A stretch of DNA of 64,000 nt from a virus, in the IMG/VR virus record IMGVR_UViG_3300050120_000210, positions 62,001 through 126,000 of that record; one strand, given 5' to 3'. Numbering within the stretch: the stretch's first letter is position 1; each line of letters opens with the position of its first letter. A program made the translations under genes and the position numbers. This document shows positions 1 to 64,000 of the stretch, in pieces. The notes below the pieces were generated by a model. The model was not told where the DNA came from, made no database searches, and saw nothing but the letters and a program-made list of their open reading frames with translations.

Positions 1-687
1 GAAGGCTACTGTGAACGCGCGCGATCCAGAGCGAGCTTCAAGAGCAGCGGCAAGTGCTTTCCGCGAGCGATCAGGTGTTGGTAGAGCTTCTGTGCCCGAC
101 CTTTCTTCAAAAAGTATCCTCCGTGGATCGGCCCCGTCTCTAGGACAGGCCACAAGGAAGACGCGCTCGCGTCGTTGCGGAACTCCTGAGTGTTTGGCGT
201 CAAGGAGCCGCCAAGCGATGTTTCGACGGGGTCCAGACACACAACCAGCGTGCGTCCATCCTTCCCCTGCTGGGACCAGCGGAGTGTCTTCTCCGGCCAA
301 CGCTGCAAGTAGGCATCCAAAGGCATTGTTTTTGTCACTCAAAATTCCCTTCACGTTCTCGAAGCAGACGAACGGAGGGTTGATGTCGTCAGCCAAATTA
401 CAGAAGCTCAGTGTCAGGGCGCCACGGGGATCGGCCGCGCCAGCGCGCCTACCGGCCAGAGAGAACGCCTGACAGGGAGTCGATCCCCACAGGATATCCA
501 CCTTGTCGGCCCATTCTTTCCCGTCGATCTTGGTCAAGTCCCCAAGGTCCGGCACATGCGGCCAACGATAGGCTAGAACAGCCTTGGGGAACGGTTCGAT
601 CTCGGAGAAAGCCACAGGCGTGAAGCCAAGCGGCTCCCACGCCAGAGAGACCGCATCAACGCCGCTGCATACGGTGAGGTAGCGCAT
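1..687 (-). CDS. DNA (cytosine-5) methyltransferase, 3' end cut by window edge
   Basis: The minus frame is open from ATG at 687 to base 1 (229 codons) with no stop, so the C-terminus lies outside the window. Motifs of C5 methyltransferases appear in order: SAM-binding VCSGVDAVSLAWEPLGF near residue 6, catalytic GSTPCQAFSLAGRR near 78, FENVKG near 115 and QRRERVFLVA near 165. By family knowledge it transfers methyl groups from SAM to cytosine C5. The target-recognition region is missing, so specificity is unknown. It starts one base after the stop of the GIY-YIG gene, so the two are co-transcribed. A phage would use it to shield its DNA from host restriction. Confidence 0.93.
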   Translation of the reverse strand, partial: MRYLTVCSGVDAVSLAWEPLGFTPVAFSEIEPFPKAVLAYRWPHVPDLGDLTKIDGKEWADKVDILWGSTPCQAFSLAGRRAGAADPRGALTLSFCNLADDINPPFVCFENVKGILSDKNNAFGCLLAALAGEDTPLVPAGEGWTHAGCVSGPRRNIAWRLLDAKHSGVPQRRERVFLVACPRDGADPRRILFEERSGTEALPTPDRSRKALAAALEARSGSRAFTVAF

Positions 688-688
688 C

Positions 689-1369
689 TTAGGACAGACT
701 TTTCCCTTGCTTATGTTTGCGCTCTTTTGGGAGTTGATCCAAAAGGTCGTTGACCAATGTCTGGCGATACCGAATAGCGTCGTTCATCGCTGCACTGGCG
801 TCCGTATCCAGATAGTATCTCGTGACGCGCAGGAGCATTTCTTGCTGATGCAAAAGATAGTTGTCCAATTTGCTTTGATCCGCGATATCATCATCGGGCA
901 GAAGTTGGATGACGTTGCACGTAGGAATTTCCACCACGCGCTTTGCAGGCTTAGGACGATAGGCGGCCATAATTGGATGTCCGTCATCCATATATTGTCG
1001 GGTAACTTGTTCTTCGATCCGACTGAGTTCGTCTTTGTTGCTGCCCGGCGATGGGTAAATCATCGCATATGCGATTTCGGCTGGGTCAATTTTCTGCTTC
1101 GCCATCGGGTCGGATCGTCCACAAGTGAGGTGACGTTGAATACGCCCACCCATTCCCTGCGTAGATTCGATACATTGGCCAACGTAGAAAACGCGCCGAG
1201 TTGCATCGGCGAGAGCATAAACCCCGGCCTTCTTAATATCGGGATGATGAAGGGCCGTGAGTTTGAAATTTTGCTTATTGGCGAAGTCCCGCTTCAAGTC
1301 ACCAACGGGCATCGGGGCTTCTAAAGAGACTTTATTTTCAGTCTCCGCCGAATCTGTAATCTTGACCAA
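689..1369 (-). CDS. GIY-YIG-like nuclease domain protein
   Basis: About 226 residues. Residues 50-85 contain GVYALADATRRVFYVGQ followed by an Arg and His-rich RIQRHL segment. This fits the GIY-YIG signature (GVY in place of GIY, YVG in place of YIG, then the conserved Arg). The C-terminal half is not recognised. The only far-upstream start is TTG at 1369 without a clear ribosome site; an internal ATG (MPVGDL, about residue 20) is possible. It sits directly upstream of the cytosine methyltransferase, so the pair could be a modification/nuclease unit or a homing-type nuclease beside it. Confidence 0.72.
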   Translation of the reverse strand: MVKITDSAETENKVSLEAPMPVGDLKRDFANKQNFKLTALHHPDIKKAGVYALADATRRVFYVGQCIESTQGMGGRIQRHLTCGRSDPMAKQKIDPAEIAYAMIYPSPGSNKDELSRIEEQVTRQYMDDGHPIMAAYRPKPAKRVVEIPTCNVIQLLPDDDIADQSKLDNYLLHQQEMLLRVTRYYLDTDASAAMNDAIRYRQTLVNDLLDQLPKERKHKQGKSLS

Positions 1370-1434
1370 TCTAATACGCTCATCGAAAGATAATGAGCCA
1401 TTAGTAACAGTTCATATTTTCGTTTACCATATTT

Positions 1435-1794
1435 TCAGGAGATGTGGTCTTCATCGTCCCAATCGCAGGCGCTCATCATCAGGATCGTCATGTCCCGCAT
1501 GAATTCCCGGTCGCCGGTGAGGGATGGGGTGAACATCTCGAACTGATTGGCGAAGGCCGTGAAGATGTTCTCTGGGTCGGACTCTTCGACCGGTTCACGT
1601 AGATTGAAACCCAACGTCCAGCCCTGCCCAACGAGCATATACCGCTCGAACCCGGCCCAATGGCTGTTGACATACAGATAGAGATGAACGCCGCCCAGCA
1701 CGAGCATTTCGCGGCTATGTGGCGATGTCCGCGAGAACAGCGTCTCGCAAACCTTGAGAACGAACTCGGGCGTGGTTTCGGCAAAGGCGATCAC
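1435..1794 (-). CDS. Small paralogue of the LLRMF family (member 1)
   Basis: 119 residues from GTG 1794. The C-terminus reads DREFMRDMTILMMSACDW, matching the R-x-M-x-[IL]-[LI]-x-[MR]-M-x-x-x-x-W ending shared by the tandem genes that follow in the operon. The middle has the common pattern of an alternating hydrophobic strand (LVLGGVHLYLYV) and W-x-L-x-F-x-L. No known domain was recognised. The function is unknown. A small alpha/beta domain duplicated many times is likely. Confidence 0.75.
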   Translation of the reverse strand: MIAFAETTPEFVLKVCETLFSRTSPHSREMLVLGGVHLYLYVNSHWAGFERYMLVGQGWTLGFNLREPVEESDPENIFTAFANQFEMFTPSLTGDREFMRDMTILMMSACDWDDEDHIS

Positions 1795-1856
1795 AGCGGC
1801 ATCCGCCGTTGTTTCGTCATTCTTGCGGCCCCGACTTCATTCGATGTTCGAACGCC

Positions 1857-1869
1857 TAGCACAGTGCTA
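1857..1869. promoter_or_regulatory. Perfect 13-bp palindrome, possible operator
   Basis: TAGCAC-A-GTGCTA is a perfect inverted repeat in the gap between the genes ending at 1911 and starting at 1794. It could be a repressor site or a short RNA hairpin. No T tract follows it on either strand. Confidence 0.3.
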
Positions 1870-1910
1870 CCACACAAAAACTGATCTATGTTAGTCATAT
1901 GCTTTGGGTG

Positions 1911-2294
1911 TTATCTGCCAGCAAAAATATGTTCGATTCCAAACATACGGAGAAGCGTCAGGTCTCTATCGATGGCTTCTCGATTTGCCACTTCAATTCC
2001 AACCAACGGCCGCGACACGCCTTCCCACCAAACATTCATGAGTGCAGGCGGAACGCGGCCCCCAGTCGGCATCACTTTCTGCCCTTTGTGCAAAGCAATG
2101 ACGACCTCCCAATCTCGCCCACTTACTTTGAACTTGTCCACATCGAAATTGCCAGTGAACCAAACTTTTTCGTAGGTAAGTTGAATCCCGGCCAGCGCAT
2201 ATTTTTTGCGCGCTTCTATGCTCTTCGTCGAATTGTCTTTTACGAACTCGACGAGATTGAGGAAAAGTTTGTGGTCCTTCTTCCGGTCGATCAT
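1911..2294 (-). CDS. Small paralogue of the LLRMF family (member 2)
   Basis: 127 residues. Start ATG 2294 overlaps the stop of the preceding gene as ATGA, so translation is coupled; a longer TTG start at 2336 is less likely. The C-terminus reads AIDRDLTLLRMFGIEH, the family signature. The middle contains GRDWEVVIALHKGQKV, resembling the W-x-[LV] strand of the neighbours. The function is unknown. Confidence 0.82.
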   Translation of the reverse strand: MIDRKKDHKLFLNLVEFVKDNSTKSIEARKKYALAGIQLTYEKVWFTGNFDVDKFKVSGRDWEVVIALHKGQKVMPTGGRVPPALMNVWWEGVSRPLVGIEVANREAIDRDLTLLRMFGIEHIFAGR

Positions 2295-2587
2295 TTTTCG
2301 ACCGCCATACGAACGTAGATCAGGTCTCGGTGGCAAGCATCTACGTCCCCGATGATCTCAAAGGAGGCGAGGCCAGACCTGTCACCGATGGTCTCGAACT
2401 CGACTGCCCAATTCGAATTGGGACACACGAGCATGAACAGGTCCGGCTTCTCCGTGGCGGCGATATCGAACCGCATTCCACAGAACTCGGCCGAGCGACG
2501 GCGGGATGGCTGCGTGGTTCCTGTTTCACGAACAAACCTCGTGATCTGTCTGGCCAGATCGGCAAACTCTTCTGACAATGCGGCCAT
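2291..2587 (-). CDS. Small paralogue of the LLRMF family (member 3)
   Basis: 98 residues. ATG 2587 is chosen because GGGAGG lies just upstream and TAATG overlaps the previous stop; the in-frame GTG at 2602 would sit inside that ribosome site. The C-terminus HRDLIYVRMAVEK is a weaker form of the family motif. The central strand NWAVEFETIGDRSG fits the same fold. The function is unknown. Confidence 0.82.
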   Translation of the reverse strand: MAALSEEFADLARQITRFVRETGTTQPSRRRSAEFCGMRFDIAATEKPDLFMLVCPNSNWAVEFETIGDRSGLASFEIIGDVDACHRDLIYVRMAVEK

Positions 2588-3075
2588 TATTGGACCTCCC
2601 ACAGCGGGATCATCAGACGCAAAATCGCCATTTCCCGACGATAGCTATCCTCGTAAGTCTCATAGCCACCACTACCGCGCACCTTGAATCCAAAGATAAA
2701 GCGAGATCGATTTCCGCCACAGAGATAGGCCCACTCCACCTCATCGAACGCTCGGTCATAATAGTGGCCCTGACCTCGCTGCGTGTTCCCCGGAGGAAAA
2801 TTGCTTCCGACGAATTGCAGATACCAACCATCGCCATGAAGTCGATAGCTGAGCGTGTAGCCGTTCTCCATGTAATCTCGTTTCACCTCGAAACGAAGTT
2901 TGATGCCCATGAGATTACTCTCGAAGGCACGCGAATAGCCGCCCATCGTATAGACGTAGGGTCCTTCAACTTCCTCACCGGAGAGACACACCGCATTGCA
3001 GATCATCGCGATCTGTTTGATGGAGGGTCCTTCGAGAACCGGATCGCCCGCGCCTTCGAGATGGGTTCTGCTCAT
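2587..3075 (-). CDS. Small paralogue of the LLRMF family (member 4)
   Basis: 162 residues starting MSRTHLEG at ATG 3075, coupled to the previous gene by ATGA. It is the longest tandem member. It has a Gly/Tyr-rich middle (GPYVYTMGGYSRAF), the strand GDGWYLQFVGSNF, and the ending YRREMAILRLMIPLW. The extra length is an insertion before the C-terminal signature. No known domain was recognised. Confidence 0.83.
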   Translation of the reverse strand: MSRTHLEGAGDPVLEGPSIKQIAMICNAVCLSGEEVEGPYVYTMGGYSRAFESNLMGIKLRFEVKRDYMENGYTLSYRLHGDGWYLQFVGSNFPPGNTQRGQGHYYDRAFDEVEWAYLCGGNRSRFIFGFKVRGSGGYETYEDSYRREMAILRLMIPLWEVQ

Positions 3076-3476
3076 CGCTGCCACTCCGATTCGAACATCC
3101 GAAGGAGTGACGAGTCGTGAACGTAGGCATCGTAATCGCCTTCGATTCGATCTATCTGCAAGCGCCCTTCGACGGGACTGGCAACGACTTTTCGGCCACC
3201 ACCAAAACCAAAATCGCGCGTCCCTCTGCACAGGATGCCAACCCGATCTAGGTCTTGATGGATGTCTACGAGATGGAAATTGATCGACCAGCGCAATGTG
3301 CAATCAGGTATGATGCCCTCACGCCGCCTGATCGCAAATCCTTTCCGCCCAGACGATCTCCAAGTTTCGTTGAAAAACTCCATGCCTCCGATCACCGCCA
3401 TAGGTATGTCGGTGTGCAGACCGTCTCCGGTCTTGAAAATGAAGTTGTAGAGGGAGGCGATTTCATGGGGTTCCAT
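3072..3476 (-). CDS. Small paralogue of the LLRMF family (member 5)
   Basis: 134 residues starting MEPHEIASLYNF. The ATG at 3476 lies 14 nt inside the end of the upstream gene. The C-terminus is YVHDSSLLRMFESEWQR, one of the clearest family endings. The core contains LRWSINFHLVDIHQD. The function is unknown. Confidence 0.83.
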   Translation of the reverse strand: MEPHEIASLYNFIFKTGDGLHTDIPMAVIGGMEFFNETWRSSGRKGFAIRRREGIIPDCTLRWSINFHLVDIHQDLDRVGILCRGTRDFGFGGGRKVVASPVEGRLQIDRIEGDYDAYVHDSSLLRMFESEWQR

Positions 3477-3912
3477 ATTCGGCCCATTCGCCAGAGAACA
3501 TACGGAGCAGCACCCAGTCGCGCTCGAAGCGTTGTTGGGTGGTATAGATTTCAAGAACCGGGTTCCACATCATCGCATCGTGGATCACCGTCGCGGGTGG
3601 CAATTTTTCACGAGTTCCTCGGCCGCTCGGTCCCACAACGTATTTCACCAGACCGTAATGAAGCGTGGGGACTTTCACCTTTACCCCACCGGAGCTTTGC
3701 CCACGGACATTCACCGTGGCTCCGATCCGCCAATTCGGGCACGAGAGCGCGATCTGCGTTCCCTTCTCGCGGAACACCAGATTGATCCCGAACATGTTGC
3801 GTGAGCAGATCATGAAGTTGCGCTTGCCGCGCCGCCACACGTTATCGACCGCCACTCCACACATGAGCGCGCCGATTTCTTTTTCATCCAAGAGGAACGG
3901 TAAATCAGCCAT
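3463..3912 (-). CDS. Small paralogue of the LLRMF family (member 6)
   Basis: 149 residues starting MADLPFLLDEKEIG at ATG 3912, inside the end of the preceding gene (overlap about 8 nt). It ends ERDWVLLRMFSGEWAEY. The core carries NMFGINLVFREKG and TQIALSCPNWRIG. The function is unknown. Confidence 0.82.
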   Translation of the reverse strand: MADLPFLLDEKEIGALMCGVAVDNVWRRGKRNFMICSRNMFGINLVFREKGTQIALSCPNWRIGATVNVRGQSSGGVKVKVPTLHYGLVKYVVGPSGRGTREKLPPATVIHDAMMWNPVLEIYTTQQRFERDWVLLRMFSGEWAEYGTP

Positions 3913-4222
3913 CGAAAAACATCTTGAATAGGACGGCATCTTCGCCCCGGTCGAATTCGAAAATGAACGGCACACCCGTCAGTCGAATCGCCTGCACGAG
4001 CGGGGTGTTCTTGAATTTTTCATGAGCCTCCATACCGGCCGCGATACCTTGCTCGGTCGCATCGCGCGCATACCACCGCCAACCGCGCGCGGCATTTTCG
4101 GCCAGCCACGCTTCGATGCGCTTGAACTCCGCGTCAATCTCGACCGGCGTACCATCTACCGCACAGATCGCGAGATATTGCAGATGTGCGCGGGGCTCGT
4201 GGATACCAAGAAAACGGATCAT
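3905..4222 (-). CDS. Small paralogue of the FK(M/L) family
   Basis: 105 residues starting MIRFLGIHEPRAH at ATG 4222 (ATGA coupling). The C-terminus FDRGEDAVLFKMFFDG is the canonical ending of a second paralogous family scattered over this window (pattern: acidic residue, D, A/L, x, x, F, K, M/L, aromatic). Residues 35-60 contain EAWLAENAARGWRWYARD, a helix typical of this family. It is embedded within the LLRMF operon, which suggests the two families are related. The function is unknown. Confidence 0.83.
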   Translation of the reverse strand: MIRFLGIHEPRAHLQYLAICAVDGTPVEIDAEFKRIEAWLAENAARGWRWYARDATEQGIAAGMEAHEKFKNTPLVQAIRLTGVPFIFEFDRGEDAVLFKMFFDG

Positions 4223-4623
4223 AGCCACTCCGAATCGAACATGCGGAGCAGGGTCATTTCCTTCTGGAACTTGTCCGGGCTGATGATGCACAGCGTGTGC
4301 ACGCACAGGCGCTTGTTGAACTCGGCCGGATCGATGAACCGGTTCCACGGCGCCAGAAACAACCAGACCATTTCCGAAGCCACGTCGTCGGCCATGTTGC
4401 GCGGACGCTGTCGGGTCACTTGGAACGACAGCATCCAGCCGTTGCCGGTAAGCGAGAGAATGGAGAGACCCTTCTCGTGGAACGTTTGCCGCACGCGCAA
4501 CGTCACGCCTGCGATATTGCCCTCGGTGATGAAAAGAAGCCCATGCTTCGTCCACTGGGCATCACGGGTCACAGCGTTGATGACGCCGATAACTTCCGAC
4601 AGTTTTGCACCATGCAGGTTCAT
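4219..4623 (-). CDS. Small paralogue of the LLRMF family (member 7)
   Basis: 134 residues, ATG 4623 coupled by TGATG. It ends FQKEMTLLRMFDSEWL. The core SILSLTGNGWMLSFQV shows the shared strand pattern with the W-x-L-x-F element. The function is unknown. Confidence 0.83.
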   Translation of the reverse strand: MNLHGAKLSEVIGVINAVTRDAQWTKHGLLFITEGNIAGVTLRVRQTFHEKGLSILSLTGNGWMLSFQVTRQRPRNMADDVASEMVWLFLAPWNRFIDPAEFNKRLCVHTLCIISPDKFQKEMTLLRMFDSEWL

Positions 4624-5126
4624 CAGGCTTCTCCCTGCACACGCATTTCAAGTTCGATGCCAGTTATGCCTTCGGCGACCAGCTTTTCGCGCAAGGCGAT
4701 CTGGCGTTGAAATTTCTCATAGCCGAAGCGGCGCGGGGTGACCGGAAGCTCGTTTCCGTAGATCGAAAACGGTTCGTTGTCACCGACGATGATCGTCTTT
4801 TTGGTCTCCAACAATGCGTGGAAACCTTCGCCCAAATGCTTATCGATCTCGGTCGCAAAATCTTTGAAGATCGATTGCTTGAAGCGAACTCCCGAACAGA
4901 TCAGACCGGAAATCAATTCCCGCTGCCCGTGTTCCCGCCGCATGACGACTCGCATTTCGGCCCCGTGATACTGGGTGCCATACATGCCCGACCAGACGGA
5001 CGAACCCGGCACCCAGAGCAGCAGCAAATCTTGAGTCCTCGCGAGTACACGGACGCGCGGGGCGTAGTTGCAGCCGTTCACGGCGCCCTTGATGATCTCT
5101 TGATCGACTGTGCGAAAATTGCTCAT
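4623..5126 (-). CDS. Hypothetical protein
   Basis: 167 residues starting MSNFRTVDQEIIKG, coupled at both ends by TGATG overlaps. It contains GVRFKQSIFKDFATEIDKHL and a C-terminal helix rich in Arg/Lys/Glu (EKFQRQIALREKLVAEG). It lacks the LLRMF ending although it lies in the same operon. No domain was recognised. Confidence 0.8.
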   Translation of the reverse strand: MSNFRTVDQEIIKGAVNGCNYAPRVRVLARTQDLLLLWVPGSSVWSGMYGTQYHGAEMRVVMRREHGQRELISGLICSGVRFKQSIFKDFATEIDKHLGEGFHALLETKKTIIVGDNEPFSIYGNELPVTPRRFGYEKFQRQIALREKLVAEGITGIELEMRVQGEA

Positions 5127-5500
5127 CAGAACTTCATGTCTCTGAGACGGTGAACCTCGACCTTGCCCGGCGTGAGAACGTAGAAGCCAAACTCATCGAG
5201 AGAGAACACCAGCTTTCCAGCGGTCATCGCATCGGCGATGATCTTCGCACTTTCGCTGCACCATGAGCCGTAAATGGGGGCCATGGTGCTGTAGATGCCC
5301 TCGCGATATTGCGAGTTGAAGACCTTCACGTTGCCGAGCTTCGAGCACTTCAGGAAGCCCCTGAAGGTCGGGTTGGATACGGCGTTCTGAACATAGCCCT
5401 CGGCCAGTTCACAACCGCTCTTGAGAAGTGTGGCGTTCAGGGCATCAATGTCCCCGAACACCACGCCTTCGCTTTGCTTGACCGATAGAAAGTCCCGCAT
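5126..5500 (-). CDS. Hypothetical protein
   Basis: 124 residues starting MRDFLSVKQSEGV; ATG 5500 lies one base after the stop of the zinc protein upstream. It contains a Cys-bearing middle (FLKCSKLGNVKVF, YGSWCSESAK) and ends KVEVHRLRDMKF. No known domain was recognised. Confidence 0.8.
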   Translation of the reverse strand: MRDFLSVKQSEGVVFGDIDALNATLLKSGCELAEGYVQNAVSNPTFRGFLKCSKLGNVKVFNSQYREGIYSTMAPIYGSWCSESAKIIADAMTAGKLVFSLDEFGFYVLTPGKVEVHRLRDMKF

Positions 5501-5501
5501 A

Positions 5502-6848
5502 TCAGGCCGCCATCGCCTTAGCGCCCCACGGCAGGCCGTAGTTGCCCGCACAGGTCTTACCGTAGCCCACCGCCGTCGAACGGGCGTCGTCGAGGCCACG
5601 GTTGCAGAAGCAGCATTGGCCGGTCAGCTTGCCGTAGGCAGCCGCCGTGCCAGCCGGGTCCTTGGACAGATTGGAGAGCAGGGCGACCAGCGAAGTCATC
5701 GTGCCGCCTTGCACGGCGTTGGACTTCGTCCACTCGCCCTGCGGGGTCACCCGGCCGAACCAGATGTTGTTGTCGAAGGAACCACCATCGGTGATGTTGA
5801 CCGCGCCCTTGTGGGCCGAGCGGTCACCGGCGACCGACAGGACGATGGGTTGGCCGTCCGGCAGGGCCAGACGAATCTTCGGCCACTTCAGGTTCTTGGC
5901 GCCCAGCGTCATCAGTTCGATGACACCCTTGAAGTCGCCCACGTCCAAGGTCTTCGGACCTTGGTTGGCGCGGGCCTTGTTGTTGAAGTAGACGCCGACG
6001 ATGGACGCGCACAGTCCGGCCGAGCGGGGCTCCATCATGGTCGCATCGGCGATCACCGTGATGTTGTGCTCGTAGTCGGACAGTTCGGTCTTCTCGCGCA
6101 GGCTCGACGCCCAGTTCAGGGCTTCGGCGGCGAGTTGACGTTCGGCATCGCCGAACGGATGGGCGACCGGGTCCATGGTGAAGTAGGACCACGCATGTTC
6201 ACGAGACGCCGTCAGGTTGGGGTTCTCGTAGGCGGCCTTGCCCGACACCCAGCCATGACGAAGAACGGCGCGGGCGGCACACACCGCGAACTCTTCAACG
6301 GCGATCCAGCGCATGTCCTGCGGAGTGATCGAGCCCAGTTGGTAAGCGCCACGACCGCACTCATAGGCATAGCCCAGCAGTTCGGCGAGTTTGGCGATCT
6401 TCATGGGATCGTGGCCGAAGAAATCCTTCAGACAGGTCGAACCGACTTGCTTGAACTCTCCGGTCTCGTCATTCCGCACCACGAAGGTGTCGCGACGAAA
6501 GCGGTTCACGTTGCAGTGGTCACAGCGGGTGTTGACGGCGGTGCGGTAGGCGTCCGGCAGGGAGCCCGCGTTCGGGACCATACGGATGATTGTGCCGGTG
6601 TCGTTCGAGTGGTCGAGGCGGGCGACGAAGGTCCAGCCGTTGAGCTTCGGCACTTCGGCGGTCAGCATCACCGAGTAGACGCGATGCGTCTTGCCATCGG
6701 CGAGTTCTTTTTCTTCGTGGCTGAACGTGAAGGGACGGATTTCCGAGCCGATCAGCTTGACCGACTTCTTGGAGAGCTTGGCGATCTGCGCTTCGAACTT
6801 GGCCATGTTCTCGGCCGGGATTTCGAAGAGGGTGCGAAGGTCTTCCAT
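5502..6848 (-). CDS. Large zinc-ribbon protein with DUF6011-like C-terminus
   Basis: 448 residues; SD GGAG lies 8 nt before ATG 6848. Residues 105-150 hold CDHCNVNRFRRDTFVV and KQVGSTCLKDFFG, a four-Cys zinc-ribbon pattern. The last 45 residues carry CCFCNRGLDDARSTAVGYG-x-x-C and end YGLPWG, which matches the DUF6011-type ending (C-x-x-C, then D-x-RS, then VGYG-x-x-C). Proteins of this plan occur in many phages and their role is not known. It heads the operon and is preceded by an early-type promoter at 6885-6912. Nucleic-acid binding is a guess from the zinc motifs. Confidence 0.85.
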   Translation of the reverse strand: MEDLRTLFEIPAENMAKFEAQIAKLSKKSVKLIGSEIRPFTFSHEEKELADGKTHRVYSVMLTAEVPKLNGWTFVARLDHSNDTGTIIRMVPNAGSLPDAYRTAVNTRCDHCNVNRFRRDTFVVRNDETGEFKQVGSTCLKDFFGHDPMKIAKLAELLGYAYECGRGAYQLGSITPQDMRWIAVEEFAVCAARAVLRHGWVSGKAAYENPNLTASREHAWSYFTMDPVAHPFGDAERQLAAEALNWASSLREKTELSDYEHNITVIADATMMEPRSAGLCASIVGVYFNNKARANQGPKTLDVGDFKGVIELMTLGAKNLKWPKIRLALPDGQPIVLSVAGDRSAHKGAVNITDGGSFDNNIWFGRVTPQGEWTKSNAVQGGTMTSLVALLSNLSKDPAGTAAAYGKLTGQCCFCNRGLDDARSTAVGYGKTCAGNYGLPWGAKAMAA

Positions 6849-6884
6849 GTGATGAATCTCCGTGCCGTTTTTGCTTATGACACG

Positions 6885-6912
6885 AATCTACCACCGAACC
6901 GAAGTCCGTCAA
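6885..6912 (-). promoter_or_regulatory. Early-type promoter for the zinc-ribbon gene
   Basis: Minus-strand TTGACG (6912-6907), 16-nt spacer, TAGATT (6890-6885). It matches the recurrent intergenic element TTGAC[CG]-N16/17-TAnnnT of this phage. An ordinary leader with GGAG follows. Confidence 0.65.
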
Positions 6913-6925
6913 CAATATTGCGACC

Positions 6926-7243
6926 CTAACCCTCGAAGTGGAGTTTGAACAAAAGTAGGTCCGAAAATGAAGCGAACTCCATAGTGGTTATGTAGTGACC
7001 CAGTATCATTTCACCCTTGGGTTCTATCTTGATGTAGTGTTCTTTACACCATGCCACGATCTCGGGGCTGAACGTATGCGTAGTGAACACGCTGGGACCA
7101 ATTTGTTGACGATTCGTCGTCATCCAACCTTCTTTTGGAAAAATAGCATTTTTTTCTAGCAACACGGGGGCAAGATCAGCCATGGCCTTGTCCCAATCTC
7201 TTCTCCACTTCTTGGATGCCGTGGGAATATCGTCGTCCATCAT
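6926..7243 (-). CDS. Small paralogue of the FK(M/L) family
   Basis: 105 residues, MMDDDIPTASKKWRR, coupled by ATGA at 7243. It ends ASFSDLLLFKLHFEG. It contains PEIVAWCKEHYIKIEP, the pre-motif helix seen in relatives. The function is unknown. Confidence 0.82.
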   Translation of the reverse strand: MMDDDIPTASKKWRRDWDKAMADLAPVLLEKNAIFPKEGWMTTNRQQIGPSVFTTHTFSPEIVAWCKEHYIKIEPKGEMILGHYITTMEFASFSDLLLFKLHFEG

Positions 7244-7479
7244 CCGAACCGCAACTTGAAATGGATGGCGTCTCGCTCATCGGCGAAGCAGAACTCCATG
7301 CGTCTCTGGACGCTGTCCATAGCCCAATCGCCCAACGAACATTCTTTCTCGATGAACTCGACCATGCCCCGATCTTCGCCCATGGCGATGTGAACTGCCT
7401 CGATATCCGTGCGAATGACAAACGGAAGCGGCGGCCTTCGCCACCGTTGTTGAGCAGAGACTTGTTTACCCGGCCTCAT
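7240..7479 (-). CDS. Small paralogue of the FK(M/L) family
   Basis: 79 residues, MRPGKQVSAQQRWRR, starting 14 nt before the end of the preceding gene. It ends ADERDAIHFKLRFG. It is a tandem neighbour of two other members. The function is unknown. Confidence 0.8.
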   Translation of the reverse strand: MRPGKQVSAQQRWRRPPLPFVIRTDIEAVHIAMGEDRGMVEFIEKECSLGDWAMDSVQRRMEFCFADERDAIHFKLRFG

Positions 7480-7666
7480 AGATCAACTCATCGAAGAAGA
7501 TTTTGAAGGTGGCAGCCCGTGACTTCGTCGGGATGTGAAAAATCACGCCCCCGGCGACTTCATGATCGAAGGTGGATTTGGCGCCGCACACGTCATAAAC
7601 TCCGGCCATCTGTCGCATTTGCTCTATCTGAGCATCATCGACCGGTTTGGCCTTGAAGACATACAC
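7466..7666 (-). CDS. Small paralogue of the FK(M/L) family
   Basis: 66 residues, MYVFKAKPVDDAQIEQM. The ending GVIFHIPTKSRAATFKIFFDELI is the family motif with a short extension. It is the shortest member. It overlaps the next gene by 14 nt and starts just after the preceding stop. Confidence 0.78.
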   Translation of the reverse strand: MYVFKAKPVDDAQIEQMRQMAGVYDVCGAKSTFDHEVAGGVIFHIPTKSRAATFKIFFDELIYEAG

Positions 7667-7668
7667 GA

Positions 7669-7845
7669 CTATGTGGCGAGTTCTTCAGCGAGCACTTCCG
7701 CTGCCACGGTCTTCACGTAGTTCGACCAACGCACGCGGTCGTCCCACGGCGCCGCCGCGAACGGCGGATAGCGTTCGCTGTCGCGATGATAGCCGTCGTT
7801 GGCTCGTTGAATGATGGCTTCGGCAATCTCTTCGGGAGTTTTCAT
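7669..7845 (-). CDS. Small hypothetical protein
   Basis: 58 residues, MKTPEEIAEAIIQRAND, coupled by ATGA at 7845. It is acidic and helical, with WDDRVRWSNYVKTVAAEVL near the C-terminus. No known domain. Confidence 0.78.
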   Translation of the reverse strand: MKTPEEIAEAIIQRANDGYHRDSERYPPFAAAPWDDRVRWSNYVKTVAAEVLAEELAT

Positions 7846-8090
7846 ATCGGCTCCGGTGGGCGCTGGTTGTTGTCGAACATGTCTTGGATTTCGCGCGAAC
7901 GCTGCTGTGCTAGATCGTGTGGTGGTTGACCGAAGCCACAGGCTGTATTCGACAACCTCACCCACTTCTGTTTCCAGACGTTCCATTCCCACATGTCATA
8001 GGACTTGCTGCCGTCTTCAAGGACGCGTTCTTTGATCGCCGTCCAGCGGAACTGCGCGACAACTGTCGATTTTGCCTTGGCCTTGGTCAT
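7842..8090 (-). CDS. Small hypothetical protein
   Basis: 82 residues, MTKAKAKSTVVAQFRW, with a Trp-rich core (YDMWEWNVWKQKWVRLSN). An early-type promoter ends only 7 nt before ATG 8090, so the transcript should be leaderless or nearly so. It heads an operon of small genes. Confidence 0.8.
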   Translation of the reverse strand: MTKAKAKSTVVAQFRWTAIKERVLEDGSKSYDMWEWNVWKQKWVRLSNTACGFGQPPHDLAQQRSREIQDMFDNNQRPPEPI

Positions 8091-8097
8091 GGCGGGC

Positions 8098-8125
8098 AGT
8101 TTACGCGAATTTAGGAAATGGTCAA
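8098..8125 (-). promoter_or_regulatory. Early-type promoter giving a leaderless start
   Basis: Minus-strand TTGACC (8125-8120), 16-nt spacer, TAAACT (8103-8098), then 7 nt to ATG 8090. It overlaps the 3' end of the ParB-like gene. Confidence 0.65.
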
Positions 8126-8535
8126 CGAACTACAGTTTGTCGGAGACTGGTGCCGAACTGCTCGACAAACTCTTTGGCACGAGACGTTTCGGTCACAACA
8201 GGGATTGCCTCGGCGCCGTGGTCGCGCATCCATGCGTAGCGATGGCGGCCGTTGGTGAAAGTGACATTGCCTCGCGCACCAAACCCGACCTCAGACATCT
8301 CTACGGGCTCTCCACCCTTCACCCATGTATCGAAGCGGCCAGCGATACCGTTCTCTGAGCCCTGTGGGCCAACGTAGAAACCACGATCAAATTTGAATGA
8401 CGCGTCCAGCTTGGCGACATCCACCCACACAATAGTTTCTGTGCCTTCTTCCAATGCGGCACGGCACGCCTTCGGCGGTTTCCATTGGATCAGAAGTCCG
8501 GCGGCCTGATCTTCAAAGAGTTCGAAGACTCTCAT
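8122..8535 (-). CDS. ParB-like domain protein with head-targeting-type leader
   Basis: 137 residues, MRVFELFEDQAAG, ATGA-coupled to the GNAT gene. Residues 85-125 include VTFTNGRHRYAWMRDHGAEAIPVV, a ParB/sulfiredoxin-like GRHR motif with the following pV strand. The N-terminus MRVFELFE carries [IL]-x-E and resembles the leader shared by nine other proteins here. The fused GNAT-ParB-like protein at 21257-22387 shows that this gene and its partner belong together. The biochemical role is unknown; ParB folds can bind DNA or NTP. Confidence 0.72.
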   Translation of the reverse strand: MRVFELFEDQAAGLLIQWKPPKACRAALEEGTETIVWVDVAKLDASFKFDRGFYVGPQGSENGIAGRFDTWVKGGEPVEMSEVGFGARGNVTFTNGRHRYAWMRDHGAEAIPVVTETSRAKEFVEQFGTSLRQTVVR

Positions 8536-9245
8536 CGACGAGCCGGGCGGGCCAGAAGTCGGCCGCCATCATAGTCGTATGCCACGGCTAATTCTTCAAC
8601 AGTGTTCACAAGTTGCACGTTGTCTTCGTCGTGTGGGACCGGAGACACGTAAACAACCTCGAACTGCGGCGACAGGACCATTCGTTTCCAGAGAGAAGCG
8701 CCTTCATCTGTTTGCATTTCATCAGCTTCAAGCCAATCACAGACGTTGTTCATCAACCAAGCATACAGCACGAGCGCAATACCTTTCCCGGCATATGCGC
8801 GGTCAATGCGGACACTCGACACTTGCAAGCTTATACCACCATTGCCGTCGATGTCGGCCGATACCGAGCCAAAGGTGCCCGTTAGGTAGCCCACGGGTGT
8901 GATGTCGTCGAACACCACGTAGAATGCGGTGACGGCATCTTCGATAACGGGCACTTGCTCATCGCTCTCATCGTCGTTGCGATCTCGCGGGCGGGCGACG
9001 GAGAACCCAAGGCCCGGAAGCTCTCCCACGCGAACCATGGGCGTCTTGTCGCCAAATGGCGTGGCGCCCGGCTTCACACGGCGAGGAAGATCGGGGAACA
9101 ACAATGGCTGGCGAGGGTCTTCTTTGCCCGGCACGCCCATTTTTTCTGGCGAGAAATCACCAACTTGATCGTCCCACTCGTCGCTGAGATCAGAAACAAG
9201 CTGAATCTCACTGAGTGGTTGTTGGAAGAGTTCGAGCAAACGCAT
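8532..9245 (-). CDS. GNAT-like acetyltransferase with head-targeting-type leader
   Basis: 237 residues, MRLLELFQQPLSE. The leader contains LSE. The GNAT core is suggested by VSSVRIDRAYAGKGIALVLYAWLMNN (residues about 142-167), where R-x-x-x-G-x-G/A is the acetyl-CoA loop, and by the following DEGASLWKRM helix. The late box TAAATA ends 4 nt before the ATG, so the mRNA should be leaderless. It is coupled to the ParB-like gene by ATGA. The substrate is unknown. Confidence 0.72.
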   Translation of the reverse strand: MRLLELFQQPLSEIQLVSDLSDEWDDQVGDFSPEKMGVPGKEDPRQPLLFPDLPRRVKPGATPFGDKTPMVRVGELPGLGFSVARPRDRNDDESDEQVPVIEDAVTAFYVVFDDITPVGYLTGTFGSVSADIDGNGGISLQVSSVRIDRAYAGKGIALVLYAWLMNNVCDWLEADEMQTDEGASLWKRMVLSPQFEVVYVSPVPHDEDNVQLVNTVEELAVAYDYDGGRLLARPARR

Positions 9246-9249
9246 CCGA

Positions 9250-9255
9250 TATTTA
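9250..9255 (-). promoter_or_regulatory. T4-type late promoter box (CTAAATA)
   Basis: CTAAATATCGG precedes ATG 9245 by 4 nt. The same CTAAATATCGG-ATGCG string occurs at 25816-25831. Confidence 0.7.
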
Positions 9256-9258
9256 GCG

Positions 9259-9288
9259 AAAAAGCCCCGGAGATCACTCCCCGAGGCT
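9259..9288 (-). terminator. Rho-independent terminator just upstream of the GNAT gene
   Basis: On the minus strand AGCCTCGGGGAG, a 4-nt loop, CTCCGGGGCT and five T. It closes whatever is transcribed from about 9400 and insulates the late promoter at 9250. Confidence 0.65.
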
Positions 9289-9390
9289 CTTGCGATTTAC
9301 AGGACTTCGCCCTTACCACAGATGTGCAGACGATGGCCGAAGGGAGTCCCGTCTTGACTTTCGTCGCCCGTGTCACAAGTCCGGCTGCGT
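9289..9390 (-). other. Short gap with possible frameshifted mini-gene
   Basis: Between two minus-strand terminators, ATG GCA GTT CTG ACG CAG CCG GAC TTG ends at TGA. A +1 shift at TTG-TGA-C would extend the 9-residue peptide by about 25 residues ending HICGKGEVL. The site resembles the stop-dependent +1 site of bacterial prfB, but no internal Shine-Dalgarno is evident. It may equally be a small RNA. Confidence 0.2.
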
Positions 9391-9451
9391 CAGAACTGCC
9401 ATCGTCTGTTTTCCACGACCAACGCTATAAAATCTGGTTAACGAAGGCAAG

Positions 9452-9477
9452 AAAAAAGGGCGGCCCGAAGACCGCCC
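9452..9477 (-). terminator. Terminator of the RcnB-like gene
   Basis: The minus strand reads GGGCGG, 8-nt loop, CCGCCC, then six T. It lies about 28 nt after the stop at 9506. Confidence 0.9.
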
Positions 9478-9505
9478 TCTCAACCTTGTGATCCGGGCAA
9501 TCCCT

Positions 9506-9925
9506 TTAGTAGGGACGGCCGTATTGATCGTAGCGATAGCCGGGCGGTGCGTAGGCCGGATTGTAGTTCGGGGCGGCGTAGACCGGGCCGTTGTCGAAGA
9601 TGTTCTCGATGATCCCGGTGGCGATGGCCGCGAGCACGATGTCACCGGCGTCGGTGCGGTAGTAGGCGTAGCCGCGCGGCGGAACGCGATAGCCGTAACG
9701 GTAGTAGTCGTTCACGATGTAGCGACGATCACGGAACTGGAAGGGGAGCGATTCGCCCCGCGCCCAGCGATGCTGTTCGTAGCGTTGGCCGTCACGGCGG
9801 TCGGCGTCGTGGCGCTCGCCATCACGACGGTTGTATTCGGTGTGGCCATACGGTTGAGCCGTGGCTACGGTCGCGCCCAGCGTCAGGGCGCTGGCAGCGA
9901 CGATGAGGAGAGTCTTGTTGAACAT
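9506..9925 (-). CDS. Secreted RcnB-like protein
   Basis: 139 residues. A Sec signal peptide is clear: MFNKTLLIVAASALTLG with AxA cleavage near residue 23. The mature part is Arg/Asp/Tyr-rich, then RWARGESLPFQFRDRRYIV, PPRGYAYYR and DIVLAAIATGIIENI. This order matches the RcnB family (nickel/cobalt efflux regulator, periplasmic). It is a single-gene unit with its own terminator. It is a bacterial-type envelope gene carried by a phage, probably of host origin. A role in metal handling or envelope alteration is inferred only from the family. Confidence 0.8.
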   Translation of the reverse strand: MFNKTLLIVAASALTLGATVATAQPYGHTEYNRRDGERHDADRRDGQRYEQHRWARGESLPFQFRDRRYIVNDYYRYGYRVPPRGYAYYRTDAGDIVLAAIATGIIENIFDNGPVYAAPNYNPAYAPPGYRYDQYGRPY

Positions 9926-10004
9926 TTCGGTCCCTTTGAAAGTTAGAGCTTCACCTTAGCACGGTTCGGCTGAACCTGCACAGTATGTCTCGTTAATCTG
10001 TCGT

Positions 10005-10322
10005 TCACAGATGCTTGGAGCCGAGATGTTGATACAGGTTGAAGAGCGCCGAGTGTGCGGCGTGAGCCAACCCGAAGGCTTCTTTGTCCAGCAAGATGGC
10101 CGGATGTTCAACAAGATGACGATCCACGGAGTCCATGAGGACAGACGCCGTATGAAGCGCCTCATGGTAGCTGAAGGTTCCGGGGATATTATCCTCGGGG
10201 ACGATGCCCGGATCGTATTTGCCCTGTTCGTCTTCGCTGCCCAGATTGTCGATGGCTTCGCGCCTCGATGCTTCGATCTCGGCCGGAGTGAACTTAATTC
10301 GACGGGTCCTTGAGCGTTTCAC
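10005..10322 (-). CDS. Hypothetical protein
   Basis: 105 residues from GTG 10322, overlapping the upstream gene by 29 nt. Basic N-terminus (MKRSRTRRIKFTPAEIEASRREA), helical C-terminal half with HEALHTASVLMDSVDRHL. The start is uncertain because of the overlap. No known domain. Confidence 0.7.
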   Translation of the reverse strand: MKRSRTRRIKFTPAEIEASRREAIDNLGSEDEQGKYDPGIVPEDNIPGTFSYHEALHTASVLMDSVDRHLVEHPAILLDKEAFGLAHAAHSALFNLYQHLGSKHL

Positions 10323-10596
10323 TTTGATCCTTGATGGCTTGTGCGATGGCGGCGAGCGCCGCTTGCGGGCTCTTGAATTGCCCGCTCAGTCGCGGGGTCA
10401 TCAGAGCAATGTGGATGAGGTTTGGACCGAACATGCGGACCAGTCCATTGGGCGGGAAACGCCCATTACCGGCGCCCTCAAAACGGTTCGTTCGTCTACG
10501 AGCGGCGGGGCGCTCTCGATAGGTATGCTCAGCGCAAAGCAGCATCGCAACCTGTTGGTAGAAGCGTTCTTCTACCCCAAAATCTTTTTCATTCAT
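10294..10596 (-). CDS. Hypothetical late protein
   Basis: 100 residues, MNEKDFGVEERFYQQ. A CTAAATA late box ends 9 nt before ATG 10596. Middle NGRFPPNGLVRMFGPN, C-terminal helix QAALAAIAQAIKDQ. The function is unknown. Confidence 0.75.
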   Translation of the reverse strand: MNEKDFGVEERFYQQVAMLLCAEHTYRERPAARRRTNRFEGAGNGRFPPNGLVRMFGPNLIHIALMTPRLSGQFKSPQAALAAIAQAIKDQSETLKDPSN

Positions 10597-10605
10597 TCTG
10601 CGTCC

Positions 10606-10611
10606 TATTTA
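10606..10611 (-). promoter_or_regulatory. T4-type late promoter box (CTAAATA)
   Basis: GTCTAAATAGGACGC within an imperfect palindrome, 9 nt before ATG 10596. Confidence 0.6.
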
Positions 10612-10631
10612 GACGCAGGAAGAGACAATAG

Positions 10632-11357
10632 TCAAGCCATCTCCGCGTTTTCTTCTTCGTATTCTTGCATCTCCTTGATCCACTCTCTCCACGTCCGTTG
10701 AGCAGGACGGTCGAATTGGAAACCAAGTTGCTTCATCTTCGTGCGAAACTGGCGAGCGCCCAGCGAAGAATGATCTTCAAATCTCGTCTGTTCGAATTGG
10801 TTGCCGACGATCTTGAAACGATACCACGTCAAGCGTCGAGCATTCTCGTCGGACCTGTGCCAATGTTTGTGAATCATGTCCGAGATCAGCTTGGCGATTG
10901 CTCGACCTTCTTCCGCATCCTTGATCTTGCTGCTCAGTTTCGAGATGACGTTCTCCCCAGCATCGTCGTAGTCGATTCGGGTCATCTCGATCTGGCCAGC
11001 CTCACAGAATGCCAAGAAACTTTCGAACTTGTCATCGTCAGCGTGCCCACAGGCTTCGAGTTCGGAGAAATTGTCGAATCCAGTATAGTTCTGCATCGAC
11101 AACAGAACGTTGGCTTTGAAGTCGAGGACGACCAGACCGTAGCCCAGCGGGGCCAACGGAGCATCCTCGTGCATCGGTGTGCCGTCGCGCTCCATAACTT
11201 CCCGACATTCTTTGTAATGGGTGCGAACAGCATCTTCATCACGGTCGAGCATGACTTGCTTCGTCTTGATGAGATACGGCAACGGATTCGTCCACACATC
11301 CATGCAGCCCACTTCTCCATTAGAGAAACGCGTTGCGAAGGCGACAGCCCCACCCAT
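10632..11357 (-). CDS. Hypothetical protein, 241 residues
   Basis: MGGAVAFATRFSNGEVG; ATG 11357 overlaps the upstream stop as TAATG. It contains a hydrophobic strand YGLVVLDFKANVLLSMQNY and a highly charged C-terminal helix (REWIKEMQEYEEENAEMA). No known domain. The linkage to the deoxyribosyltransferase-like gene suggests nucleotide-related work, which is only a guess. Confidence 0.75.
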   Translation of the reverse strand: MGGAVAFATRFSNGEVGCMDVWTNPLPYLIKTKQVMLDRDEDAVRTHYKECREVMERDGTPMHEDAPLAPLGYGLVVLDFKANVLLSMQNYTGFDNFSELEACGHADDDKFESFLAFCEAGQIEMTRIDYDDAGENVISKLSSKIKDAEEGRAIAKLISDMIHKHWHRSDENARRLTWYRFKIVGNQFEQTRFEDHSSLGARQFRTKMKQLGFQFDRPAQRTWREWIKEMQEYEEENAEMA

Positions 11358-12016
11358 TATTTCTGCCTCTGGTAGGCGTCGCTGCGGGCTTCCTTGACCA
11401 TGTCGGTGAGATTGTCGAACATGGGGATGCCGTAGCGTTCGCAGACGATGTCCACGTTGCCTTTGCGATAGAACCCGTTAGGGCATGAGACGTAGGTGCC
11501 GAAACCTCGGCGATTGGCCGCGACGATCCCAAGCTCCATGAGCGTGATCGGCGACTTGGTGTTCGGGTCGAAATGGAAGACGATGATGTCGGCCTTGTCG
11601 ATCATGTCCAACTCCCAGTTCACCTGACAGTTGAACTCGGGACAGTCGATTTTCTGTTCCCACTCGGGGTTCCAGTCGTCGCGGCGAGGATTGAAGATCA
11701 CAGACGTGACCGACTCAAGTTCGGTAATCACCACCGGTTGCCAGTCTTCGGCCGCCCCCATCTCAATGCTTCCCGCGAGGAAAACAGAGGGCGCCTTCGT
11801 GCGCGGCGGCTTGAAGCGATAGATCGGAGGTTGGACGATGAGCGCGGTCATAGGCTTGACCTTAGTTGCGCGTATTTTTTTGGTCAACGACAATTTCGGT
11901 TGGCCACCCCAACGAGCGAATGCCGCTTTCTGAGCGATCTCGCGGCGGCGCGTTGGTGAGAGCGACTTCGCCCGTGCATTACCCCCGGCGACCTTCACTG
12001 GGTCTTTGGGCGACAT
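11357..12016 (-). CDS. Nucleoside 2-deoxyribosyltransferase-like protein with N-terminal extension
   Basis: 219 residues from ATG 12016, coupled by TGATG to the toxin-like gene. Residues about 55-215 resemble the Nuc_deoxyri_tr2 family: VFLAGSIEMGAAEDWQ, IFNPRRDDWNPEWEQ, CQVNWELDMIDKADIIVF and TKSPITLMELG (the Glu is the expected nucleophile). The first 55 residues are a separate basic segment containing SPTRRREIAQKAAFARWG. An internal early-type promoter (11859-11887) would give a shorter product from ATG 11851 (MTALIVQPP) holding only the enzyme domain. Likely role: deoxynucleotide salvage or base exchange. Confidence 0.8.
   Translation of the reverse strand: MSPKDPVKVAGGNARAKSLSPTRRREIAQKAAFARWGGQPKLSLTKKIRATKVKPMTALIVQPPIYRFKPPRTKAPSVFLAGSIEMGAAEDWQPVVITELESVTSVIFNPRRDDWNPEWEQKIDCPEFNCQVNWELDMIDKADIIVFHFDPNTKSPITLMELGIVAANRRGFGTYVSCPNGFYRKGNVDIVCERYGIPMFDNLTDMVKEARSDAYQRQK
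11859..11887 (-). promoter_or_regulatory. Early-type promoter inside the deoxyribosyltransferase-like gene
   Basis: TTGACC (11887-11882), 17-nt spacer, TAAGGT (11864-11859), then 7 nt to in-frame ATG 11851. The geometry is identical to the leaderless promoters at 8098 and 48944. Confidence 0.55.
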
Positions 12017-12285
12017 CACGCAAACTGCGATAATCGGCGGGCCGTCATCTTCAGACGTTTGCCTTCGATCTCGGCGTGCGGCGCCAGATAGACGAGGGTC
12101 ATCACCCGCTGAGATAGACTGTAGATGAGCACGGCGTCATCTCGTAGATGACAATGCCAGAAACCGGTGAGATCGCCGATCATCCGGCGGTCATGTTTGC
12201 CGTACCGAGCGGTCAAAGGATCGCGAATTTTGGTCTCGACGAACTTGTTGAGCTTGGTTCGTATGTCGGGGAACGTGGTCGCCAT
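12016..12285 (-). CDS. RelE/YafQ-like mRNA interferase toxin
   Basis: 89 residues from MATTFPDIRTKLN (ATG 12285; the frame is open further upstream to 12486, but the domain starts here). The motifs KFVETKIRDPLTARYGKHD, IGDLTGFWHCHLRDDAVLIYSL and LVYLAPHAEI follow the YafQ plan (DH...L.G, cHi..D.lLIY). By family it would be a ribosome-dependent mRNA endonuclease. No antitoxin gene is evident next to it. It may be a phage effector or serve host shut-off. The start is uncertain. Confidence 0.68.
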   Translation of the reverse strand: MATTFPDIRTKLNKFVETKIRDPLTARYGKHDRRMIGDLTGFWHCHLRDDAVLIYSLSQRVMTLVYLAPHAEIEGKRLKMTARRLSQFA

Positions 12286-12462
12286 ACGACCTACGCTGTC
12301 CTCGAACAGATCGCTCTTGGATAATCGCCACGCGGATACAGGCGATGAGACTAACGCTAAGGACATGAGCCACCCGGCAGAGATGGAAGAAGGTCCGAAG
12401 AGTGTCGCCGATTCGAAAACGAGTTGCAAGACGCAATTTCGATGACGCTGCCCGAAAGACGC

Positions 12463-12468
12463 TAAATA
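12463..12468 (+). promoter_or_regulatory. T4-type late promoter box (CTAAATA)
   Basis: GCTAAATAGTCG ends 4 nt before the GTG start at 12473 (leaderless geometry). Confidence 0.65.
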
Positions 12469-12472
12469 GTCG

Positions 12473-13039
12473 GTGAGCCAGATCATCCATCCCGATATTG
12501 CGACGTATTTTCATGATGACCATGCTCATGTCCTTGACGAAGAATACTACAAGGACATCATGGTCAAAGTGGACCCCAATTGGCTACCCCACAATGACTA
12601 CTCCAAACTGATCCCCTACGTTCGATATGTTGCGACGAAGTCCAACATCATGAAGTTTTTCGTTCCGAACAAATACAACGGATGGAACACTTACGTTCAG
12701 TTCGTCGAATGGCAGGAACAAGTTGTCGATCTGGACCTGAAGGCCAACGAAGCTGCTCGGCTCCTGCTATGGGCGGGTAACATCCGGGTTCACTGCCCAT
12801 GCCCGGCATTCAAGTTCTGGGGGATGCAATACATCATGACGCAAAAGAATGCTGCGATCATCCCCGAGGTGCGCTATCCGCACATTCGGAACCCCCAACT
12901 CAAGGGCGTCGTGTGCAAGCACCTGAACCGCACGCTGAAAGTTCTACCGTTCCACCTTGGTGACATGGCCGGGTCGATCAAGGAACAGCGCAAGGCCATC
13001 GAAGCGGTCGCTAACGACGGGCACGTCCACGCTCACTAG
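12473..13039 (+). CDS. SWIM-like zinc-motif late protein
   Basis: 188 residues from GTG 12473. Residues about 106-150 hold HCPCPAFKFWG and GVVCKH, giving C-x-C-x(n)-C-x-H, the SWIM-type zinc arrangement. The surrounding FKFWGMQYIM and RYPHIRNPQLKG are typical of a conserved phage protein of unknown role. It is one of few plus-strand genes here. SWIM motifs bind DNA or protein, so a DNA-associated virion or late protein is plausible. Confidence 0.75.
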   Translation: MSQIIHPDIATYFHDDHAHVLDEEYYKDIMVKVDPNWLPHNDYSKLIPYVRYVATKSNIMKFFVPNKYNGWNTYVQFVEWQEQVVDLDLKANEAARLLLWAGNIRVHCPCPAFKFWGMQYIMTQKNAAIIPEVRYPHIRNPQLKGVVCKHLNRTLKVLPFHLGDMAGSIKEQRKAIEAVANDGHVHAH

Positions 13040-13040
13040 A

Positions 13041-13490
13041 CTAGACTGGCCAATCCAAAGTCATTCGATTCGGATCGATATGCAGGCTGGTTTTCTCAAG
13101 AATATCCATACCGACGACGATGTCAGACAGCAGTTGCTCACAGACGCAAGCCTCTTCCATGGCAGTGATGCCAATCGTAGAACCGTTGGTCGATGACATC
13201 TGAATTTCAACGAAACGTGTTCTCGCCCGGCCATGAGCCGACGATGACCAACCACCAGTTGCGTGAATCAACGGCTTCGTTTTACCACGATAGGCCGTCA
13301 GCAGACGGGGATGAAATCTCGTGGCCGATGCTCCGGTATCAATGAACGCGATGATATCTTGCCATTGGTCGAAATCATCAAATCGAAGCCGAAGTTTTGC
13401 TCGCACCAATCGTCTTGCGATTTGGGGCAGCACACTATTGAACGACGTGATTTCGTAATCGATAGGAACTCTGTCCACGATCACCCCCAT
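13041..13490 (-). CDS. Retropepsin-like aspartyl protease
   Basis: 149 residues, ATG 13490. The catalytic DTG appears as IIAFIDTGASATRFHP near residue 48. The later flap/hydrophobic element is SDIVVGMDILEKTSLHIDP, matching the I-[LV]-G-x-D-x-[LI] of single-domain clan AA proteases, which act as dimers. It converges on the SWIM-motif gene with a 1-nt gap and lies beside the papain-like protease. A prohead or effector-processing role is possible but unproven. Confidence 0.78.
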   Translation of the reverse strand: MGVIVDRVPIDYEITSFNSVLPQIARRLVRAKLRLRFDDFDQWQDIIAFIDTGASATRFHPRLLTAYRGKTKPLIHATGGWSSSAHGRARTRFVEIQMSSTNGSTIGITAMEEACVCEQLLSDIVVGMDILEKTSLHIDPNRMTLDWPV

Positions 13491-13529
13491 TTCTGTTCTC
13501 TTTTAGGTGAGGGCAGTGGGAGCATCAAC

Positions 13530-13558
13530 AAAAAAGGCCGGGAGATTTTCCCGGCCTT
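13530..13558 (-). terminator. Terminator of the papain-like protease gene
   Basis: AAGGCCGGG, 7-nt loop, CCCGGCCTT followed by T6 on the minus strand. The same stem is used at 25268-25289. Confidence 0.92.
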
Positions 13559-13562
13559 CTTG

Positions 13563-14396
13563 CTATTTGCGGATCGTCCAAGCGTCGCAGGACAAGTTTG
13601 GATTTTCGAGGTAGGCGGCCGGAATCCAGAAGTTGCCAGCATCACCCCAATCTTCACCCCACGAGTTGCGAACCTCGTAGTAGTCACCGCCATTGATGTC
13701 GGTGTTGTAGCCGATCACGCAAACAGCGTGACCACCGGCGACCGAATCGTTACGGGTCGGCATCGGGACGAAGCCCGTGCGAGCCACTTCATCGGTTTCG
13801 AAGCTGCTATAGATAGTGATGCCCGTGATGAACGGGTGACCCTGTGCCAAGCAGTTACGGAAGTCAGTGCGGTTCTCAAGACGCGAGTATTCAACGGCGC
13901 GGCCTTGATCGGCTTCTTGAAGGACCGGCGGTGGGGGTTGGATCGTGAACTTGCTCTCGTCGTAAGGCCAATCGGCTTCCAGAGCCGCACCTTGGTTCAC
14001 GAGGACTTGGATCGCGTCGCGGATGAAAGCGCCATTGTCGCTGGCGACCGTGCCTTCCATCATGCGTTCGCAGTAGTAGATTTGGAGACGCGAGTAAGGA
14101 CCACCGCCATGGACAAACGCCCACATGGCGCCAGAGGCGTTGGCAGTGCAGGAACCGAGTTGACCTTGATTGAAGACCGGCGGCATGTGGCCGCGCAGGC
14201 TGATGGCCAGCGGGAAGCCATCCGCGCCCATGCCGGTCGGGCCGACGACGGCAGTGACGTTGTGGACCGCAGTCGGATCGACCGGGGCGACGACGGCCTT
14301 TAGGGCTTGAGCTTCCGGCGAATGAACGTCGCGATAGAAGAGATCGCGGAAATCAGGAAGGTCCGGCTTCCAACCGTATTTTGCAATGGAACGCAT
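13563..14396 (-). CDS. Papain-like C1 cysteine peptidase
   Basis: 277 residues. The N-terminal YGWKPDLPDFRDLFY is the short propeptide motif of bacterial and phage C1 peptidases. The catalytic set is complete: Gln/Cys in VFNQGQLGSCTANA (about 75-88), His in GGHAVCVIGYN (about 222) and Asn in RNSWGEDWGDAGNFWIP (about 242). No signal peptide. The start at 14396 lies 97 nt inside the upstream membrane-protein gene. It ends at a strong terminator. The substrate is unknown. Confidence 0.9.
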   Translation of the reverse strand: MRSIAKYGWKPDLPDFRDLFYRDVHSPEAQALKAVVAPVDPTAVHNVTAVVGPTGMGADGFPLAISLRGHMPPVFNQGQLGSCTANASGAMWAFVHGGGPYSRLQIYYCERMMEGTVASDNGAFIRDAIQVLVNQGAALEADWPYDESKFTIQPPPPVLQEADQGRAVEYSRLENRTDFRNCLAQGHPFITGITIYSSFETDEVARTGFVPMPTRNDSVAGGHAVCVIGYNTDINGGDYYEVRNSWGEDWGDAGNFWIPAAYLENPNLSCDAWTIRK

Positions 14397-14707
14397 TTAC
14401 TTTCACCAAGTTCGAGGTGAGAGTATTTAATGGGCTGCGCTCGATCAAAAAGTGCATATACTTTCATCGCGGCAAGGAACCGCGCTGCCTCTGCACTATA
14501 GAATTTCCACCCATCTTGTGCCGGATTGTGCCCAGATGCCAAGCTCATTGCTTTGGCAATCGCTTCAATCTCTTCGGGTGGGAATGTAGTCTTGTTTTTC
14601 TTAGCCCAACGGCTGTCCGAAATTGTCACCGCAACGACCAGTGCGACAAGGCCAAGAAGTAATCCGGCCATCACAAGCAGCGGCACATAGGAGAGAAATT
14701 CTTTCAT
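14300..14707 (-). CDS. Single-pass membrane protein
   Basis: 135 residues, MKEFLSYVPLLVMAGLL, ATGA coupling at 14707. One N-terminal membrane helix (residues 6-32), then a soluble part with NKTTFPPEEIEAIAKAM and helical FYSAEAARFLAAMKVY. The last 32 codons overlap the C1 peptidase gene in another frame. The function is unknown. Confidence 0.75.
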   Translation of the reverse strand: MKEFLSYVPLLVMAGLLLGLVALVVAVTISDSRWAKKNKTTFPPEEIEAIAKAMSLASGHNPAQDGWKFYSAEAARFLAAMKVYALFDRAQPIKYSHLELGESKCVPLQNTVGSRTFLISAISSIATFIRRKLKP

Positions 14708-14940
14708 CGAGCGAAATGCCGCCAGATGGTGCGGACGCCAATCGCCCACGGCCCAACGACCAGTGCCGCGAAGACGATCAGGCCGCCGACGTAGTAGACG
14801 TTCGTGAAGATGATCTTGCCGTCTTCGAGGCGGCGTTGGCCCCACGAAAATTTTGCCCGGCGTTCTTTCTCTTGTTCGGCCCAGAGGTGCACAAATAGCG
14901 CCGGGGCTCTCACGGCATCCGATAAGTCGATTTTTCTCAT
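14704..14940 (-). CDS. Small membrane protein
   Basis: 78 residues, MRKIDLSDAVRAPAL, ATGA-coupled at 14940. One membrane helix near the C-terminus (YYVGGLIVFAALVVGPWAIG). The charged middle (EQEKERRAKFSWGQRRLEDG) is probably cytoplasmic. Confidence 0.78.
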   Translation of the reverse strand: MRKIDLSDAVRAPALFVHLWAEQEKERRAKFSWGQRRLEDGKIIFTNVYYVGGLIVFAALVVGPWAIGVRTIWRHFAR

Positions 14941-15404
14941 GCGATCCTTTCTTTGCGCGGGAAACGGGCTGCTAGCACCAACAGGGCTGGATTTTCCGGC
15001 GGGAGTGTCTTTGCCCATTCTAGCAGCTTCGCCTTGCCGATGCGACGATCAGAGGCACGGAGAATGTCACCAAGCTCCCACTGATCGTTCGTCAGATCAT
15101 CGAACAGTTCCTCGCGCGGCCGACTGACGTAGTCGTCAAGCGTGAAGCTGGCGAAGCACTGATTATCCAGCCAGTAGCGGATAGCAGGAAGACGCGTATC
15201 CTGATTCTTCGATCCGGTAATGAACTTGCCCGGAAATTCCCAGATGATCTCGCGGTTCAGACGTACATTGTAGTAGGGCAGTTCGTAGCTGCTGTGGTTT
15301 GTCTGGTATCGATAGGACGTGCATTGCATATCGACACCTAATCCTTCGACGAAGAAGGATTCGATGAGCTTCTTGCGCTTGCTCCAAGGGGTATGGCGAC
15401 TCAT
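14937..15404 (-). CDS. Hypothetical protein
   Basis: 155 residues, MSRHTPWSKRKKLIESF. It begins with a basic helix followed by FFVEGLGVDMQCTSYRY and REIIWEFPGKF. The C-terminal half is helical (NDQWELGDILRASDRRIGKA). No known domain. It is coupled to neighbours on both sides. Confidence 0.78.
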   Translation of the reverse strand: MSRHTPWSKRKKLIESFFVEGLGVDMQCTSYRYQTNHSSYELPYYNVRLNREIIWEFPGKFITGSKNQDTRLPAIRYWLDNQCFASFTLDDYVSRPREELFDDLTNDQWELGDILRASDRRIGKAKLLEWAKTLPPENPALLVLAARFPRKERIA

Positions 15405-15922
15405 TCCAATCCTGACAATTTGTCACCAAGTTCTACGCGGATCATGGTCATGTCGTTCTCGAAGAACTCCTGTGACCCACGAAACTCAGCAAGATAAACT
15501 TCACCATACTTCAAGACATAGAAGATTGCCATTTCTGATGAGTTCTGTGACATCTTGCCGGGGTAATTTCCTTCCCTAGCACGTTCGAAGTCATCGAAGA
15601 AACCGGGCATGAAAGTCATACTCGCAACTTCGATGTGATGCAGGTTGCCTCTCATGTCTTTGACAGTATTGACCAAATTCTCACGAGGCATCCGCAGACC
15701 GATATCAATGGCCCATCGACCGGGTGATCGAACCATGTGCTCATGCGGTTCACCCGGCGACGTGCTCACATCTCCCAAATTCGTGCGATATTCTCGCCCG
15801 AGCAGATGGGCGTAAACTACTCGGCTTGCCTGCCGCCGCCCAGTCTTCAGCAGATAACGCATGAAGACACGAAGATCGGCCAGCATCGGATAATCCTTGC
15901 TGAGCAACACCCGCGCCTTCAT
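15401..15922 (-). CDS. Distant LLRMF-family paralogue
   Basis: 173 residues, MKARVLLSKDYPMLADL, starting 8 nt after the ileS stop. The ending EFFENDMTMIRVELGDKL aligns with the DM-T-[LI]-[LI]-R ending of the operon at 1435-4623. The preceding strand MAIFYVLKYGEVYLAEF also fits. It is the only such member outside the left operon. Confidence 0.72.
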   Translation of the reverse strand: MKARVLLSKDYPMLADLRVFMRYLLKTGRRQASRVVYAHLLGREYRTNLGDVSTSPGEPHEHMVRSPGRWAIDIGLRMPRENLVNTVKDMRGNLHHIEVASMTFMPGFFDDFERAREGNYPGKMSQNSSEMAIFYVLKYGEVYLAEFRGSQEFFENDMTMIRVELGDKLSGLE

Positions 15923-15929
15923 GTGATCG

Positions 15930-18740
15930 TTATTCAATGGGGGTCGCGTCCCAATGGGCAACCGCATCCGCATCCCGCGCCGACAAATCGGGGTAGCGAG
16001 GGTCGCTCCCGACATCGGTCGTGATCCGCCGCGAGCGAGCGCACTTCGTGCCTTCGGCCGGAAGAACCAAGATCGACACTTCTTCGGCCAGAGCGATGAC
16101 CGCTTGGCTCGTGCGGAACACATCCTCCGCTTCGATCCCGTCGAACGCATCGAACAGGTCTTGCGGGAGATACACGATCACCTTCGCATCGAGCGCCGAG
16201 CCGATCTCCTTGGCCGCCCGCTTCTCTTCGAGAACCGGCGTGACCAACGACAGGACGTGGCGGACCTTCGTCCAGCGTTCGTTCTCGACCGCACACATGG
16301 GGGCTTGAGCGCCCATATGGGGAGTTGGACCGAATCGCCCAGCGAGCCCCGGCATTTGCATGTGGTCGCTCATTTCGGCCACGGTATAGGGCAGGATCGG
16401 CGCCAGCCATTGGGCCATAACCGACACGATATGGAACAACGTCGCGCGACAGGCCAGACGACGGACACTGTCCGATCTGTCACAATAAAGCGCGTCCTTG
16501 CGGATGTCGAAGTAGAACGCCGACAGATCATTCGTGCTGAAATCAAGCAGCAATTTGCAGACATCGTTGAACCGATATTCACGATATGCAGCTTCAATTT
16601 GCGGCGTCAATTCATGCAGCAAATAGAGCATGTATTTTTCGAGCGGAGGATACTCATAGAAGAGATCATCGCGGGTCTCGCCGGGGCCGTCACCAAATCC
16701 CTGCAAATTGCTCACGAGATAGCGCAGCGTGTTCCGCAGCCGCTTATACATGCTGGCCGTAGTCTTGAGGATTTCGTCACCGACGCGGGTATCCTGCGTG
16801 TAGTCGCCCAACGCGACCCACAGACGCAACACGTCAGTGCCGTATTTCTTAGCCTCGACAAGAGGATCAACGACGTTGCCCTCGCTCTTCGACATTTTCT
16901 TCCCCTTGTCGTCGAGGACGAAGCCATGGGTCAGAACTGAGCGGAACGGAAGCGCGTCCGCCATTGCAACGCCGACAAGCGCGGACGATCCGAACCAGCC
17001 ACGCGCCTGATCGGAGCCTTCGAGATAGAGATCGGCGGGTGGATTATCGTCGCCTGTCAACAGATGGCTGCACCCACTATCGAACCAGACATCGAGCACA
17101 TCCATGACCATCTCGAACTCGTGTTCGCGGCCCGCGTATTCCGTGTGCGCGAACCATTCCGCGATACTGAACTTCCACCAAGCATCACCGCCGTGAGCGG
17201 TGAAGGCGTTGTTGATCTTGGAGTTCAGTGCATCACTGAGCAACGGCTTACCCGTTTCCTTGTTCAGGAAAATCGCCATGGGCGTCCCCCAAACACGTTG
17301 GCGGCTAACCAACCAGTCAGGCCGGGACTCGACGGCCGCCCGCAAGCGATTGCCGCCGGACTCCGGCAGGAAGGTCACGTCTTCCAGTTCGCGCAGCGCA
17401 TTCACGCGGATGTCTTCAATGGCATCCATCGAAATGAACCACTGCGGCGTAGTGCGGTAGATCAGCGGCGCCTTGGAACGCCACGAATGCGGATAGTTGA
17501 TCGTCACTTTCTCGGACGAGAGCACGGTTTCGTTGACCGCCAAGAGCTTGATGATCTTCGCGTTCGTGAACTCGAAGATGTAGTCGCCCTTCGGCGTCTG
17601 CTCCAAGACTGACACTCCGGCCAATCCATGCACGTTCGATGTGTAGCGACCATCACCGCCCACGGTGGTTGGCACTTCTCCGAGGCGCGCTTCGTTCCAG
17701 CAAACAAAATCTTCGGGACCATGCTCTGGTGCAATGTGGACGAGGCCCGTCCCGGTGTCCGACGTGACGTGCTTGGCCGGGATCAGCGGCACGGAAAAAT
17801 GGAAACCACCGTCCTCGAACGCGCCACGAAGCGGATGCTCGCACGTCACTCCAACGGGGTTGAAATCTTCGACGAAGTCATATTCCGTCACCTTGATCGC
17901 GGCCATGGTTGCTTCAACCAGAGCTTTAGCCATGACGAGTTTATCGCCAACAGAAACGCTCTCGTTCGCGCTGGCAGTGACCTTGTAGGTGCCGTATTCG
18001 ATGGCAGGGTTGTAGGCCACAGCCCGGTTGGCAGGCAGTGTCCAAGGCGTCGTCGTCCAGATCACCACGCTGGTGTCTGCCAGACCTTCCAACCAGAATC
18101 GAACGTGCACCGAGGTTACACGAATATCGGCTTTCACCACTTCCGCTTCAGCAAGCGCCGTTTCTTCCACTACGCTCCACAGCACTGGCTTCACGCCGCG
18201 ATAGAGCATGTTGGACATCATCATCATGTGAAGCGTCTGAGAGATGGTCGCTTCGGATTTGAAGTCCATCGTCAAGTAGGGGTTGTTCCAGTCACCGACC
18301 ACACCGAGCGACTTGAACTGCGTGCGCTGAGCATCCACCCAGCCTTTCGCATAGTCGCGGCAAAGCTGGCGAAACTCCGGCGCCGTGTAGTCAGATTTGT
18401 TTTGCCCTGCGGCGAGCAGGTTCTTTTCAACTTGCCACTCGATGGGCAGTCCATGGCAATCCCAGCCCGGAATATACTCGACGTTCTGGCCAGCCGCCCA
18501 GCGCGAACGCACGACGAAATCCTTGAGGATTTTGTTGAGTGCGTGGCCCATGTGGATGTCACCGTTGGCGTAGGGCGGCCCGTCGTGCAGCACGAAGGTT
18601 GCCCGGCCCCGCCACCGGATGCTCATCTCGTCTTCGTAGTGACTCGCGAACCGAGCACGAATCCCCGCCTCGTCCTTAACCCCTTGAAGGGAAAAGTCCG
18701 TCTTCGGCAGGAAAAGTGTCTCTTTGTAATCGCGGGTCAT
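15930..18740 (-). CDS. ileS: Isoleucyl-tRNA synthetase
   Basis: 936 residues, close to bacterial IleRS length. Class I signatures: DGPPYANGDIHMGH (HIGH motif, about residue 55) and KGKKMSKSEGN (KMSKS, about 600). The CP1 editing region is present with TTTPWTLPANRA. ATG 18740 is chosen for GGAG 5 nt upstream. The C-terminal zinc module is degenerate: KCARSRRITTDVG and YPDLSARDADAV keep only one of the four Cys seen in, for example, E. coli IleRS. An early-type promoter lies at 18764-18792. It charges tRNA-Ile, presumably to sustain translation late in infection or to escape host control. Confidence 0.97.
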   Translation of the reverse strand: MTRDYKETLFLPKTDFSLQGVKDEAGIRARFASHYEDEMSIRWRGRATFVLHDGPPYANGDIHMGHALNKILKDFVVRSRWAAGQNVEYIPGWDCHGLPIEWQVEKNLLAAGQNKSDYTAPEFRQLCRDYAKGWVDAQRTQFKSLGVVGDWNNPYLTMDFKSEATISQTLHMMMMSNMLYRGVKPVLWSVVEETALAEAEVVKADIRVTSVHVRFWLEGLADTSVVIWTTTPWTLPANRAVAYNPAIEYGTYKVTASANESVSVGDKLVMAKALVEATMAAIKVTEYDFVEDFNPVGVTCEHPLRGAFEDGGFHFSVPLIPAKHVTSDTGTGLVHIAPEHGPEDFVCWNEARLGEVPTTVGGDGRYTSNVHGLAGVSVLEQTPKGDYIFEFTNAKIIKLLAVNETVLSSEKVTINYPHSWRSKAPLIYRTTPQWFISMDAIEDIRVNALRELEDVTFLPESGGNRLRAAVESRPDWLVSRQRVWGTPMAIFLNKETGKPLLSDALNSKINNAFTAHGGDAWWKFSIAEWFAHTEYAGREHEFEMVMDVLDVWFDSGCSHLLTGDDNPPADLYLEGSDQARGWFGSSALVGVAMADALPFRSVLTHGFVLDDKGKKMSKSEGNVVDPLVEAKKYGTDVLRLWVALGDYTQDTRVGDEILKTTASMYKRLRNTLRYLVSNLQGFGDGPGETRDDLFYEYPPLEKYMLYLLHELTPQIEAAYREYRFNDVCKLLLDFSTNDLSAFYFDIRKDALYCDRSDSVRRLACRATLFHIVSVMAQWLAPILPYTVAEMSDHMQMPGLAGRFGPTPHMGAQAPMCAVENERWTKVRHVLSLVTPVLEEKRAAKEIGSALDAKVIVYLPQDLFDAFDGIEAEDVFRTSQAVIALAEEVSILVLPAEGTKCARSRRITTDVGSDPRYPDLSARDADAVAHWDATPIE

Positions 18741-18763
18741 TGGCACTCCAATATCAATCGGCA

Positions 18764-18792
18764 ATTATCGGTTTCGTTTACGAATTTGTCAA
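18764..18792 (-). promoter_or_regulatory. Early-type promoter of ileS
   Basis: TTGACA (18792-18787), 17-nt spacer, GATAAT (18769-18764). It is the closest to a sigma70 consensus in the window, with a GGAG leader after it. Confidence 0.75.
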
Positions 18793-19058
18793 CGAACCAA
18801 ACCGTGGCTTCGGAGCAATTTTGTCAGACGTTGCGAGTGGGTGTAGAACACCTCTTCGCGCATTGGGCGGGGCGCCACAGTTTCGTAAAGAGCCAGTCTG
18901 GCGCCATCGTTGCGATACATCTCCAAACCGGCAAGCGTCTTGCGATCCGAAGTGCAAACCAGCACGAGATAGTTTCGCACGAGAGCCGCAGATAGATCAT
19001 GCTCCATGGCGTAGACCATCGCGATCTTGTCGATGGTGAGCTTGTCCTCCGGGCTCAT
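18789..19058 (-). CDS. Small hypothetical protein
   Basis: 89 residues, MSPEDKLTIDKIAMVY, ATGA-coupled at 19058. Basic C-terminus (HSQRLTKLLRSHGLVR). No known domain. Confidence 0.78.
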   Translation of the reverse strand: MSPEDKLTIDKIAMVYAMEHDLSAALVRNYLVLVCTSDRKTLAGLEMYRNDGARLALYETVAPRPMREEVFYTHSQRLTKLLRSHGLVR

Positions 19059-19384
19059 AGCGGCACCAAATCGTAGGGATGCGGCACTTCGCCGTTGAGG
19101 AAGGCGGCGGCGTCGCGCTGGCGATCCGTTGTGGCCTGCGCGCGCTCATTGGTGGACCAACCGTTGATGCCCACTGCCTGAATGAGGCCAGCGCGGAGTA
19201 GACGCATCAGCGACAAGCGGACGCGCTCATAGGCATCTTCGAACGGCATCCCTTGCTCTTCCAGCAGACGCACGTAGAAAATCTTGCCCACGCCTCCCGG
19301 CCGGTAGACATCGTTCATTTTTTCCATGAGGGCGTGAGTATCGGTCTTGGCGACGATCCACACGTCGAGTTCGTCGTCCGTCAT
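19055..19384 (-). CDS. Small hypothetical protein, winged-helix-like
   Basis: 109 residues, MTDDELDVWIVAKTDTHAL, ATGA-coupled. The middle FEDAYERVRLSLMRLLRAGLIQAV looks like the recognition helix and wing entry of a winged helix, but this is weak. The function is unknown. Confidence 0.75.
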   Translation of the reverse strand: MTDDELDVWIVAKTDTHALMEKMNDVYRPGGVGKIFYVRLLEEQGMPFEDAYERVRLSLMRLLRAGLIQAVGINGWSTNERAQATTDRQRDAAAFLNGEVPHPYDLVPL

Positions 19385-19722
19385 GGCGTCAGCATCGACG
19401 GCGTGATCCCGAGCACCGGGAACGTGTTTTCGAACTGGACTACATCCGAGAAACGTTCCAGCAGGACGAAGTAATCGGCATCGCCGTGGTTATGCAGACG
19501 CACGGCGGGGTGATCCTTGTAGGGGAAGTCATTTCCCATGTGCCAACGACCCTGCGTGTTGTCGAACAGCCATTGGCTGACTTCCATTTGGAACATGCAG
19601 AAATCGAAACCCGGCTTATCGGAAGCCTCAAGACGGAAGCAATAGAACCCGTCGTCGAGACCGGCATAACCGATATCGAACTTTCCGGGGTGGTTCACGT
19701 CGTATGGGTTCGCTGTGCTCAT
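19381..19722 (-). CDS. Possible divergent FK-family protein
   Basis: 113 residues, MSTANPYDVNHPGKF. ATG 19722 lies 4-5 nt after an early-type -10, so it is leaderless-like. The end DADYFVLLERFSDVVQFENTFP resembles the strand plus S-D-x-x-x-F pattern of the FK family, although the K-M is lost and an extension follows. Confidence 0.72.
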   Translation of the reverse strand: MSTANPYDVNHPGKFDIGYAGLDDGFYCFRLEASDKPGFDFCMFQMEVSQWLFDNTQGRWHMGNDFPYKDHPAVRLHNHGDADYFVLLERFSDVVQFENTFPVLGITPSMLTP

Positions 19723-19726
19723 GACC

Positions 19727-19756
19727 AAACTATGCCATGGAAATGGTTTTCGTCAA
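19727..19756 (-). promoter_or_regulatory. Early-type promoter with leaderless geometry
   Basis: TTGACG (19756-19751), 17-18-nt spacer, ATAGTT/TAGTTT (19733-19727), 4 nt to ATG 19722. Confidence 0.6.
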
Positions 19757-19867
19757 CGAAAATGGTCATCTTTTCGGCGACCAGTGTTCGATATATGACA
19801 GTAACGTGAAGTTGTAAAAATGTGATCTGAGAATCAATAGCTCAGCTTAGAATTGCCATCAGGTTCG

Positions 19868-19875
19868 TATAAATA
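19868..19875 (+). promoter_or_regulatory. T4-type late promoter, full TATAAATA
   Basis: Exact T4 late consensus TATAAATA, 66 nt before ATG 19942. Confidence 0.75.
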
Positions 19876-19941
19876 TTCGCGGACCCCAATCCACGCCCGC
19901 CGATCTCGATTTCTCAACCAGTAAACCCTTTTGGGAGCCGT

Positions 19942-20856
19942 ATGCACCCGTCGCAGCTTCATGTAATCAGCGTCATTTCTAACCCGGTGCGGTATAAATC
20001 GCGCACCCGTCTATTTCAAGACTTCATGAACCGCAATCAGACTAGCGGTGCGACACATTGGTATATCGAGGCCGCGTTCGGAGATCGCCCGTTTGAGGTG
20101 ACCAACGCCCTCGATCCCCACCACATTCAGGTCCGCTGCGATCATGAAATCTGGATCAAAGAGAACATGGTCAACAAGGCCGTGTCCATGCTGCCGAAAG
20201 ATTGGGAATACGTCATGTGGATGGACGGCGACATCGAGTTCGTCCGGCCGAACTGGCAGATCGAAGTCCTCGAAGCCCTTCAGCACTATTCCGTTGTCCA
20301 ACCTTTCAGCCACGCGCTAGACATGGGTCCGAACTTTGAGGGCCTGACCGAGAAGCTCGCCACGAGCTTCGCCTACTGCCTGAACTCTGGAATGCAGTTC
20401 GACGCCAAGTACGGCCCGCACTGGCACCCCGGCTATACGTGGGCATGGCGCCGAGACGCATGGGATTCCGTGGGCGGCATGATCGACCTCGCTATCTGCG
20501 GTTCCGGCGATGACCACATGGCCAAGGGTCTGATCGGCAAAGCGGATCGTTCGCTGCCGAAAGGTCTGCATCCGAACTACACCCACATGGTCAAGCAGTG
20601 GGAAGAACGCGCCGTGCGTCACATCAAGCAGAACATCGGCCACGTTCCCGGCACGATCTTGCACCACTTCCACGGCTTCAAGAAAGATCGCAACTACTGG
20701 AACCGCTGGGATATCCTGAAGAACAACCAATACGACCCCTACACCGACGTGTGCAAGGATTCCCAAGGAATGCTGCAACTGGTGGACAACGGGAAATATG
20801 GCCTGCGAGATGGTCTGCGGAACTACTTCCGCGAGCGCAAAGAAGACCTGATCTAA
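19942..20856 (+). CDS. GT-A-type glycosyltransferase-like protein
   Basis: 304 residues, GGGAG 6 nt before ATG 19942. Residues about 85-105 read EYVMWMDGDIEFVRPNW, a D-x-D-type nucleotide-sugar/metal motif in a GT-A setting. Later HPGYTWAWRRDAWDSVGG and GSGDDHMAKGLIG resemble the acceptor-loop region of GT2/GT64-like proteins. A late promoter drives it as a single-gene unit. Likely role: modification of a phage or host surface glycan. Confidence 0.72.
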   Translation: MHPSQLHVISVISNPVRYKSRTRLFQDFMNRNQTSGATHWYIEAAFGDRPFEVTNALDPHHIQVRCDHEIWIKENMVNKAVSMLPKDWEYVMWMDGDIEFVRPNWQIEVLEALQHYSVVQPFSHALDMGPNFEGLTEKLATSFAYCLNSGMQFDAKYGPHWHPGYTWAWRRDAWDSVGGMIDLAICGSGDDHMAKGLIGKADRSLPKGLHPNYTHMVKQWEERAVRHIKQNIGHVPGTILHHFHGFKKDRNYWNRWDILKNNQYDPYTDVCKDSQGMLQLVDNGKYGLRDGLRNYFRERKEDLI

Positions 20857-20857
20857 A

Positions 20858-21049
20858 TCAGTGTCGGCGAAAAACCAAGAAAATGAGGCCCACCAGTGCG
20901 ACGAGCAGGGTGGGCTTCACTACATCTGGGGTATGTTCAGTCGTGAGGTGCTGAAACTCTGGGTGGTTCGACAGCGAGGGTTTGCTCTTGAGCATCCGAA
21001 GTTGATGGAGACGCTTGCGCGAAAACTTGGGTTTGATGATTTCGGTCAT
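20858..21049 (-). CDS. Small tail-anchored membrane protein
   Basis: 63 residues, MTEIIKPKFSRKRLHQL. Basic N-terminus and a C-terminal membrane helix (PTLLVALVGLIFLVFRRH). It starts 7 nt after the preceding gene. An overlapping plus-strand frame is less convincing. Confidence 0.65.
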   Translation of the reverse strand: MTEIIKPKFSRKRLHQLRMLKSKPSLSNHPEFQHLTTEHTPDVVKPTLLVALVGLIFLVFRRH

Positions 21050-21056
21050 GCTACAC

Positions 21057-21260
21057 CTAGCCGTTGGGGCAACCTTCCGATGTCATGAGTGAACTCGCCA
21101 CATCGTCAAACGGGTAATGTTCGTCTTCATAAGCGCAGATCGCATCGGCGAGAGTGTTGAAGAAATCACTCTCGGGCGTGCCGAGCATCGGCTCGCGGCG
21201 GAAGAACCCTTCAACCAACTGCATAGCTACCTGATACTCTGCTTCGTCGAGGAGGATCAT
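21057..21260 (-). CDS. Small acidic hypothetical protein
   Basis: 67 residues, MILLDEAEYQVAMQLVEG, ATGA-coupled to the GNAT-ParB-like gene. Acidic and helical. The function is unknown. Confidence 0.75.
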   Translation of the reverse strand: MILLDEAEYQVAMQLVEGFFRREPMLGTPESDFFNTLADAICAYEDEHYPFDDVASSLMTSEGCPNG

Positions 21261-22387
21261 TTGTAGTGACTATACCCTTTCACGACGCCGACCTTCATGC
21301 GGCTTTTTGGCACGATCACAAGCGGATCGTATTGCCCGATGAGTTGATCCGGCATGTCTTCCGGCGTCCACGCATCGTATTCCCATTTTGTGGTGTCCGA
21401 TCTGGGTGAGCCACGCATCTTGGTTCTCCCAAGCGCCTCCGTATCGAAGTTGCTATACCAGTAATCATGGTTTGCATCGTGATTCAATTTTTCCAGTTCG
21501 TCGGTGAAGGTCTTCACTTCTTCACGATTGGTGAATTGATGCTCTTCACGAGTAGCATCTTCTTCATCGTCCCACTTGTGGGATTTAGAGTAGGTGAGTT
21601 CGAACACGGCTGGCGTTCGAAATAGGATGACGCACGGGAACCGCTTGCCGCCTTCTTTGGCGACCATGGCGGCTCTATGGCGTCCTTCGTGACCCTCTAC
21701 TTGCCCGGTCGCGTGAGTCACGATCAGGAAAGGCATGTTATACATGTTCTTGTTGAAGGATGTATCCGTGCCTTGGTCATAGTCCCTCACCGAGAGAGCA
21801 AACTTGTCCTTGTAGATTTGTTGGACTTCGCTCTCCGGGGTCGTCAGTCGGATGAAGTCGTTGGGGTCCATGACCACGACTAGAGCGGCATATTCGCCAC
21901 GCATCCCGTTGACGACACCTTTACGTAGTGGCAGGCGGGCGTCTTCGTCCAATTCAGGTTCGCCCAGTGCCTTTCGACGCATCGCCTCATACTCTTCGCG
22001 ATCATCGTCATCCCAGTCTTGCTCGACGTAGCGAACCAGCACGCCGCCGCTGTGATGATCGTCTCTCATGAAGCCGAAACGTTCGTAGAAGATTTTGTTC
22101 CGGCCGGAAGACGGTAGGACATAGAGATTGAAGTCGGCCTCGTCTGCCTTCTGGCAAAGGTAGGTCATGAACTTCGTTCCGGCGCCGGTGCCCATATCGT
22201 GCTTGGCGTTCAGGTCCGTCATCTCTATTTCCGGGGCATGATAGGCCGGGTAGCGGAACCGGGCATCAATGCCGATTGACCGACCGTAGCGGGTGACATC
22301 GGCGATCATGTTGCGGGCGCGCTGTTCGGCTTCGTCTCGATCATCGAGCCGCCCTTCGATCACACGCATGATATCCCGCATATCCAT
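21257..22387 (-). CDS. GNAT - ParB-like fusion protein with head-targeting-type leader
   Basis: 376 residues, MDMRDIMRVIEGRLDD, ATG 22387, 5 nt after a CTAAATA box. Residues 60-120: MGTGAGTKFMTYLCQKAD and KIFYERFGFMRDD give a GNAT core. Residues 150-270 include TGQVEGHEGRHRAAMVAKEGG and PCVILF, a ParB-like GRHR motif. The two domains occur as separate coupled genes at 8122-9245. An early-type promoter also lies at 22439-22466. Likely a protein-modifying effector. Confidence 0.75.
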   Translation of the reverse strand: MDMRDIMRVIEGRLDDRDEAEQRARNMIADVTRYGRSIGIDARFRYPAYHAPEIEMTDLNAKHDMGTGAGTKFMTYLCQKADEADFNLYVLPSSGRNKIFYERFGFMRDDHHSGGVLVRYVEQDWDDDDREEYEAMRRKALGEPELDEDARLPLRKGVVNGMRGEYAALVVVMDPNDFIRLTTPESEVQQIYKDKFALSVRDYDQGTDTSFNKNMYNMPFLIVTHATGQVEGHEGRHRAAMVAKEGGKRFPCVILFRTPAVFELTYSKSHKWDDEEDATREEHQFTNREEVKTFTDELEKLNHDANHDYWYSNFDTEALGRTKMRGSPRSDTTKWEYDAWTPEDMPDQLIGQYDPLVIVPKSRMKVGVVKGYSHYK

Positions 22388-22392
22388 GCACT

Positions 22393-22398
22393 TATTTA
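22393..22398 (-). promoter_or_regulatory. T4-type late promoter box (CTAAATA)
   Basis: CCTAAATAAGTGC then ATG 22387, 5 nt apart (leaderless geometry). Confidence 0.65.
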
Positions 22399-22438
22399 GG
22401 GATTCCATATCTCGGGTTGCTCCCTCGCGCCAACCGTC

Positions 22439-22466
22439 CGGTTAGGATGCGAAAGAATTTGGTAAA
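22439..22466 (-). promoter_or_regulatory. Early-type promoter upstream of the fusion gene
   Basis: TTTACC (22466-22461), 16-nt spacer, TAACCG (22444-22439). The -35 is a TTTACC variant of the usual TTGACC. Confidence 0.45.
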
Positions 22467-22513
22467 CGAAACTCGCCGGTGTTACGTTCTGGGGATTAAC
22501 TAAGGTATCTCGC

Positions 22514-22960
22514 ATGACGGCAGAAGTCATTGACGTGGATTTTTCGTCCACAAGAACCGATTCGGTTTCTGAATATTTGGCACGTATCCGCAAGCTGGAA
22601 GAACAGCTTGCGGCATCGTTGCTTGGTGCTCGTCTTCTTGAAGAACGAAATTCAAAGCTTGTTCTTGAAAACAAGACACTGAGTAATCTAGTGTCGAGTG
22701 TTCGTTTGTTGGTTTCACCCGAAACAACAGTGATTTCGAAGCAACCACGCAAATACAATAGAATACTTCCAACATCCAAGAATAGAAAATTGATTTCTTA
22801 CAAGAAATTCACGGATGCTGTTGTGGCCAAGTGGGAAATTGATCCTTCTAATATTAAACAAGTGGCAAAATATACTGGAATTACCTATGGCACAATTCGT
22901 CGCTGGCGGATTGCTGGGGAAGCACCAGAAATGGCAATTCAACTTATCGATGAGGCATAA
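22514..22960 (+). CDS. Coiled-coil DNA-binding-like protein
   Basis: 148 residues, MTAEVIDVDFSSTRTDS. Residues 20-62 form a coiled coil (EYLARIRKLEEQLAASLLG onward). The C-terminal 60 residues contain KQVAKYTGITYGTIRRWRIAG, a helix-turn-helix of the excisionase/MerR-like kind. A TAAGGT box ends 7 nt before ATG 22514. The base composition is clearly more AT-rich than neighbours. It is followed after 2 nt by the GHKL ATPase, so the two are a functional pair. Possibly a recruited module. Confidence 0.72.
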   Translation: MTAEVIDVDFSSTRTDSVSEYLARIRKLEEQLAASLLGARLLEERNSKLVLENKTLSNLVSSVRLLVSPETTVISKQPRKYNRILPTSKNRKLISYKKFTDAVVAKWEIDPSNIKQVAKYTGITYGTIRRWRIAGEAPEMAIQLIDEA

Positions 22961-22962
22961 TT

Positions 22963-24882
22963 ATGCAATTTACACAAAGCAGTGAACGAATCGGCGTTAA
23001 CGAACACAACGCATCCAGCTACGTTTCAGCCAAATTTTCGGCAATGGGCGTCGGTATGATCGGTCGCGAATCGACCAAAAACATCGACGAAGCTCCCAGC
23101 GCAGATTGGGAAACCACTCGACTGGCCTACATTGAGCCGGTCTTCGAAGTGGAAGGACACACCGCACCAAAGCTCGCCGTTTTCAATACGTGCGGTGTTG
23201 GCTTCGCGGGTGACGACCTCGCTGATTTGATGGAAGCCGGAGCTTCCACAAAGCTCCTGCAAGCACAGGGTGGCACGAACCACGGCGAGGGCCTGAAATA
23301 TGCCTCGTGCAAGTTCAACGAACTTGGCATTGTGGTGACCAGCCGCAAAGGCGACGTGATTACGCGAGTTAAGCTCTTCAAGGGCAGTGATGGTCTTTTC
23401 CATCGCGCCATGTATCTCGCGCCCGGCCTTCGGCAACGCTATCTGAATCTCGGGCCGGGCGATCTGAGCGCGGAAGATACCGTGCGATATGAACGCCCCG
23501 GTGATTTCTACGACGTGAAGTTCTTGGGCAACGCCACGGATCAGAACACGTTTGAGAATCCGTATGGTGTTGCGAACCCCGAACAGGATGTGATTCTCAA
23601 GGAAATCACCACACGATTTTCTATCATCGGATACATGTGCCCAAAGGCGCTGCGTCTGATTTATCGGGAACAAGATGGCACGGAAACTGTTGTTCGTTCC
23701 TTCTCGGATGCGGTGTGCGACCCCTCCATCAAGTTCGAGCCTACGAAAGACCCAGTGACGGGTATTGAAGTTGATTTCTACTACTACGACGACTCCAAAA
23801 CCAAAATCAATCCCTTCGAGAAGTTCTTTGGTCACCAAGGTTCGCGAATTGCGCTGGAATACCGTGGTGAACAATTTGATGTTCTTCAGGGCAAGGATTG
23901 GTCCAACAAATCCGGCCAATACGGATTCGGTGGAATGGGTCGTAATATCAGCATCATCATTCGTGTGCCGGGTTGCAGCGACAATGATGATCGCACGTCA
24001 TTGCTGGTCAACAGTGTTCCGGTCACTACCAAAGATTATATCAGCGAAATCCAATCTCTCATGCCGATTTGGATGGAAGATTTGATCCGCAACAATCGGC
24101 CAAAGGCCGAAAAGGATTTGCAGTCCGAATTCCAAAAGTTGCTTGATTCGCTGACGATGATTTCAGCCACCCAGTCTGCAACTGGTTCGGTGAGCGTTAC
24201 TCAGCAAGTTCAGGCGACCGTGACCAAGGGTCCGCCGCGCGGCCCAGTTATCAATCCCGGCGTCAGTCATCCCGGCGCCAAAACGCCCGGCGACGGAACC
24301 GGGACGGTCACTCAACCGAACGTCCTCGCCACTGTGACTATGAGCGGCCCGCAGTCCAAACAAGTCACAGCACCCGATGTGTCATGGGTTCTCAACCTGT
24401 CTGGTTTCATCGATCTTCAGGGTAAGGGTAGCATGTTCACCAAAGGGAGTGCCTACTATTACATGAACGAGAATTTCCCGGTCATCGACAATCTGATTAA
24501 TCAGGTTTTGGTGAATTACGCTGCGCGTAGCACCAAAGCCGTTATCGGAGACGACGAGATTTATGAAATCACTCGCAACGAAGTGAAGGTCCACTGCGCG
24601 CGAGTGGTCGGGCGCTACATCGCTCGAAATCTCGCCAAGGTGAGCAATTTGGCCTATTCCGAAACGGACATTTATCGCCACGGTCTGTCAATTACGGCTC
24701 TTACGACGGTTTTCGAAAGCTGTCTTGAAGATGCGGCCGACGTTTGGAATCGTTTGCGCGGCACAACCGCATGGACGCACCGCATCGCCAAACTTAACAG
24801 CGTCACCAAGAAAGCCCACGTATCACCGGAAGACATCGACAAGGTCGTCCCGTTCGATGCACCAACGGCCCTCACCGCCTAA
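22963..24882 (+). CDS. GHKL-type ATPase (Hsp90/MutL/MORC-like)
   Basis: 639 residues. The Bergerat ATP-binding fold is indicated by N-box RESTKNIDEA (about 28-37), G1 FNTCGVGFAGDDL (about 70) and G2 GGTNHGEGLKYASCKF (about 103). The D of the usual D-x-G-x-G is replaced by N-T-C-G-V-G. A transducer-like segment follows, then a Pro/Thr/Gly-rich linker (residues 400-460) and a C-terminal domain. It is paired with the DNA-binding-like gene and closed by a terminator at 24885. By analogy with MORC/Hsp90 it may be an ATP-gated clamp acting on DNA or proteins. Confidence 0.75.
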   Translation: MQFTQSSERIGVNEHNASSYVSAKFSAMGVGMIGRESTKNIDEAPSADWETTRLAYIEPVFEVEGHTAPKLAVFNTCGVGFAGDDLADLMEAGASTKLLQAQGGTNHGEGLKYASCKFNELGIVVTSRKGDVITRVKLFKGSDGLFHRAMYLAPGLRQRYLNLGPGDLSAEDTVRYERPGDFYDVKFLGNATDQNTFENPYGVANPEQDVILKEITTRFSIIGYMCPKALRLIYREQDGTETVVRSFSDAVCDPSIKFEPTKDPVTGIEVDFYYYDDSKTKINPFEKFFGHQGSRIALEYRGEQFDVLQGKDWSNKSGQYGFGGMGRNISIIIRVPGCSDNDDRTSLLVNSVPVTTKDYISEIQSLMPIWMEDLIRNNRPKAEKDLQSEFQKLLDSLTMISATQSATGSVSVTQQVQATVTKGPPRGPVINPGVSHPGAKTPGDGTGTVTQPNVLATVTMSGPQSKQVTAPDVSWVLNLSGFIDLQGKGSMFTKGSAYYYMNENFPVIDNLINQVLVNYAARSTKAVIGDDEIYEITRNEVKVHCARVVGRYIARNLAKVSNLAYSETDIYRHGLSITALTTVFESCLEDAADVWNRLRGTTAWTHRIAKLNSVTKKAHVSPEDIDKVVPFDAPTALTA

Positions 24883-24884
24883 TG

Positions 24885-24911
24885 AAAGGCCCCCGGATTT
24901 CGGGGGCCTTT
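24885..24911 (+). terminator. Terminator of the GHKL operon
   Basis: AAAGGCCCCCG, 5-nt loop, CGGGGGCCTTT then TCTCTT. Confidence 0.9.
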
Positions 24912-25027
24912 CTCTTGGTCCATGTCACGCTCCCCGTCTATAGAGTGAGGGCTTGTTACCCACCGCCGTCTATGATGGTAGAGGGAGACTGTCTCGCCCT
25001 CGGACTAGATATCAGGAGGACGACATC

Positions 25028-25246
25028 ATGGGTTGGATCAGCAAGCGGTTCTCACAGAACCGAAGCAAGTGGGGCAAGACGATCTCGGAGGAAAAGCGCC
25101 GAGCGCCTCTCCGCAGGATCGTGCATGTCATTCGCGCTCGCGAAAGTTTGTTCGACAGCGATTGGGTCGAACTGGAATGCGGGCATCAGGTTCACGCATT
25201 CGGCGACATCCGCGCACGATGCGTGAAATGTCTCAGACAGCCTTGA
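25028..25246 (+). CDS. Small basic zinc-finger-like protein
   Basis: 72 residues, MGWISKRFSQNRSKWG. A strong AGGAGG lies 8 nt before ATG 25028. The C-terminal half contains ELECGHQVHAFGDIRARCVKC, a C-x-H...C-x-x-C pattern. It is basic overall, so nucleic-acid binding is likely. It ends at a bidirectional terminator. Confidence 0.78.
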   Translation: MGWISKRFSQNRSKWGKTISEEKRRAPLRRIVHVIRARESLFDSDWVELECGHQVHAFGDIRARCVKCLRQP

Positions 25247-25267
25247 AGAGAATCGTGAGCAATAAAA

Positions 25268-25289
25268 AAGGCCGGGCGAACCCGGCCTT
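25268..25289. terminator. Bidirectional terminator between convergent genes
   Basis: AAGGCCGGG-CGAA-CCCGGCCTT with A6 before and a T-rich tail after. It serves the zinc-finger gene (+) and the SPFH-tail gene (-). Confidence 0.9.
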
Positions 25290-25310
25290 CTCTATTTTCG
25301 GTCGAAGACC

Positions 25311-25745
25311 TTACTTCTTCTTCGAACCGGCGTCGTCTTGGCTCGGCGCCGCCGGACGTTCCGGGCGGTGACCAGCTTCGAGGATCGGCATGGCGCCCTC
25401 GGTCGGCACGTAGATGATCTGATCGTGCGACGTGGCGAGGTTGTTGATGTAGAGGTAACGGAGGTAGTCCTCGTTGCCCTTCAGGCCGTCGCCGATGATC
25501 TTGTTGGCGTCGCGGACACCTTCAGCCCGGCGGACTTCCGCCTTGGCTTCGTAGTCGGCGCTTTCATACTTCGCCTTCGCCGTCTGGACGGCGACTTGCT
25601 TGCTGGCTTCGGCCTTGGCCAACTCGGCTTGCCCTTCCATCTTGGAAGTGTAGACGTTGTAGGACGGGCAGCCATATAGACCGGTGCCGACGCAGGCCAG
25701 AACGACGAAGAGCACGATGGCTCCGAGCTTGATGATTTGGGACAA
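25311..25745 (-). CDS. Membrane-anchored SPFH-tail-like protein
   Basis: 144 residues from TTG 25745 (GGAG 9 nt upstream). Membrane segment IIKLGAIVLFVVLACVGTGLYG, then an Ala/Glu/Lys heptad helix (EGQAELAKAEASKQVAVQT...) followed by NEDYLRYLYINNL. This matches the C-terminal half of stomatin/prohibitin (SPFH) proteins without the beta-rich SPFH domain itself. It probably forms coiled-coil oligomers at the inner membrane. An early promoter precedes it. Confidence 0.72.
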   Translation of the reverse strand: MSQIIKLGAIVLFVVLACVGTGLYGCPSYNVYTSKMEGQAELAKAEASKQVAVQTAKAKYESADYEAKAEVRRAEGVRDANKIIGDGLKGNEDYLRYLYINNLATSHDQIIYVPTEGAMPILEAGHRPERPAAPSQDDAGSKKK

Positions 25746-25777
25746 AACGGGGTCTCCTTTGAGTTGAACTTAATTGG

Positions 25778-25805
25778 ACCCTATCCTGAGTTTCAATCTG
25801 GTCAA
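25778..25805 (-). promoter_or_regulatory. Early-type promoter of the SPFH-tail gene
   Basis: TTGACC (25805-25800), 16-nt spacer, TAGGGT (25783-25778). Confidence 0.6.
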
Positions 25806-25816
25806 CGAAAATGCGC

Positions 25817-25822
25817 TAAATA
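25817..25822 (+). promoter_or_regulatory. T4-type late promoter box (CTAAATA)
   Basis: GCTAAATATCGG then ATG 25827, 4 nt apart. It lies back to back with the early promoter of the divergent gene. Confidence 0.7.
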
Positions 25823-25826
25823 TCGG

Positions 25827-26948
25827 ATGCGCTATCACGAGATCACCGAGGCCATTGCCAATCCGCCCCGTGCTCTGGGCGCTTACGTGCGTAAACGCAT
25901 CTCCGAACTCAAGTCCATCGTCTCCGCAAGAGATCGCGCAGCCCAGATCGTTTCCGCAAACGAAAAACTTGGCGAGCCAATGCTGAATTATTTTCTGCGA
26001 TATGGATCGGACAATGTCGAAGCGGCAAACGACCTCGGCTATGCGATCCATATCGCCAAGAACCTAGATCGCTATCGCCCGCTCGATCAACTGCTTTCCA
26101 ATTTGGAAGCGTTCCTCGCGCACGGCCACGAGTTTCGTCGCTACGTGCTGAACTCATTCGCCTATGCGGAGCCGATCCCAGAAGATGCAAAAAAAACATT
26201 CTCGGTTCTTGACACGGCTGAGGTTGGCGCCGAAAAATACGGCTTCAAACCGAACGACCCCGACAACGCCAAAGACGAGGAGTTCGTAGCGGCCATGGCA
26301 TTGCTTGAAGGTTTGCGACTTTTCGACGGAGCCTATCAGAAAGGCGAAACACTCTGGGCGGACGTGAGCCACAAAATTGGGCTCATCGGTCGTGGTCGCC
26401 CGGAGCATGATGCTGTTGAGACACTCTACCACGCCACGGCGTTTGTTCCTGAGATTTTGAGAGACGGTTTTGCGGCCGAACGCCCACTGGATCGGCGCGG
26501 CCTCGGAAACCTTGGCGAAGTGAACGCCACCATCTCCTTCACCCACGATCTCGACTTGGCGCGCAATCTAATGCGCTCGCTCAAGGAAATCTGGATGATT
26601 GCCCACGGTCAATTGAAGGCACGGCAGATCGTCAGTTGGATTCGCATCGAGGGGTTGGAGAAGCAAGTCAGTGGGATGTATCCCCACGGGACCAACCTCG
26701 ACGCCCTGAACACACCGGAAGAAGCCGTCACACTCTATCGTTACTGGCTTGCGTTCTCGAAGATGCGTGTCGATCCCACGTTCGTTTCACCAGAACGTCT
26801 TCTCACGGTGATGGCTGATCGGAAAGAGTCCGACATCGGCGTGTTGGTCTGCGAAGTCGAGATCAGCATGAAGGATGAATATTTCGCGGGAGAATCGGAG
26901 TTCCGTTTGACGCCGGACAAAGTCCTATCGGTCAAACGCCAGTTCTAA
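25827..26948 (+). CDS. ART-like late protein with head-targeting-type leader
   Basis: 373 residues, MRYHEITEAIANP (leader with ITE). Residues about 220-275 read ETLYHATAFVPEILRDGF ... GLGNLGEVNATISFTHDLDLA. The pattern YH-x-T, I-x-x-GF, then [IV]-x-FT-x-D-x-x-x-A fits ADP-ribosyltransferase-type (ART) folds. T4 Alt is a packaged ART, which makes the combination suggestive. The catalytic Glu was not located with certainty. The N-terminal 200 residues are helical and unknown. Confidence 0.62.
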   Translation: MRYHEITEAIANPPRALGAYVRKRISELKSIVSARDRAAQIVSANEKLGEPMLNYFLRYGSDNVEAANDLGYAIHIAKNLDRYRPLDQLLSNLEAFLAHGHEFRRYVLNSFAYAEPIPEDAKKTFSVLDTAEVGAEKYGFKPNDPDNAKDEEFVAAMALLEGLRLFDGAYQKGETLWADVSHKIGLIGRGRPEHDAVETLYHATAFVPEILRDGFAAERPLDRRGLGNLGEVNATISFTHDLDLARNLMRSLKEIWMIAHGQLKARQIVSWIRIEGLEKQVSGMYPHGTNLDALNTPEEAVTLYRYWLAFSKMRVDPTFVSPERLLTVMADRKESDIGVLVCEVEISMKDEYFAGESEFRLTPDKVLSVKRQF

Positions 26949-27574
26949 GCGCACGAGTGCCCCATGCGAAAACCCATGTTGGCAAACTTTTGCTGAAGAC
27001 GTTTTCCTTCGAGTTCGTTCATCATCCTGAATGACCACTGATTGATCTGCGTCTCCACGCCGCCGCGTGGCAGTGACTTACCGACGTTGGCGAACGTTTG
27101 CTCAATTTCCAACATCTCGCGATAGTCCAAATCGTGCTCCCATCGCCGCCGCCAGCGAATTGGCTGGAAATCGAACGTGAACATATGACTGTGGAGACCT
27201 TGATAAGTGTGCTCTTGGCGGACACTGATGAGGCTGACCACGAAATCATTGGGCAACGTGGATCGAAACATGATTCCGTCCAACCAATCGGCGGTGGGCT
27301 CCCAGCTAAGAAACGATGTGAAACCTTCTTCCCACAAAAACGTGGCGCGTTCGCGCGTCTTGACCATCGAACCATCGGGCATATGGGTCATCTCGATGGT
27401 GACCGGAACTCCGACGTTGAAATATTCCTGAACGAGGTTCTTGTCGGTATCGACCCAGTTGTGGCCGCGTTTCCATTCGCCAACATGCAGGCCGCTGTGA
27501 GACAGACTTCGTTCGATGAACTCGGAGCCGAGAACTTCGTAGAGTAAGCGGGTCTCGACAACTTGCGAGATCAT
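26945..27574 (-). CDS. Hypothetical protein, 209 residues
   Basis: MISQVVETRLLYEVLG, ATGA-coupled at 27571. Aromatic-rich middle (ATFLWEEGFTSFLSWEP, MFTFDFQPIRWRRRWEH) and helical C-terminus with RMMNELEGKRLQQKFANMGF. The last part resembles an enlarged LLRMF/FK-type domain, but this is weak. It converges with the ART-like gene by 4 nt. Confidence 0.72.
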   Translation of the reverse strand: MISQVVETRLLYEVLGSEFIERSLSHSGLHVGEWKRGHNWVDTDKNLVQEYFNVGVPVTIEMTHMPDGSMVKTRERATFLWEEGFTSFLSWEPTADWLDGIMFRSTLPNDFVVSLISVRQEHTYQGLHSHMFTFDFQPIRWRRRWEHDLDYREMLEIEQTFANVGKSLPRGGVETQINQWSFRMMNELEGKRLQQKFANMGFRMGHSCA

Positions 27575-27753
27575 GCAGCCAGCCGTTGTTTCGAGCCTTC
27601 GTAGTCGGCCCAGAATTGAATGGCCTGCTTAACGGCGTCGGCCGCGAAACCTTCTCGCAAGAGGATGCTTTCGAGATTCTTCAGCGAACGGATTTGCCGA
27701 TCTTTGGCGATCTGAACCGCAGCACGAACGGCTTCAAATACATCGTCGGGCAT
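27571..27753 (-). CDS. Small helical hypothetical protein
   Basis: 60 residues, MPDDVFEAVRAAVQIAK. GGAG lies before ATG 27753. The pattern NLESILLREGFAADAVKQAI looks like a UBA-like three-helix fold. The function is unknown. Confidence 0.75.
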   Translation of the reverse strand: MPDDVFEAVRAAVQIAKDRQIRSLKNLESILLREGFAADAVKQAIQFWADYEGSKQRLAA

Positions 27754-27792
27754 TCGAGCCTCCGGTCTGTTGAAAAATTCTATCCAGAACAG

Positions 27793-27820
27793 AAGCTACC
27801 ACCATTTAGCAAGTGGTCAA
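27793..27820 (-). promoter_or_regulatory. Early-type promoter
   Basis: TTGACC (27820-27815), 16-nt spacer, TAGCTT (27798-27793); it drives the two genes ending at 26945. Confidence 0.65.
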
Positions 27821-28594
27821 CTAAAAGGCGACCTCGACTAGCTTGTGACCCTTCTCGAAAATATTGGCCAATGCTTCCTTGTCGAGCATCTTGTAGAACG
27901 AGCCATCAATTTTGCGAGCGATGGGGAAACGCATCGCCATTTTGGTCCACTCCGGCGTAGCCACAGTATAGAGCCACATCTTGGTGTAGACTTTGCTCAT
28001 GCGGCCCTGCCACTTGTGCTTGATCGTTTCAAGTTCGGCATGGGCCAGCTTAGGAGAGATCAACGCGAACATGTAGGAGTTGTCGGCCTTCTGGACGAGG
28101 ATCACGCCAACGGCCTTCAGCGCCATCTCGTTGGCAAGTTCGTCGTCGGCCGTGCTGTCCTTCAACGGAACGCGAATGCCGCTGAGACGGCTGATCTCGC
28201 GCAGCTTGGACAAGAACTTCTGCCCATGATTTTCGGCCGTGTCCCCGATGTGGTAGAAATAGACGTGGATCATCTCGTGCAAAAGAATGCCGTCGATGGT
28301 CTCCGGGGTTCGTTTGAACATCGACGAAATTTGCAAGATCATGCTACCGGGCACGAGCTTGGTATAGTGTGCCATCATATGGCGCGGAGCAGCTTTGTAT
28401 TGCTTGCCGTTCCTAATTTTCACCGGGCCGGTATAAGTCGTGCGAGCTTTTACGACGCCACCGATGCCCTTCAATTGAGCAAACTCAACCGGAATCTTCG
28501 GGAGTTCACCGTTGAAATAGGCATTGTTGAACTTATCGTATGTCCCCTGAAGGTCGTAGGCTTCGGGGTTTTCGTATAGCTCACGGTAGCGCAT
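27821..28594 (-). CDS. SprT-like zinc metalloprotease with head-targeting-type leader
   Basis: 257 residues, MRYRELYENPEAYD (leader with LYE). The N-terminal FNNAYFNGELP is the SprT opening. Residues about 130-155 read ILLHEMIHVYFYHIGD ... HGQKFLSKL, the HExxH zinc site with the downstream HG-x-x-F. The last 90 residues are unknown. The late box ends 4 nt before ATG 28594 and shares its TAA with the stop of the upstream gene. SprT/Spartan proteins cut DNA-bound proteins, so a role in clearing host DNA-bound proteins is possible. Confidence 0.85.
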   Translation of the reverse strand: MRYRELYENPEAYDLQGTYDKFNNAYFNGELPKIPVEFAQLKGIGGVVKARTTYTGPVKIRNGKQYKAAPRHMMAHYTKLVPGSMILQISSMFKRTPETIDGILLHEMIHVYFYHIGDTAENHGQKFLSKLREISRLSGIRVPLKDSTADDELANEMALKAVGVILVQKADNSYMFALISPKLAHAELETIKHKWQGRMSKVYTKMWLYTVATPEWTKMAMRFPIARKIDGSFYKMLDKEALANIFEKGHKLVEVAF

Positions 28595-28598
28595 ACGA

Positions 28599-28604
28599 TA
28601 TTTA
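28599..28604 (-). promoter_or_regulatory. T4-type late promoter box (CTAAATA)
   Basis: GCTAAATATCGT then ATG 28594, 4 nt apart. The TAA is also the stop of the zinc-ribbon gene. Confidence 0.7.
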
Positions 28605-28781
28605 GCGCGGGGAGGGCTTGCCCGGCTTGTCTCTGGTCTTGGTAGCACGGGAACCACACGTCTTACATTTCGATCCAGCCGTGACCTTATCTCGATCACA
28701 GCCCGAGCACCAAAATGATTTTGAGCGGGGCTCTCGCGAAGCTTCGCGATTGGTCAGTTCGTATTGGAAATCGTTTGACAT
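28602..28781 (-). CDS. Small zinc-ribbon protein
   Basis: 59 residues, MSNDFQYELTNREASRE, from ATG 28781. It contains FWCSGCDRDK and CKTCGSRATK, two C-x-x-C pairs, so a zinc ribbon. Basic tail (KTRDKPGKPSPR). A TATACT box precedes the ATG by 8 nt. Nucleic-acid binding is likely. Confidence 0.75.
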   Translation of the reverse strand: MSNDFQYELTNREASREPRSKSFWCSGCDRDKVTAGSKCKTCGSRATKTRDKPGKPSPR

Positions 28782-28873
28782 TGTTTTTGAGTATAGTAGA
28801 AAACGCCGGTCAACAGAACCCTGATGGACAACTCTGTTGGAACTGGTCGGGTGACTGGGCCTTTTTAACGTCG

Positions 28874-28905
28874 AATATCCAGTGGCCTCGGTGAGAAATC
28901 ACCGG
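28874..28905 (-). terminator. Hairpin after the 426-residue late gene
   Basis: GGCC-x-CGGTGA stem with 4-nt loop and one G-T pair. The T tract is weak (GGATATT), so efficiency is uncertain. Confidence 0.5.
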
Positions 28906-28917
28906 GGCCATTGTCGT

Positions 28918-30198
28918 TTACGCCTTGGCGAAAACCTCGTTCATGTTTTCCTCTGACGCATACATCTTCGTGCCATCGGGCAGCTTCACGTCGTGGAACG
29001 TGGTCGGGAAGCGATAGAAGAACGTCGGCCGAGACATGCGGAACGTCTGAACGTAGGATTGCACGATGGATTGCTTCACGTTGAAACTCGAACCATCGGG
29101 GAAGGCGAAGGTCAGCAACGCGGTGATGATACCCGAGTTCGTGTTGATGCTGACGACTTTCTCTTGGAAGTCCCCACCCTTGGTCGTCAGGATCGGCGCC
29201 AGCTTGGCGGTGTTCTTGTAGACGAACTCGTTCTGCATGGCTTCGACTTGCTCTTCCGCGATGCCGTCGAGCTTGGTCTGCCAATCGGCATACAGAGCCT
29301 TCGTCTGGTAATCCATGAGCATCATAATCAGAGCGGAGTCCCTCGCCATTTTCTTGGCGCGTTCCGGGTCGTTGGCCATGGAGTCGATGAAACTTTGCAC
29401 CGACTTGGTCATCCATTCGATCAGGTGGACCTTCTGGGCGGCGCGAACGTCGTTGGTCATTTCCTTCAGGAGAGCGAAGATTTTCTTGGTCTGGGCGCTC
29501 GATGACGGCGGCGGGGTGTAGGGTTTCTTCGGGTCTTGCTTGGCTTGCAGCGGCTCCATGCCCAGCAGAGCCAAAATTTGTTCCATGAAATCGGTTTCGG
29601 TGGCGGCCCACTTGAAGAACGTCTCGAACGTCGTCGGGTTGACCGCGCCGTTTTTGTAGTCTCCGCAGATTTCGTAGGTCGCGCCGTCCGACGAGGTGAC
29701 GACGTAGGCGCTGCACCACACGAAGAACTCGAAATCGATCTCGATGCGCTGATAAGAGCCGCGCTTGGACTCGGCTGCCCGGAGGTTTCGGATTTCGTAG
29801 CGGCCTTTCTTGCTCAGGTTGGCTTGCATGAGCGGAAGGACTTGTTCCTTCATCTGGGCGTAGGCGAGCTTGCTGCGGTCGTTCCAGTCGGAATCTCGCG
29901 ACGATTCCGGCGCGGGGTCGAACTCGGCGTAGTATTTTATCTCATTGGAGTGGTAGGTCTTGCCGCCATGGTTGCCATACATCTTCTTGACCATGTCGCC
30001 GAACGGCGTCGCACCGAGCACCCAGCCACCGTCTGACGGCTTGAGCACCTTGGTGTTCTCGATCTTCCAGCCTTGCAGATTGCCGATGATTTCGGTCAGA
30101 AGCTTCGCATTCAGCGCAGCAGCACCACCCTTCCGCATCTTGAGCATCATATGTTCAACGGCGGGGGTGAGGGATTCCATGATCTCGTGGGCGCGCAT
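28918..30198 (-). CDS. Late protein with head-targeting-type leader, function unknown
   Basis: 426 residues, MRAHEIMESLTPA (leader with IME). GGAGG 8 nt before ATG 30198 and a CTAAATA box 23 nt upstream. No known domain. It has a mixed N-terminal half (GWVLGATPFGDMVKK), a Pro/Ser linker (PYTPPPSSSAQTKK, about 235) and a helical C-terminal half. The leader and promoter class place it with the other packaged-effector candidates. Confidence 0.78.
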   Translation of the reverse strand: MRAHEIMESLTPAVEHMMLKMRKGGAAALNAKLLTEIIGNLQGWKIENTKVLKPSDGGWVLGATPFGDMVKKMYGNHGGKTYHSNEIKYYAEFDPAPESSRDSDWNDRSKLAYAQMKEQVLPLMQANLSKKGRYEIRNLRAAESKRGSYQRIEIDFEFFVWCSAYVVTSSDGATYEICGDYKNGAVNPTTFETFFKWAATETDFMEQILALLGMEPLQAKQDPKKPYTPPPSSSAQTKKIFALLKEMTNDVRAAQKVHLIEWMTKSVQSFIDSMANDPERAKKMARDSALIMMLMDYQTKALYADWQTKLDGIAEEQVEAMQNEFVYKNTAKLAPILTTKGGDFQEKVVSINTNSGIITALLTFAFPDGSSFNVKQSIVQSYVQTFRMSRPTFFYRFPTTFHDVKLPDGTKMYASEENMNEVFAKA

Positions 30199-30220
30199 GA
30201 ATAGTTCCTCCGTAATGTCC

Positions 30221-30226
30221 TATTTA
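30221..30226 (-). promoter_or_regulatory. T4-type late promoter box (CTAAATA)
   Basis: TTCTAAATAGGAC, 23 nt before ATG 30198, with a normal ribosome site between. Confidence 0.7.
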
Positions 30227-30300
30227 GAATAGCTCAGTTTGAGAGTAGCGCAAGGATAAAACAAGCATAGGTCGAGTAGAATATCGCTTTCTGGGTGGAG

Positions 30301-30308
30301 ATAAATAC
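30301..30308 (+). promoter_or_regulatory. T4-type late promoter of the giant adhesin (ATAAATAC)
   Basis: GAGATAAATACAAG, 69 nt before ATG 30376. It is divergent from the late promoter at 30221. Confidence 0.65.
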
Positions 30309-30375
30309 AAGCTCCCACACGCGTGCTGTTTGGATAAGTAAACCAAACACATCTTTGCAGAAAGTTATTACCCCC

Positions 30376-33300
30376 ATGGGCATCAAGTACGACGGTCTGA
30401 AACTTGTTTGGTTGCACCAGTTCGGGGGTTCGACGACTTTGCTGACGTGGGTCAGCCCGGATGAAGGTGATGTCGGCTCTTTTGTCGGCGGCGCCAAAGC
30501 ATTCATTCCCGCCGCAGTTCGTGTCATCAATGGCCCGCGCCCGACTTTCAGCTTGTCTTCGGGTTCTCTGCCCACGGGCCTTAGCCTCGATACTTCGAGC
30601 GGCGCGGTCTCGGGTATCCTCAACAACATCGTCGGAAGCTACTCCTACACCCTCAAGGCTCAAAGTGGTCAAGTCAGTGTTGAACGCACGTTCTCTGCAA
30701 ACGTCGCGGTCAACCAAGCACCTGTGTGGAACACTCCGGCCGGTTCGCTGGGCAGCCAATTCGACAATACGCCCGTCAACCTGACGCTCGACGCTGTCGA
30801 TCCTGAAGCTCAGCCCGTCACGTTCGCTCTGATCGCTGGTTCTCTGCCCGGCGGTCTGAACCTGTCCAACACCGGTGCGATCACCGGTCTGTTGAGCCCG
30901 GTCACCGACGACACGACGTTCTTCTTCACCCTGACCGCTTCGGATGGCGTGCTCAACACGCAACGTGCGTTCAGCTTCACTGCCCTGCTCGATCAAGCCC
31001 CGGTTTGGAGCACGCACGGCAATCTTGGCACGCCCATCGAAAGCAGTGCATTCACGTTCCCGCTGGTGGTCACTGGCGCCCGCGCTCTGACCTACACCGT
31101 CACTGGCGGCCAACTTCCCGTTGGTCTGACGTTGGATGCCAACACCGGCGTGATCTCCGGCACGACGCCCGCCGTCGCGCTCGACTCCACGTCTACTTTC
31201 ATCGTCAGCGCGTCGGATGGCGTGAAGGCTACGGCTCAAACTCTGTCCATCATCGTCAAGAAGAACCTTCCCCCGGTTTGGAGTTCGAGCGGCACGGTCG
31301 CGACTGATTTCGGCGGCAAGGCAGTCAACTTCAACCTCATCGCGGTCGATCCCAACGGTTCGTCCGTCACCTTCACGTTGGGCAATGGTTCGGTTCTGCC
31401 GGGCGACCTGACTCTGTCGAACACCGGTCTCATCAGCGGCAACCTGCCCGATGTGGTCGCGTCCACCGACTTCAGCTTCACGGCTGTTGCAAGCGATGGT
31501 CTGCTGACCACGCCTCGCGCCCTGAAGATTCGCACGCTCCTCAACCAACCTCCGGTTTGGGATACGGCTTCCGGCCTCTCCCCGGTTCTCGAAGAAATGG
31601 CGTTCACTCGCGTTGTGTCGGCTCACGACCCCGCTGGTGTCCAAGCAATTCACTATAAGCTGGCGAGTGGTTCCCTGCCCGATGGCGTGACGTTGTCCAA
31701 CAACGGCGTCATTAGCGGCACCCCCGGCACGGTGGTGTCTGACACCGAGTATGATTTCAACATCGAAGCGAACAACGGCGTCCTCGCGGCTTCGCAAGAT
31801 TTCACGCTCATCGTCGCCAAGAACGTGGCTCCGGTGTGGTCCAGCAACGCTGGCCTCATCAACACCGTCCAAGGTCTGTCGATCTATAACTATAACCTGT
31901 CGGGACACGACGGCAACGGCACCATCCCGGTCTACACTCTGACGGCTGGCGCTCTGCCGGACGGCATCTCACTGTCCACGAGCGGAACCCTGTCGGGTAC
32001 GGTCGGCAACGTCGCAAACGCCACGCAGTATGACTTCACCGTCGCTCTGAACGATGGCTTCAATGCACCAGTCGGCCGTAGTTTCTCGATCATCGTCACA
32101 CCGAACGCACTGCCGGTGTGGGTCACCAACTCGGGCACCATCGCTTCGGCTTTCGAAACGGCTCCGATCAGCGTCTTCATCAACGCGTTCGACCCGGAAG
32201 GCGCGCAGATCACCTACTACATGGTTGGTTCTTCGAAGCTGCCTGATGGCGTGTTCCTGAACGGGTCCACCGGTCTCATTTCCGGCTCCCTGCCGAACGT
32301 TACGGAAGACACTGACTTCTCGTTCAACATCTACGCGGATGACGGCACCCCGAACAACGCCCGCCGCGCTGCTCGTATTTTCACGATCCACACAGTCTTC
32401 AACTCGGCGCCCGTGTTCCAGACGCCCGCAAACCTTGGCACGAGCATCGAAGGCCGCAACTATTCGCTGCAACTGAGCGCCACTGGTGTCGGTAACGGCC
32501 CGATGATCTACACCCTGTCGTCTGGCACGTTGCCCGCTGGTCTGACCCTGTCCCGCAGTGGTCTGATCTCCGGCGTGCTTCCGGCAGCCGCAACAGATAC
32601 CGGCTACACCTTCACGGTCAATGCCTTCAACGGCATCAAGAACGCAACGCGTACCTTCACGCTGACGGTCGCCCACGATCTGCCCCCGGTGTGGACCAGC
32701 AACGCTGGCACGCTCGGCAGCTTCTTCGGCAACAACGCCTTCTCGATCCAACTGGCCTCGGCTGACCCGAATGGCGTTGGCGTCGTCTACTCGTTGGCGA
32801 ACGCCACGACTCTGCCCCACGGCGTCTCTCTGTCTACCGGTGGTTTGGTTTCCGGTTCGCTCGACATCGTCGCGAACAACACGACCTACAACTTCACCGT
32901 TCGTTCGTCGGATGGTGTCTTGAGCGCCGACCGCAGCTTCTCGCTCACCTCGCTCGCCGAAGTGGCGCCGAACTGGGTCACCCCGGCCGGTCAAATCGCA
33001 CAAGTGTTCAAGAACACGAGCTACAGCAGCTTCTTGGTCGCTGCCGATTCGCAACATCTTCCGATCACCTACACCGTTGTGTCTGGGTCTCTGCCCACTG
33101 GTCTGACGCTGAACGCCAACACCGGCTTGCTTGCCGGTATCACGGCCAACGTTAGCATCAACACCGAATACGATTTCACTGTCCGTGCATCGAACGGCAC
33201 GCTGACTTCCGACCGAGCCTTCTCGTTCGTCGTTCAATCGGTCGCAACACCAGCATGGGTCACACCGGCCGGGTCGCTGGGTTCGATCCTGTCCGGCTAC

Positions 33301-36300
33301 ACCGGTGTCTTCAGCATGGTTGCGACGGACCCGCAGGGCCTTTCGCTCACCTATAGCTTCATCTCCGGCACGTTGCCCGCTGGTCTGTCGTTCTCTGGCG
33401 GGGGCTCGGCCACCATTCAGAAGAGCAGCCCGAGCGCAACTGTTCCGGTCACGTCTTCGGATCAAACCTATAGCTTCACCGTCGAAGTCACCAACGGCTT
33501 CGTGCCGGTCCAGCGCACCTTCTCGATCACGATCCTGAAGAACCTACCGCCGGTCTGGGTTTCCCCGACTGCTGGCAGCCTCGGCACCCAAAACGAAGGC
33601 ACTTCCTTCACGGTCACCCTCGACGCAACTGACCCGGAATCGCAAGGCATCTTCTATCTGGTGTCGGCGGGTTCTCTGCCGAACGGTTTTGGCCTGAATG
33701 CCAACACCGGCGTCATCAGCGGCACCACGGGCACGGTCTCCAACACGACCACGTTCAACTTCACCATTGATGCAGACGACGGCAAGCAAACGACTTCGCG
33801 GGCCTTCAGCTTCACCACTACGTTCTCGTCCGCTCCGGCTTGGACGACGGCTTCTGGTTCTCTGGCGAGCCAACTCGAACAGACCCCGTTCTCCGTCACT
33901 GTTGCCGCCACGGCGGCTGGACAAGGTATCCACTACACGGTCGCCAACGCCAGCATTCTGCCCACCGGCTTGACCCTTGACGCAAACACGGGCGTCATCA
34001 GCGGCACCCTGCCGCCGGTGACCACCGACACCGTTGATTCGTTCGACTTGGTCGCCACATCGGTCGTGACAGGCAAGGCAACGACTCGCTCGTTCAGCAT
34101 CACCATCATCAACGATCTGCCGCCCGTTTGGAGCACGGCCGCTGGCCTGTTCCTCGACGATTTGGCTGGAACTTCGTTCACCAAGAGCCTGCTGGCCATC
34201 GACCCGAACGGCACCACCGTTACCTACACCATCGCCAATGGTACTCTGCCGGGTTCGGTGACCTTCAACCCCAACGCGGGTGGTGGCACGGCTTCGCTCT
34301 CCGGCACTCTGCCGACCGTTGCCAACAACACGACGTATGCGATCACGGTTGGCGCGTCTGATGGCGCCTCGCAAGTTAACCGCACCTTCTCCTTCACATC
34401 CGAACTGGATGTGCCGCCGGTGTGGTCCACGAATGCTGGCGTCCTCGCCAACGCTGCCCCGGAATTCTCGACGTTCTCGACCACCGTCACTGCGGTCGAT
34501 CCGAATGGTAAGGGCGTTGTCTATGGCCTCGCAAACAGCACGTTGCTGCCGACCGGCCTTTCGCTGCAAGCCAACAACGGTTTGATCTCCGGCACGCTCC
34601 CGGCAGTCGCCAACGCTCTGGCCAATGATACCTACAACTTCACCGTCCGTGCTTCGGATGGCGTGATGACCGCTGACCGCAACTTCTCCATCGTGGTGAA
34701 GCCGGATGCGGCACCGGTGTGGGTCACCAACGCTGGCTCTATCGGTAGCGTTCTCGAAAGCCAAACCTTCTCTACGCACCTCGTGGCAAGCGACCCCGAT
34801 GGCGATACCGTCACCTATTCGTTGACCAACGGCACCACGATGGCGCCGGGCTTCAGCCTACTCGCCAATGGTTTCGTTTCCGGCCGCGCTGGCACCACCA
34901 CGGTGGACACCAGTTATCCGTTTGATGTGGCCGCTTCGGATGGTCACAAGAGCACGAATCGTTCGTTCACTCTGACCCTGCAATTCGACACGACGAACCT
35001 CGACGCCAACTCCGCATCCGTCACCATGCTGATGCCGTTCGAAGGCACGCCGGGCTCTAACGCTCTGGTCGATCAGCTTGGTCACGTTATCACGGACAAC
35101 GGTGCGGTCATTTCGAGCACGCAAGTTCAGTTCGGCAACACTGCGGTGTTCTTCAACGGCTCTAGCTCGTTCACGACGCCGATGCTGCCCGACTTCAACA
35201 TGCTCAACGTTGGCGTCTACACCGTCGAATTCTGGCTCTTCCCGACCGAGAACTCCTCGACCGAATATCTGATTTCCGAAAACGCTCTCGGAAACGACAC
35301 CAACGTGAATGCTACCTACTGGGGCATCAAGAAGTCAGGCACGTCTTATGCTCTGAATGTTGGTCCGCAAACCCTGATTAACGCCAGTAGTGGTCTCATT
35401 TCGGTCGCGGGCGGCACGGTGCTTCTCAACCAATGGCAACATATCGCCGTTTGTAAGAGCGCGGCAGGCACGAAGACCTTCCTCAACGGTGTGAACATCG
35501 GCACGGCAGCCATCAATGGCACGTCCGGTAACACGGCCACGAACCTCGTCGTTGGCCTAGGCTTCACCGGTTATATGGATGATCTTCGCATCACCAATGC
35601 AGCCCGTTACTCGGCAAACTTCACACCCGGCAAGGCCCCGGCTATCCCCGTGTGGGTCACCCCGGCAAACACCGTGCTGGTCACCGGCAGCGAAGGCAAT
35701 TCGATCACGAACGCCGTGGCGCTCTCCTTCACCGATTCATCCGGTCTCGGTATCAAGAACTACGTCACCGTTGGCGCTCTGCCGACTGGTGTGACACTTG
35801 ATACTTCCAACGGCACCGTGGTTGGTGTCATCCCGCAGGCTGTCCAAGGTGGCCAGATCACGCTCACAGCGCAAGGTAAGGATGGCAACAACAACCTGAC
35901 GGCCGCGCGTAACTTCATCATCCAATCGAACGCGCTGTCGGCCCCGAGTGACCTGCAAGTTAGTTGGCGCTTCAACAAGCAGACTTCCGCGAGCGGTTTC
36001 TTGGCCGACATTGGCAATAGCGGATTCGGAACACCGACTGCTGTGGGCACCTCATTTTCGTATGTGGCTGCTCCGAGCCCGCATGGAACAGACACCGCGC
36101 TTCAGTTCAACGGACAAACGGCAATGTATATGTCCGACACCACGAACCTGCGGTTCTTGGAGCATAGCAATTGGACCATTGAGATGTGGGTCTGGATGTC
36201 GGATTTCACTGCCGGTAAGAGCGTTGGAACACGTCTGCTCAGCATTGGCGATGGCGCCAATGGCGGGAATGGTATTTTCTGGTTCACCGGTGGCACCGGT

Positions 36301-39300
36301 GCAATCGCGGGCATCTACCAAAACACATATTCTTCGACGTTCCCGCAACCGACAAATGGCGCGTGGAATCACATGGCGCTTGTTCGTAACGGGAACCAAA
36401 TTACTGCCTACACCAACGGTGTTGCCGGGGCTCCGGGCACCATTACCGGAGAAGTGCCTGCCAACAATTTCGACAACTTGGGATTGGCCATCAACGGTCA
36501 CTGGCAAGCGTCGCCTACCGCAACCTTCTCGGTTGCTGGAACTATTGTGCGCGGTCTGAACATGTGGAGCACTTCGAAATACAACACCCCATTCACGCCG
36601 GTTTGGGATGACTTCCTCACGCCGGTTTGGGCGAACGCATCTGCGAATATCGCCAATGGTCTCGACGGCAACTCGTTCAATGCATCAGTCCTCGCATCTT
36701 CGTTTGGCAATACCTCCGTCACCTATGCGGTTAGCAATGCCGGGACGATGCCTGCTGGTTTGAACCTCGTGTCGAACGGCTACGTGTATGGCACGATTCC
36801 GACCTTCAACGCCAATGCTCCGGCGACGAGTTTCTCGCTCATCGCCACGGACACGAACGCGCGGATCACCCCGCCCAAAACATTCACGGTTACTTCGCTC
36901 GATGCAAAACCGGTTTGGGTCAGCAATGGTTCGCTTGGCAACAACACCTCTAACGCAACGGTCAGCCTGCAATTGGTCGCGACCGACCCGCGTGGTGATG
37001 TTCCGGTAACCTATGCTGTCGCCAATGGCGCTATTCCGGCTGGATTGACCTTGAACTCGAATGGTTTGATTACGGGTTCGCTCACTTTCCAGACGACGGA
37101 TACGGTTTCGTCCTTCACGGTTAATGCAGTCAACCATTCCGGCAAGTTCTCGATCTCTAATTCGCTTTCCTACACCGTGTTCACCGACTTCGATGTGAAT
37201 TTTGCGAACACAATGACATTGCTCCATGCCGATGGGAACTTCACGAACAGCGGCAACAGCACTGTCACATGGTCGGCTGGTGGCACTGCCACTGTGCAGA
37301 ACAGTGTTGTCAAGTTCGGCACTGGTGCATTCAGTACGACGGGCGTGGCCACTTCTTGGGTCCGTTCGTCTAACCTGTCCTCGCTATACAATCTGGGCAC
37401 TCGACCCTTTACCACGGAGTTCTGGGTCAACGTCGGTGGGTTCGTAAATACAAGCGGAGCTTGGCAGGCGGCCATTCTATTCTATGGTTTGGGAAACACG
37501 ACTGCCGGTAACCAAGGTAACGGTTTCGGTGTATTCGTGACCGGAACATCTGCGACCAGCGGTATTGTTAGCGTCGGTGCAGGCGGCTGGAACGCGGCTG
37601 GTACGGCTCAAAGCTTCTCGTTCGGTGGCAATATCACCGCCAATTTGAACCAATGGTATCACGTTGCTGCTCAACGTGACGCAAGCAACAATTTCTCTCT
37701 TTACTGGGATGGACAATTGGTTGGTGCAACAACTGCGGCAGTGACGGTTGGCCCGAATTTCACTACTTCTTATGTGTGGAACATCGGCACGTTGGCATCT
37801 GTTAGCGGATTTGAATATCCTCTCGTTGGTAAAGTCGATGACGTTCGTATCACTTACGATGTCGCTCGCTACACTGGAAACTCTATTACTGTTCCGAACA
37901 AGGCGTTCCCGAACACTGGACCTATTGCTCCTGTGTTCACTTCGCCAGTTTCCTTGGGAACTTCAACCAAGCTCGCCGTGGTCAATACTACCGTGGTCGC
38001 CACCGCAAGTGTCGCTAACGCTACACCAATTACGTATTCTCTCGTTTCCGGGTCTCTTCCGGGCACCGCGACATTGGCCAGCAATGGCTTGATTAGCGGC
38101 CTCGCTGCGAACGTTGTCACGGATACCGTGGACACTTTTACTATTGCAGCAGCCGACACGCAAACCCACATCAGCAATAAGACTTTCACATATACAACAT
38201 TGGTTGCCGGGGATCAGTTCTTCAGCAACGTGTCATTGCTTATCCACGGTGAAACAACCGCAAACAACGGTGTTGTCATTGACTCCGTTGGGGTCAATAC
38301 ATTCTCCACAAACAACGCAGCAAACGTCTCGACCGCCGCTTCGAAGTTCGGCAATTCGGCTGTTTTCTTCAACGGAGCGAACAGCACGACAAACGTCATG
38401 AAGGGCCTTCAAGGGCCTCCGACTTGGTTATCCAATTGGTTGTCGGGAACCGATTTCACGCTCGAAGCGTGGATCAACCCCACCGATCTCCCGAACCTGA
38501 CCGGCGGCGTCAACAAGACAGTCATCATGTGCGTTGCCAACCCGTCAACACTTGCCAACTACTGGCAATGGACGCTTTCGGGCTCGAACGCGACGACGAT
38601 CACCAATATGGATTGGGTCACTTTGACCCCCGGCACTGTGACCGATTTCCATACGACCGTCCCGGCTGGTTCGATTCCGATGAACGCTTGGACGCACATT
38701 GCGCTGACTCGCGCAAACGGTGTTGTACGCGGGTTCGTTAATGGTGTGTTGCTAGGCAACTCCATTGTTAACACCTCTGCATATAATGGTCCATCCTCTT
38801 TGTTCTTCGAACTCGGCGGCGAAACGCTAACTGGTGCTCCGGGTAACTTCCATGGTTACATGGATGAAGTCCGCATCACCACCGGCACCGCGCGCTATAC
38901 TGCAAACTTCACAGTGAGCGCGAATGCATTCCCGAACTTGCTCGACCCTAGCCCGATTTGGGCGAACTCGGGCTCGCTTGGTTTTGCCTACAAAAACAGC
39001 GCGATCAACGTTCAACTTGCGGCAAACTCTCCGATCAACGCCGTACCGCTTACCTACAGCTTGCTGTCTGGTTCGTTGCCGGGGACCGCTACACTCTCCA
39101 ACAGCGGATTGCTCTCGGGTGTGACAAGCAACGTGTCTACGGATACTGTGAGCACGTTCACACTTCGTGCAACGGACGTATTGGCACACACCACCGACCG
39201 CACGTTCACCTATACAACGGTCGCAAATGCCGATGTCAATTTCGGTTTGACCTCCGCACTGTTCCACATGGAAGATACCCCAAACAGTTCGAGCACCACC

Positions 39301-41775
39301 GATACGTTCACCGATGCAACGGGCCGGACCACGATGGTCAAGTCTGGAACCACTGCCACGACTTCGACGGCGACTGCCAAATTCGGTAATTCGGCGATGT
39401 ATTTCGCGGGGGCTACTAGCCAAGCAACCACAGGCTGCGCGCAGTCAACCGTCAACGCCGCAGGCTTTGGCTTCGGAACCAACGATTTCACTGTTGAATC
39501 GTGGGTTAACGTGAGTTCATTCCCGTCAACTGCGGTCGTGGCTACCTATAACAGCCCCACCACGGCCACTGTGACGAACGTCAATATTTCGTGGATTCTT
39601 CAGCTTACCGGGAACGCGACGACTATCACGGGGATCGATTTCTACAACCAAGGCGACACCCATATCGCTAACACCGTGGTCTCCGATCTGCGTGTTACTG
39701 GTCTGAATATTCCGACCAAGACTTGGACTCACTTCGCGATCACACGTCAGGGTCAAAACCTGCGGGCCTTCGTGAACGGAACGGTTGTCGGCTCCACAAT
39801 TATCACGGCCGGATTTAGTTATCCCACCATCTCGGGCAATACTTTGCAACTCGGCGGCGCCGTGGTTCCGGGCTTTGCTTCGATCTTGGATGGTTATCTC
39901 GACGAAGTTCGCATCTCCAACGGTGTTGCTCGCTATACCGCCAACTTCAGCGTGCAAACGTCGCCGTTCCCGAGCCTGATCGATCCTAGCCCGGTTTGGG
40001 CGAACTCGGGGTCGCTGGGTAGTGCTCTCCACAATAGCCCGATCAGCTTGCAATTGGTGGCGAACACCACCAACGCTGCCCCGGTTACTTACACCGTGCA
40101 ATCGGGCGCTCTGCCGGGCACTGTTACGCTCGCCAGCAATGGTCTCGTGTCGGGTGTTACCGGAAATGCAGCTACGGACACGGTGAGCACTTTCACTGTT
40201 CGTGCGACAGATACGCTGACGCGTTTCACCGATCAAACGATGTCGTATACGACCATCGCAAATTCGGACGTGTTCTACAGCAACGTGTCTCTTTTGCTTC
40301 ACGCGGAAGACACACCGAACGGCACAACTATCGCGGATTCCAGCGGTAAGCAGACCTTCACTAAAAACTCGGCAAGTGTTTCGACTGCCAATCAGAAGTT
40401 CGGTAATTCTGCACTGTTCTTCAATGGTGCAAATACGGCACTAATGGTTTCGACATCCAACCCGCCGGGTATCAGTTTCCCTACCGGAACCGATTTTACT
40501 GTCGAAATGTGGTTCAACATGACTAGCAACGGCGGAAGCAAATCAGCCGTTATGCTCGCGCATGGTCCGAATGCATTCAATCCCGCCAATACGAACAATA
40601 TTTGGTGCATTCAGATTGATGCAACGGCACCCGGTATTCAAGACATCCAGCTATACAATGGCGCTGGTGGAAATGGCGTGTCGGCTAACGTTACCAATCT
40701 TCCCTATGGAACATGGCATCACATCGCCTTTGCCCGTCAGGGTGGCACACTCCGTGTCTTTGTCAACGGCGTTCTGAATAACACGAACCCGAATACCTTC
40801 AACTATGTCGGCAGTGCTGCAACAGCACTGACCGTGGGTGGATTGAATGTTGAAGCCTTTAGCTTGAACATGAATGGTTACATGGATGAGGTTCGTATCA
40901 CCAACGGTGTTGCTCGCTATGTCTCTAATTTCTCGGTCGCCACATCGGCATATCCGAACCTTCAAGACCCGACGCCGATTTTCACGACTAACGCGGTTAC
41001 TTTCACGGTCGCCAATGCGGTGAACGTCAGCAACTCTGTGGTCGCCAATTCGCCTGTCAACCGGTCGCTCACCTATACACTGACCTCCGGTTCTCTAGCG
41101 AATGGCACAACGATGTTGAGCAACGGTCTGATTACCGGCCAACCGTTCTCGGTGGGCAATTCGGTCTTCACCGTTTCGGCGGCAATCACGGATGCTCCGA
41201 ACTCGTTCACGCCGACGACTCAGACGATCACCTACAACGTGGTCTCGGCCGGTTGGGCAACTGCTCTTGGCGATACTGTGACCCTGCCGTCTTACCTGAG
41301 CCCGGTGTATACCGCTACAACTGGCAACAACTCCAACGGCTTCGGTGTGTTCAGCAACCTTCTTCCGGCAACTGGACAATACTTCATCGACGTTACCTTG
41401 GCCAGTGGTCAAGATTCGTCACCGGCGTCGGTTGGTTTCTTGGGCTTGTCTACAGTGGCAACCGGCTTCAACTTCAATACCTCTGCCAACTATAAGGCTT
41501 GGTATTACACGGGAGCTTGGTTCGGTGATGCAACGACGGTATCGTCTGGTGACTCGTCCAACCTCATCACCGGCACCTATCGTATCGCCATCGACCGCAC
41601 CAACGGCCTGTTCTACATGCAACGGACCAGCGGAACACCTTCGACCGTCCGTTCAGCCCACCTTCCGGGCTCCGGCAATCTCTTCCTGATGATGCTTCCG
41701 CAAAGCACCTTCAGAGTTCCGGGTGTGACGATCATCAACGGTGGCATCCAAGCTGGCCACGGTGGTCTCTACTAA
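30376..41775 (+). CDS. Giant Ig/LamG repeat adhesin, probable tail fibre or virion surface protein
   Basis: 3799 residues from ATG 30376 (MGIKYDGLKLVWLHQ); an in-frame GTG at 30295 would lie across the late promoter. Residues about 90-1535 are some 16 tandem putative-Ig (He_PIG) repeats of about 95 residues with core PVW-x-T-x-x-G-x-LG and LP-x-GL-x-L-x-x-x-TG-x-ISG. From 1535 on, six LamG/ConA-like modules (about 1535-1755, 1853-2078, 2268-2516, 2610-2856, 2950-3203, 3295-3533) alternate with seven more Ig repeats. Each LamG shares KFGN-[ST]-A-[VM]-[FY]-F and MDE-[VL]-RIT-x-G-x-ARY. The last 175 residues look SPRY-like (FGVFSNLLPATGQYFIDV). No signal peptide. It likely binds host surface sugars. 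It is a single-gene late unit with its own terminator. Confidence 0.9.
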   Translation: MGIKYDGLKLVWLHQFGGSTTLLTWVSPDEGDVGSFVGGAKAFIPAAVRVINGPRPTFSLSSGSLPTGLSLDTSSGAVSGILNNIVGSYSYTLKAQSGQVSVERTFSANVAVNQAPVWNTPAGSLGSQFDNTPVNLTLDAVDPEAQPVTFALIAGSLPGGLNLSNTGAITGLLSPVTDDTTFFFTLTASDGVLNTQRAFSFTALLDQAPVWSTHGNLGTPIESSAFTFPLVVTGARALTYTVTGGQLPVGLTLDANTGVISGTTPAVALDSTSTFIVSASDGVKATAQTLSIIVKKNLPPVWSSSGTVATDFGGKAVNFNLIAVDPNGSSVTFTLGNGSVLPGDLTLSNTGLISGNLPDVVASTDFSFTAVASDGLLTTPRALKIRTLLNQPPVWDTASGLSPVLEEMAFTRVVSAHDPAGVQAIHYKLASGSLPDGVTLSNNGVISGTPGTVVSDTEYDFNIEANNGVLAASQDFTLIVAKNVAPVWSSNAGLINTVQGLSIYNYNLSGHDGNGTIPVYTLTAGALPDGISLSTSGTLSGTVGNVANATQYDFTVALNDGFNAPVGRSFSIIVTPNALPVWVTNSGTIASAFETAPISVFINAFDPEGAQITYYMVGSSKLPDGVFLNGSTGLISGSLPNVTEDTDFSFNIYADDGTPNNARRAARIFTIHTVFNSAPVFQTPANLGTSIEGRNYSLQLSATGVGNGPMIYTLSSGTLPAGLTLSRSGLISGVLPAAATDTGYTFTVNAFNGIKNATRTFTLTVAHDLPPVWTSNAGTLGSFFGNNAFSIQLASADPNGVGVVYSLANATTLPHGVSLSTGGLVSGSLDIVANNTTYNFTVRSSDGVLSADRSFSLTSLAEVAPNWVTPAGQIAQVFKNTSYSSFLVAADSQHLPITYTVVSGSLPTGLTLNANTGLLAGITANVSINTEYDFTVRASNGTLTSDRAFSFVVQSVATPAWVTPAGSLGSILSGYTGVFSMVATDPQGLSLTYSFISGTLPAGLSFSGGGSATIQKSSPSATVPVTSSDQTYSFTVEVTNGFVPVQRTFSITILKNLPPVWVSPTAGSLGTQNEGTSFTVTLDATDPESQGIFYLVSAGSLPNGFGLNANTGVISGTTGTVSNTTTFNFTIDADDGKQTTSRAFSFTTTFSSAPAWTTASGSLASQLEQTPFSVTVAATAAGQGIHYTVANASILPTGLTLDANTGVISGTLPPVTTDTVDSFDLVATSVVTGKATTRSFSITIINDLPPVWSTAAGLFLDDLAGTSFTKSLLAIDPNGTTVTYTIANGTLPGSVTFNPNAGGGTASLSGTLPTVANNTTYAITVGASDGASQVNRTFSFTSELDVPPVWSTNAGVLANAAPEFSTFSTTVTAVDPNGKGVVYGLANSTLLPTGLSLQANNGLISGTLPAVANALANDTYNFTVRASDGVMTADRNFSIVVKPDAAPVWVTNAGSIGSVLESQTFSTHLVASDPDGDTVTYSLTNGTTMAPGFSLLANGFVSGRAGTTTVDTSYPFDVAASDGHKSTNRSFTLTLQFDTTNLDANSASVTMLMPFEGTPGSNALVDQLGHVITDNGAVISSTQVQFGNTAVFFNGSSSFTTPMLPDFNMLNVGVYTVEFWLFPTENSSTEYLISENALGNDTNVNATYWGIKKSGTSYALNVGPQTLINASSGLISVAGGTVLLNQWQHIAVCKSAAGTKTFLNGVNIGTAAINGTSGNTATNLVVGLGFTGYMDDLRITNAARYSANFTPGKAPAIPVWVTPANTVLVTGSEGNSITNAVALSFTDSSGLGIKNYVTVGALPTGVTLDTSNGTVVGVIPQAVQGGQITLTAQGKDGNNNLTAARNFIIQSNALSAPSDLQVSWRFNKQTSASGFLADIGNSGFGTPTAVGTSFSYVAAPSPHGTDTALQFNGQTAMYMSDTTNLRFLEHSNWTIEMWVWMSDFTAGKSVGTRLLSIGDGANGGNGIFWFTGGTGAIAGIYQNTYSSTFPQPTNGAWNHMALVRNGNQITAYTNGVAGAPGTITGEVPANNFDNLGLAINGHWQASPTATFSVAGTIVRGLNMWSTSKYNTPFTPVWDDFLTPVWANASANIANGLDGNSFNASVLASSFGNTSVTYAVSNAGTMPAGLNLVSNGYVYGTIPTFNANAPATSFSLIATDTNARITPPKTFTVTSLDAKPVWVSNGSLGNNTSNATVSLQLVATDPRGDVPVTYAVANGAIPAGLTLNSNGLITGSLTFQTTDTVSSFTVNAVNHSGKFSISNSLSYTVFTDFDVNFANTMTLLHADGNFTNSGNSTVTWSAGGTATVQNSVVKFGTGAFSTTGVATSWVRSSNLSSLYNLGTRPFTTEFWVNVGGFVNTSGAWQAAILFYGLGNTTAGNQGNGFGVFVTGTSATSGIVSVGAGGWNAAGTAQSFSFGGNITANLNQWYHVAAQRDASNNFSLYWDGQLVGATTAAVTVGPNFTTSYVWNIGTLASVSGFEYPLVGKVDDVRITYDVARYTGNSITVPNKAFPNTGPIAPVFTSPVSLGTSTKLAVVNTTVVATASVANATPITYSLVSGSLPGTATLASNGLISGLAANVVTDTVDTFTIAAADTQTHISNKTFTYTTLVAGDQFFSNVSLLIHGETTANNGVVIDSVGVNTFSTNNAANVSTAASKFGNSAVFFNGANSTTNVMKGLQGPPTWLSNWLSGTDFTLEAWINPTDLPNLTGGVNKTVIMCVANPSTLANYWQWTLSGSNATTITNMDWVTLTPGTVTDFHTTVPAGSIPMNAWTHIALTRANGVVRGFVNGVLLGNSIVNTSAYNGPSSLFFELGGETLTGAPGNFHGYMDEVRITTGTARYTANFTVSANAFPNLLDPSPIWANSGSLGFAYKNSAINVQLAANSPINAVPLTYSLLSGSLPGTATLSNSGLLSGVTSNVSTDTVSTFTLRATDVLAHTTDRTFTYTTVANADVNFGLTSALFHMEDTPNSSSTTDTFTDATGRTTMVKSGTTATTSTATAKFGNSAMYFAGATSQATTGCAQSTVNAAGFGFGTNDFTVESWVNVSSFPSTAVVATYNSPTTATVTNVNISWILQLTGNATTITGIDFYNQGDTHIANTVVSDLRVTGLNIPTKTWTHFAITRQGQNLRAFVNGTVVGSTIITAGFSYPTISGNTLQLGGAVVPGFASILDGYLDEVRISNGVARYTANFSVQTSPFPSLIDPSPVWANSGSLGSALHNSPISLQLVANTTNAAPVTYTVQSGALPGTVTLASNGLVSGVTGNAATDTVSTFTVRATDTLTRFTDQTMSYTTIANSDVFYSNVSLLLHAEDTPNGTTIADSSGKQTFTKNSASVSTANQKFGNSALFFNGANTALMVSTSNPPGISFPTGTDFTVEMWFNMTSNGGSKSAVMLAHGPNAFNPANTNNIWCIQIDATAPGIQDIQLYNGAGGNGVSANVTNLPYGTWHHIAFARQGGTLRVFVNGVLNNTNPNTFNYVGSAATALTVGGLNVEAFSLNMNGYMDEVRITNGVARYVSNFSVATSAYPNLQDPTPIFTTNAVTFTVANAVNVSNSVVANSPVNRSLTYTLTSGSLANGTTMLSNGLITGQPFSVGNSVFTVSAAITDAPNSFTPTTQTITYNVVSAGWATALGDTVTLPSYLSPVYTATTGNNSNGFGVFSNLLPATGQYFIDVTLASGQDSSPASVGFLGLSTVATGFNFNTSANYKAWYYTGAWFGDATTVSSGDSSNLITGTYRIAIDRTNGLFYMQRTSGTPSTVRSAHLPGSGNLFLMMLPQSTFRVPGVTIINGGIQAGHGGLY
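30640..34980 (+). repeat. Tandem array of about 16 Ig-like repeats inside the adhesin
   Basis: Repeat unit about 285 nt. Each starts near P-[VA]-W and ends near [AS]-x-DG-x-x-x-x-x-R-x-F. The units differ in sequence, so the array is old rather than a recent slippage product. Confidence 0.85.
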
Positions 41776-41785
41776 AACCAAGATG

Positions 41786-41807
41786 TGGCCGCCCTTCGGG
41801 GCGGCCA
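41786..41807. terminator. Terminator of the adhesin gene (bidirectional)
   Basis: TGGCCGCCC-TTCG-GGGCGGCCA, a 9-bp stem capped by a cUUCGg tetraloop, then TTTTCTT on the plus strand. Confidence 0.92.
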
Positions 41808-41812
41808 TTTTC

Positions 41813-42217
41813 TTATGTGGGTGGTGGCCCGAAGCGATTGCGAATCTTCGTGCCGGGCATGACTACGAGCCACATGGCGATCAGCCATGCGGCAAGCCAA
41901 CTCAGTTCATGAGCCTCTGTCGTCGCCGACAGGAAAGGCAGCAGGCTGGGTAGGAAAATCCACAGCAGATGCTTCGCTGACTTGTTCATGTCGTGCAGGC
42001 GCTTCGCGATGACGGCAAGATTGGCCCAAGTCGCCACGAGGCAGATTACGAGGACGATGCCGGTCGGCACAATGCGTCCGGCGCCGTGAATGGGAAGGAC
42101 CGTCCAGATTCCCGCGAATAGGAACACGGTCGTGAAAATGGTGATCGAGAAAACGAAGAACGCAGCGCGACGCATACGTCCTTTGAAGCTGAACAAGCCC
42201 TTGACGAAATCATCCAC
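41813..42217 (-). CDS. DUF805 membrane protein
   Basis: 134 residues from GTG 42217; the frame is open up to 42382, but DUF805 proteins begin at this FVKGLFSFKGRMRRAAFF motif. Three to four membrane helices, with the conserved KRLHDMNKS loop near residue 70. The function of DUF805 is unknown. It is found in bacterial inner membranes. The true start is uncertain. Confidence 0.75.
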   Translation of the reverse strand: MDDFVKGLFSFKGRMRRAAFFVFSITIFTTVFLFAGIWTVLPIHGAGRIVPTGIVLVICLVATWANLAVIAKRLHDMNKSAKHLLWIFLPSLLPFLSATTEAHELSWLAAWLIAMWLVVMPGTKIRNRFGPPPT

Positions 42218-42443
42218 GACGCGTTTCCCGACCGATGGCAAAGCGTATCCACAAATTGCTGTTTCGTCTATTGAAATACACCCCCGGCCCGACTGGGGGC
42301 TCGTGTGTGACATCAAGCCGAGGGTGCTGCGTCTCCCGATTTCTCGAAGCCGCAAGAGGGAGGTTGATCCTCCTTTTTCCACCTGTCAACTGGTCAACGA
42401 AACTACGTAATTAACAGTGGTGTTTTGTCGCATATGGTGGGTG

Positions 42444-42449
42444 TAAATA
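42444..42449 (+). promoter_or_regulatory. T4-type late promoter (TGTAAATAC)
   Basis: GGTGTAAATACACTT, 82 nt before ATG 42532. Confidence 0.55.
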
Positions 42450-42531
42450 CACTTCCCCGTTGGACGCAACGAGGTATTGGCAAATATTTGACAAGCAAAA
42501 TCAACTACTTATTAGCAAAAGAGAAAGTAAA

Positions 42532-42963
42532 ATGAATATCAATCAACCTTACAAAATCACACAAATCGTTCTGAATGCAAGTGTCAATGAGAACATTCTT
42601 CCTTCTGAAGGAGAACAGTTCGATCTCTACACAAACTATCAAGAAAATACTACCATCAACGTCAAACTGCCGCCCGGTGACTTCGTTGGTGAAGAAAAAG
42701 TCATCCATTGGGTTGACCAATATGGCCATGGACTGGGCGATCTAGAAAATCCGGCACCAACTAATACTTCGATCTATATTCGATCCGAGGGTTGGATGGA
42801 TGACCAGAGAACTGGTATTGTCCATCGAACATTTACTGCCATTCGCGCAGGAGGTTACGCATTTTTCAAATGGGCTGGCGACCGCTGGCTGATTACCGCC
42901 TACTCGTCTAATGTCGATGAAAATACGGGGAATCCATATTTCTCGGGTGTATCCTCGGTTTAA
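42532..42963 (+). CDS. Small late protein, probably a virion component
   Basis: 143 residues, MNINQPYKITQIVLNAS. Beta-rich, Asn/Thr-rich and less GC-rich than neighbours, with TTINVKLPPGDFVGEEKVIHW and YAFFKWAGDRWLIT. It resembles small beta-sandwich decoration proteins, but no family is recognised. Late promoter and terminator flank it. Confidence 0.75.
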   Translation: MNINQPYKITQIVLNASVNENILPSEGEQFDLYTNYQENTTINVKLPPGDFVGEEKVIHWVDQYGHGLGDLENPAPTNTSIYIRSEGWMDDQRTGIVHRTFTAIRAGGYAFFKWAGDRWLITAYSSNVDENTGNPYFSGVSSV

Positions 42964-42968
42964 GAATG

Positions 42969-43005
42969 GCGGCCCCTTCCTCACGGTTGGGGCCGTTTCC
43001 TTTTT
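42969..43005 (+). terminator. Terminator of the small late gene
   Basis: CGGCCCC, 12-nt loop, GGGGCCG, TTTCCTTTTT. Confidence 0.88.
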
Positions 43006-43008
43006 GAC

Positions 43009-43014
43009 TAAATA
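43009..43014 (+). promoter_or_regulatory. T4-type late box upstream of tRNA-Val
   Basis: GACTAAATATCGTC, 26 nt before the tRNA 5' end. Confidence 0.6.
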
Positions 43015-43040
43015 TCGTCACCGACCTACATTGGTTTTAT

Positions 43041-43115
43041 GGACGCTTAGCTCAGCGGCAGAGCGCCTCGTTGACATCGAGGAAGTCAGTAGTTCGATCC
43101 TACTAGTGTCCACCA
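43041..43115 (+). tRNA. tRNA-Val (anticodon GAC), 75 nt
   Basis: All four stems form: acceptor GGACGCT/AGTGTCC with one G-T pair, anticodon stem CCTCG/CGAGG with loop TTGACAT (GAC at 43073-43075) and T stem AGTAG/CTACT. Discriminator A and encoded CCA are present. It reads GUC/GUU codons. It is followed after 9 nt by an FK-family gene and probably shares its transcript. Confidence 0.96.
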
Positions 43116-43124
43116 ACACCGAAG

Positions 43125-43451
43125 ATGGTCATGCGTCACAAACCGCTCCCGCCTCTTCCGCGCAATCCGTTCTGGCCGTTGAGCCCGATCAAATCGACAC
43201 CGATGACGATTCACATCCCGGTCGATTGTCTCCACAGCGTCAACCAACACGGCGCCGCCCTTAAGACAGAGGTGCGGCAATGGCTCGTCGAGAACACCAC
43301 CTCTTATGCCTGTCGTGTGATCGAGAACATCTGGGTCACCCCGGCCGAAAATGCCGCGTGGCGAAACCACCCACTCAATCGCCAGAACATGGCCTTCATC
43401 ACTTTCGAAAACGAAAATGATCTCCTGCATTTCAAAATGCGCTGGTCATAA
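43125..43451 (+). CDS. Small paralogue of the FK(M/L) family
   Basis: 108 residues, MVMRHKPLPPLPRNPF; a start at the second Met is equally possible. It ends MAFITFENENDLLHFKMRWS, the clearest FK(M/L) ending, with the pre-motif helix KTEVRQWLVENTT. It is one of only two FK-family members on the plus strand (the other is at 56904-57641) and sits directly after tRNA-Val. Confidence 0.82.
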   Translation: MVMRHKPLPPLPRNPFWPLSPIKSTPMTIHIPVDCLHSVNQHGAALKTEVRQWLVENTTSYACRVIENIWVTPAENAAWRNHPLNRQNMAFITFENENDLLHFKMRWS

Positions 43452-43554
43452 ATCGGCTGCAACGCCGTCACGAAACCGTCAACCCCAACAATCTTCTTAT
43501 CCACATATCTTTCATATTGCGTCCGGTGTGGGGCACGGTTAGAAAGAGATTGTT

Positions 43555-43990
43555 CCGGTCACGGACGGCTTCGGCCGACCAAGACCAGCACAGAAACCGA
43601 AAGGCCAATGTGTAGAGGGTAACCAAAGGAACTATCTAGTCACAGAACCATCGGTTCACCTCGTGAGTTACTGAGCAAACAGTGGTTAGCGCCACAAGGT
43701 TACTCAAAAAACAACGAATCAGATCGTTAGTTACTGAGCAGGTATTCGGAGGATCGAAGAGCAACGCCTCACCGCCGCGCCCGTAGGTTCACGATAGGTC
43801 AAGGGTCCGCCCTTATAGCGGAGACGAGAGGTAGCCGTCTTAAAAGGACTAACACTACCCGGAGACGAGATTACTCCGAAACCCGCAAGGGCCAACCCAA
43901 TCTCAGGTCTCGCTTCGGACCTGTGACATTCGCGTTCGCGACACGATGGCACTTTAAGGGCCGGAAGTTTTGACCAGCTTCCGGCCCTGA
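43555..43990 (+). ncRNA. Candidate large structured non-coding RNA
   Basis: No gene fits in 43452-44016. The plus strand folds into a succession of about ten hairpins: CGGC-TTCG-GCCG (43566-43577), TCAC/GTGA (43656-43666), GTGG/CCAC (43682-43695), AACGA/TCGTT (43713-43728), TCCGC/GCGGA (43806-43822), GGTAG/CTACC (43830-43859), CGGAG/CTCCG (43860-43878), CCC-GCAA-GGG (43882-43891), CAGGTC/GACCTG (43904-43923) and TCGC/GCGA (43930-43941). It ends in a 10-bp stem. The UUCG and GNRA loops are in RNA-correct orientation only on the plus strand. The 12-mer AGTTACTGAGCA occurs twice (43666, 43729). No known RNA class was recognised. Confidence 0.6.
43958..43987. terminator. Strong hairpin at the end of the structured RNA
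   Basis: GGGCCGGAAG, 10-nt loop, CTTCCGGCCC. No T tract on the plus strand; the minus side reads TTAAAG, so it may instead stop the minus-strand operon ending at 44017. Confidence 0.5.
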
Positions 43991-44016
43991 GCATGTCTGG
44001 GATCATTCTGGACCGC

Positions 44017-44295
44017 TCATTCGCCTCTCCAAAACAGTTCGAACATCAGAGCATCGCGTTCCTCGTAGAAAAGGATCGTCTCGCGTGTTTTCTCCTGCCA
44101 TTGATTTTCTTGGCTGGGGGCCTCGATACGCTGGGAATAAAGTCCCCAGCCGCCCCTCGTATTCATATGCAGCCAATCCTTGATGTGCTGACGGACGCGC
44201 GACGAGCGCCAACTCGGCTCGCGGCGATTCACACCCGATTCGGGAATGTCGGCCTTGATGACGTGGGTTGAGCCGAAGGTAAAAGGTTCAAGCAT
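44017..44295 (-). CDS. Small paralogue of the FK(M/L) family
   Basis: 92 residues, MLEPFTFGSTHVIKAD, ATG inside the end of the upstream gene. It ends ILFYEERDALMFELFWRGE. The helix VRQHIKDWLHMNTRGGWG precedes the strand. It is the last gene of a five-member tandem operon. Confidence 0.82.
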   Translation of the reverse strand: MLEPFTFGSTHVIKADIPESGVNRREPSWRSSRVRQHIKDWLHMNTRGGWGLYSQRIEAPSQENQWQEKTRETILFYEERDALMFELFWRGE

Positions 44296-44542
44296 CGGTG
44301 GACCCCCAGAACATGAAAAACAGCACAGCGTCCCGTTCAAGCTCGAACAGCGCCACCGGCGAGGTTACCGATGGATGATAGAACAATGTGACGGTATACA
44401 ACGCCTGCATATTTGCTTTGAGCCAGTCCGCGACTGTCGGCGTGAATTTAAGGCCGCGTGTGCCTTCGTAGTAGGCCCCGCCGCCGACGACTAGGTCTAC
44501 CCGAAAACGATACGAGATACCATTGATGGGCTGCACGCTCAC
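44288..44542 (-). CDS. Small paralogue of the FK(M/L) family
   Basis: 84 residues from GTG 44542 (GTGA coupling), MSVQPINGISYRFRVD. It ends ALFELERDAVLFFMFWGS. Helix TPTVADWLKANMQ. Confidence 0.8.
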   Translation of the reverse strand: MSVQPINGISYRFRVDLVVGGGAYYEGTRGLKFTPTVADWLKANMQALYTVTLFYHPSVTSPVALFELERDAVLFFMFWGSTDA

Positions 44543-44853
44543 TCGAAACCCCAGAACATTTTGAAGAGGGCGGCATCAGATCGGGTGCGAAACAACACTC
44601 GGCAGAAATTAACGGTGAACGAACTCTGGCCGCTGGCGTCTCGGCGCCAGCCATTCCCGAATTGCACCAGCCACCCCAATTTCGAGCTTCCGAGCAACCA
44701 TGCGACCACTTCCGACTTGAGGGCCTTGTCGGCGAAATATGCCGGAGGCACATCGACGATGAACCAGTTCTTCAACAGAGGATCGGCCGGGAAGTGCACC
44801 GTTTCGCCGTCGTATCCGACCACGTCTTTCAGGATGTCTTCCGGCTCCCTCAT
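44539..44853 (-). CDS. Small paralogue of the FK(M/L) family
   Basis: 104 residues, MREPEDILKDVVGYDG, ATGA coupling. It ends VLFRTRSDAALFKMFWGFE. Helix ALKSEVVAWLLGSSKLGW. Confidence 0.82.
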   Translation of the reverse strand: MREPEDILKDVVGYDGETVHFPADPLLKNWFIVDVPPAYFADKALKSEVVAWLLGSSKLGWLVQFGNGWRRDASGQSSFTVNFCRVLFRTRSDAALFKMFWGFE

Positions 44854-45107
44854 GACCGGTCCAACGCCCAGACCAAGTTCCAGCGAATGCAGAACACCAG
44901 TCGGTCGGCCTCTGTGGCGAATTGAAGCTCACACGAATCGTCGGGCCAGTGCACGACAACTATGACGATGCTCGTTTCCGCGCACCATCGTGCAGCCTCG
45001 TCAGCCAATCGATATTCGCCGCATTCGGCGTACACGCTCGGATCGTAGATGCACGCTTTCGCCGACGTGAAGACTTGGCCATCGGTCAGATGGAGGGAAA
45101 TTGTCAT
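44850..45107 (-). CDS. Small paralogue of the FK(M/L) family
   Basis: 85 residues, MTISLHLTDGQVFTSA, ATGA coupling at 45107. It ends LQFATEADRLVFCIRWNLVW, where F-C-I replaces F-K-M. Helix RLADEAARWCAETS. Confidence 0.78.
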   Translation of the reverse strand: MTISLHLTDGQVFTSAKACIYDPSVYAECGEYRLADEAARWCAETSIVIVVVHWPDDSCELQFATEADRLVFCIRWNLVWALDRS

Positions 45108-45421
45108 GTCAGGTAGAACATCTTGAAGAGCACGGCGTCTTCCTTGGACCATATCGTGATCCACGTCAGGCCATAGCCCGCAAGAATGGAGATGTCATCG
45201 CGCTGGATGGACCGCAGCCATCCTCGCACATCTGCATTCAAGGTCGTGCGGCGCTGACCTTGGGGCGCGATATATTCCTCCATGATCTCGCCTTCACCGA
45301 CTTTCGTTTCGTTGAACGTCTTGAGGAAGACATAGCGCCGCGATCTGTCGATGCGGTCGCGACCGGGCATCAACAGGTTAATGCGATAGAGCGGGTGCTT
45401 CATATCGTCGGCGATGGACAT
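45104..45421 (-). CDS. Small paralogue of the FK(M/L) family (operon head)
   Basis: 105 residues, MSIADDMKHPLYRIN, AGGA before ATG 45421. It ends ITIWSKEDAVLFKMFYLT. Helix TLNADVRGWLRSIQRDD. A TTGACG element (45469-45464) lies upstream, with a poor -10. Confidence 0.8.
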   Translation of the reverse strand: MSIADDMKHPLYRINLLMPGRDRIDRSRRYVFLKTFNETKVGEGEIMEEYIAPQGQRRTTLNADVRGWLRSIQRDDISILAGYGLTWITIWSKEDAVLFKMFYLT

Positions 45422-45480
45422 GATTTTCCTTTCCTCACCGCATGGTCGCATCAAACTTGTTTTCGTCAACCAAAAGCGCC

Positions 45481-45486
45481 TAAATA
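45481..45486 (+). promoter_or_regulatory. T4-type late promoter box (CTAAATA)
   Basis: CCTAAATACCGAA then ATG 45492, 5 nt apart (leaderless geometry). Confidence 0.7.
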
Positions 45487-45491
45487 CCGAA

Positions 45492-46109
45492 ATGCGCGAT
45501 CTCATCGACCTTGTCACGAACAGCCTCACAGACGTGATGCCGCTCGCCGAGAGCGTGGGAAGCCTCGAAACCCCCGCCGACATGGATCACCTCCACAGCG
45601 TGCTCTCTGCGCTCCGCAAGAGCCCTCTGGCGCCGTTCATTCGTATTTTCGGCTCAGCCGGTCAGGTTCCGGCGACCAAGGTCCCCGGCGACATCGACGC
45701 CTTCATCGACATGAGCGAAGTGGCGCTCGACAACGAAACTCGCAAGGAAGCTACTCGCGATTTGCTGGCCATTGCCGCAGCAAACTATGGCTCGTTCGAT
45801 CCATTCATCCTGACGAAAAAGCACGTCGGAACGGACCCCGATGGCAAGCCCGTCGTCCACCTGATGTTGTGGTCGCGAGACGACAACGCTCGGTCTTGGA
45901 TTCCCTCCAAGAATGCCGTGAAGCTTACCAAGGCTGGCCGGGCTGGCATCCCACTGTCGGAAGTCAATCTGGGCGAGCTTCACGAGAAAGCGAACAGCAA
46001 GCGCGGCCGGAAGTTCGTCAAAAAACACGAACAAGAATTCAAAGATCGGTACGGAGATGCGTGGAAACACGTCCTCTACGCCACCGCCAATAAAAGGTTC
46101 AAGGACTGA
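45492..46109 (+). CDS. Minimal nucleotidyltransferase-like late protein with targeting-type leader
   Basis: 205 residues, MRDLIDLVTNSLTDVMPLAE. Residues about 50-72 read IRIFGSAGQVPATKVPGDIDAFID, the GS...D-x-D signature of Pol-beta-type nucleotidyltransferases. The leader is close to MRELIDLVE of the gene at 55472; its first [IL]-x-E is LAE at residue 18-20. It is followed by two coupled genes. NMP transfer to protein or RNA (MNT/AMPylator-like) is a possible activity. Confidence 0.72.
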   Translation: MRDLIDLVTNSLTDVMPLAESVGSLETPADMDHLHSVLSALRKSPLAPFIRIFGSAGQVPATKVPGDIDAFIDMSEVALDNETRKEATRDLLAIAAANYGSFDPFILTKKHVGTDPDGKPVVHLMLWSRDDNARSWIPSKNAVKLTKAGRAGIPLSEVNLGELHEKANSKRGRKFVKKHEQEFKDRYGDAWKHVLYATANKRFKD

Positions 46110-46615
46110 TGCTACCCGTAGCCGACGAAGCCATGAATGCGATCCGAGCAAAGCATGTTCGTGCTTTGGCGTTTGCGAACCGCCGGGCGCCGTCAATGAC
46201 GCGCGTGATCGTGCGGCCGAATCTCAATTTCTCCGTCACTGGCGAGGATGGCAAAAAATATTCGATCCAGACGATCCACGACAAGGGCAGCATCAACGGC
46301 GGGGTCATTGGGTTCGATCTCTCGGCCACCGTCTGCGGGGTTCACTTCATCGTCGATGAGCAAGCTCGAACGAAGATCGCCGGTGGTCGTCACAAGTTTC
46401 CAATGGCCGGTGTTGCCGGTTTCCTTGCTCAGATCGAACCCAGCCTTGAAGGCGTGGAGATTCGATTCAACCCCAAGACCGACAACCTGTTCACGCGTGT
46501 CGATGACGGGCGGCCGGTCAAGACTGCCGACTTGGTGACGGTGTTCCACAATCGCGTCTATGCTCGCGGGAAGATCACGTATTGGGAGGGCATCGCCTCG
46601 GATGCACCGGCTTAA
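46109..46615 (+). CDS. Hypothetical late protein
   Basis: 168 residues, MLPVADEAMNAIRAKH, TGATG-coupled. It contains KKYSIQTIHDKGSINGGVIGFDLSA-like strands and a helical N-terminus. No known domain. It lies between the nucleotidyltransferase and zincin genes. Confidence 0.75.
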   Translation: MLPVADEAMNAIRAKHVRALAFANRRAPSMTRVIVRPNLNFSVTGEDGKKYSIQTIHDKGSINGGVIGFDLSATVCGVHFIVDEQARTKIAGGRHKFPMAGVAGFLAQIEPSLEGVEIRFNPKTDNLFTRVDDGRPVKTADLVTVFHNRVYARGKITYWEGIASDAPA

Positions 46616-47379
46616 TGCGCGTCGGTGACATCTTCGAAGACGCCCACGCCGACTTCCATGCCAACCGTCTTGCGACCACCATTGCGAGCACGTTCGTCTC
46701 ATGGCTAGCTCAGCACAACGAGAGCACACCTCTGGGCGACTTGCTGCATCGCTATCGCTATCGAGACGATATCATCCTCTACGCAACTGGCCCCGAGATC
46801 GGCTTGCCCAATTGCCCGGACCTCTTCATTGGCTTCGCTTGGAATCCCAAGAAGGCAGCCAACGGTGAACCCTACGGCGCCACCAAGGGCTATCACTCTC
46901 CGGCAAAGAACACGACAACCGGCGAGATGGTCTACTTCGTCGTGGTCACCGAAGATCGCGATCCATCAAACGAAACCGACGTGGCATTCGGCGTGAGCAG
47001 CGAGTTTCTCGTCCACGAGCTTACGCATTATCTCGACCGCAAGCGCCAGTCGCCGACCGCGAAATATGCGGGACCGAATGCGTCGAGCGACCCAGCCGGT
47101 TACGTCAACAGTCCCTTCGAATTCAACGCGTTCTTCCAGCAGGGAATGCACAACATCCTGAAGGATTTGAACCGGCGTTCGACCAAAGACGAACTCGCCA
47201 CGTTTGAAAGTTTCCAGAAAAACAATCTCTGGCATTTCGACCATGGCTTCCGGGCGAACCTGTCGCCTGCCAACCAGCGCCGGTTCACCAAGCGTCTCTA
47301 TCGTCTGTGGATGCTCATCAAGGCCAACTATCCGAACATGCACCTCATCGCCAAACAGGCGGACGCAATCACGGATTGA
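46615..47379 (+). CDS. Zincin metalloprotease-like late protein with targeting-type leader
   Basis: 254 residues, MRVGDIFEDAHADFH (leader with IFE), TAATG coupling. Residues about 135-150 contain EFLVHELTHYLDRKR, the HExxH zinc motif, followed about 30 residues later by YVNSPFEFNAFFQQ, where E may be the third ligand. The remaining sequence is helical. It is the third gene of a late operon. A co-injected protease is plausible. Confidence 0.75.
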   Translation: MRVGDIFEDAHADFHANRLATTIASTFVSWLAQHNESTPLGDLLHRYRYRDDIILYATGPEIGLPNCPDLFIGFAWNPKKAANGEPYGATKGYHSPAKNTTTGEMVYFVVVTEDRDPSNETDVAFGVSSEFLVHELTHYLDRKRQSPTAKYAGPNASSDPAGYVNSPFEFNAFFQQGMHNILKDLNRRSTKDELATFESFQKNNLWHFDHGFRANLSPANQRRFTKRLYRLWMLIKANYPNMHLIAKQADAITD

Positions 47380-47503
47380 AGAAACGATGGCGCTCCGTGA
47401 GCCAAAGATCGAGCGCGATCATCAGTCGATACACCGGCGGAAACTGGATCGCTGCGGCGATCATGTAAACCGTGAGAGAAGTGTATCCGATGATCGATAA
47501 CAT
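47369..47503 (-). CDS. Small membrane protein
   Basis: 44 residues, MLSIIGYTSLTVYMIAAA, TGATG-coupled to the gene at 47503-47937. Hydrophobic N-terminal two thirds and basic tail (WLTERHRFFNP). Its 3' end overlaps the convergent zincin gene by 11 nt. Confidence 0.6.
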   Translation of the reverse strand: MLSIIGYTSLTVYMIAAAIQFPPVYRLMIALDLWLTERHRFFNP

Positions 47504-47937
47504 CACCTCTCGAATTCAGGATCAAACTTCGGAGGCTGCGACACCAACAGCCGAATGGCTTCCAATTTTGCAGCAGCCTGCTGCGCTTCCTCCTCGACCC
47601 ACCCCACCGTCTGTTTCAGGTCTTCGAGGACAGATGCCTCGACAGCCTCGCGACTGGTCCAGAAATACGGGGTGTAGGAGGGGTTGAAGGCGTTGATCTT
47701 GAACGACCGTGGCCCGATGTGCTCGAACTCGACCAGCCATTCTTCTTCGACGTGGTCACCGCGTTTCTGCATTCCGACCTGTTCAACCTTGGTCACGGTG
47801 TCACGAAAGATGGTCGGCTCATCGTAGTCGTATTTGACGTGATGCCAGAACACCGACCAGAGCACATCGCCGACCTTCAAAGGCCGGGGATCGAAGCTCG
47901 GGGTGTCACCATCGGTGACAGCGTAGTGGCCGCCCAT
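47503..47937 (-). CDS. Hypothetical protein
   Basis: 144 residues, MGGHYAVTDGDTPSFD. Beta-rich N-terminal half with LKVGDVLWSVFWHHVKYD and C-terminal helix rich in Glu/Ala (WVEEEAQQAAAKLEAIR). It starts 3 nt after the YqeY-like gene. No known domain. Confidence 0.78.
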   Translation of the reverse strand: MGGHYAVTDGDTPSFDPRPLKVGDVLWSVFWHHVKYDYDEPTIFRDTVTKVEQVGMQKRGDHVEEEWLVEFEHIGPRSFKINAFNPSYTPYFWTSREAVEASVLEDLKQTVGWVEEEAQQAAAKLEAIRLLVSQPPKFDPEFER

Positions 47938-47940
47938 GGA

Positions 47941-48546
47941 TCAGCCTTTCGCGATCTGACTGGCCATCTTGCCGTCGTAGAGACCGGCGAAATTGGTTTT
48001 CAGATGGGCCATGATGACGCCCATGTTCGCGTCGGGGTTGGCCGCCTTGAAAGTCGAGACCGCCTCTCGCAATTCGTCCTCCGTCATCTGCTTGGGCAGA
48101 TAGCTGGTGAGGATTTCGATTTCACGGTCGGTGGCGCGCATCTTCGGCACGATGTTCGCCATGAACTCGCGTTGACCGTCTTCCAGCAGACGGGTCTTAC
48201 CGTCAGTGGACGGGTGACCCATTGCACGCTCGAACTCCTTTTCAAGAAGCTCGGCGTTCGACTTCGCACCCTTCAGGAACTTGGTGATGGTCGCGATGAC
48301 CTTCTCGTCCGTGATGGGAACGGTGACCGGGATCGGAGGCACCACGAAGCCGTCACCGGACGCCCGCCGCGCATCACGATCTTCGACACTCTCAGCTTTG
48401 AGAGCGACGGCTTCGGCCGCCTTGAACTCGTCTTCGGTCACCATGCTGGCTTCGCCGAGCAGAGTCGTCAGTAAGGTCGCAGCAACGGTGTCGCGCGATT
48501 TGCGAGCTTCGAGTTGGTCGGCCTTCAATTTGGCGATCAGGCTCAT
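47941..48546 (-). CDS. GatB/YqeY-domain protein
   Basis: 201 residues, MSLIAKLKADQLEARKS. The N-terminus is the YqeY opening (L...D...ARK....R...L). The C-terminal half DREIEILTSYLPKQMTEDEL ... MGVIMAHLKTNFAGLYDG is diagnostic. The family resembles the tRNA-binding tail of amidotransferase GatB; its role is unclear. It lies 0.7 kb from thrS, fitting a translation-related group. Confidence 0.85.
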   Translation of the reverse strand: MSLIAKLKADQLEARKSRDTVAATLLTTLLGEASMVTEDEFKAAEAVALKAESVEDRDARRASGDGFVVPPIPVTVPITDEKVIATITKFLKGAKSNAELLEKEFERAMGHPSTDGKTRLLEDGQREFMANIVPKMRATDREIEILTSYLPKQMTEDELREAVSTFKAANPDANMGVIMAHLKTNFAGLYDGKMASQIAKG

Positions 48547-48555
48547 GGTAGTCTC

Positions 48556-48936
48556 CTACGCATCTTCATCCGATGCTTCGATATGTTTTAGTTCATCGTA
48601 AAGCATTTCGAGAAAGGAAATGACTTTGCACTCGTCGTTTGGGCTCCAAACATCCGGCGCGTCGATTTCCACACCCGTGCCTTTGCTCTTAGCACTCACC
48701 AGCCAAAAATACAGCCCCTCGTGTTCAAGATGCCAAATATCGAAACGAAACTCGCTGGTGAACGTCTGTTGACGTTTTCCGAAAATCTTTGCGAGTGTTT
48801 CGCGTTCCGCACCCATGACGGTCATCGTGCGGTCGAAACCAAGACGCTTATCTCCGTGGCCCGCGAACCAGTCCCGCACAGCGGGTAGATTGGACGAGTT
48901 AAGCGGATGAGCATCTTTGTATCGTGCACGAGTCAT
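48556..48936 (-). CDS. Hypothetical protein
   Basis: 126 residues, MTRARYKDAHPLNSSN, ATG 48936, 7 nt after an early-type -10 (leaderless geometry). Core strand FRFDIWHLEHEGLYFWLV and ending ECKVISFLEMLYDELKH. This is weakly like the LLRMF family ending. The function is unknown. Confidence 0.78.
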   Translation of the reverse strand: MTRARYKDAHPLNSSNLPAVRDWFAGHGDKRLGFDRTMTVMGAERETLAKIFGKRQQTFTSEFRFDIWHLEHEGLYFWLVSAKSKGTGVEIDAPDVWSPNDECKVISFLEMLYDELKHIEASDEDA

Positions 48937-48943
48937 AAACTCG

Positions 48944-48972
48944 ACGTTAGGCAGCACCGACTTTGTGGTCAA
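48944..48972 (-). promoter_or_regulatory. Early-type promoter with leaderless geometry
   Basis: TTGACC (48972-48967), 17-nt spacer, TAACGT (48949-48944), 7 nt to ATG 48936. Confidence 0.65.
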
Positions 48973-49205
48973 CCAATTTTGGTGCCGAGTATGATATCGT
49001 TTCCCAATTGCCAACGACGGTTGACCATGATTTCCAGAACAGCCGGAATCATGACAAGCAATTGGCCAGCCGATGATCCAGACAAATGCAGCCCTTGCAG
49101 GTTGGTGCAGTCGGTATAAAAGCGAGGGGCCGCGCCCGGCGGTGAATATGCAACTGGAACAGTCTTGATCGTTGACCGCGAGGGTCGCGACTGGACTAGT
49201 TGCAA
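48969..49205 (-). CDS. Small hypothetical protein, start uncertain
   Basis: 78 residues from TTG 49205, 10 nt after the thrS stop. MQLVQSRPSRSTIKTV, then AGQLLVMIPAVLEIMV. A weak start and unusual composition leave doubt. It could be an untranslated thrS tail. Confidence 0.45.
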   Translation of the reverse strand: MQLVQSRPSRSTIKTVPVAYSPPGAAPRFYTDCTNLQGLHLSGSSAGQLLVMIPAVLEIMVNRRWQLGNDIILGTKIG

Positions 49206-49214
49206 TATCAGGCG

Positions 49215-50477
49215 TCACCGACCGAGAACCAATGCCGCCAAATCTTCTCGCTTGACGATATGTTGACCCTTCTCGCCAAGATTTCGAACTGCCGCCGTTC
49301 CGGCTTCTTGTTCTCGTCCGCCAACCGCGATGATGTAGGGCACAGCCATGAGACTATGCTCTTTCACCTTCTGAGAAACGTTCTCGTCCCGCACGTCCAA
49401 ACTGACACGGGCGCCAGAGGCTTCCAGATCGTCACAGACGGCCTTTGCGTATTCTGCGGCCTCCGGCTTGATCGACATCACAACGGCCTGCACAGGGCTC
49501 AGCCAAGCCGGTAGACGGCCATCGTAGTGTTCCAGCAGGATACCGATGAACCGTTCCATCGATCCGAGGATCGCACGGTGTAGCATGACGGGAGTATGGG
49601 CCTTGCCATCTTCGCCGGTGTAACGCGCGCCGAGCGCCTGTGGCAGCACGAAGTCGAGTTGCAGGGTGCCGCATTGCCATTCGCGACCCTTGTTGTCCTT
49701 GAGGGCGAATTCGAGCTTCGGGCCATAGAAGGCGCCCTCGCCCGGATAGACCTCATAGACCAGCCCAGCAGCGGTCACAGCCTGAGCCAAAGCGGCCTCG
49801 GCACGATCCCACACTTCGTCCTCGCCAGCACGGACTTCCGGCCGGGTGGAGAAACCGATCTTCACGTCTTCGAACCCAAAGTCCTTGTAGACGGCAAGCA
49901 GCAGTTCGCAGAAAGCCTTGGTCTCGGCCACGACCTGATCTTCAGCGCAGAAAATATGCGCGTCATCTTGAGTGAATTGACGAACGCGCATGATGCCATG
50001 CAGTGACCCGGAAGGTTCGTTGCGATGGCAGCAACCAAACTCGGCCATCCGCATCGGAAGCTGGCGATAGCTCACGGTATCGGCGTTGAAAATCTGAACG
50101 TGGGCCGGACAGTTCATCGGTTTGAGCACATGAGTCGCCTTGGCGGCTTCATGCAGATCGCCGGGCACGAAATGTCCGCCGGAGCCGATATCGTCGCGAT
50201 AGCTGTAGAAATCCCCGGTAGAGAAAATCTTGTCACCATAGTTCGCCCAGTGTCCCGATTTCTCGAACAGGGATCGGTCGAACAGTTGCGGGGTCTTCAC
50301 CTCGAAATAGCCACCCGCCTTCAGCTTGCTGCGGATATAGTTCTCGATGGTGTTGAACAGGGTGAAGCCATTGGCGTGCCAAAACACGCTGCCTGCGGCT
50401 TCTTCTTGGATGTGGAAAAGACCAAGCTCGCGGCCGAGCCGTCGATGGTCGTTGTCAGCAAGCGAATCGTCGCTCAT
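49215..50477 (-). CDS. thrS: Threonyl-tRNA synthetase lacking TGS and editing domains
   Basis: 420 residues versus about 640 for bacterial ThrRS. It begins directly at the catalytic core ([18 protein letters not shown]) and ends with the anticodon-binding domain ([18 protein letters not shown] onward). Class II motifs are present: motif 2 [18 protein letters not shown] and motif 3 [14 protein letters not shown]. Zinc ligands appear intact: Cys in PMNCPAH, His in QDDAHIF and His in MLHRAI. Without the N2 domain it cannot clear Ser-tRNA-Thr by itself. It charges tRNA-Thr. Confidence 0.96.
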
Positions 50478-50488
50478 GGGAGTAACCT

Positions 50489-50869
50489 CTAATCCGAGAG
50501 GCCCCCGACCAATCGGAGATCACTCTCTGTAAGTGTGATATTTTGGAAATTGGGCTCGTGGGCCAGATCGCGGATTTCCGCGAGTCGGTAAAGGTCGCGT
50601 TTGGCGTTCAGAACCTCTCGTTCTTCCTGTCTGCACCAACCCCACGGGTATTGGCTGTTCAGATAGGCGATAGCTTCGTCACGCGTCCTAGTTCGACGCG
50701 TCCAAAATGTCTTCTTTGTTTCGATAGTCTTGGTGATGATCGCGTCGCTGGCGGCCTCATAGGCGGCCTCGGCCACGGCCAATTGTTCGGCGACGACTTC
50801 AGTCCGTTCGTTGGTCATGCGAACGAGTTCGTCGTTGGCGACCTTGGCGGTGATGACTTCGTCGGACAC
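50489..50869 (-). CDS. Hypothetical helical protein
   Basis: 126 residues from GTG 50869, GGAG 9 nt upstream. Long Glu/Ala helix ([19 protein letters not shown] onward), then [17 protein letters not shown] sigma70-like promoter lies upstream. It precedes thrS by 11 nt, so the two are co-transcribed. Confidence 0.78.
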
Positions 50870-50889
50870 GGTGATGTTCTCCTGAAGCC

Positions 50890-50921
50890 GCCATCATAGA
50901 CAGCTTCAAATGGTTTTCCAA
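50890..50921 (-). promoter_or_regulatory. Promoter of the thrS operon
   Basis: Minus-strand TTGGAA, 17-nt spacer, TATGAT, with GGAG and the GTG start downstream. Confidence 0.5.
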
Positions 50922-50955
50922 ATTGATTTATCGCCAACCCGCTCGGTAGACGATG

Positions 50956-51465
50956 TCAGGAAGCATCGCGGATAACTCTCACGAACTTACTGCATACTCC
51001 GAAATAATCTGTCGTGTTGAACTCGGAAGGATCGTCAAACCATCCCTTCGCCCATTCTGGTTGATTGCGGATGCTGCTATAGTTCAGCTTTCCACCGGGG
51101 TAGGTCCAAACAAACCCACGACTCGTCAGGGTGTAATCGTCATTTTGGTGCCAGAAATAATTGGCGTTCGCCAGTCGGATTGACAACAAGGGATCGGAAA
51201 ACTCCACACCCAAATGGGACATGAGTGTCATACGAGATAGAGCGTCGAGGTTCTTGCAGTGAATCCAAAGACCTTCTTTCGAAAGGAAGTTGTCATCCAC
51301 TTCATACGTCGCTTCGTCGTGGCCCAGCCACCATTTGCCGTCGATCAAACGCACGTCGATCTCCGCATTGAACCCTTCGGCCAATGCTTGTTCGATCTGC
51401 TCGGGAAGATTTTCCCGAGCTTCATCGTAACCGTTGAAGAGACCTCGGTGCGCGATCAGGATCAC
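50956..51465 (-). CDS. Glycerophosphodiester phosphodiesterase-like (GDPD) protein
   Basis: 169 residues from GTG 51465 (GTGA coupling). N-terminal ILIAHRGLFNG with NAEIDVRLIDGKWWLGHDEA gives the AHRG...E-x-D...HD metal and catalytic set of GDPD TIM barrels. It is shorter than typical GDPD (about 240), the barrel being abbreviated. It lies in the glycan cluster and may act on phosphodiester-linked surface glycans. Confidence 0.78.
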   Translation of the reverse strand: MILIAHRGLFNGYDEARENLPEQIEQALAEGFNAEIDVRLIDGKWWLGHDEATYEVDDNFLSKEGLWIHCKNLDALSRMTLMSHLGVEFSDPLLSIRLANANYFWHQNDDYTLTSRGFVWTYPGGKLNYSSIRNQPEWAKGWFDDPSEFNTTDYFGVCSKFVRVIRDAS

Positions 51466-52073
51466 TTAATCGGCCGGAAATAGATGTTGTCCTCGTTCTG
51501 TTGCTTCATAGTCTTGAAGACTTCGTATCCCTTGTCACTCAAGAAATCCAAAGCCTCTTCCATGGTGTGCTGGCCTTTGTAGAGCATGACTTCTTCGCTC
51601 TGCGGAACTTCGATGACGCCTTCTTGGATCAGGGCAAAATAATCGGCCATACCACGAAGAACCGCCAGATCACTTCCTTGCGTGTCACAATGGAAGAAGT
51701 CGATTTTGTTGATCTTGACCACTTCCAGCCACGTATCCAGACGAATCACCGGCACCACGAGGGATGTCTCGTAGAAGAAATCTGTCCGATCCGGCCAAGT
51801 CACGTCGAGACCGTCAGCAAATTCCAGCAAGGAACTGCAACCCCAATCTGCGTGGGCGGTGATGTTGAACTTGGCGACGCCATTGAAGTCGCTAACAGCA
51901 GACGGGATAGCGGAAAATCGCTCCCTGAACGGCGCGCTCTGTTGCATGAGATGCACGTACAATTCCGGCGTCGGCTCGAACGCATACGCACGATAGTGCG
52001 GGTTGTTGCGAGTAATGTCGAGACAGTCAGCGCCCCAGTTGGCCCCCACGTCGAAAAGAGTGAACTGATCCAT
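51462..52073 (-). CDS. FkbM-like SAM methyltransferase
   Basis: 203 residues, MDQFTLFDVGANWGAD. The SAM loop is FDVGANWGADCLDI and the FkbM-type second half is VIRLDTWLEVVKINKIDFFHCDTQGSDLAVLRGM. FkbM proteins O-methylate sugars or polyketides. A full TATAAATA late box lies at 52095-52102. Confidence 0.85.
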   Translation of the reverse strand: MDQFTLFDVGANWGADCLDITRNNPHYRAYAFEPTPELYVHLMQQSAPFRERFSAIPSAVSDFNGVAKFNITAHADWGCSSLLEFADGLDVTWPDRTDFFYETSLVVPVIRLDTWLEVVKINKIDFFHCDTQGSDLAVLRGMADYFALIQEGVIEVPQSEEVMLYKGQHTMEEALDFLSDKGYEVFKTMKQQNEDNIYFRPIK

Positions 52074-52094
52074 AAAAAACCTCTGTAATAGCCG

Positions 52095-52102
52095 TATTTA
52101 TA
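52095..52102 (-). promoter_or_regulatory. T4-type late promoter, full TATAAATA
   Basis: GTATAAATACGG, 22 nt before ATG 52073; its TAA is the stop of the upstream gene. Confidence 0.75.
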
Positions 52103-52802
52103 CGGGTTGATATTGACCAGCCGGAGTGTGCTGGATTGTTTTGTTAATGTGGAACTCATTCCACGGCAGACCCAATTTCTGGATGTGATGGACTGATAAA
52201 GTGTGGGGGCAAAGCAGGCCCGTCTCGGCGTAATATTCTTCGAGCTTCATGCCGATTGTCGCGAAACGAGAGACGTTCTCATAGGAGCCGATCTGGAACA
52301 TATCGCCGGTCCCGCCGCCCATGTGGTTGCGGTGAGCCAGCGTATAGAACGTGTTCGGATCGAAGTTCGGCATGGCGTCGTGCAAGATCATGTCCGGCCG
52401 CATCCGAATCACGAGATCGTATTTCTTGCCGGTCTGCATGATGTGCTCTTCGAGCAGGTTCATGGCGGCGCCCATCTTGTAGAACATCGAGATAATGTTC
52501 CGGGGCCGGTGATAGAAGTTCGGGAACCCTTCGGCACGCTTCGCGAAAGTCGTCAGATAGTTGTCGAAATGCTCGACCACCATCTTGATCGGCTTGTATG
52601 CATCACAGGCCGCGTGCGGGTCGAGGGCATCACTCTGCTCATGAATGCCGATGGCGCCTTCCTGCGGCACCCACCAGCCTTCGTTGTCCCACGTATGGAT
52701 GAAAACGTCGGGACTGTAGCGGTCGATGAACTGCTCTTTGAAATTGGGGAACACTTGGTTCCAGCAGCGCATGTGACCAGAAAGAACAACAGCGACGTTC
52801 AT
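52098..52802 (-). CDS. Glycosyltransferase-like protein
   Basis: 234 residues, MNVAVVLSGHMRCWNQV. The opening SGHMR and DVFIHTWDNEGWW, then KKYDLVIRMRPDMIL, match a family of GT-A-like proteins found in huge phages and capsule loci. The DxD role may be played by RPD. It ends on the TAA of the next late promoter. Confidence 0.72.
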   Translation of the reverse strand: MNVAVVLSGHMRCWNQVFPNFKEQFIDRYSPDVFIHTWDNEGWWVPQEGAIGIHEQSDALDPHAACDAYKPIKMVVEHFDNYLTTFAKRAEGFPNFYHRPRNIISMFYKMGAAMNLLEEHIMQTGKKYDLVIRMRPDMILHDAMPNFDPNTFYTLAHRNHMGGGTGDMFQIGSYENVSRFATIGMKLEEYYAETGLLCPHTLSVHHIQKLGLPWNEFHINKTIQHTPAGQYQPV

Positions 52803-53041
52803 TTGCCGTTTAGCCCTTCGAGGAAAGGCGTGATGACATCGCCGGGAATCTTCTGGCCACGCGGTGCGTGACCCATTTGCCTGACGAAAATGTTCACGGC
52901 TTGCCGAATGGCATCAGCTTCAAGCTGAAGGCCATACGCCTTATAGTCGTCACAGACCGTGCCGCGACAGTTGTTGGCTTCTTGCTGAAGTCGATCACCC
53001 GCCTTTTGGAGGATGTAGACCATCTCTTCGTTAATTACCAT
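52799..53041 (-). CDS. Small hypothetical protein
   Basis: 80 residues, MVINEEMVYILQKAGDR; ATG 53041 overlaps the upstream gene by 11 nt. Helical, with NNCRGTVCDDYKAYGLQL. No known domain. Confidence 0.75.
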   Translation of the reverse strand: MVINEEMVYILQKAGDRLQQEANNCRGTVCDDYKAYGLQLEADAIRQAVNIFVRQMGHAPRGQKIPGDVITPFLEGLNGK

Positions 53042-53216
53042 CAGCAGCCTCGTCAGCAATAACCAAATTGAGATTGTCTCGGGCGACGTTCAGTTTTTCG
53101 ATTGCTTTCTCAAGGTGAAAATTGTCTTCACCTTCAATGAACTCATCTCGAATTTTAGACATCGTCTCCTCGATTTCAGACACGGTGTCAGTCAACCTAT
53201 CAGCAAGAGCGGTCAT
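53031..53216 (-). CDS. Small coiled-coil hypothetical protein
   Basis: 61 residues, MTALADRLTDTVSEIEE, TGATG-coupled. Almost entirely helical and acidic. Confidence 0.75.
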   Translation of the reverse strand: MTALADRLTDTVSEIEETMSKIRDEFIEGEDNFHLEKAIEKLNVARDNLNLVIADEAADGN

Positions 53217-54595
53217 CAGACTTTGCCCTTGTATTCTTGGAGGAAGGCATTCAGGTCTTCGGGCGTGCCGATGCCCCACATCGCGTCGATGGTCTTAACG
53301 CGAATTTTCTTGCCGTCTTCGATGGCTTGGTTGAACACCGGCGCCACGTAGAACTCGCCGTTGACACGAATGTCTTTCTCGATCATCTGCTCGGCGTATT
53401 TCACGAAATCCGATCCGTGCTGCCAGTAGTAGAAGCCAACCGTGGCTTGGTCGCTGATGACGCGTTTCTCAGCCACCTCGGAGACGAAACCGTCTTCGCC
53501 GACCTTGGCGTAGGACCACTTCGGGTGGTTGGCTTCGAATGTTAGGATGCCGCCGTCGATGGTGTCGGCCTTGAAGGCATACATGCATTCGTTGGCGTTC
53601 CACTGCACGAATTGGTCAGAGTTGGCGAAAAACAACGGAGCATCGCTGTCGATGTGCTTTTTTGCCAAAAGGGCTGTGCAAGCTGCACCCTCGGTGATGC
53701 CCTCGGTGAGCACGATCTTACAGCCCGGCGCGATCTTTGTCAGAACGTTTTCCAGATCGTATTTCTCGTAATGCTCTTTCTGAGCGACGAAAATGTAGTT
53801 CGCCTCGATGTTGAGGTTCTCGACGACCACTTGGATCATGGGTTTGCCGTGGACCTCAATCAGCGGCTTCGGGAACGTGTAGCCCGCTTGAGCGAACCGC
53901 GATCCGGCGCCAGCCATTGGGATCAGAACGTTGAGCTTCTTGTCCCGCCAAGGAATAGCCTTGCCGGTGTTCTTGTTTTCCATGACTGCGATTTCCTCAA
54001 AGATGCGAGCTTGGTCCCAGTCGGCGGCGTGCTCGACGGGCAAAAGGTGGGCTCCCGAATCTAGCGCGCCTTGGCGGCCGATGTGAGAGTCTTCCACAAT
54101 GATGGTGTTCTTGGGCAACGCGTTGAGCGCCGTCATGCACTGCCAATACATTTCAGGATAGGGCTTGGTGCGTTTCACGTCCTCATTGCTGACGTAGAAA
54201 TCCACGTATTCGAGCACCCCGATGGCCATGAGCGCCAGCTTGACCGTCTCGCGAATGCTGTTGCTCGCGCAGGCGATTTTCCAACCGTGGGCTTTGATCG
54301 CCTTGAAGGTCTCGACCGCACGCTCATCGACCGGAAATTGCTTGATGAGTTCGAAGGTCGCGGTCTGTTTGTCCTGCCACACCTTGTTGTAGGCGCCCTT
54401 CGGAAGACCCTTGCGCTCACTGAGCATCTCAAGTTTCCGCGTGGTGTTGAGACCATCGTAGAGGCTGAGATGTTCTTCGCGCGAGATGACGAATTGCTCG
54501 CCCGCATCAGCCAGCGCCGCGTTCAAGGCATGGTAATGCAAGTCCCGACTATCGAGCAGCACACCATCCAAATCGAAGATGATGAGCCTAGTCAT
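53216..54595 (-). CDS. HAD phosphatase fused to a sugar-phosphate nucleotidyltransferase
   Basis: 459 residues from MTRLIIFDLDGVLLDSR (ATG 54595). Domain 1 (1-215) is a HAD of the beta-phosphoglucomutase type: FDLDGVLLDS, ASNSIRE and TIIVEDSHIG. Domain 2 (235-459) starts KLNVLIPMAGAGSRFAQAGY with FPKPLIEVHGKPM, the NTP-transferase signature, and FANSDQFVQ. Such fusions activate sugars or polyol phosphates for glycan building. It probably supplies the substrate for the neighbouring transferases. Confidence 0.88.
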   Translation of the reverse strand: MTRLIIFDLDGVLLDSRDLHYHALNAALADAGEQFVISREEHLSLYDGLNTTRKLEMLSERKGLPKGAYNKVWQDKQTATFELIKQFPVDERAVETFKAIKAHGWKIACASNSIRETVKLALMAIGVLEYVDFYVSNEDVKRTKPYPEMYWQCMTALNALPKNTIIVEDSHIGRQGALDSGAHLLPVEHAADWDQARIFEEIAVMENKNTGKAIPWRDKKLNVLIPMAGAGSRFAQAGYTFPKPLIEVHGKPMIQVVVENLNIEANYIFVAQKEHYEKYDLENVLTKIAPGCKIVLTEGITEGAACTALLAKKHIDSDAPLFFANSDQFVQWNANECMYAFKADTIDGGILTFEANHPKWSYAKVGEDGFVSEVAEKRVISDQATVGFYYWQHGSDFVKYAEQMIEKDIRVNGEFYVAPVFNQAIEDGKKIRVKTIDAMWGIGTPEDLNAFLQEYKGKV

Positions 54596-55409
54596 TGTAG
54601 TCACGGAACACGATGAAGGGATCGTTGTAATCGAGCGGATGAAGCTCGAACAGGTCCGGGTTGCCGAAATAGCACATGAGCCACAGACCTTGGTCGTCAT
54701 CGACCAACCCAACGTTCATGAGGTTGTCCAAGGACTGCTGCATACCTTCGGCGAGCGGCTTCCAAAATGAGCGGTTCGCAACGACCATGGCGCCGAAAAT
54801 CACCACGCTGTTGTTGGTGACCGCGTGCATGATGTGCTCGTTCATTTTGTCCACTTGCGGAACTTGGCAGTTCCAGAAATGGACTTTCTTGGGATCGAAA
54901 TCGTAAGTCCATTTGCGCTTGCCAGCGAGCGACTTGGTGTCTCGGCAATAACCGAAATCCAGCCATGCCACGGTGGTGTTGCTGACCAGATCGCGAGCAA
55001 TGGCTTCCTGAACGAAGTGGGCTTTCAGCGAAGTGACCAGCACGTAATCCTCGCACCAATATTCCGGGTTGCGGATTTGGCTCGGGTTGATCTTGGCCGG
55101 GAAATTCGGGTCATCCATGACGGCCCGGATTTGAGCGCGTCGTGCCGCGAACTCGGTATTCAAGTCTACTTCTTGAACACGGAAATTGACCTTGGCTGCT
55201 CCAAGTTCTCGCAGCTTGGGGGCGATCTCAGGAGAGGTGAACACGATCACTTCATTGTCCAGAGCCAGAAGGTGCGCGAAGCGGTCGATGTAGGTATCGG
55301 TGCTACGCTCAAGATAGTGAGGCAAAGCGCCGCCTCGTTGCTGCACACTTTGGTTCCAGCCTCCACGACCAATGTCGAAGAAGGCAGTTACAATGGTAAT
55401 ATCGGTCAC
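54588..55409 (-). CDS. HtrL/YibB-like glycosyltransferase-family protein
   Basis: 273 residues from GTG 55409 (GGAG 5 nt upstream). It opens TDITIVTAFFDIGRGGW, the HtrL/YibB/WlaTC hallmark, with VAWLDFGYCRDTKSLAG and MVVANRSFWKPL later. This family is tied to LPS or capsule loci. A full TATAAATA late box lies at 55435-55442. Confidence 0.8.
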   Translation of the reverse strand: MTDITIVTAFFDIGRGGWNQSVQQRGGALPHYLERSTDTYIDRFAHLLALDNEVIVFTSPEIAPKLRELGAAKVNFRVQEVDLNTEFAARRAQIRAVMDDPNFPAKINPSQIRNPEYWCEDYVLVTSLKAHFVQEAIARDLVSNTTVAWLDFGYCRDTKSLAGKRKWTYDFDPKKVHFWNCQVPQVDKMNEHIMHAVTNNSVVIFGAMVVANRSFWKPLAEGMQQSLDNLMNVGLVDDDQGLWLMCYFGNPDLFELHPLDYNDPFIVFRDYND

Positions 55410-55434
55410 GAATACTCTCCGAGGATTATAGTAG

Positions 55435-55442
55435 TATTTATA
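55435..55442 (-). promoter_or_regulatory. T4-type late promoter, full TATAAATA
   Basis: GATATAAATACT, 25 nt before GTG 55409. A second TAAATA overlaps the upstream stop at 55469-55474. Confidence 0.7.
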
Positions 55443-55471
55443 TCCCACGAAAGTAATGGTGTTGGCGATAT

Positions 55472-56008
55472 TTACTCGCTCATCATGTCTGCATATTCTT
55501 CTTCGATTTTCTTCTCACGCAGCAACGTGAACAGCTTGCCGAGCACAACCATGGCCGTGCGTTCGGGGTTGAAACCCCGTTGATCTTTCATACTCAGATG
55601 GTAGCCAAGTTTGACCAGTCGTGCTTCGAGCACGCGAGCCATTTTGGTATAGAGTTCACCCCGGCCGGTTGTGACCTTACCGACGAACTCCACACCATAG
55701 GGATGACGTTGGTTAATGAACGTTTCCAAGCATTCGAGAGCTTTGCCAAACACTTTGACGCTCTGCGTTCCGACCTTACCGGTGTTGTCAATACGATCCT
55801 TGACGCCATCTTCGGCGGTGGGGTCTGCTTCGGCGGCGTAAAACAGGAAATGGTAGAAATTGCTTCCACCCGCATCTTGGATGAACTTGGCAACAAAGCT
55901 CTCGCCGCCGACTTCGAAAGTCGCAGTCTTGTAGTCTGTCCAGTTTACACCGGTCGAATCGAACAGTTCGTCAATTCGATTTTCGACTAGGTCGATTAGC
56001 TCTCTCAT
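55472..56008 (-). CDS. Late protein with head-targeting-type leader, function unknown
   Basis: 178 residues, MRELIDLVENRIDEL (leader with LVE), ATGA-coupled to the ART-like gene. It is beta-rich from 28 to 110 (TATFEVGGESFVAKF) with a helical C-terminus. No known domain. The leader is nearly identical to that of the nucleotidyltransferase-like protein at 45492. Confidence 0.78.
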   Translation of the reverse strand: MRELIDLVENRIDELFDSTGVNWTDYKTATFEVGGESFVAKFIQDAGGSNFYHFLFYAAEADPTAEDGVKDRIDNTGKVGTQSVKVFGKALECLETFINQRHPYGVEFVGKVTTGRGELYTKMARVLEARLVKLGYHLSMKDQRGFNPERTAMVVLGKLFTLLREKKIEEEYADMMSE

Positions 56009-56853
56009 TTAAGTTTCCGCCGATACTGCGTCGCGTTCTGAATGACCCATTTGACGCAACTCTCAAAATCACCAGTGAACAGAGTAGTTTCCCCGTTGCG
56101 TAGGCGATACCGACTCTTGACGTTCCAGTCGTCGCGCTTCGACGCGCGATAGAGAACGACAATGTCTTGCGGCGAAACGTCGGCGCCCCAAAACATGACC
56201 TGATCTTCTTCGTCACCGTGGTGATAGGCGTGAACACCCGAGTTTTGAAAAAGGACTGCACACTGTCCATAGCTTCCTTTGTTCGCTGCATTGCTTGCGT
56301 AGCGGCTCTGTGCAGTGAACGCGAAATTGTAGCCGCCTTCTTTTTTGTCCCATCCGTCGTTCTTGAACCACGTCGTGAGACCGAGTTTGTCCATTTGATC
56401 GATGCCGATGGTGAAACCCTGTGCAGCGATGTCGTAAGGATGATCGGTGAAATGAACCAACCACGTTGTTCTCGGCAGAAGCGTTTTACCTTTGCTCTGC
56501 ATGTGAGCCCACGTCGGGGCTTCGGCCGGATCATGTTGGAGGAGTTCTTCGACCACGTCTTCGGCGCTTCGGCTCTGAAGGTCTTCCGGCAGCTTGTAGA
56601 AGATTTCCGGGTCTTCTTCTTGAAGCTGTTCTTCGTCGTGGATTTCGTGCCCTGCGGCCTCTGACGCTTCTTCCAGATAGCCGTTTCGGGCCAGCCAGTT
56701 GCACACGTCATTCCAGTGACGATATGGATCGAACTCGCCTTTTTGCATATACTGTTTCAAGTAGACGTTGTCGCGCGTATACTTCTCATCTAGCTCCGGG
56801 GCTTCAGCCACCGTCGCCTCTACAATGTTGATGAGTTTACGCATTCCCGACAT
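56005..56853 (-). CDS. ART-like late protein with head-targeting-type leader
   Basis: 282 residues, MSGMRKLINIVEATVAE (leader with IVE), ATG 56853, 5 nt after CTAAATA. The C-terminal 160 residues show LVHFTDHPYDIAAQGF, GGYNFAFTAQSRYASNA and DEEDQVMFWGADVSPQDIVV. The H-x-T...I..GF and F-x-F-T...A elements fit ART-type folds. The first 120 residues are acidic and helical. It is related in plan to the protein at 25827. Confidence 0.65.
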   Translation of the reverse strand: MSGMRKLINIVEATVAEAPELDEKYTRDNVYLKQYMQKGEFDPYRHWNDVCNWLARNGYLEEASEAAGHEIHDEEQLQEEDPEIFYKLPEDLQSRSAEDVVEELLQHDPAEAPTWAHMQSKGKTLLPRTTWLVHFTDHPYDIAAQGFTIGIDQMDKLGLTTWFKNDGWDKKEGGYNFAFTAQSRYASNAANKGSYGQCAVLFQNSGVHAYHHGDEEDQVMFWGADVSPQDIVVLYRASKRDDWNVKSRYRLRNGETTLFTGDFESCVKWVIQNATQYRRKLK

Positions 56854-56858
56854 AGGAT

Positions 56859-56864
56859 TATTTA
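56859..56864 (-). promoter_or_regulatory. T4-type late promoter box (CTAAATA)
   Basis: CCTAAATAATCCT then ATG 56853, 5 nt apart. Confidence 0.65.
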
Positions 56865-56903
56865 GGCTTGACCTCGCTTTCGAAATTGGGTTTGGTTCCC
56901 CAG

Positions 56904-57641
56904 ATGAGTCAGACCGGCACCAATGGCATCACAGTCACTTACAATGTGACCTGTTACACCACGAGCGGTGTGACCTACGCTTCGAATGATGTGAAGCTCA
57001 CTCCGAAAGAACGCAGGCGGCGAGAGAGCACGCGCAAGTGGCTCGAAAAATGCCGCGTTCGTTTTGAAGCTAGCCACAAACTCGAAATGGCTCGGATTCA
57101 TGCCGAATCCAAAGCCAACGCATGGCGCCCGCATGTTTCCAGCGGGAAGGTGAGCAATCCCTACGAGTTCAATTTTTGGACGATCACGCCCGGCGAAGAG
57201 AACGAGATGGACCGACTGTGGCGGACGACTGTCGTTCGCTACAAGAAGGGTTGGTGCGGCATGACCCTGAACGATCCGAGTCTCTACGAGCGGGAGCGGA
57301 TCGATGCCTTCATCAAGAAACTCGGCAAGAAAAACGTCCTCATCGATCACGATGGGACGTGGTTCGAATGGGATGAATCCTGCGGTCATATCGGCAGCTT
57401 CACGGCCGTGCAAATGGGCGTGTGGTTTCGCACGCTCGACGATCACAATGCGTTCGTCGCCTTGATCCAAAGTTTTCCGAAGCGGGACCAGATGTTCATT
57501 CTGGGAGATGCGGCCGACGTGGGCGCCATTCGACATTTGCTCGAAGGCGAAAACTATCTAATCGTCAAGGGCAGCCACGGTGTTGCGCTTACGATGCCTA
57601 CGGGCAACAACGCCGTTCTTGTTAAGATGTTTGTCGGGTAG
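56904..57641 (+). CDS. Large FK-family-related protein
   Basis: 245 residues, MSQTGTNGITVTYNVT; ATG 56904. The N-terminal 70 residues include a basic helix (TPKERRRRESTRKWLEKCR). Two motif-like repeats follow: MGVWFRTLDDHNAFVALIQSF and ALTMPTGNNAVLVKMFVG. It therefore looks like two FK-type domains in tandem. It converges with, and overlaps by 84 nt, the next minus-strand gene. Confidence 0.72.
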   Translation: MSQTGTNGITVTYNVTCYTTSGVTYASNDVKLTPKERRRRESTRKWLEKCRVRFEASHKLEMARIHAESKANAWRPHVSSGKVSNPYEFNFWTITPGEENEMDRLWRTTVVRYKKGWCGMTLNDPSLYERERIDAFIKKLGKKNVLIDHDGTWFEWDESCGHIGSFTAVQMGVWFRTLDDHNAFVALIQSFPKRDQMFILGDAADVGAIRHLLEGENYLIVKGSHGVALTMPTGNNAVLVKMFVG

Positions 57642-57932
57642 CACTTTCAGAGTCATGTGCTCGCCGTAGTGCAGCTTGAAATAGACGGCCTCTGCCTCAG
57701 ACTCGAACTCCATCGTCAGAATGACCGTGTGCTGAAGACCATCCGGGCGTTCGTGCGTGAGCACTTGGGCGCGGACGTGGGTGATGAACAGATTCCAATC
57801 CACGATGTCGGCCGCCGGGTCCACCTCCCGTTTCAGCGCATCGCGCATCAGATTGACGACGGCCATGTGGATCGCGTCTTGGCGATTGTAGGCGGGGCCA
57901 CAGCCCATCCGCATGACTTCGTATTCGAGCAT
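57558..57932 (-). CDS. Small paralogue of the FK(M/L) family with C-terminal extension
   Basis: 124 residues, MLEYEVMRMGCGPAYN, TGATG at 57932. The motif ILTMEFESEAEAVYFKLHYGEH lies internally, followed by a 33-residue basic tail encoded in the region antisense to the convergent gene. The tail may be a recent read-through extension. Confidence 0.75.
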   Translation of the reverse strand: MLEYEVMRMGCGPAYNRQDAIHMAVVNLMRDALKREVDPAADIVDWNLFITHVRAQVLTHERPDGLQHTVILTMEFESEAEAVYFKLHYGEHMTLKVLPDKHLNKNGVVARRHRKRNTVAALDD

Positions 57933-58213
57933 CAGAACCACCGAAGCTTGAACAGTGTCGCGTCTTCAACGAACTCGAACCAGACCAGATAGGCGAACGA
58001 ACCATCCACGATGTCCATGCCGGATGCGTAAATCTTCGGAGAGACTTCGACTGCGTCGTAGTGTCCGCGCATGTTCTTCTTGCACCATGTTTCGCAGGCA
58101 GGCTGGAACACCGGCTTGGTCGTCACGGGCATATCGCCACGCAAAATTTGCTCGAAGGCGATGTCGAGTGGCAGATGGACCCGCGTGGCCTGACGGGCGA
58201 AGTCCATGCTCAT
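57932..58213 (-). CDS. Small paralogue of the FK(M/L) family
   Basis: 93 residues, MSMDFARQATRVHLPL, ATGA at 58213. It ends VWFEFVEDATLFKLRWF. Helix QPACETWCKKNMRGHYD. Confidence 0.82.
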   Translation of the reverse strand: MSMDFARQATRVHLPLDIAFEQILRGDMPVTTKPVFQPACETWCKKNMRGHYDAVEVSPKIYASGMDIVDGSFAYLVWFEFVEDATLFKLRWF

Positions 58214-58386
58214 GGAAGGCGGAACTTCCCGCTGAACCATTTCACCACGAGATAGAGAACAAAGGTGACCCCGATGCCCCAGATGAGCAACCACGCCAAG
58301 GCGTGAGCGATCCACGACAACGGGATGGCGATGACCAGCCCGAGACACAGTCCGAACAGGAACGCTTCTTGACGAGAGAAATGCAT
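58210..58386 (-). CDS. Small membrane protein
   Basis: 58 residues, MHFSRQEAFLFGLCLG, TGATG. Two membrane helices (residues 8-25 and 29-48) and basic tail KWFSGKFRLP. Confidence 0.78.
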   Translation of the reverse strand: MHFSRQEAFLFGLCLGLVIAIPLSWIAHALAWLLIWGIGVTFVLYLVVKWFSGKFRLP

Positions 58387-58760
58387 CAGGCGGCTTTCTT
58401 CAAAAGTTTTTCGGCTTCGGCGTAGCCCTTGGCGGTTGGCGCGAGGACCGACCATGTGATGTCGTTGGACCCGCCATGGGATGACGACTTCACCCTGAAG
58501 TTGACCATCTTCAACAGGCCATCCTTGACCAGTCGCCGACAGTGGCGGCAGTAGGCTCGCCCACCCTCGTGATGCAGAGACACGCCGGGGACGCCCAGAT
58601 AGCCGGGTTTCACCGTTCCGTTTCGGACAGCAGTCGCTTTCTGCACAGCTTCAAGCAGAACCTCACGGCGGATGTCCGCACCCTTCTTGACGAAGGCCGA
58701 CGCACCCCACCAGTAGGACCAGCGATAGTCTGCAACGGGTTTGATGTTTCGACCGATCAT
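58386..58760 (-). CDS. Winged-helix/zinc-like hypothetical protein
   Basis: 124 residues, MIGRNIKPVADYRWSY, TGATG. The middle contains HHEGGRAYCRHCRRLVKDGLL, a C-x-x-C with nearby His, followed by TWSVLAPTAKGYAEAEKLL. This may be a winged helix with one zinc site. The function is unknown. Confidence 0.75.
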   Translation of the reverse strand: MIGRNIKPVADYRWSYWWGASAFVKKGADIRREVLLEAVQKATAVRNGTVKPGYLGVPGVSLHHEGGRAYCRHCRRLVKDGLLKMVNFRVKSSSHGGSNDITWSVLAPTAKGYAEAEKLLKKAA

Positions 58761-58948
58761 CAGAAGTCGCGCTCCCATTCCTCGTCGGACGCTTCATCGA
58801 GCATCTTCTTGGCGTCAGCACGCCACTTGTCCCGTTGCTTGGATGACATGGCGCCCCACGACGGAGACAGACCCGGCGGCGCGGCGCGCACATGGCTCTC
58901 GTAGAGAGCGATGGCCACGAGTTCGAGATGAGCAACATCCTTTTTCAC
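58760..58948 (-). CDS. Small hypothetical protein
   Basis: 62 residues from GTG 58948 (GTGA coupling to lysS). It contains SPSWGAMSSKQRDKWRADA. Charged, helical. The function is unknown. Confidence 0.75.
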   Translation of the reverse strand: MKKDVAHLELVAIALYESHVRAAPPGLSPSWGAMSSKQRDKWRADAKKMLDEASDEEWERDF

Positions 58949-60480
58949 AGGACGCTCCGCAAGAGTTCGATGGATCGCTCACGACCATAGGCGGCGATAA
59001 ACGAGCCGAAGCGCGGCCCTTGTTCGTCGCCGAAATAGACCTCGTAGATGGCCTTGAACCAGTCGCGCAGCGGCTCGAACATGAACGACTTGCCAATCTC
59101 GTAGACATGCCACTGGTAGCCTTCACCATCCAGTTCATCACTGAGGTTTTCGAGGGTGTCAGCCAGTTCGGAGAACGCTCGTGCTTCATACTCGGTCGGG
59201 GGGCGGCGGGGCTTCCGCTCAACATGCTCACGCACGTAGGCGATGACACCGGGAACAAGGCTCCCAATGAATGCGCGGTCGCCAACACTCAGCGACTTGT
59301 ATTGGTCGAGGTAGTTCATCAGTGTTTCGGCATCCTGCGCGCCCGAAACGGTCGCGAGGTTGATGAGCAGGCTATAGCTCACGTCCGCGTTGTAGGGCGG
59401 GGGCGAGCCTTCATGAACGTGCCACACGGGCGAGTCGAGGCGAGCCTTCCCTTCGAGCGCCGGGAAGGCGGTAAGAGCCTTGAGATATTCATCGGTCACA
59501 CGAGGGATCACCGAAGGCGTAAACGCCTTCGCCGAGCGCGGCGACATGAACATGAACTGTGCCAGTGGGCCGGACGCACTATAGCGGTTCCACGTTTCCG
59601 TGGTCATGCCGTTGCCCAGCGACTTCGAAAGCTTGCGGCCTTCGTCGTCAAGGAACAGTTCATAGAAATAGGTCAACGGCGCCTTGCGGCCGACCGCCTT
59701 GCAGATACGGGTACTGAGCACGGCGCTGTCGATCAAATCCTTGCCGTGCATCTCGTAATCGATGTTGAACGCCATCCAGCGCATCGCCCAGTCAACCTTC
59801 CATTGAAGCTTGACCTGACCACCAAAGATGCTGGTCTGATGAATCGAACCGTCTTCGTCGGTGAACGTGATTTCGTAATCGCCGAGAAGACACACGTTCG
59901 CATTGTCCAACACCTTGCCGGTGTTGGGGCTGAGCGGCATGAACGGCGAATAGGTTTCGGCACGATTGCCGCCTTGACCACCGAGCGACGGCAGCATGAT
60001 CTTCATGACCGCGTCATAGTGATCGTAGATGAGCTTCAGAGCTTCATTGAATCCACCACCGGCATAAATCTCCGTGGACGACACGAACTCGTAGCCCACT
60101 TCCATGCGGTCCAAGAAATGTCGAAGAGCGATGTTGTTTCGGGCGGCGAAACTCGAAAACTCACCGAACGGATCACACACACGCGTCAACGGAAGACCGA
60201 TGTCTTCGCTCATTGATGCGGGCATACCGTCCGGTACGCGGCGGAAGCCGTCGTAATCATCCGAGAAAACGATCAGACGAGTTTCGACCTTACCTTCGGT
60301 CAGTTCCTCGAACGCGCAGCGGACCATGTTCGTGCGAACGACTTCACCGAACGTGCCGATGTGCGGGGCGCCAGAAGGACCGAAGCCAGTCTGAAAAGTC
60401 ACGAGGGGTTGCCCTTCCACACGCTGCAACAGCGCGCGGGCTTGTTCGAACGGCCATGACTTGGCTTCGAGGGCACTCAC
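58945..60480 (-). CDS. lysS: Class I lysyl-tRNA synthetase
   Basis: 511 residues from GTG 60480 (AAGGAG 7 nt upstream). Class I motifs: GFGPSGAPHIGTFGE (HIGH) and GRKLSKSLGN (KMSKS). The length and order match the class I LysRS of archaea, spirochaetes and most alphaproteobacteria, not the class II enzyme. It charges tRNA-Lys. Its class is the best hint of host lineage in the window. Confidence 0.96.
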   Translation of the reverse strand: MSALEAKSWPFEQARALLQRVEGQPLVTFQTGFGPSGAPHIGTFGEVVRTNMVRCAFEELTEGKVETRLIVFSDDYDGFRRVPDGMPASMSEDIGLPLTRVCDPFGEFSSFAARNNIALRHFLDRMEVGYEFVSSTEIYAGGGFNEALKLIYDHYDAVMKIMLPSLGGQGGNRAETYSPFMPLSPNTGKVLDNANVCLLGDYEITFTDEDGSIHQTSIFGGQVKLQWKVDWAMRWMAFNIDYEMHGKDLIDSAVLSTRICKAVGRKAPLTYFYELFLDDEGRKLSKSLGNGMTTETWNRYSASGPLAQFMFMSPRSAKAFTPSVIPRVTDEYLKALTAFPALEGKARLDSPVWHVHEGSPPPYNADVSYSLLINLATVSGAQDAETLMNYLDQYKSLSVGDRAFIGSLVPGVIAYVREHVERKPRRPPTEYEARAFSELADTLENLSDELDGEGYQWHVYEIGKSFMFEPLRDWFKAIYEVYFGDEQGPRFGSFIAAYGRERSIELLRSVL

Positions 60481-60493
60481 GTCGAGACTCCTT

Positions 60494-60763
60494 TTAGGCG
60501 GCGGCCAATTCACGTTGCCGCGCCTTGCTCAATTGGTCAGGCGACGGGCGATTTCGCCAGTCGTATACCAAATCGATCTGCTTGAAAACCACCGGCGTGG
60601 CAGTCTCCGCACAGGGTTGGCCATTGTCCAACATGATGTGGCCACGGCCACCGTTCGCCGGACCCGGCACGATGCCCCCGCCGAACAGACTGGTCATGAA
60701 CGCCAGACGTAGTTCACCATTATGCCGGACTAAGGTCCACGGCTTGTAGAGATTGCTTCGCAC
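60494..60763 (-). CDS. Small hypothetical protein
   Basis: 89 residues from GTG 60763 with AGGAGG upstream, MRSNLYKPWTLVRHNG. Gly-rich middle (FGGGIVPGPANGGRGH). A GTAAATAC late box lies 30 nt upstream. It is probably co-transcribed with lysS. Confidence 0.78.
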   Translation of the reverse strand: MRSNLYKPWTLVRHNGELRLAFMTSLFGGGIVPGPANGGRGHIMLDNGQPCAETATPVVFKQIDLVYDWRNRPSPDQLSKARQRELAAA

Positions 60764-60777
60764 AGTGATCCTCCTTG

Positions 60778-61293
60778 CTAGGTAGGCAGAATGTATTTAC
60801 TGAACAACAAAGTGAATGAAGCGAACGACGCCATGATATTTGTTCGTAGGGGAAGCTTATACACCGACATGCTCGATTTCATAAGCATAATGTTGTGCGT
60901 AATCCCGAGATTTTCCGAACACCAAACACATACACGGTCGGTAACATTGCTAAACATCGGATTTACGGCGGCACTTCTGAGTTTCGGATTGAGGCGAATT
61001 TCATCCGACAGTTCTCGATACATTTCATCGGCTAACTGACTCAATTCAGCAGTCAATTGCCCTACCAGTTCCCAACATCGCGCATCAAAGTCTCCGGGGT
61101 CATCATGCCGCCGGTATTTCATCTCTCTGAAAAAATCCCGTGAATCCTCAGTGGGACCGCCCATGAATGTTTTTACCAATGCGCTGATTTCGGCATCGGT
61201 GGGGTTTTCGAACTTCACGGGCAAGTTGGGTTCCGTGCCGACAATAATTCGAGCAACCGAAATCTCATAGTCGGGATCAAGATACTGCCTCAT
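60778..61293 (-). CDS. Hypothetical protein
   Basis: 171 residues, MRQYLDPDYEISVARI, ATGA-coupled. Helical middle (CWELVGQLTAELSQLADEMY), Cys pair in RVCVWCSENL and a hydrophobic C-terminus (IMASFASFTLLFSKYIL). The function is unknown. Confidence 0.75.
   Translation of the reverse strand: MRQYLDPDYEISVARIIVGTEPNLPVKFENPTDAEISALVKTFMGGPTEDSRDFFREMKYRRHDDPGDFDARCWELVGQLTAELSQLADEMYRELSDEIRLNPKLRSAAVNPMFSNVTDRVCVWCSENLGITHNIMLMKSSMSVYKLPLRTNIMASFASFTLLFSKYILPT
60794..60799 (-). promoter_or_regulatory. T4-type late promoter box (GTAAATAC)
   Basis: CAGTAAATACATT, inside the end of the upstream gene and 30 nt before GTG 60763. Confidence 0.5.
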
Positions 61294-61613
61294 TCCAGCA
61301 ACATCTTCAGATAGAGCAGATCGCCCGGTTTGCTGAACGCGAGAACAAGCGTCATTGGCCCGCGTGTCAACAGGCCAATCCACGGCGACAATTGTTGTCC
61401 TTCGTTTCGAAGTTTGATGATCGCGGGGTTGATTGCTTGCCCCATTGGCGTGCCGAGCGAATATTCCAAGACGTGCTCGAACCCCGCCGCCTTCAGCGCA
61501 GCAATTGTCCCGACTCTGTCTTCAAGATTGATGCCCGGAATGTCCGCAGACGATACCGAGCCCACGTTGTAGGCGACCCAGAGATCGCCACGCCGGTGCT
61601 TTTCCGGCTTCAT
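61290..61613 (-). CDS. Divergent FK(M/L)-family paralogue
   Basis: 107 residues, MKPEKHRRGDLWVAYN, ATGA. It ends LVLAFSKPGDLLYLKMLLE, where YLKML replaces FKMF. The N-terminal part is helical. Confidence 0.75.
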   Translation of the reverse strand: MKPEKHRRGDLWVAYNVGSVSSADIPGINLEDRVGTIAALKAAGFEHVLEYSLGTPMGQAINPAIIKLRNEGQQLSPWIGLLTRGPMTLVLAFSKPGDLLYLKMLLE

Positions 61614-61846
61614 GCCCGGCGAGCGATGGCCGTGAGCGCATCTTCCAAGGCGTCGGCCGCGCGGTTGTAGTCTTCTTGCTCTTGGGCGTAATAATCCTTG
61701 GACGACCACTGGCCGGTGTAGTTCGGCACCTTGCCTTTGGCGACGGTCAAGTCTCTGTCGGCCGCGAGGAACGCGGTCAGAGCCGCACCAAGCACCGCCG
61801 CTTCCGGGCGCGCGGGAGTGGGCTCTTGTTCTCCGTAACCAAACAT
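61610..61846 (-). CDS. Small hypothetical protein
   Basis: 78 residues, MFGYGEQEPTPARPEA, AGGAG before ATG 61846. Ala-rich helices with Tyr/Gln-rich middle. A TTGACC -35 lies at 61904-61899, with an unclear -10. Confidence 0.75.
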   Translation of the reverse strand: MFGYGEQEPTPARPEAAVLGAALTAFLAADRDLTVAKGKVPNYTGQWSSKDYYAQEQEDYNRAADALEDALTAIARRA

Positions 61847-61904
61847 TGCGGACTCCTGTGAAATGATCTCAGGATCATCCTCTCACGGAAGTCGATTTGG
61901 TCAA

Positions 61905-62429
61905 CTATTTCTTGGTGGTGATTACCGTGGTCACAACTGCCGCCGGAGCGACAGGCGCGCTGGGAACGACAACTGTTGGTTTGACTACCGGGCACCAGAT
62001 AGACTTGGTGCCGCCGTCATATGGCTTGGCGAACCCGCCATCAACCATGAGCTTTCCGTAGTCTCGGCCATCCTCAAGCGTAACCGTTCCGAGCAGGCGG
62101 CCGTATTTGTCATGCTTGGTGGTGTCGTAGTGCACAACGACCGTCGAACCCAAACGAATGACCGTCTTTGCGTAGGCGGACGCTGCTTCTCCGAGTTTCA
62201 CTTCGCATAGGCTCTTGCCGGGTGGCATACGCTTTTCGGGGGTATCGATACCGTCGATCCTCACATCATCGGGATTGTAAGGCACGGGCCAACCGGCGAT
62301 CACAACCTTGATGGTGTCGCCGTCGATAACCTTGATGACTTTGGCTTGGTAGTCGATTGTCGCTGCGGCGGCGGGAGCAACTCCCAATAGATTGAAAGCG
62401 GCCAGCAGGATAAGTGCATACTTTTTCAT
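61905..62429 (-). CDS. Secreted staphylococcal-nuclease-like protein
   Basis: 174 residues. Sec signal peptide MKKYALILLAAFNLLG with AxA near residue 22. SNase core: VIDGDTIKVV, VRIDGIDTPEKR and DKYGRLLGTV, with the expected catalytic Asp/Arg/Glu. The C-terminal tail is Pro/Val/Thr-rich. The late box ends 4 nt before ATG 62429. By family it is a Ca-dependent nuclease exported to the periplasm, perhaps degrading competitor or host DNA at lysis. Confidence 0.88.
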   Translation of the reverse strand: MKKYALILLAAFNLLGVAPAAAATIDYQAKVIKVIDGDTIKVVIAGWPVPYNPDDVRIDGIDTPEKRMPPGKSLCEVKLGEAASAYAKTVIRLGSTVVVHYDTTKHDKYGRLLGTVTLEDGRDYGKLMVDGGFAKPYDGGTKSIWCPVVKPTVVVPSAPVAPAAVVTTVITTKK

Positions 62430-62433
62430 CGTG

Positions 62434-62439
62434 TATTTA
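62434..62439 (-). promoter_or_regulatory. T4-type late promoter box (CTAAATA)
   Basis: TACTAAATACACG then ATG 62429, 4 nt apart. Confidence 0.65.
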
Positions 62440-62451
62440 GTATGCAGTGAA

Positions 62452-62527
62452 TGGCTCCCTCGGCAGGACTCGAACCTGCGACAACTCGATTAACAATCGA
62501 AAACTCTACCAACTGAGCTACAAGGGA
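62452..62527 (-). tRNA. tRNA-Asn (anticodon GTT), 76 nt
   Basis: Acceptor TCCCTTG/CGAGGGA with one T-G pair. Anticodon stem TCGAT/ATCGA around GTT at 62494-62492, T stem with TTCGAGT, discriminator G and encoded CCA. It reads AAC/AAU codons. Confidence 0.96.
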
Positions 62528-62531
62528 TCAC

Positions 62532-62556
62532 CTGTCCCCATGTCTATCGGGGACAG
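62532..62556. other. 8-bp hairpin between a small gene and tRNA-Asn
   Basis: CTGTCCCC, 9-nt loop, GGGGACAG. On the plus strand it is followed by TCTTTTT, a terminator shape; on the minus strand it would precede the tRNA 5' end and could be a processing signal. Confidence 0.5.
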
Positions 62557-62565
62557 TCTTTTTCG

Positions 62566-62667
62566 TCAAGCAATATGCGCGATGAACGATCCGGCCAGCA
62601 AAAACGGAATGGCCAAGAAGAACAGCGAGCTAAGCTTGTCGAGTTTGGTTGCAAATGTGGTTTTCAT
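62566..62667 (-). CDS. Very small membrane protein
   Basis: 33 residues, MKTTFATKLDKLSSLF then a membrane helix (FLAIPFLLAGSFIAH). GAAAGGAA lies before ATG 62667 and a TAAATA late box at 62707-62702. It lies directly upstream of tRNA-Asn. Confidence 0.65.
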   Translation of the reverse strand: MKTTFATKLDKLSSLFFLAIPFLLAGSFIAHIA

Positions 62668-62701
62668 AACTAGGTTCCTTTCAATTTCTTGATAATGAAC
62701 C

Positions 62702-62707
62702 TATTTA
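62702..62707 (-). promoter_or_regulatory. T4-type late promoter box (ATAAATA)
   Basis: ACATAAATAGGTTC, 34 nt before ATG 62667. It probably also drives tRNA-Asn. Confidence 0.6.
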
Positions 62708-62742
62708 TGTTGCGCTGCAATATCTATCTGAACAGTGTTTAC

Positions 62743-63264
62743 TTAGGCCCAATTCTCGAACTTCACGAGATCATCATAGGGCAAATTATAGCAATCCGCC
62801 GAGACCTTCCAACCGTTCGATGGATCAACGTCACCGACCTTCAGGAACTTTGCCCGATCCTTGTAGGTCTCTTTCTGAATGATGCCGATGATATATCCAC
62901 GCGTGTAGTCTCCGGTCTCCTTGACGCGGTAGAGCGACACGAACACATAGAAGTCGGCGCGTTGAGCCGTGTTGAAGTTCGCGACCGATGCTTCGTAGCC
63001 AGCGCGCGGCGCCACGGTACGATCCTTGGTCTTCACCTCAAACGATGTGCCTTCGAAAGTGATGTCATGCTGATAGGTGTTGTGGGACTCCGAACCACCC
63101 CAAGCAGCGAGTACGATTTCCTCGCCCAAGAAGCCTGCAAGATTACCGGAGCCCCTGCGGATCGAGTTACGCAGTTCACCCATCTCCTGAGCCTTCTCTG
63201 AGGCTCTATCGACCATCTCCTGAGTGATATCGATCTCGATGAAACCTTCGCGGGTGATGTTCAT
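62743..63264 (-). CDS. PD-(D/E)XK nuclease-like protein
   Basis: 173 residues, MNITREGFIEIDITQE, TGATG-coupled. Residues about 40-82 read GNLAGFLGEEIVLAAWGG, then QHDITFEGTSFEVKTKDR. The E, D and E-x-K order of the PD-(D/E)XK fold is present. A restriction-like or repair nuclease; the specific role is unknown. Confidence 0.75.
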   Translation of the reverse strand: MNITREGFIEIDITQEMVDRASEKAQEMGELRNSIRRGSGNLAGFLGEEIVLAAWGGSESHNTYQHDITFEGTSFEVKTKDRTVAPRAGYEASVANFNTAQRADFYVFVSLYRVKETGDYTRGYIIGIIQKETYKDRAKFLKVGDVDPSNGWKVSADCYNLPYDDLVKFENWA

Positions 63265-63644
63265 CAGATTGAGTGCCGCATTTGGACTGCCTGATCGCGC
63301 GCCGCATTCATTACGACTTGCGCGATGGGCGGTAGGTTGGTCGCCTTGGCGAAGTTGAACGTCAGGCCATCGGCCGCAGCGAGAAGCGTGAAAAACGGTG
63401 CTTCTCCGTCCGGGGTGAACACCGTGACATTGACTTCAAACGGTCTGCCACCGGCCCGGTAGCGGAACCACTGGCCGTTGCAGTCGTAGGTGGCCTCTCG
63501 CGTGCCCTTGTTGAACGAAAGTTGGGCGGCCATGACCAAGGTCTCACCAAGTAGTCTCGGTTCGGTTCGACCATAATGGAGTGCGGGAGGTGGCTTGTCG
63601 TCGAGATGATCTTCAATTTCGACTTGGGCAGCGGCAGTCAACAT
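63264..63644 (-). CDS. Hypothetical protein
   Basis: 126 residues, MLTAAAQVEIEDHLDD. Beta-rich middle (QWFRYRAGGRPFEVNVTVF) and helical C-terminus ending VQMRHSI. It starts the operon with the PD-(D/E)XK gene. A TTTACG element lies upstream (63710 region). Confidence 0.75.
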   Translation of the reverse strand: MLTAAAQVEIEDHLDDKPPPALHYGRTEPRLLGETLVMAAQLSFNKGTREATYDCNGQWFRYRAGGRPFEVNVTVFTPDGEAPFFTLLAAADGLTFNFAKATNLPPIAQVVMNAARDQAVQMRHSI

Positions 63645-63723
63645 GGGCCATCACTTGTCAGGAATGAACCTTCAAAGTAGCCCGTGCACGGACCTATCTG
63701 CAATATTTTCGTAAACCAAAATA

Positions 63724-63760
63724 GGCCCACCGGGTGGGCACATGGCGTGACCGGTGGGCC
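63724..63760. terminator. 10-bp inverted repeat
   Basis: GGCCCACCGG, 17-nt loop, CCGGTGGGCC (63724-63733/63751-63760). The minus strand then reads TATTTT, so it may stop transcription coming from the right. Confidence 0.55.
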
Positions 63761-63763
63761 GTA

Positions 63764-64000
63764 ATGGCTTCGGACGGGCTGCCATCAACCGTTCAGGAGC
63801 CCGGCGCCGAACATCCTGACTCAGGGGTATGTCCTAAAAGGGCAGTGACCGTTCTGATCCTTACCCTAGACACGAAAAAGCCGCCCCGGATTTGCCGGAG
63901 CGGCTGGGAGTCCCGCGCTAGTCGGGATATGAGAACTGCCGGAGCAGTTTGATGTTAAAGCCGTGAGACTACAGGCTTAATGACTGGCCTTCCGAGATTA
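63764..64000 (-). ncRNA. Second structured, gene-free region at the window end
   Basis: No gene fits. On the minus strand, hairpins AAGCC/GGCTT, AACTGC-TCCG-GCAGTT (UNCG loop in the right orientation) and TCCCG/CGGGA run into a terminator at 63905-63873. A further ATGGC/GCCAT stem lies at 63764-63785. It looks like the 3' end of a minus-strand structured RNA or a long leader, cut by the window edge. Confidence 0.4.
63873..63905 (-). terminator. Strong minus-strand terminator
   Basis: AGCCGCTCCGG, 5-nt loop, CCGGGGCGGCT, then TTTTTC. It ends a transcript coming from beyond the window. Confidence 0.88.

Follow-up and report, generated by a model that had tools for sequence, protein, structure and literature searches.

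The 64-kb window analysed here belongs to a 149-kb fragment from a jumbo phage of the T4 superfamily and carries a tandem array of seven LLRMF paralogues, small and divergent proteins with a recurrent C-terminal motif. One gene of a second family, FK(M/L) (hereafter FK), is embedded among them. On the best reading, LLRMF and FK are two lineage-specific, fast-diverging, non-virion families, with host takeover or counter-defence as their putative function. LLRMF is an orphan family of eight members, so far from one phage.

Organization of the array

Sinorhizobium phage Phosso is a close relative, with a major capsid protein 81% identical, and the kin of the phage are Sinorhizobium and Agrobacterium jumbo phages. 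All seven ORFs listed by the first-pass annotation between positions 1435 and 4623 were borne out, all on the minus strand, as was the embedded FK gene, recognized by an iterated FK profile (Table 1; genes are named by their first coordinate). Linkage by short overlaps held for six of the seven LLRMF genes and for FK gene 3905, spanning 1–14 nt, but not for 1435, which lies 116 nt away from 1911 and is uncoupled. The overlaps measure 4 nt (4219/3905), 8 nt (3905/3463), 14 nt (3463/3072), 4 nt (3072/2587), 1 nt (2587/2291) and 4 nt (2291/1911). Codon scores back coding for most array genes and are weak for 3072 (1.4) and 2291 (3.6).

The eighth family gene lies outside the window, at 142212–142514 of the record. 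The gene directly upstream of the array matched no family, and promoter-like sites occur at chance level (2 found vs 3.4 expected).

Table 1. LLRMF, FK and neighbouring genes, in window coordinates
Feature	Coordinates	Strand	Remarks
LLRMF paralogue 1, most typical	4219..4623	(-)	134 aa; leave-one-out rank 1/999, E 7e-9
LLRMF paralogue 2	3463..3912	(-)	149 aa; ending LLRMFSGEW + tail; leave-one-out rank 1, E 8e-4
LLRMF paralogue 3	3072..3476	(-)	134 aa; leave-one-out rank 1, E 0.002
LLRMF paralogue 4	2587..3075	(-)	162 aa; variant ending ILRLM; leave-one-out rank 1, E 7e-4
LLRMF paralogue 5, most divergent	2291..2587	(-)	98 aa; ending YVRM
LLRMF paralogue 6	1911..2294	(-)	127 aa; leave-one-out rank 1, E 0.0014
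LLRMF paralogue 7	1435..1794	(-)	119 aa; GTG start; ending TILMM; leave-one-out rank 1, E 7e-6
FK gene inside array	3905..4222	(-)	105 aa; ending DAVLFKMFFDG; FK profile E 5e-8
Non-member directly upstream of array	4623..5126	(-)	167 aa; 1-nt overlap
Non-member upstream gene	5126..5500	(-)	124 aa; 1-nt overlap
Conserved upstream gene	5502..6848	(-)	448 aa; phrog_2319 / DUF6011
FK gene	6926..7243	(-)	ending LLFKLHFEG; FK profile E 3e-10 (on shorter called form)
FK gene	7240..7479	(-)	ending DAIHFKLRFG; FK profile E 3e-10 (on shorter called form)
FK gene downstream of tRNA-Val	43203..43451	(+)	FK profile E 6e-12
FK gene	44017..44295	(-)	FK profile E 6e-12; AF2 model beta-alpha-beta-beta-alpha, pLDDT 76.1
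FK gene	44288..44542	(-)	FK profile E 2e-9
FK gene	44539..44853	(-)	FK profile E 1e-8
FK gene	45104..45421	(-)	FK profile E 7e-7
FK gene	57932..58213	(-)	FK profile E 1e-12

Homology and the C-terminal motif

Leave-one-out HMMs support a tandem array of paralogues, with homology that for most members appears to extend beyond the ending. When eight members were used, seven ranked first among 999 proteins, and 2291 failed at rank 31; in a nine-member test 2291 also ranked first. The random-set control yielded first ranks in 0/48 trials. After removal of the C-terminus, four of the eight ranked first, two ranked second (2587 among them) and two were lost (3463, falling to rank 19, and 3072, to rank 151), with six of nine first in the nine-member version. 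Restricting the test to the seven array genes weakened it, giving E values of 7e-10 for 4219, 0.001 for 3463 and 0.04–0.22 for 3072, 1911, 2587 and 1435, and none for 2291. Identity of the paralogues to the first member is 15–29%. Two further candidates were rejected: the gene at 15401–15922, ending FENDMTMIRVEL, which ranked 17/998 when left out, and an L010 candidate (4314–4763, ending EMTLMRLIL), which has no profile support.

The ending had been described as D-x-[TSA]-[LI]-[LI]-[RM]-[ML] throughout the array. Sought within the last 26 residues of each array protein, this literal pattern occurs in only three of the seven (1435, 1911 and 3072), but a widened form fits all seven. The widened motif is present in 8 of the 199 called proteins of the record, a set that omits gene 3072, and in 0–2 proteins per relative; of 2000 rounds with shuffled tails, 1944 contained no instance of it and 56 a single one. 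Tails of 2–12 residues follow the core. The core varies at synonymous sites and is therefore conserved as protein.

Predicted structure and distribution of the LLRMF family

The AF2 model of 4219 (pLDDT 73.8), comprising a helix, four strands, a variable part, a strand and a helix, predicts a small α+β protein that closes with a final strand and a motif-bearing amphipathic helix. Comparison with known folds gave a best E of 0.34 with Foldseek and 0.066 against a viral library, and the VIA structure search a best Z of 4.6 (rmsd 3.2 Å over 91 residues). Low-scoring structural matches, START/PR-10-like and p32-like for LLRMF and ferredoxin-like for FK, include no standout.

The family was detected in its own record alone in two surveys (1/13 and 1/11 records), with zero matches in Pfam, PHROGs, NCBIfam, PADLOC and PDB sequences. 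An exact-pattern scan of viral contigs for LLRMFxxEW returned five stretches and no relatives, and single-protein searches of viral contigs with two members found none. One member searched against genome contigs gave 29 pattern matches, 0 of them confirmed. Two members and the eighth candidate yielded no relatives among phages; E values of 2–9 between the eighth candidate and cyanophage tail-tube or hypothetical proteins, among the matches listed, were treated as chance. Among the papers listed by the literature search, none dealt with either the LLRMF or the FK family.

The FK family

FK, too, is unnamed as a family. Phosso carries 56 FK genes among 651 called (~9%), annotated as hypothetical proteins in the stretch of its genome examined, and FK runs reach 11 genes in one relative. 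Searches of phages by tblastn gave nothing useful, whether the query was either of two FK proteins or a single short FK peptide.

Two proposed associations were set aside. Proximity of FK genes to tRNA genes was dropped on the counts for FK vs other genes in Phosso (6/56 vs 47/595, p = 0.44), in the record itself (1/17 vs 3/182) and in G008 (0/39 vs 32/553). Enrichment of captured large-protein pieces in FK is unsupported as a rate (2/197 vs 7/982, p = 0.65), and the two FK proteins of the phage group that carry captured head-protein pieces are odd cases despite that rate.

FK is best read as an expansion of its own within this phage group, far larger than LLRMF, and is probably retained for a similar reason.

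Relation between LLRMF and FK

The first-pass annotation took the two endings to be versions of one ancestral ending and both families to be possibly a single superfamily, proposing profile comparison and predicted structures as the check. The idea is unsupported by sequence. Alignment of LLRMF to FK with hhalign, using FK alignments of 12, 58 and 48 sequences, gave probabilities of 0.06–0.14%, at noise level and no better than random sets (0.03–0.30%). At E ≤ 50 the iterated FK profile recovered 0/10 LLRMF or LLRMF-like proteins, and in its ranking the eight LLRMF proteins do not stand out from background (Mann-Whitney p = 0.49). The predicted folds also differ in element order, FK 44017 being modelled as strand-helix-strand-strand-helix, in a comparison of one model per family (pLDDT 74 and 76). 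Lack of detectable profile similarity together with different predicted folds is what that annotation named as counting against a superfamily, and by that standard the idea is refuted for now.

It accordingly appears unlikely that LLRMF and FK form one ancient superfamily whose strand-helix ending is ancestral, the LLRMF branch having gained extra strands between its first helix and last strand, even though several observations favour it. The pattern [DE]-x-x-h-h-[KR]-h occurs within the last 20 residues of 7/8 LLRMF proteins and 64/188 FK-profile matches vs 12/808 others (1.5%), and the AF2 models of both families place the motif in the final strand-helix unit. FK proteins are mildly over-represented in the best background matches of the LLRMF profile (4 of the top 5, p = 0.02; 6 of the top 10, p = 0.03; 8 of the top 20, p = 0.13; 15 of the top 40, p = 0.08). 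A G-x-G-W strand in the FK proteins of some relatives, as in LLRMF 1435, 2587 and 4219, was discounted as a bridge; the signal is circular because the subset was picked by an LLRMF-derived pattern.

Both families consist of small proteins in tandem arrays with short overlaps, ending in a predicted C-terminal strand and helix with an acidic-x-x-hydrophobic-F/L-K/R-L/M motif. FK proteins are the shorter of the two and occur far more widely, and the families share neither profile similarity nor predicted element order.

Origin and role of the proteins

We tentatively regard the LLRMF array as a lineage-specific orphan family of one jumbo phage, born of duplication, directed at the host and kept diverse by an arms race. 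Repeated tandem duplication in this one phage, followed by fast divergence, would have produced the array, and its genes may be co-translated from one message. The proteins would act within the infected cell rather than in the virion, where the paralogues would share a scaffold but differ in the variable loops that each displays, and the C-terminal helix may serve the fold or partner docking. An arms race, over host takeover or counter-defence, would keep the diversity of the paralogues. Within the host, the phage probably benefits from both LLRMF and FK.

That the LLRMF and FK proteins are instead virion or assembly components is distinctly improbable. Captured head-protein pieces in two FK proteins of the phage group point that way, but such pieces occur in 0/7 LLRMF proteins, no PHROG structural family was matched, and the portal and capsid genes (L017, at 22–29 kb of the record) lie >30 kb from the array (63–67 kb).

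We consider it very unlikely that the C-terminal helix is a short docking motif which two folds gained independently and which brings many small phage proteins to a common partner such as the phage sliding clamp. The motif sits at or near the C-terminus in LLRMF and FK alike, and DNA polymerases of relatives have short hydrophobic, acidic C-terminal peptides. The C-termini of T4 gp43, gp55 and gp33 offer a precedent, described in two reports as interchangeable clamp-binding peptides (PMC2988020, PMC7892883). Against this, the T4 motifs are acidic and borne on a flexible linker, whereas the LLRMF/FK motif contains a basic residue in a helix placed beside a strand by fair-confidence models; the gp33-family match in Phosso is marginal (E 0.03), and 7/14 control genomes match too. 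We give very little credence to the broader version, in which two unrelated small-protein folds of Phosso-like jumbo phages would have a C-terminal helix module in common and dock through it to a single partner, of phage or host origin. If true, the arrays would be a cassette system in which the docking helix is kept and the N-terminal part varied or swapped, rarely by use of the phage's own head-protein pieces, supplying tens of different effectors per genome to one hub.

It is least probable, and already largely refuted, that the ending recurs merely as a side effect of translational coupling, because gene-end DNA would hold both the start of the following gene and its ribosome-binding site: a GGAG-type site does precede the next start in the post-core SEW codons of 4219 and 3072 and in the end codons of 2587, but the LLRMF core is located before that site and varies at synonymous positions, gene 1435 retains the core while coupled to nothing, and a 4-nt overlap is no commoner in FK genes (12/79 vs 100/870). 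Coupling may account for part of the EW tail only. The proposal that ATGA overlaps fix the FK end residues was checked and likewise dropped.

Jumbo phages give much of their genome to unnamed small genes, and two such sets resolve here into families. With a named FK profile, many hypothetical genes could be annotated in a single step. Phosso, together with the Sinorhizobium that it infects, provides a cultured system for work on FK arrays.

Comparison with known systems

The T4 clamp-binding C-termini resemble the endings described here in being a hydrophobic C-terminal segment common to different proteins. They differ in being acidic and attached through a disordered linker, whereas the present motif is basic and lies in a predicted ordered helix; the LLRMF endings are not T4-type acidic hydrophobic peptides on a flexible linker.

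The LLRMF array, favoured above as a duplication-born family, has a counterpart in the ZnR expansion of Bacillus phage G, which comprises about 35 copies (PMC7824862). In both cases a giant phage carries a lineage-specific expansion of a single small protein. ZnR is a zinc ribbon for which DNA binding has been suggested (PMC7824862), whereas the LLRMF proteins match no domain.

LLRMF array and its C-terminal motif

All seven small paralogues of the LLRMF family, named by start coordinate, are present on the minus strand, and leave-one-out ranks together with overlapping genes establish the tandem paralogue array proposed in the first-pass annotation as real. Transcription runs from high to low coordinates in the order 4219, 3905, 3463, 3072, 2587, 2291, 1911 and 1435, with 3905 belonging to another, larger family, FK(M/L) (hereafter FK). 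Successive overlaps of 4, 8, 14, 4, 1 and 4 nt link the genes from 4219 to 1911; the proposed linkage does not extend to 1435, which follows a 116-nt gap.

The ending D-x-[TSA]-[LI]-[LI]-[RM]-[ML], originally assigned to all seven proteins, fits three in its literal form and seven when widened. The widened motif occurs in 8/199 called proteins of the virus record and in 0/201, 2/199, 0/153, 2/97 and 0/156 of five relatives. Motif-core codons vary at synonymous sites, so selection is at the protein level, and in three genes the post-core codons contain the likely ribosome-binding site of the next gene, which may account for part of the EW tail.

Alignment A1 reveals invariant G39 and W63 (4219 numbering) besides the conserved C-terminus. 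Homology was assessed by leave-one-out of members. Leave-one-out within the seven-gene array recovers 4219 at E 7e-10, 3463 at E 0.001 and four others at 0.04-0.22 and misses 2291; the top other match in six of seven rounds is a single protein elsewhere in the record (L020; table). With this protein added, seven of eight members rank first among 999 proteins and 2291 ranks 31. Removal of the C-terminus leaves four members first and two second, with 3072 and 3463 lost, and a random-set control yields 0/48 first ranks. In a nine-member version including 15401, eight rank first; 15401 itself ranks 17 and is therefore uncounted. From these rankings, the family therefore comprises eight supported members, 2291 being the least certain.

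Locations of LLRMF, FK and other genes (L-handles denote sequence stretches)
Feature	Location	Observation
LLRMF array	window 1435-4623	minus strand
FK gene in array	window 3905-4222	
Eighth LLRMF member	L020:16312-16614 (record 142212-142514)	
Uncounted candidate	window 15401-15922	ends FENDMTMIRVEL plus tail, LLRMF-like, without profile support
FK gene, virus record G008	L154:10553-10933	first 38 residues 63% identical to residues 64-101 of its own phage's major capsid protein, 66% to residues 68-105 of the window phage's; FK domain follows
FK gene, own record	L016:12398-12724	17 of 18 residues identical to residues 125-142 (containing GVSSRG) in the phage's own head maturation protease
FK gene, Phosso	L143:3924-4304	stretch 33-50% similar to around residues 333-367 of major capsid protein; fails stricter filter
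NAD synthetase and Nampt-like gene, own record	L018:14647-16008 and 17936-19705	~5 kb span; phrog_36784, E 2e-182 (synthetase); nicotinamide phosphoribosyl transferase-like, phrog_448, E 2e-7
PFIN-like protein	window 8122-8535	Pfam plasmid fertility inhibition factor, E 1e-6
M-[RK]-x-x-[ED]-h-x-E starts	window 8122, 25827, 27821, 28918, 46615, 55472	also 8532 and 56005, by eye

LLRMF and FK as two families

The idea that both families form a single superfamily is unsupported. In the HMM-HMM comparison proposed as a check, hhalign gave LLRMF versus FK a probability of 0.06-0.14%, against 0.03-0.30% for random FK and random unrelated sets, and the FK profile ranks LLRMF proteins with background. 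AlphaFold2 models of LLRMF 4219 (pLDDT 73.8, pTM 0.71) and FK 44017 (pLDDT 76.1, pTM 0.60) both end in a strand followed by a motif-bearing helix, but the other elements are ordered differently. The 4219 model comprises helix 8-19, strands 30-37, 40-50, 53-59 and 64-71, two weakly predicted helices, strand 106-114 and helix 116-128; 44017 comprises strand 10-16, helix 32-45, strands 50-60 and 66-76, and helix 79-90, an order of elements by which the predicted fold looks like a ferredoxin-type alpha+beta plait without its last strand. Against solved structures, the best matches are insignificant for both LLRMF (Foldseek E 0.34; VIA Z 4.6, rmsd 3.2 Å, 91 residues) and FK (Foldseek E 0.13; VIA Z 5.4, rmsd 2.8 Å, 77 residues). 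The rare shared C-terminal pattern, carried by 7/8 LLRMF, 64/188 FK and 12/808 other proteins (three of these 12, in the own record, look FK-like), is real but short. We conclude that these are two families with a similar ending and possibly a common origin.

The FK family

FK is the bigger finding of the two families. A first FK profile (E<=10) hit 11 of the 13 records, the Sinorhizobium jumbo phage Phosso alone at 40 places; iterated on called genes, with relatives' stretches preselected for FK matches, it collected 188 proteins at E<=0.01, in 176 of which the domain ends <=12 residues from the C-terminus. The consensus ending is F-x-x-x-x-D-A-x-L-F-K-L-x-W-x-stop (138/176 anchorable). FK genes account for 56/651 called genes in Phosso (whole genome), 39/592 in G008 (454 of 519 kb covered) and 17/193 in the own record. 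They cluster, forming 20 adjacent pairs versus 4.7 shuffled in Phosso, 19 versus 2.5 in G008, including one run of 11, and 6 versus 1.2 in the own record. In a Pfam/PHROG scan of 58 members, each family matched at most one, and FK genes in Phosso 1-20000 are annotated hypothetical.

Phage context

The record measures 149,124 bases, the window spanning bases 62001-126000, and its genes include those for a portal, a T4-type major head protein and an SbcC-like protein. The capsid protein shares 81.2% identity with its counterpart in Phosso (469 kb) and 66.5% with the one in Agrobacterium phage Atu_ph07 (490 kb). Because viral contigs with 76-83% identical capsid genes measure 290-543 kb, the record is, judging from sequence, probably a jumbo-phage fragment.

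NAD-salvage enzyme-like proteins also appear, by eye, in stretch L010. The M-[RK]-x-x-[ED]-h-x-E start, matched by pattern in 7/199 called genes (7669 among them doubtful) and at 16 of 4161 internal Met, resembles T4 capsid-targeting sequences. DNA polymerases of relatives (L162, L164, L167, L168) end in DLFTF, DLFSF, DLFSW or DLFTW, which are probably clamp-binding.

Distribution and possible function of the LLRMF array

With the own record as positive control, matches were confined to it for both the A1 profile (13 jumbo or related records) and the nine-member profile (11 records). Searches with single proteins returned zero LLRMF relatives from phages, viral contigs or genome contigs, although very distant ones may escape. 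PHROGs and Pfam gave zero convincing family matches, and NCBIfam, PADLOC and PDB sequences zero; PADLOC models describe defence proteins, so this does not speak against counter-defence.

The family combines duplication, overlap coupling and protein-level conservation of the last helix, and of the phages searched a single one carries it. In large phages, tandem genes that are small, non-conserved and diverge quickly commonly serve host takeover or anti-defence. The array genes would be co-expressed, and their products may act intracellularly and diversify through host conflict. Such an expansion has been described before in a giant phage, the ~35-copy zinc ribbon of phage G (PMC7824862). The array is new and orphan, and its architecture is of a known kind.
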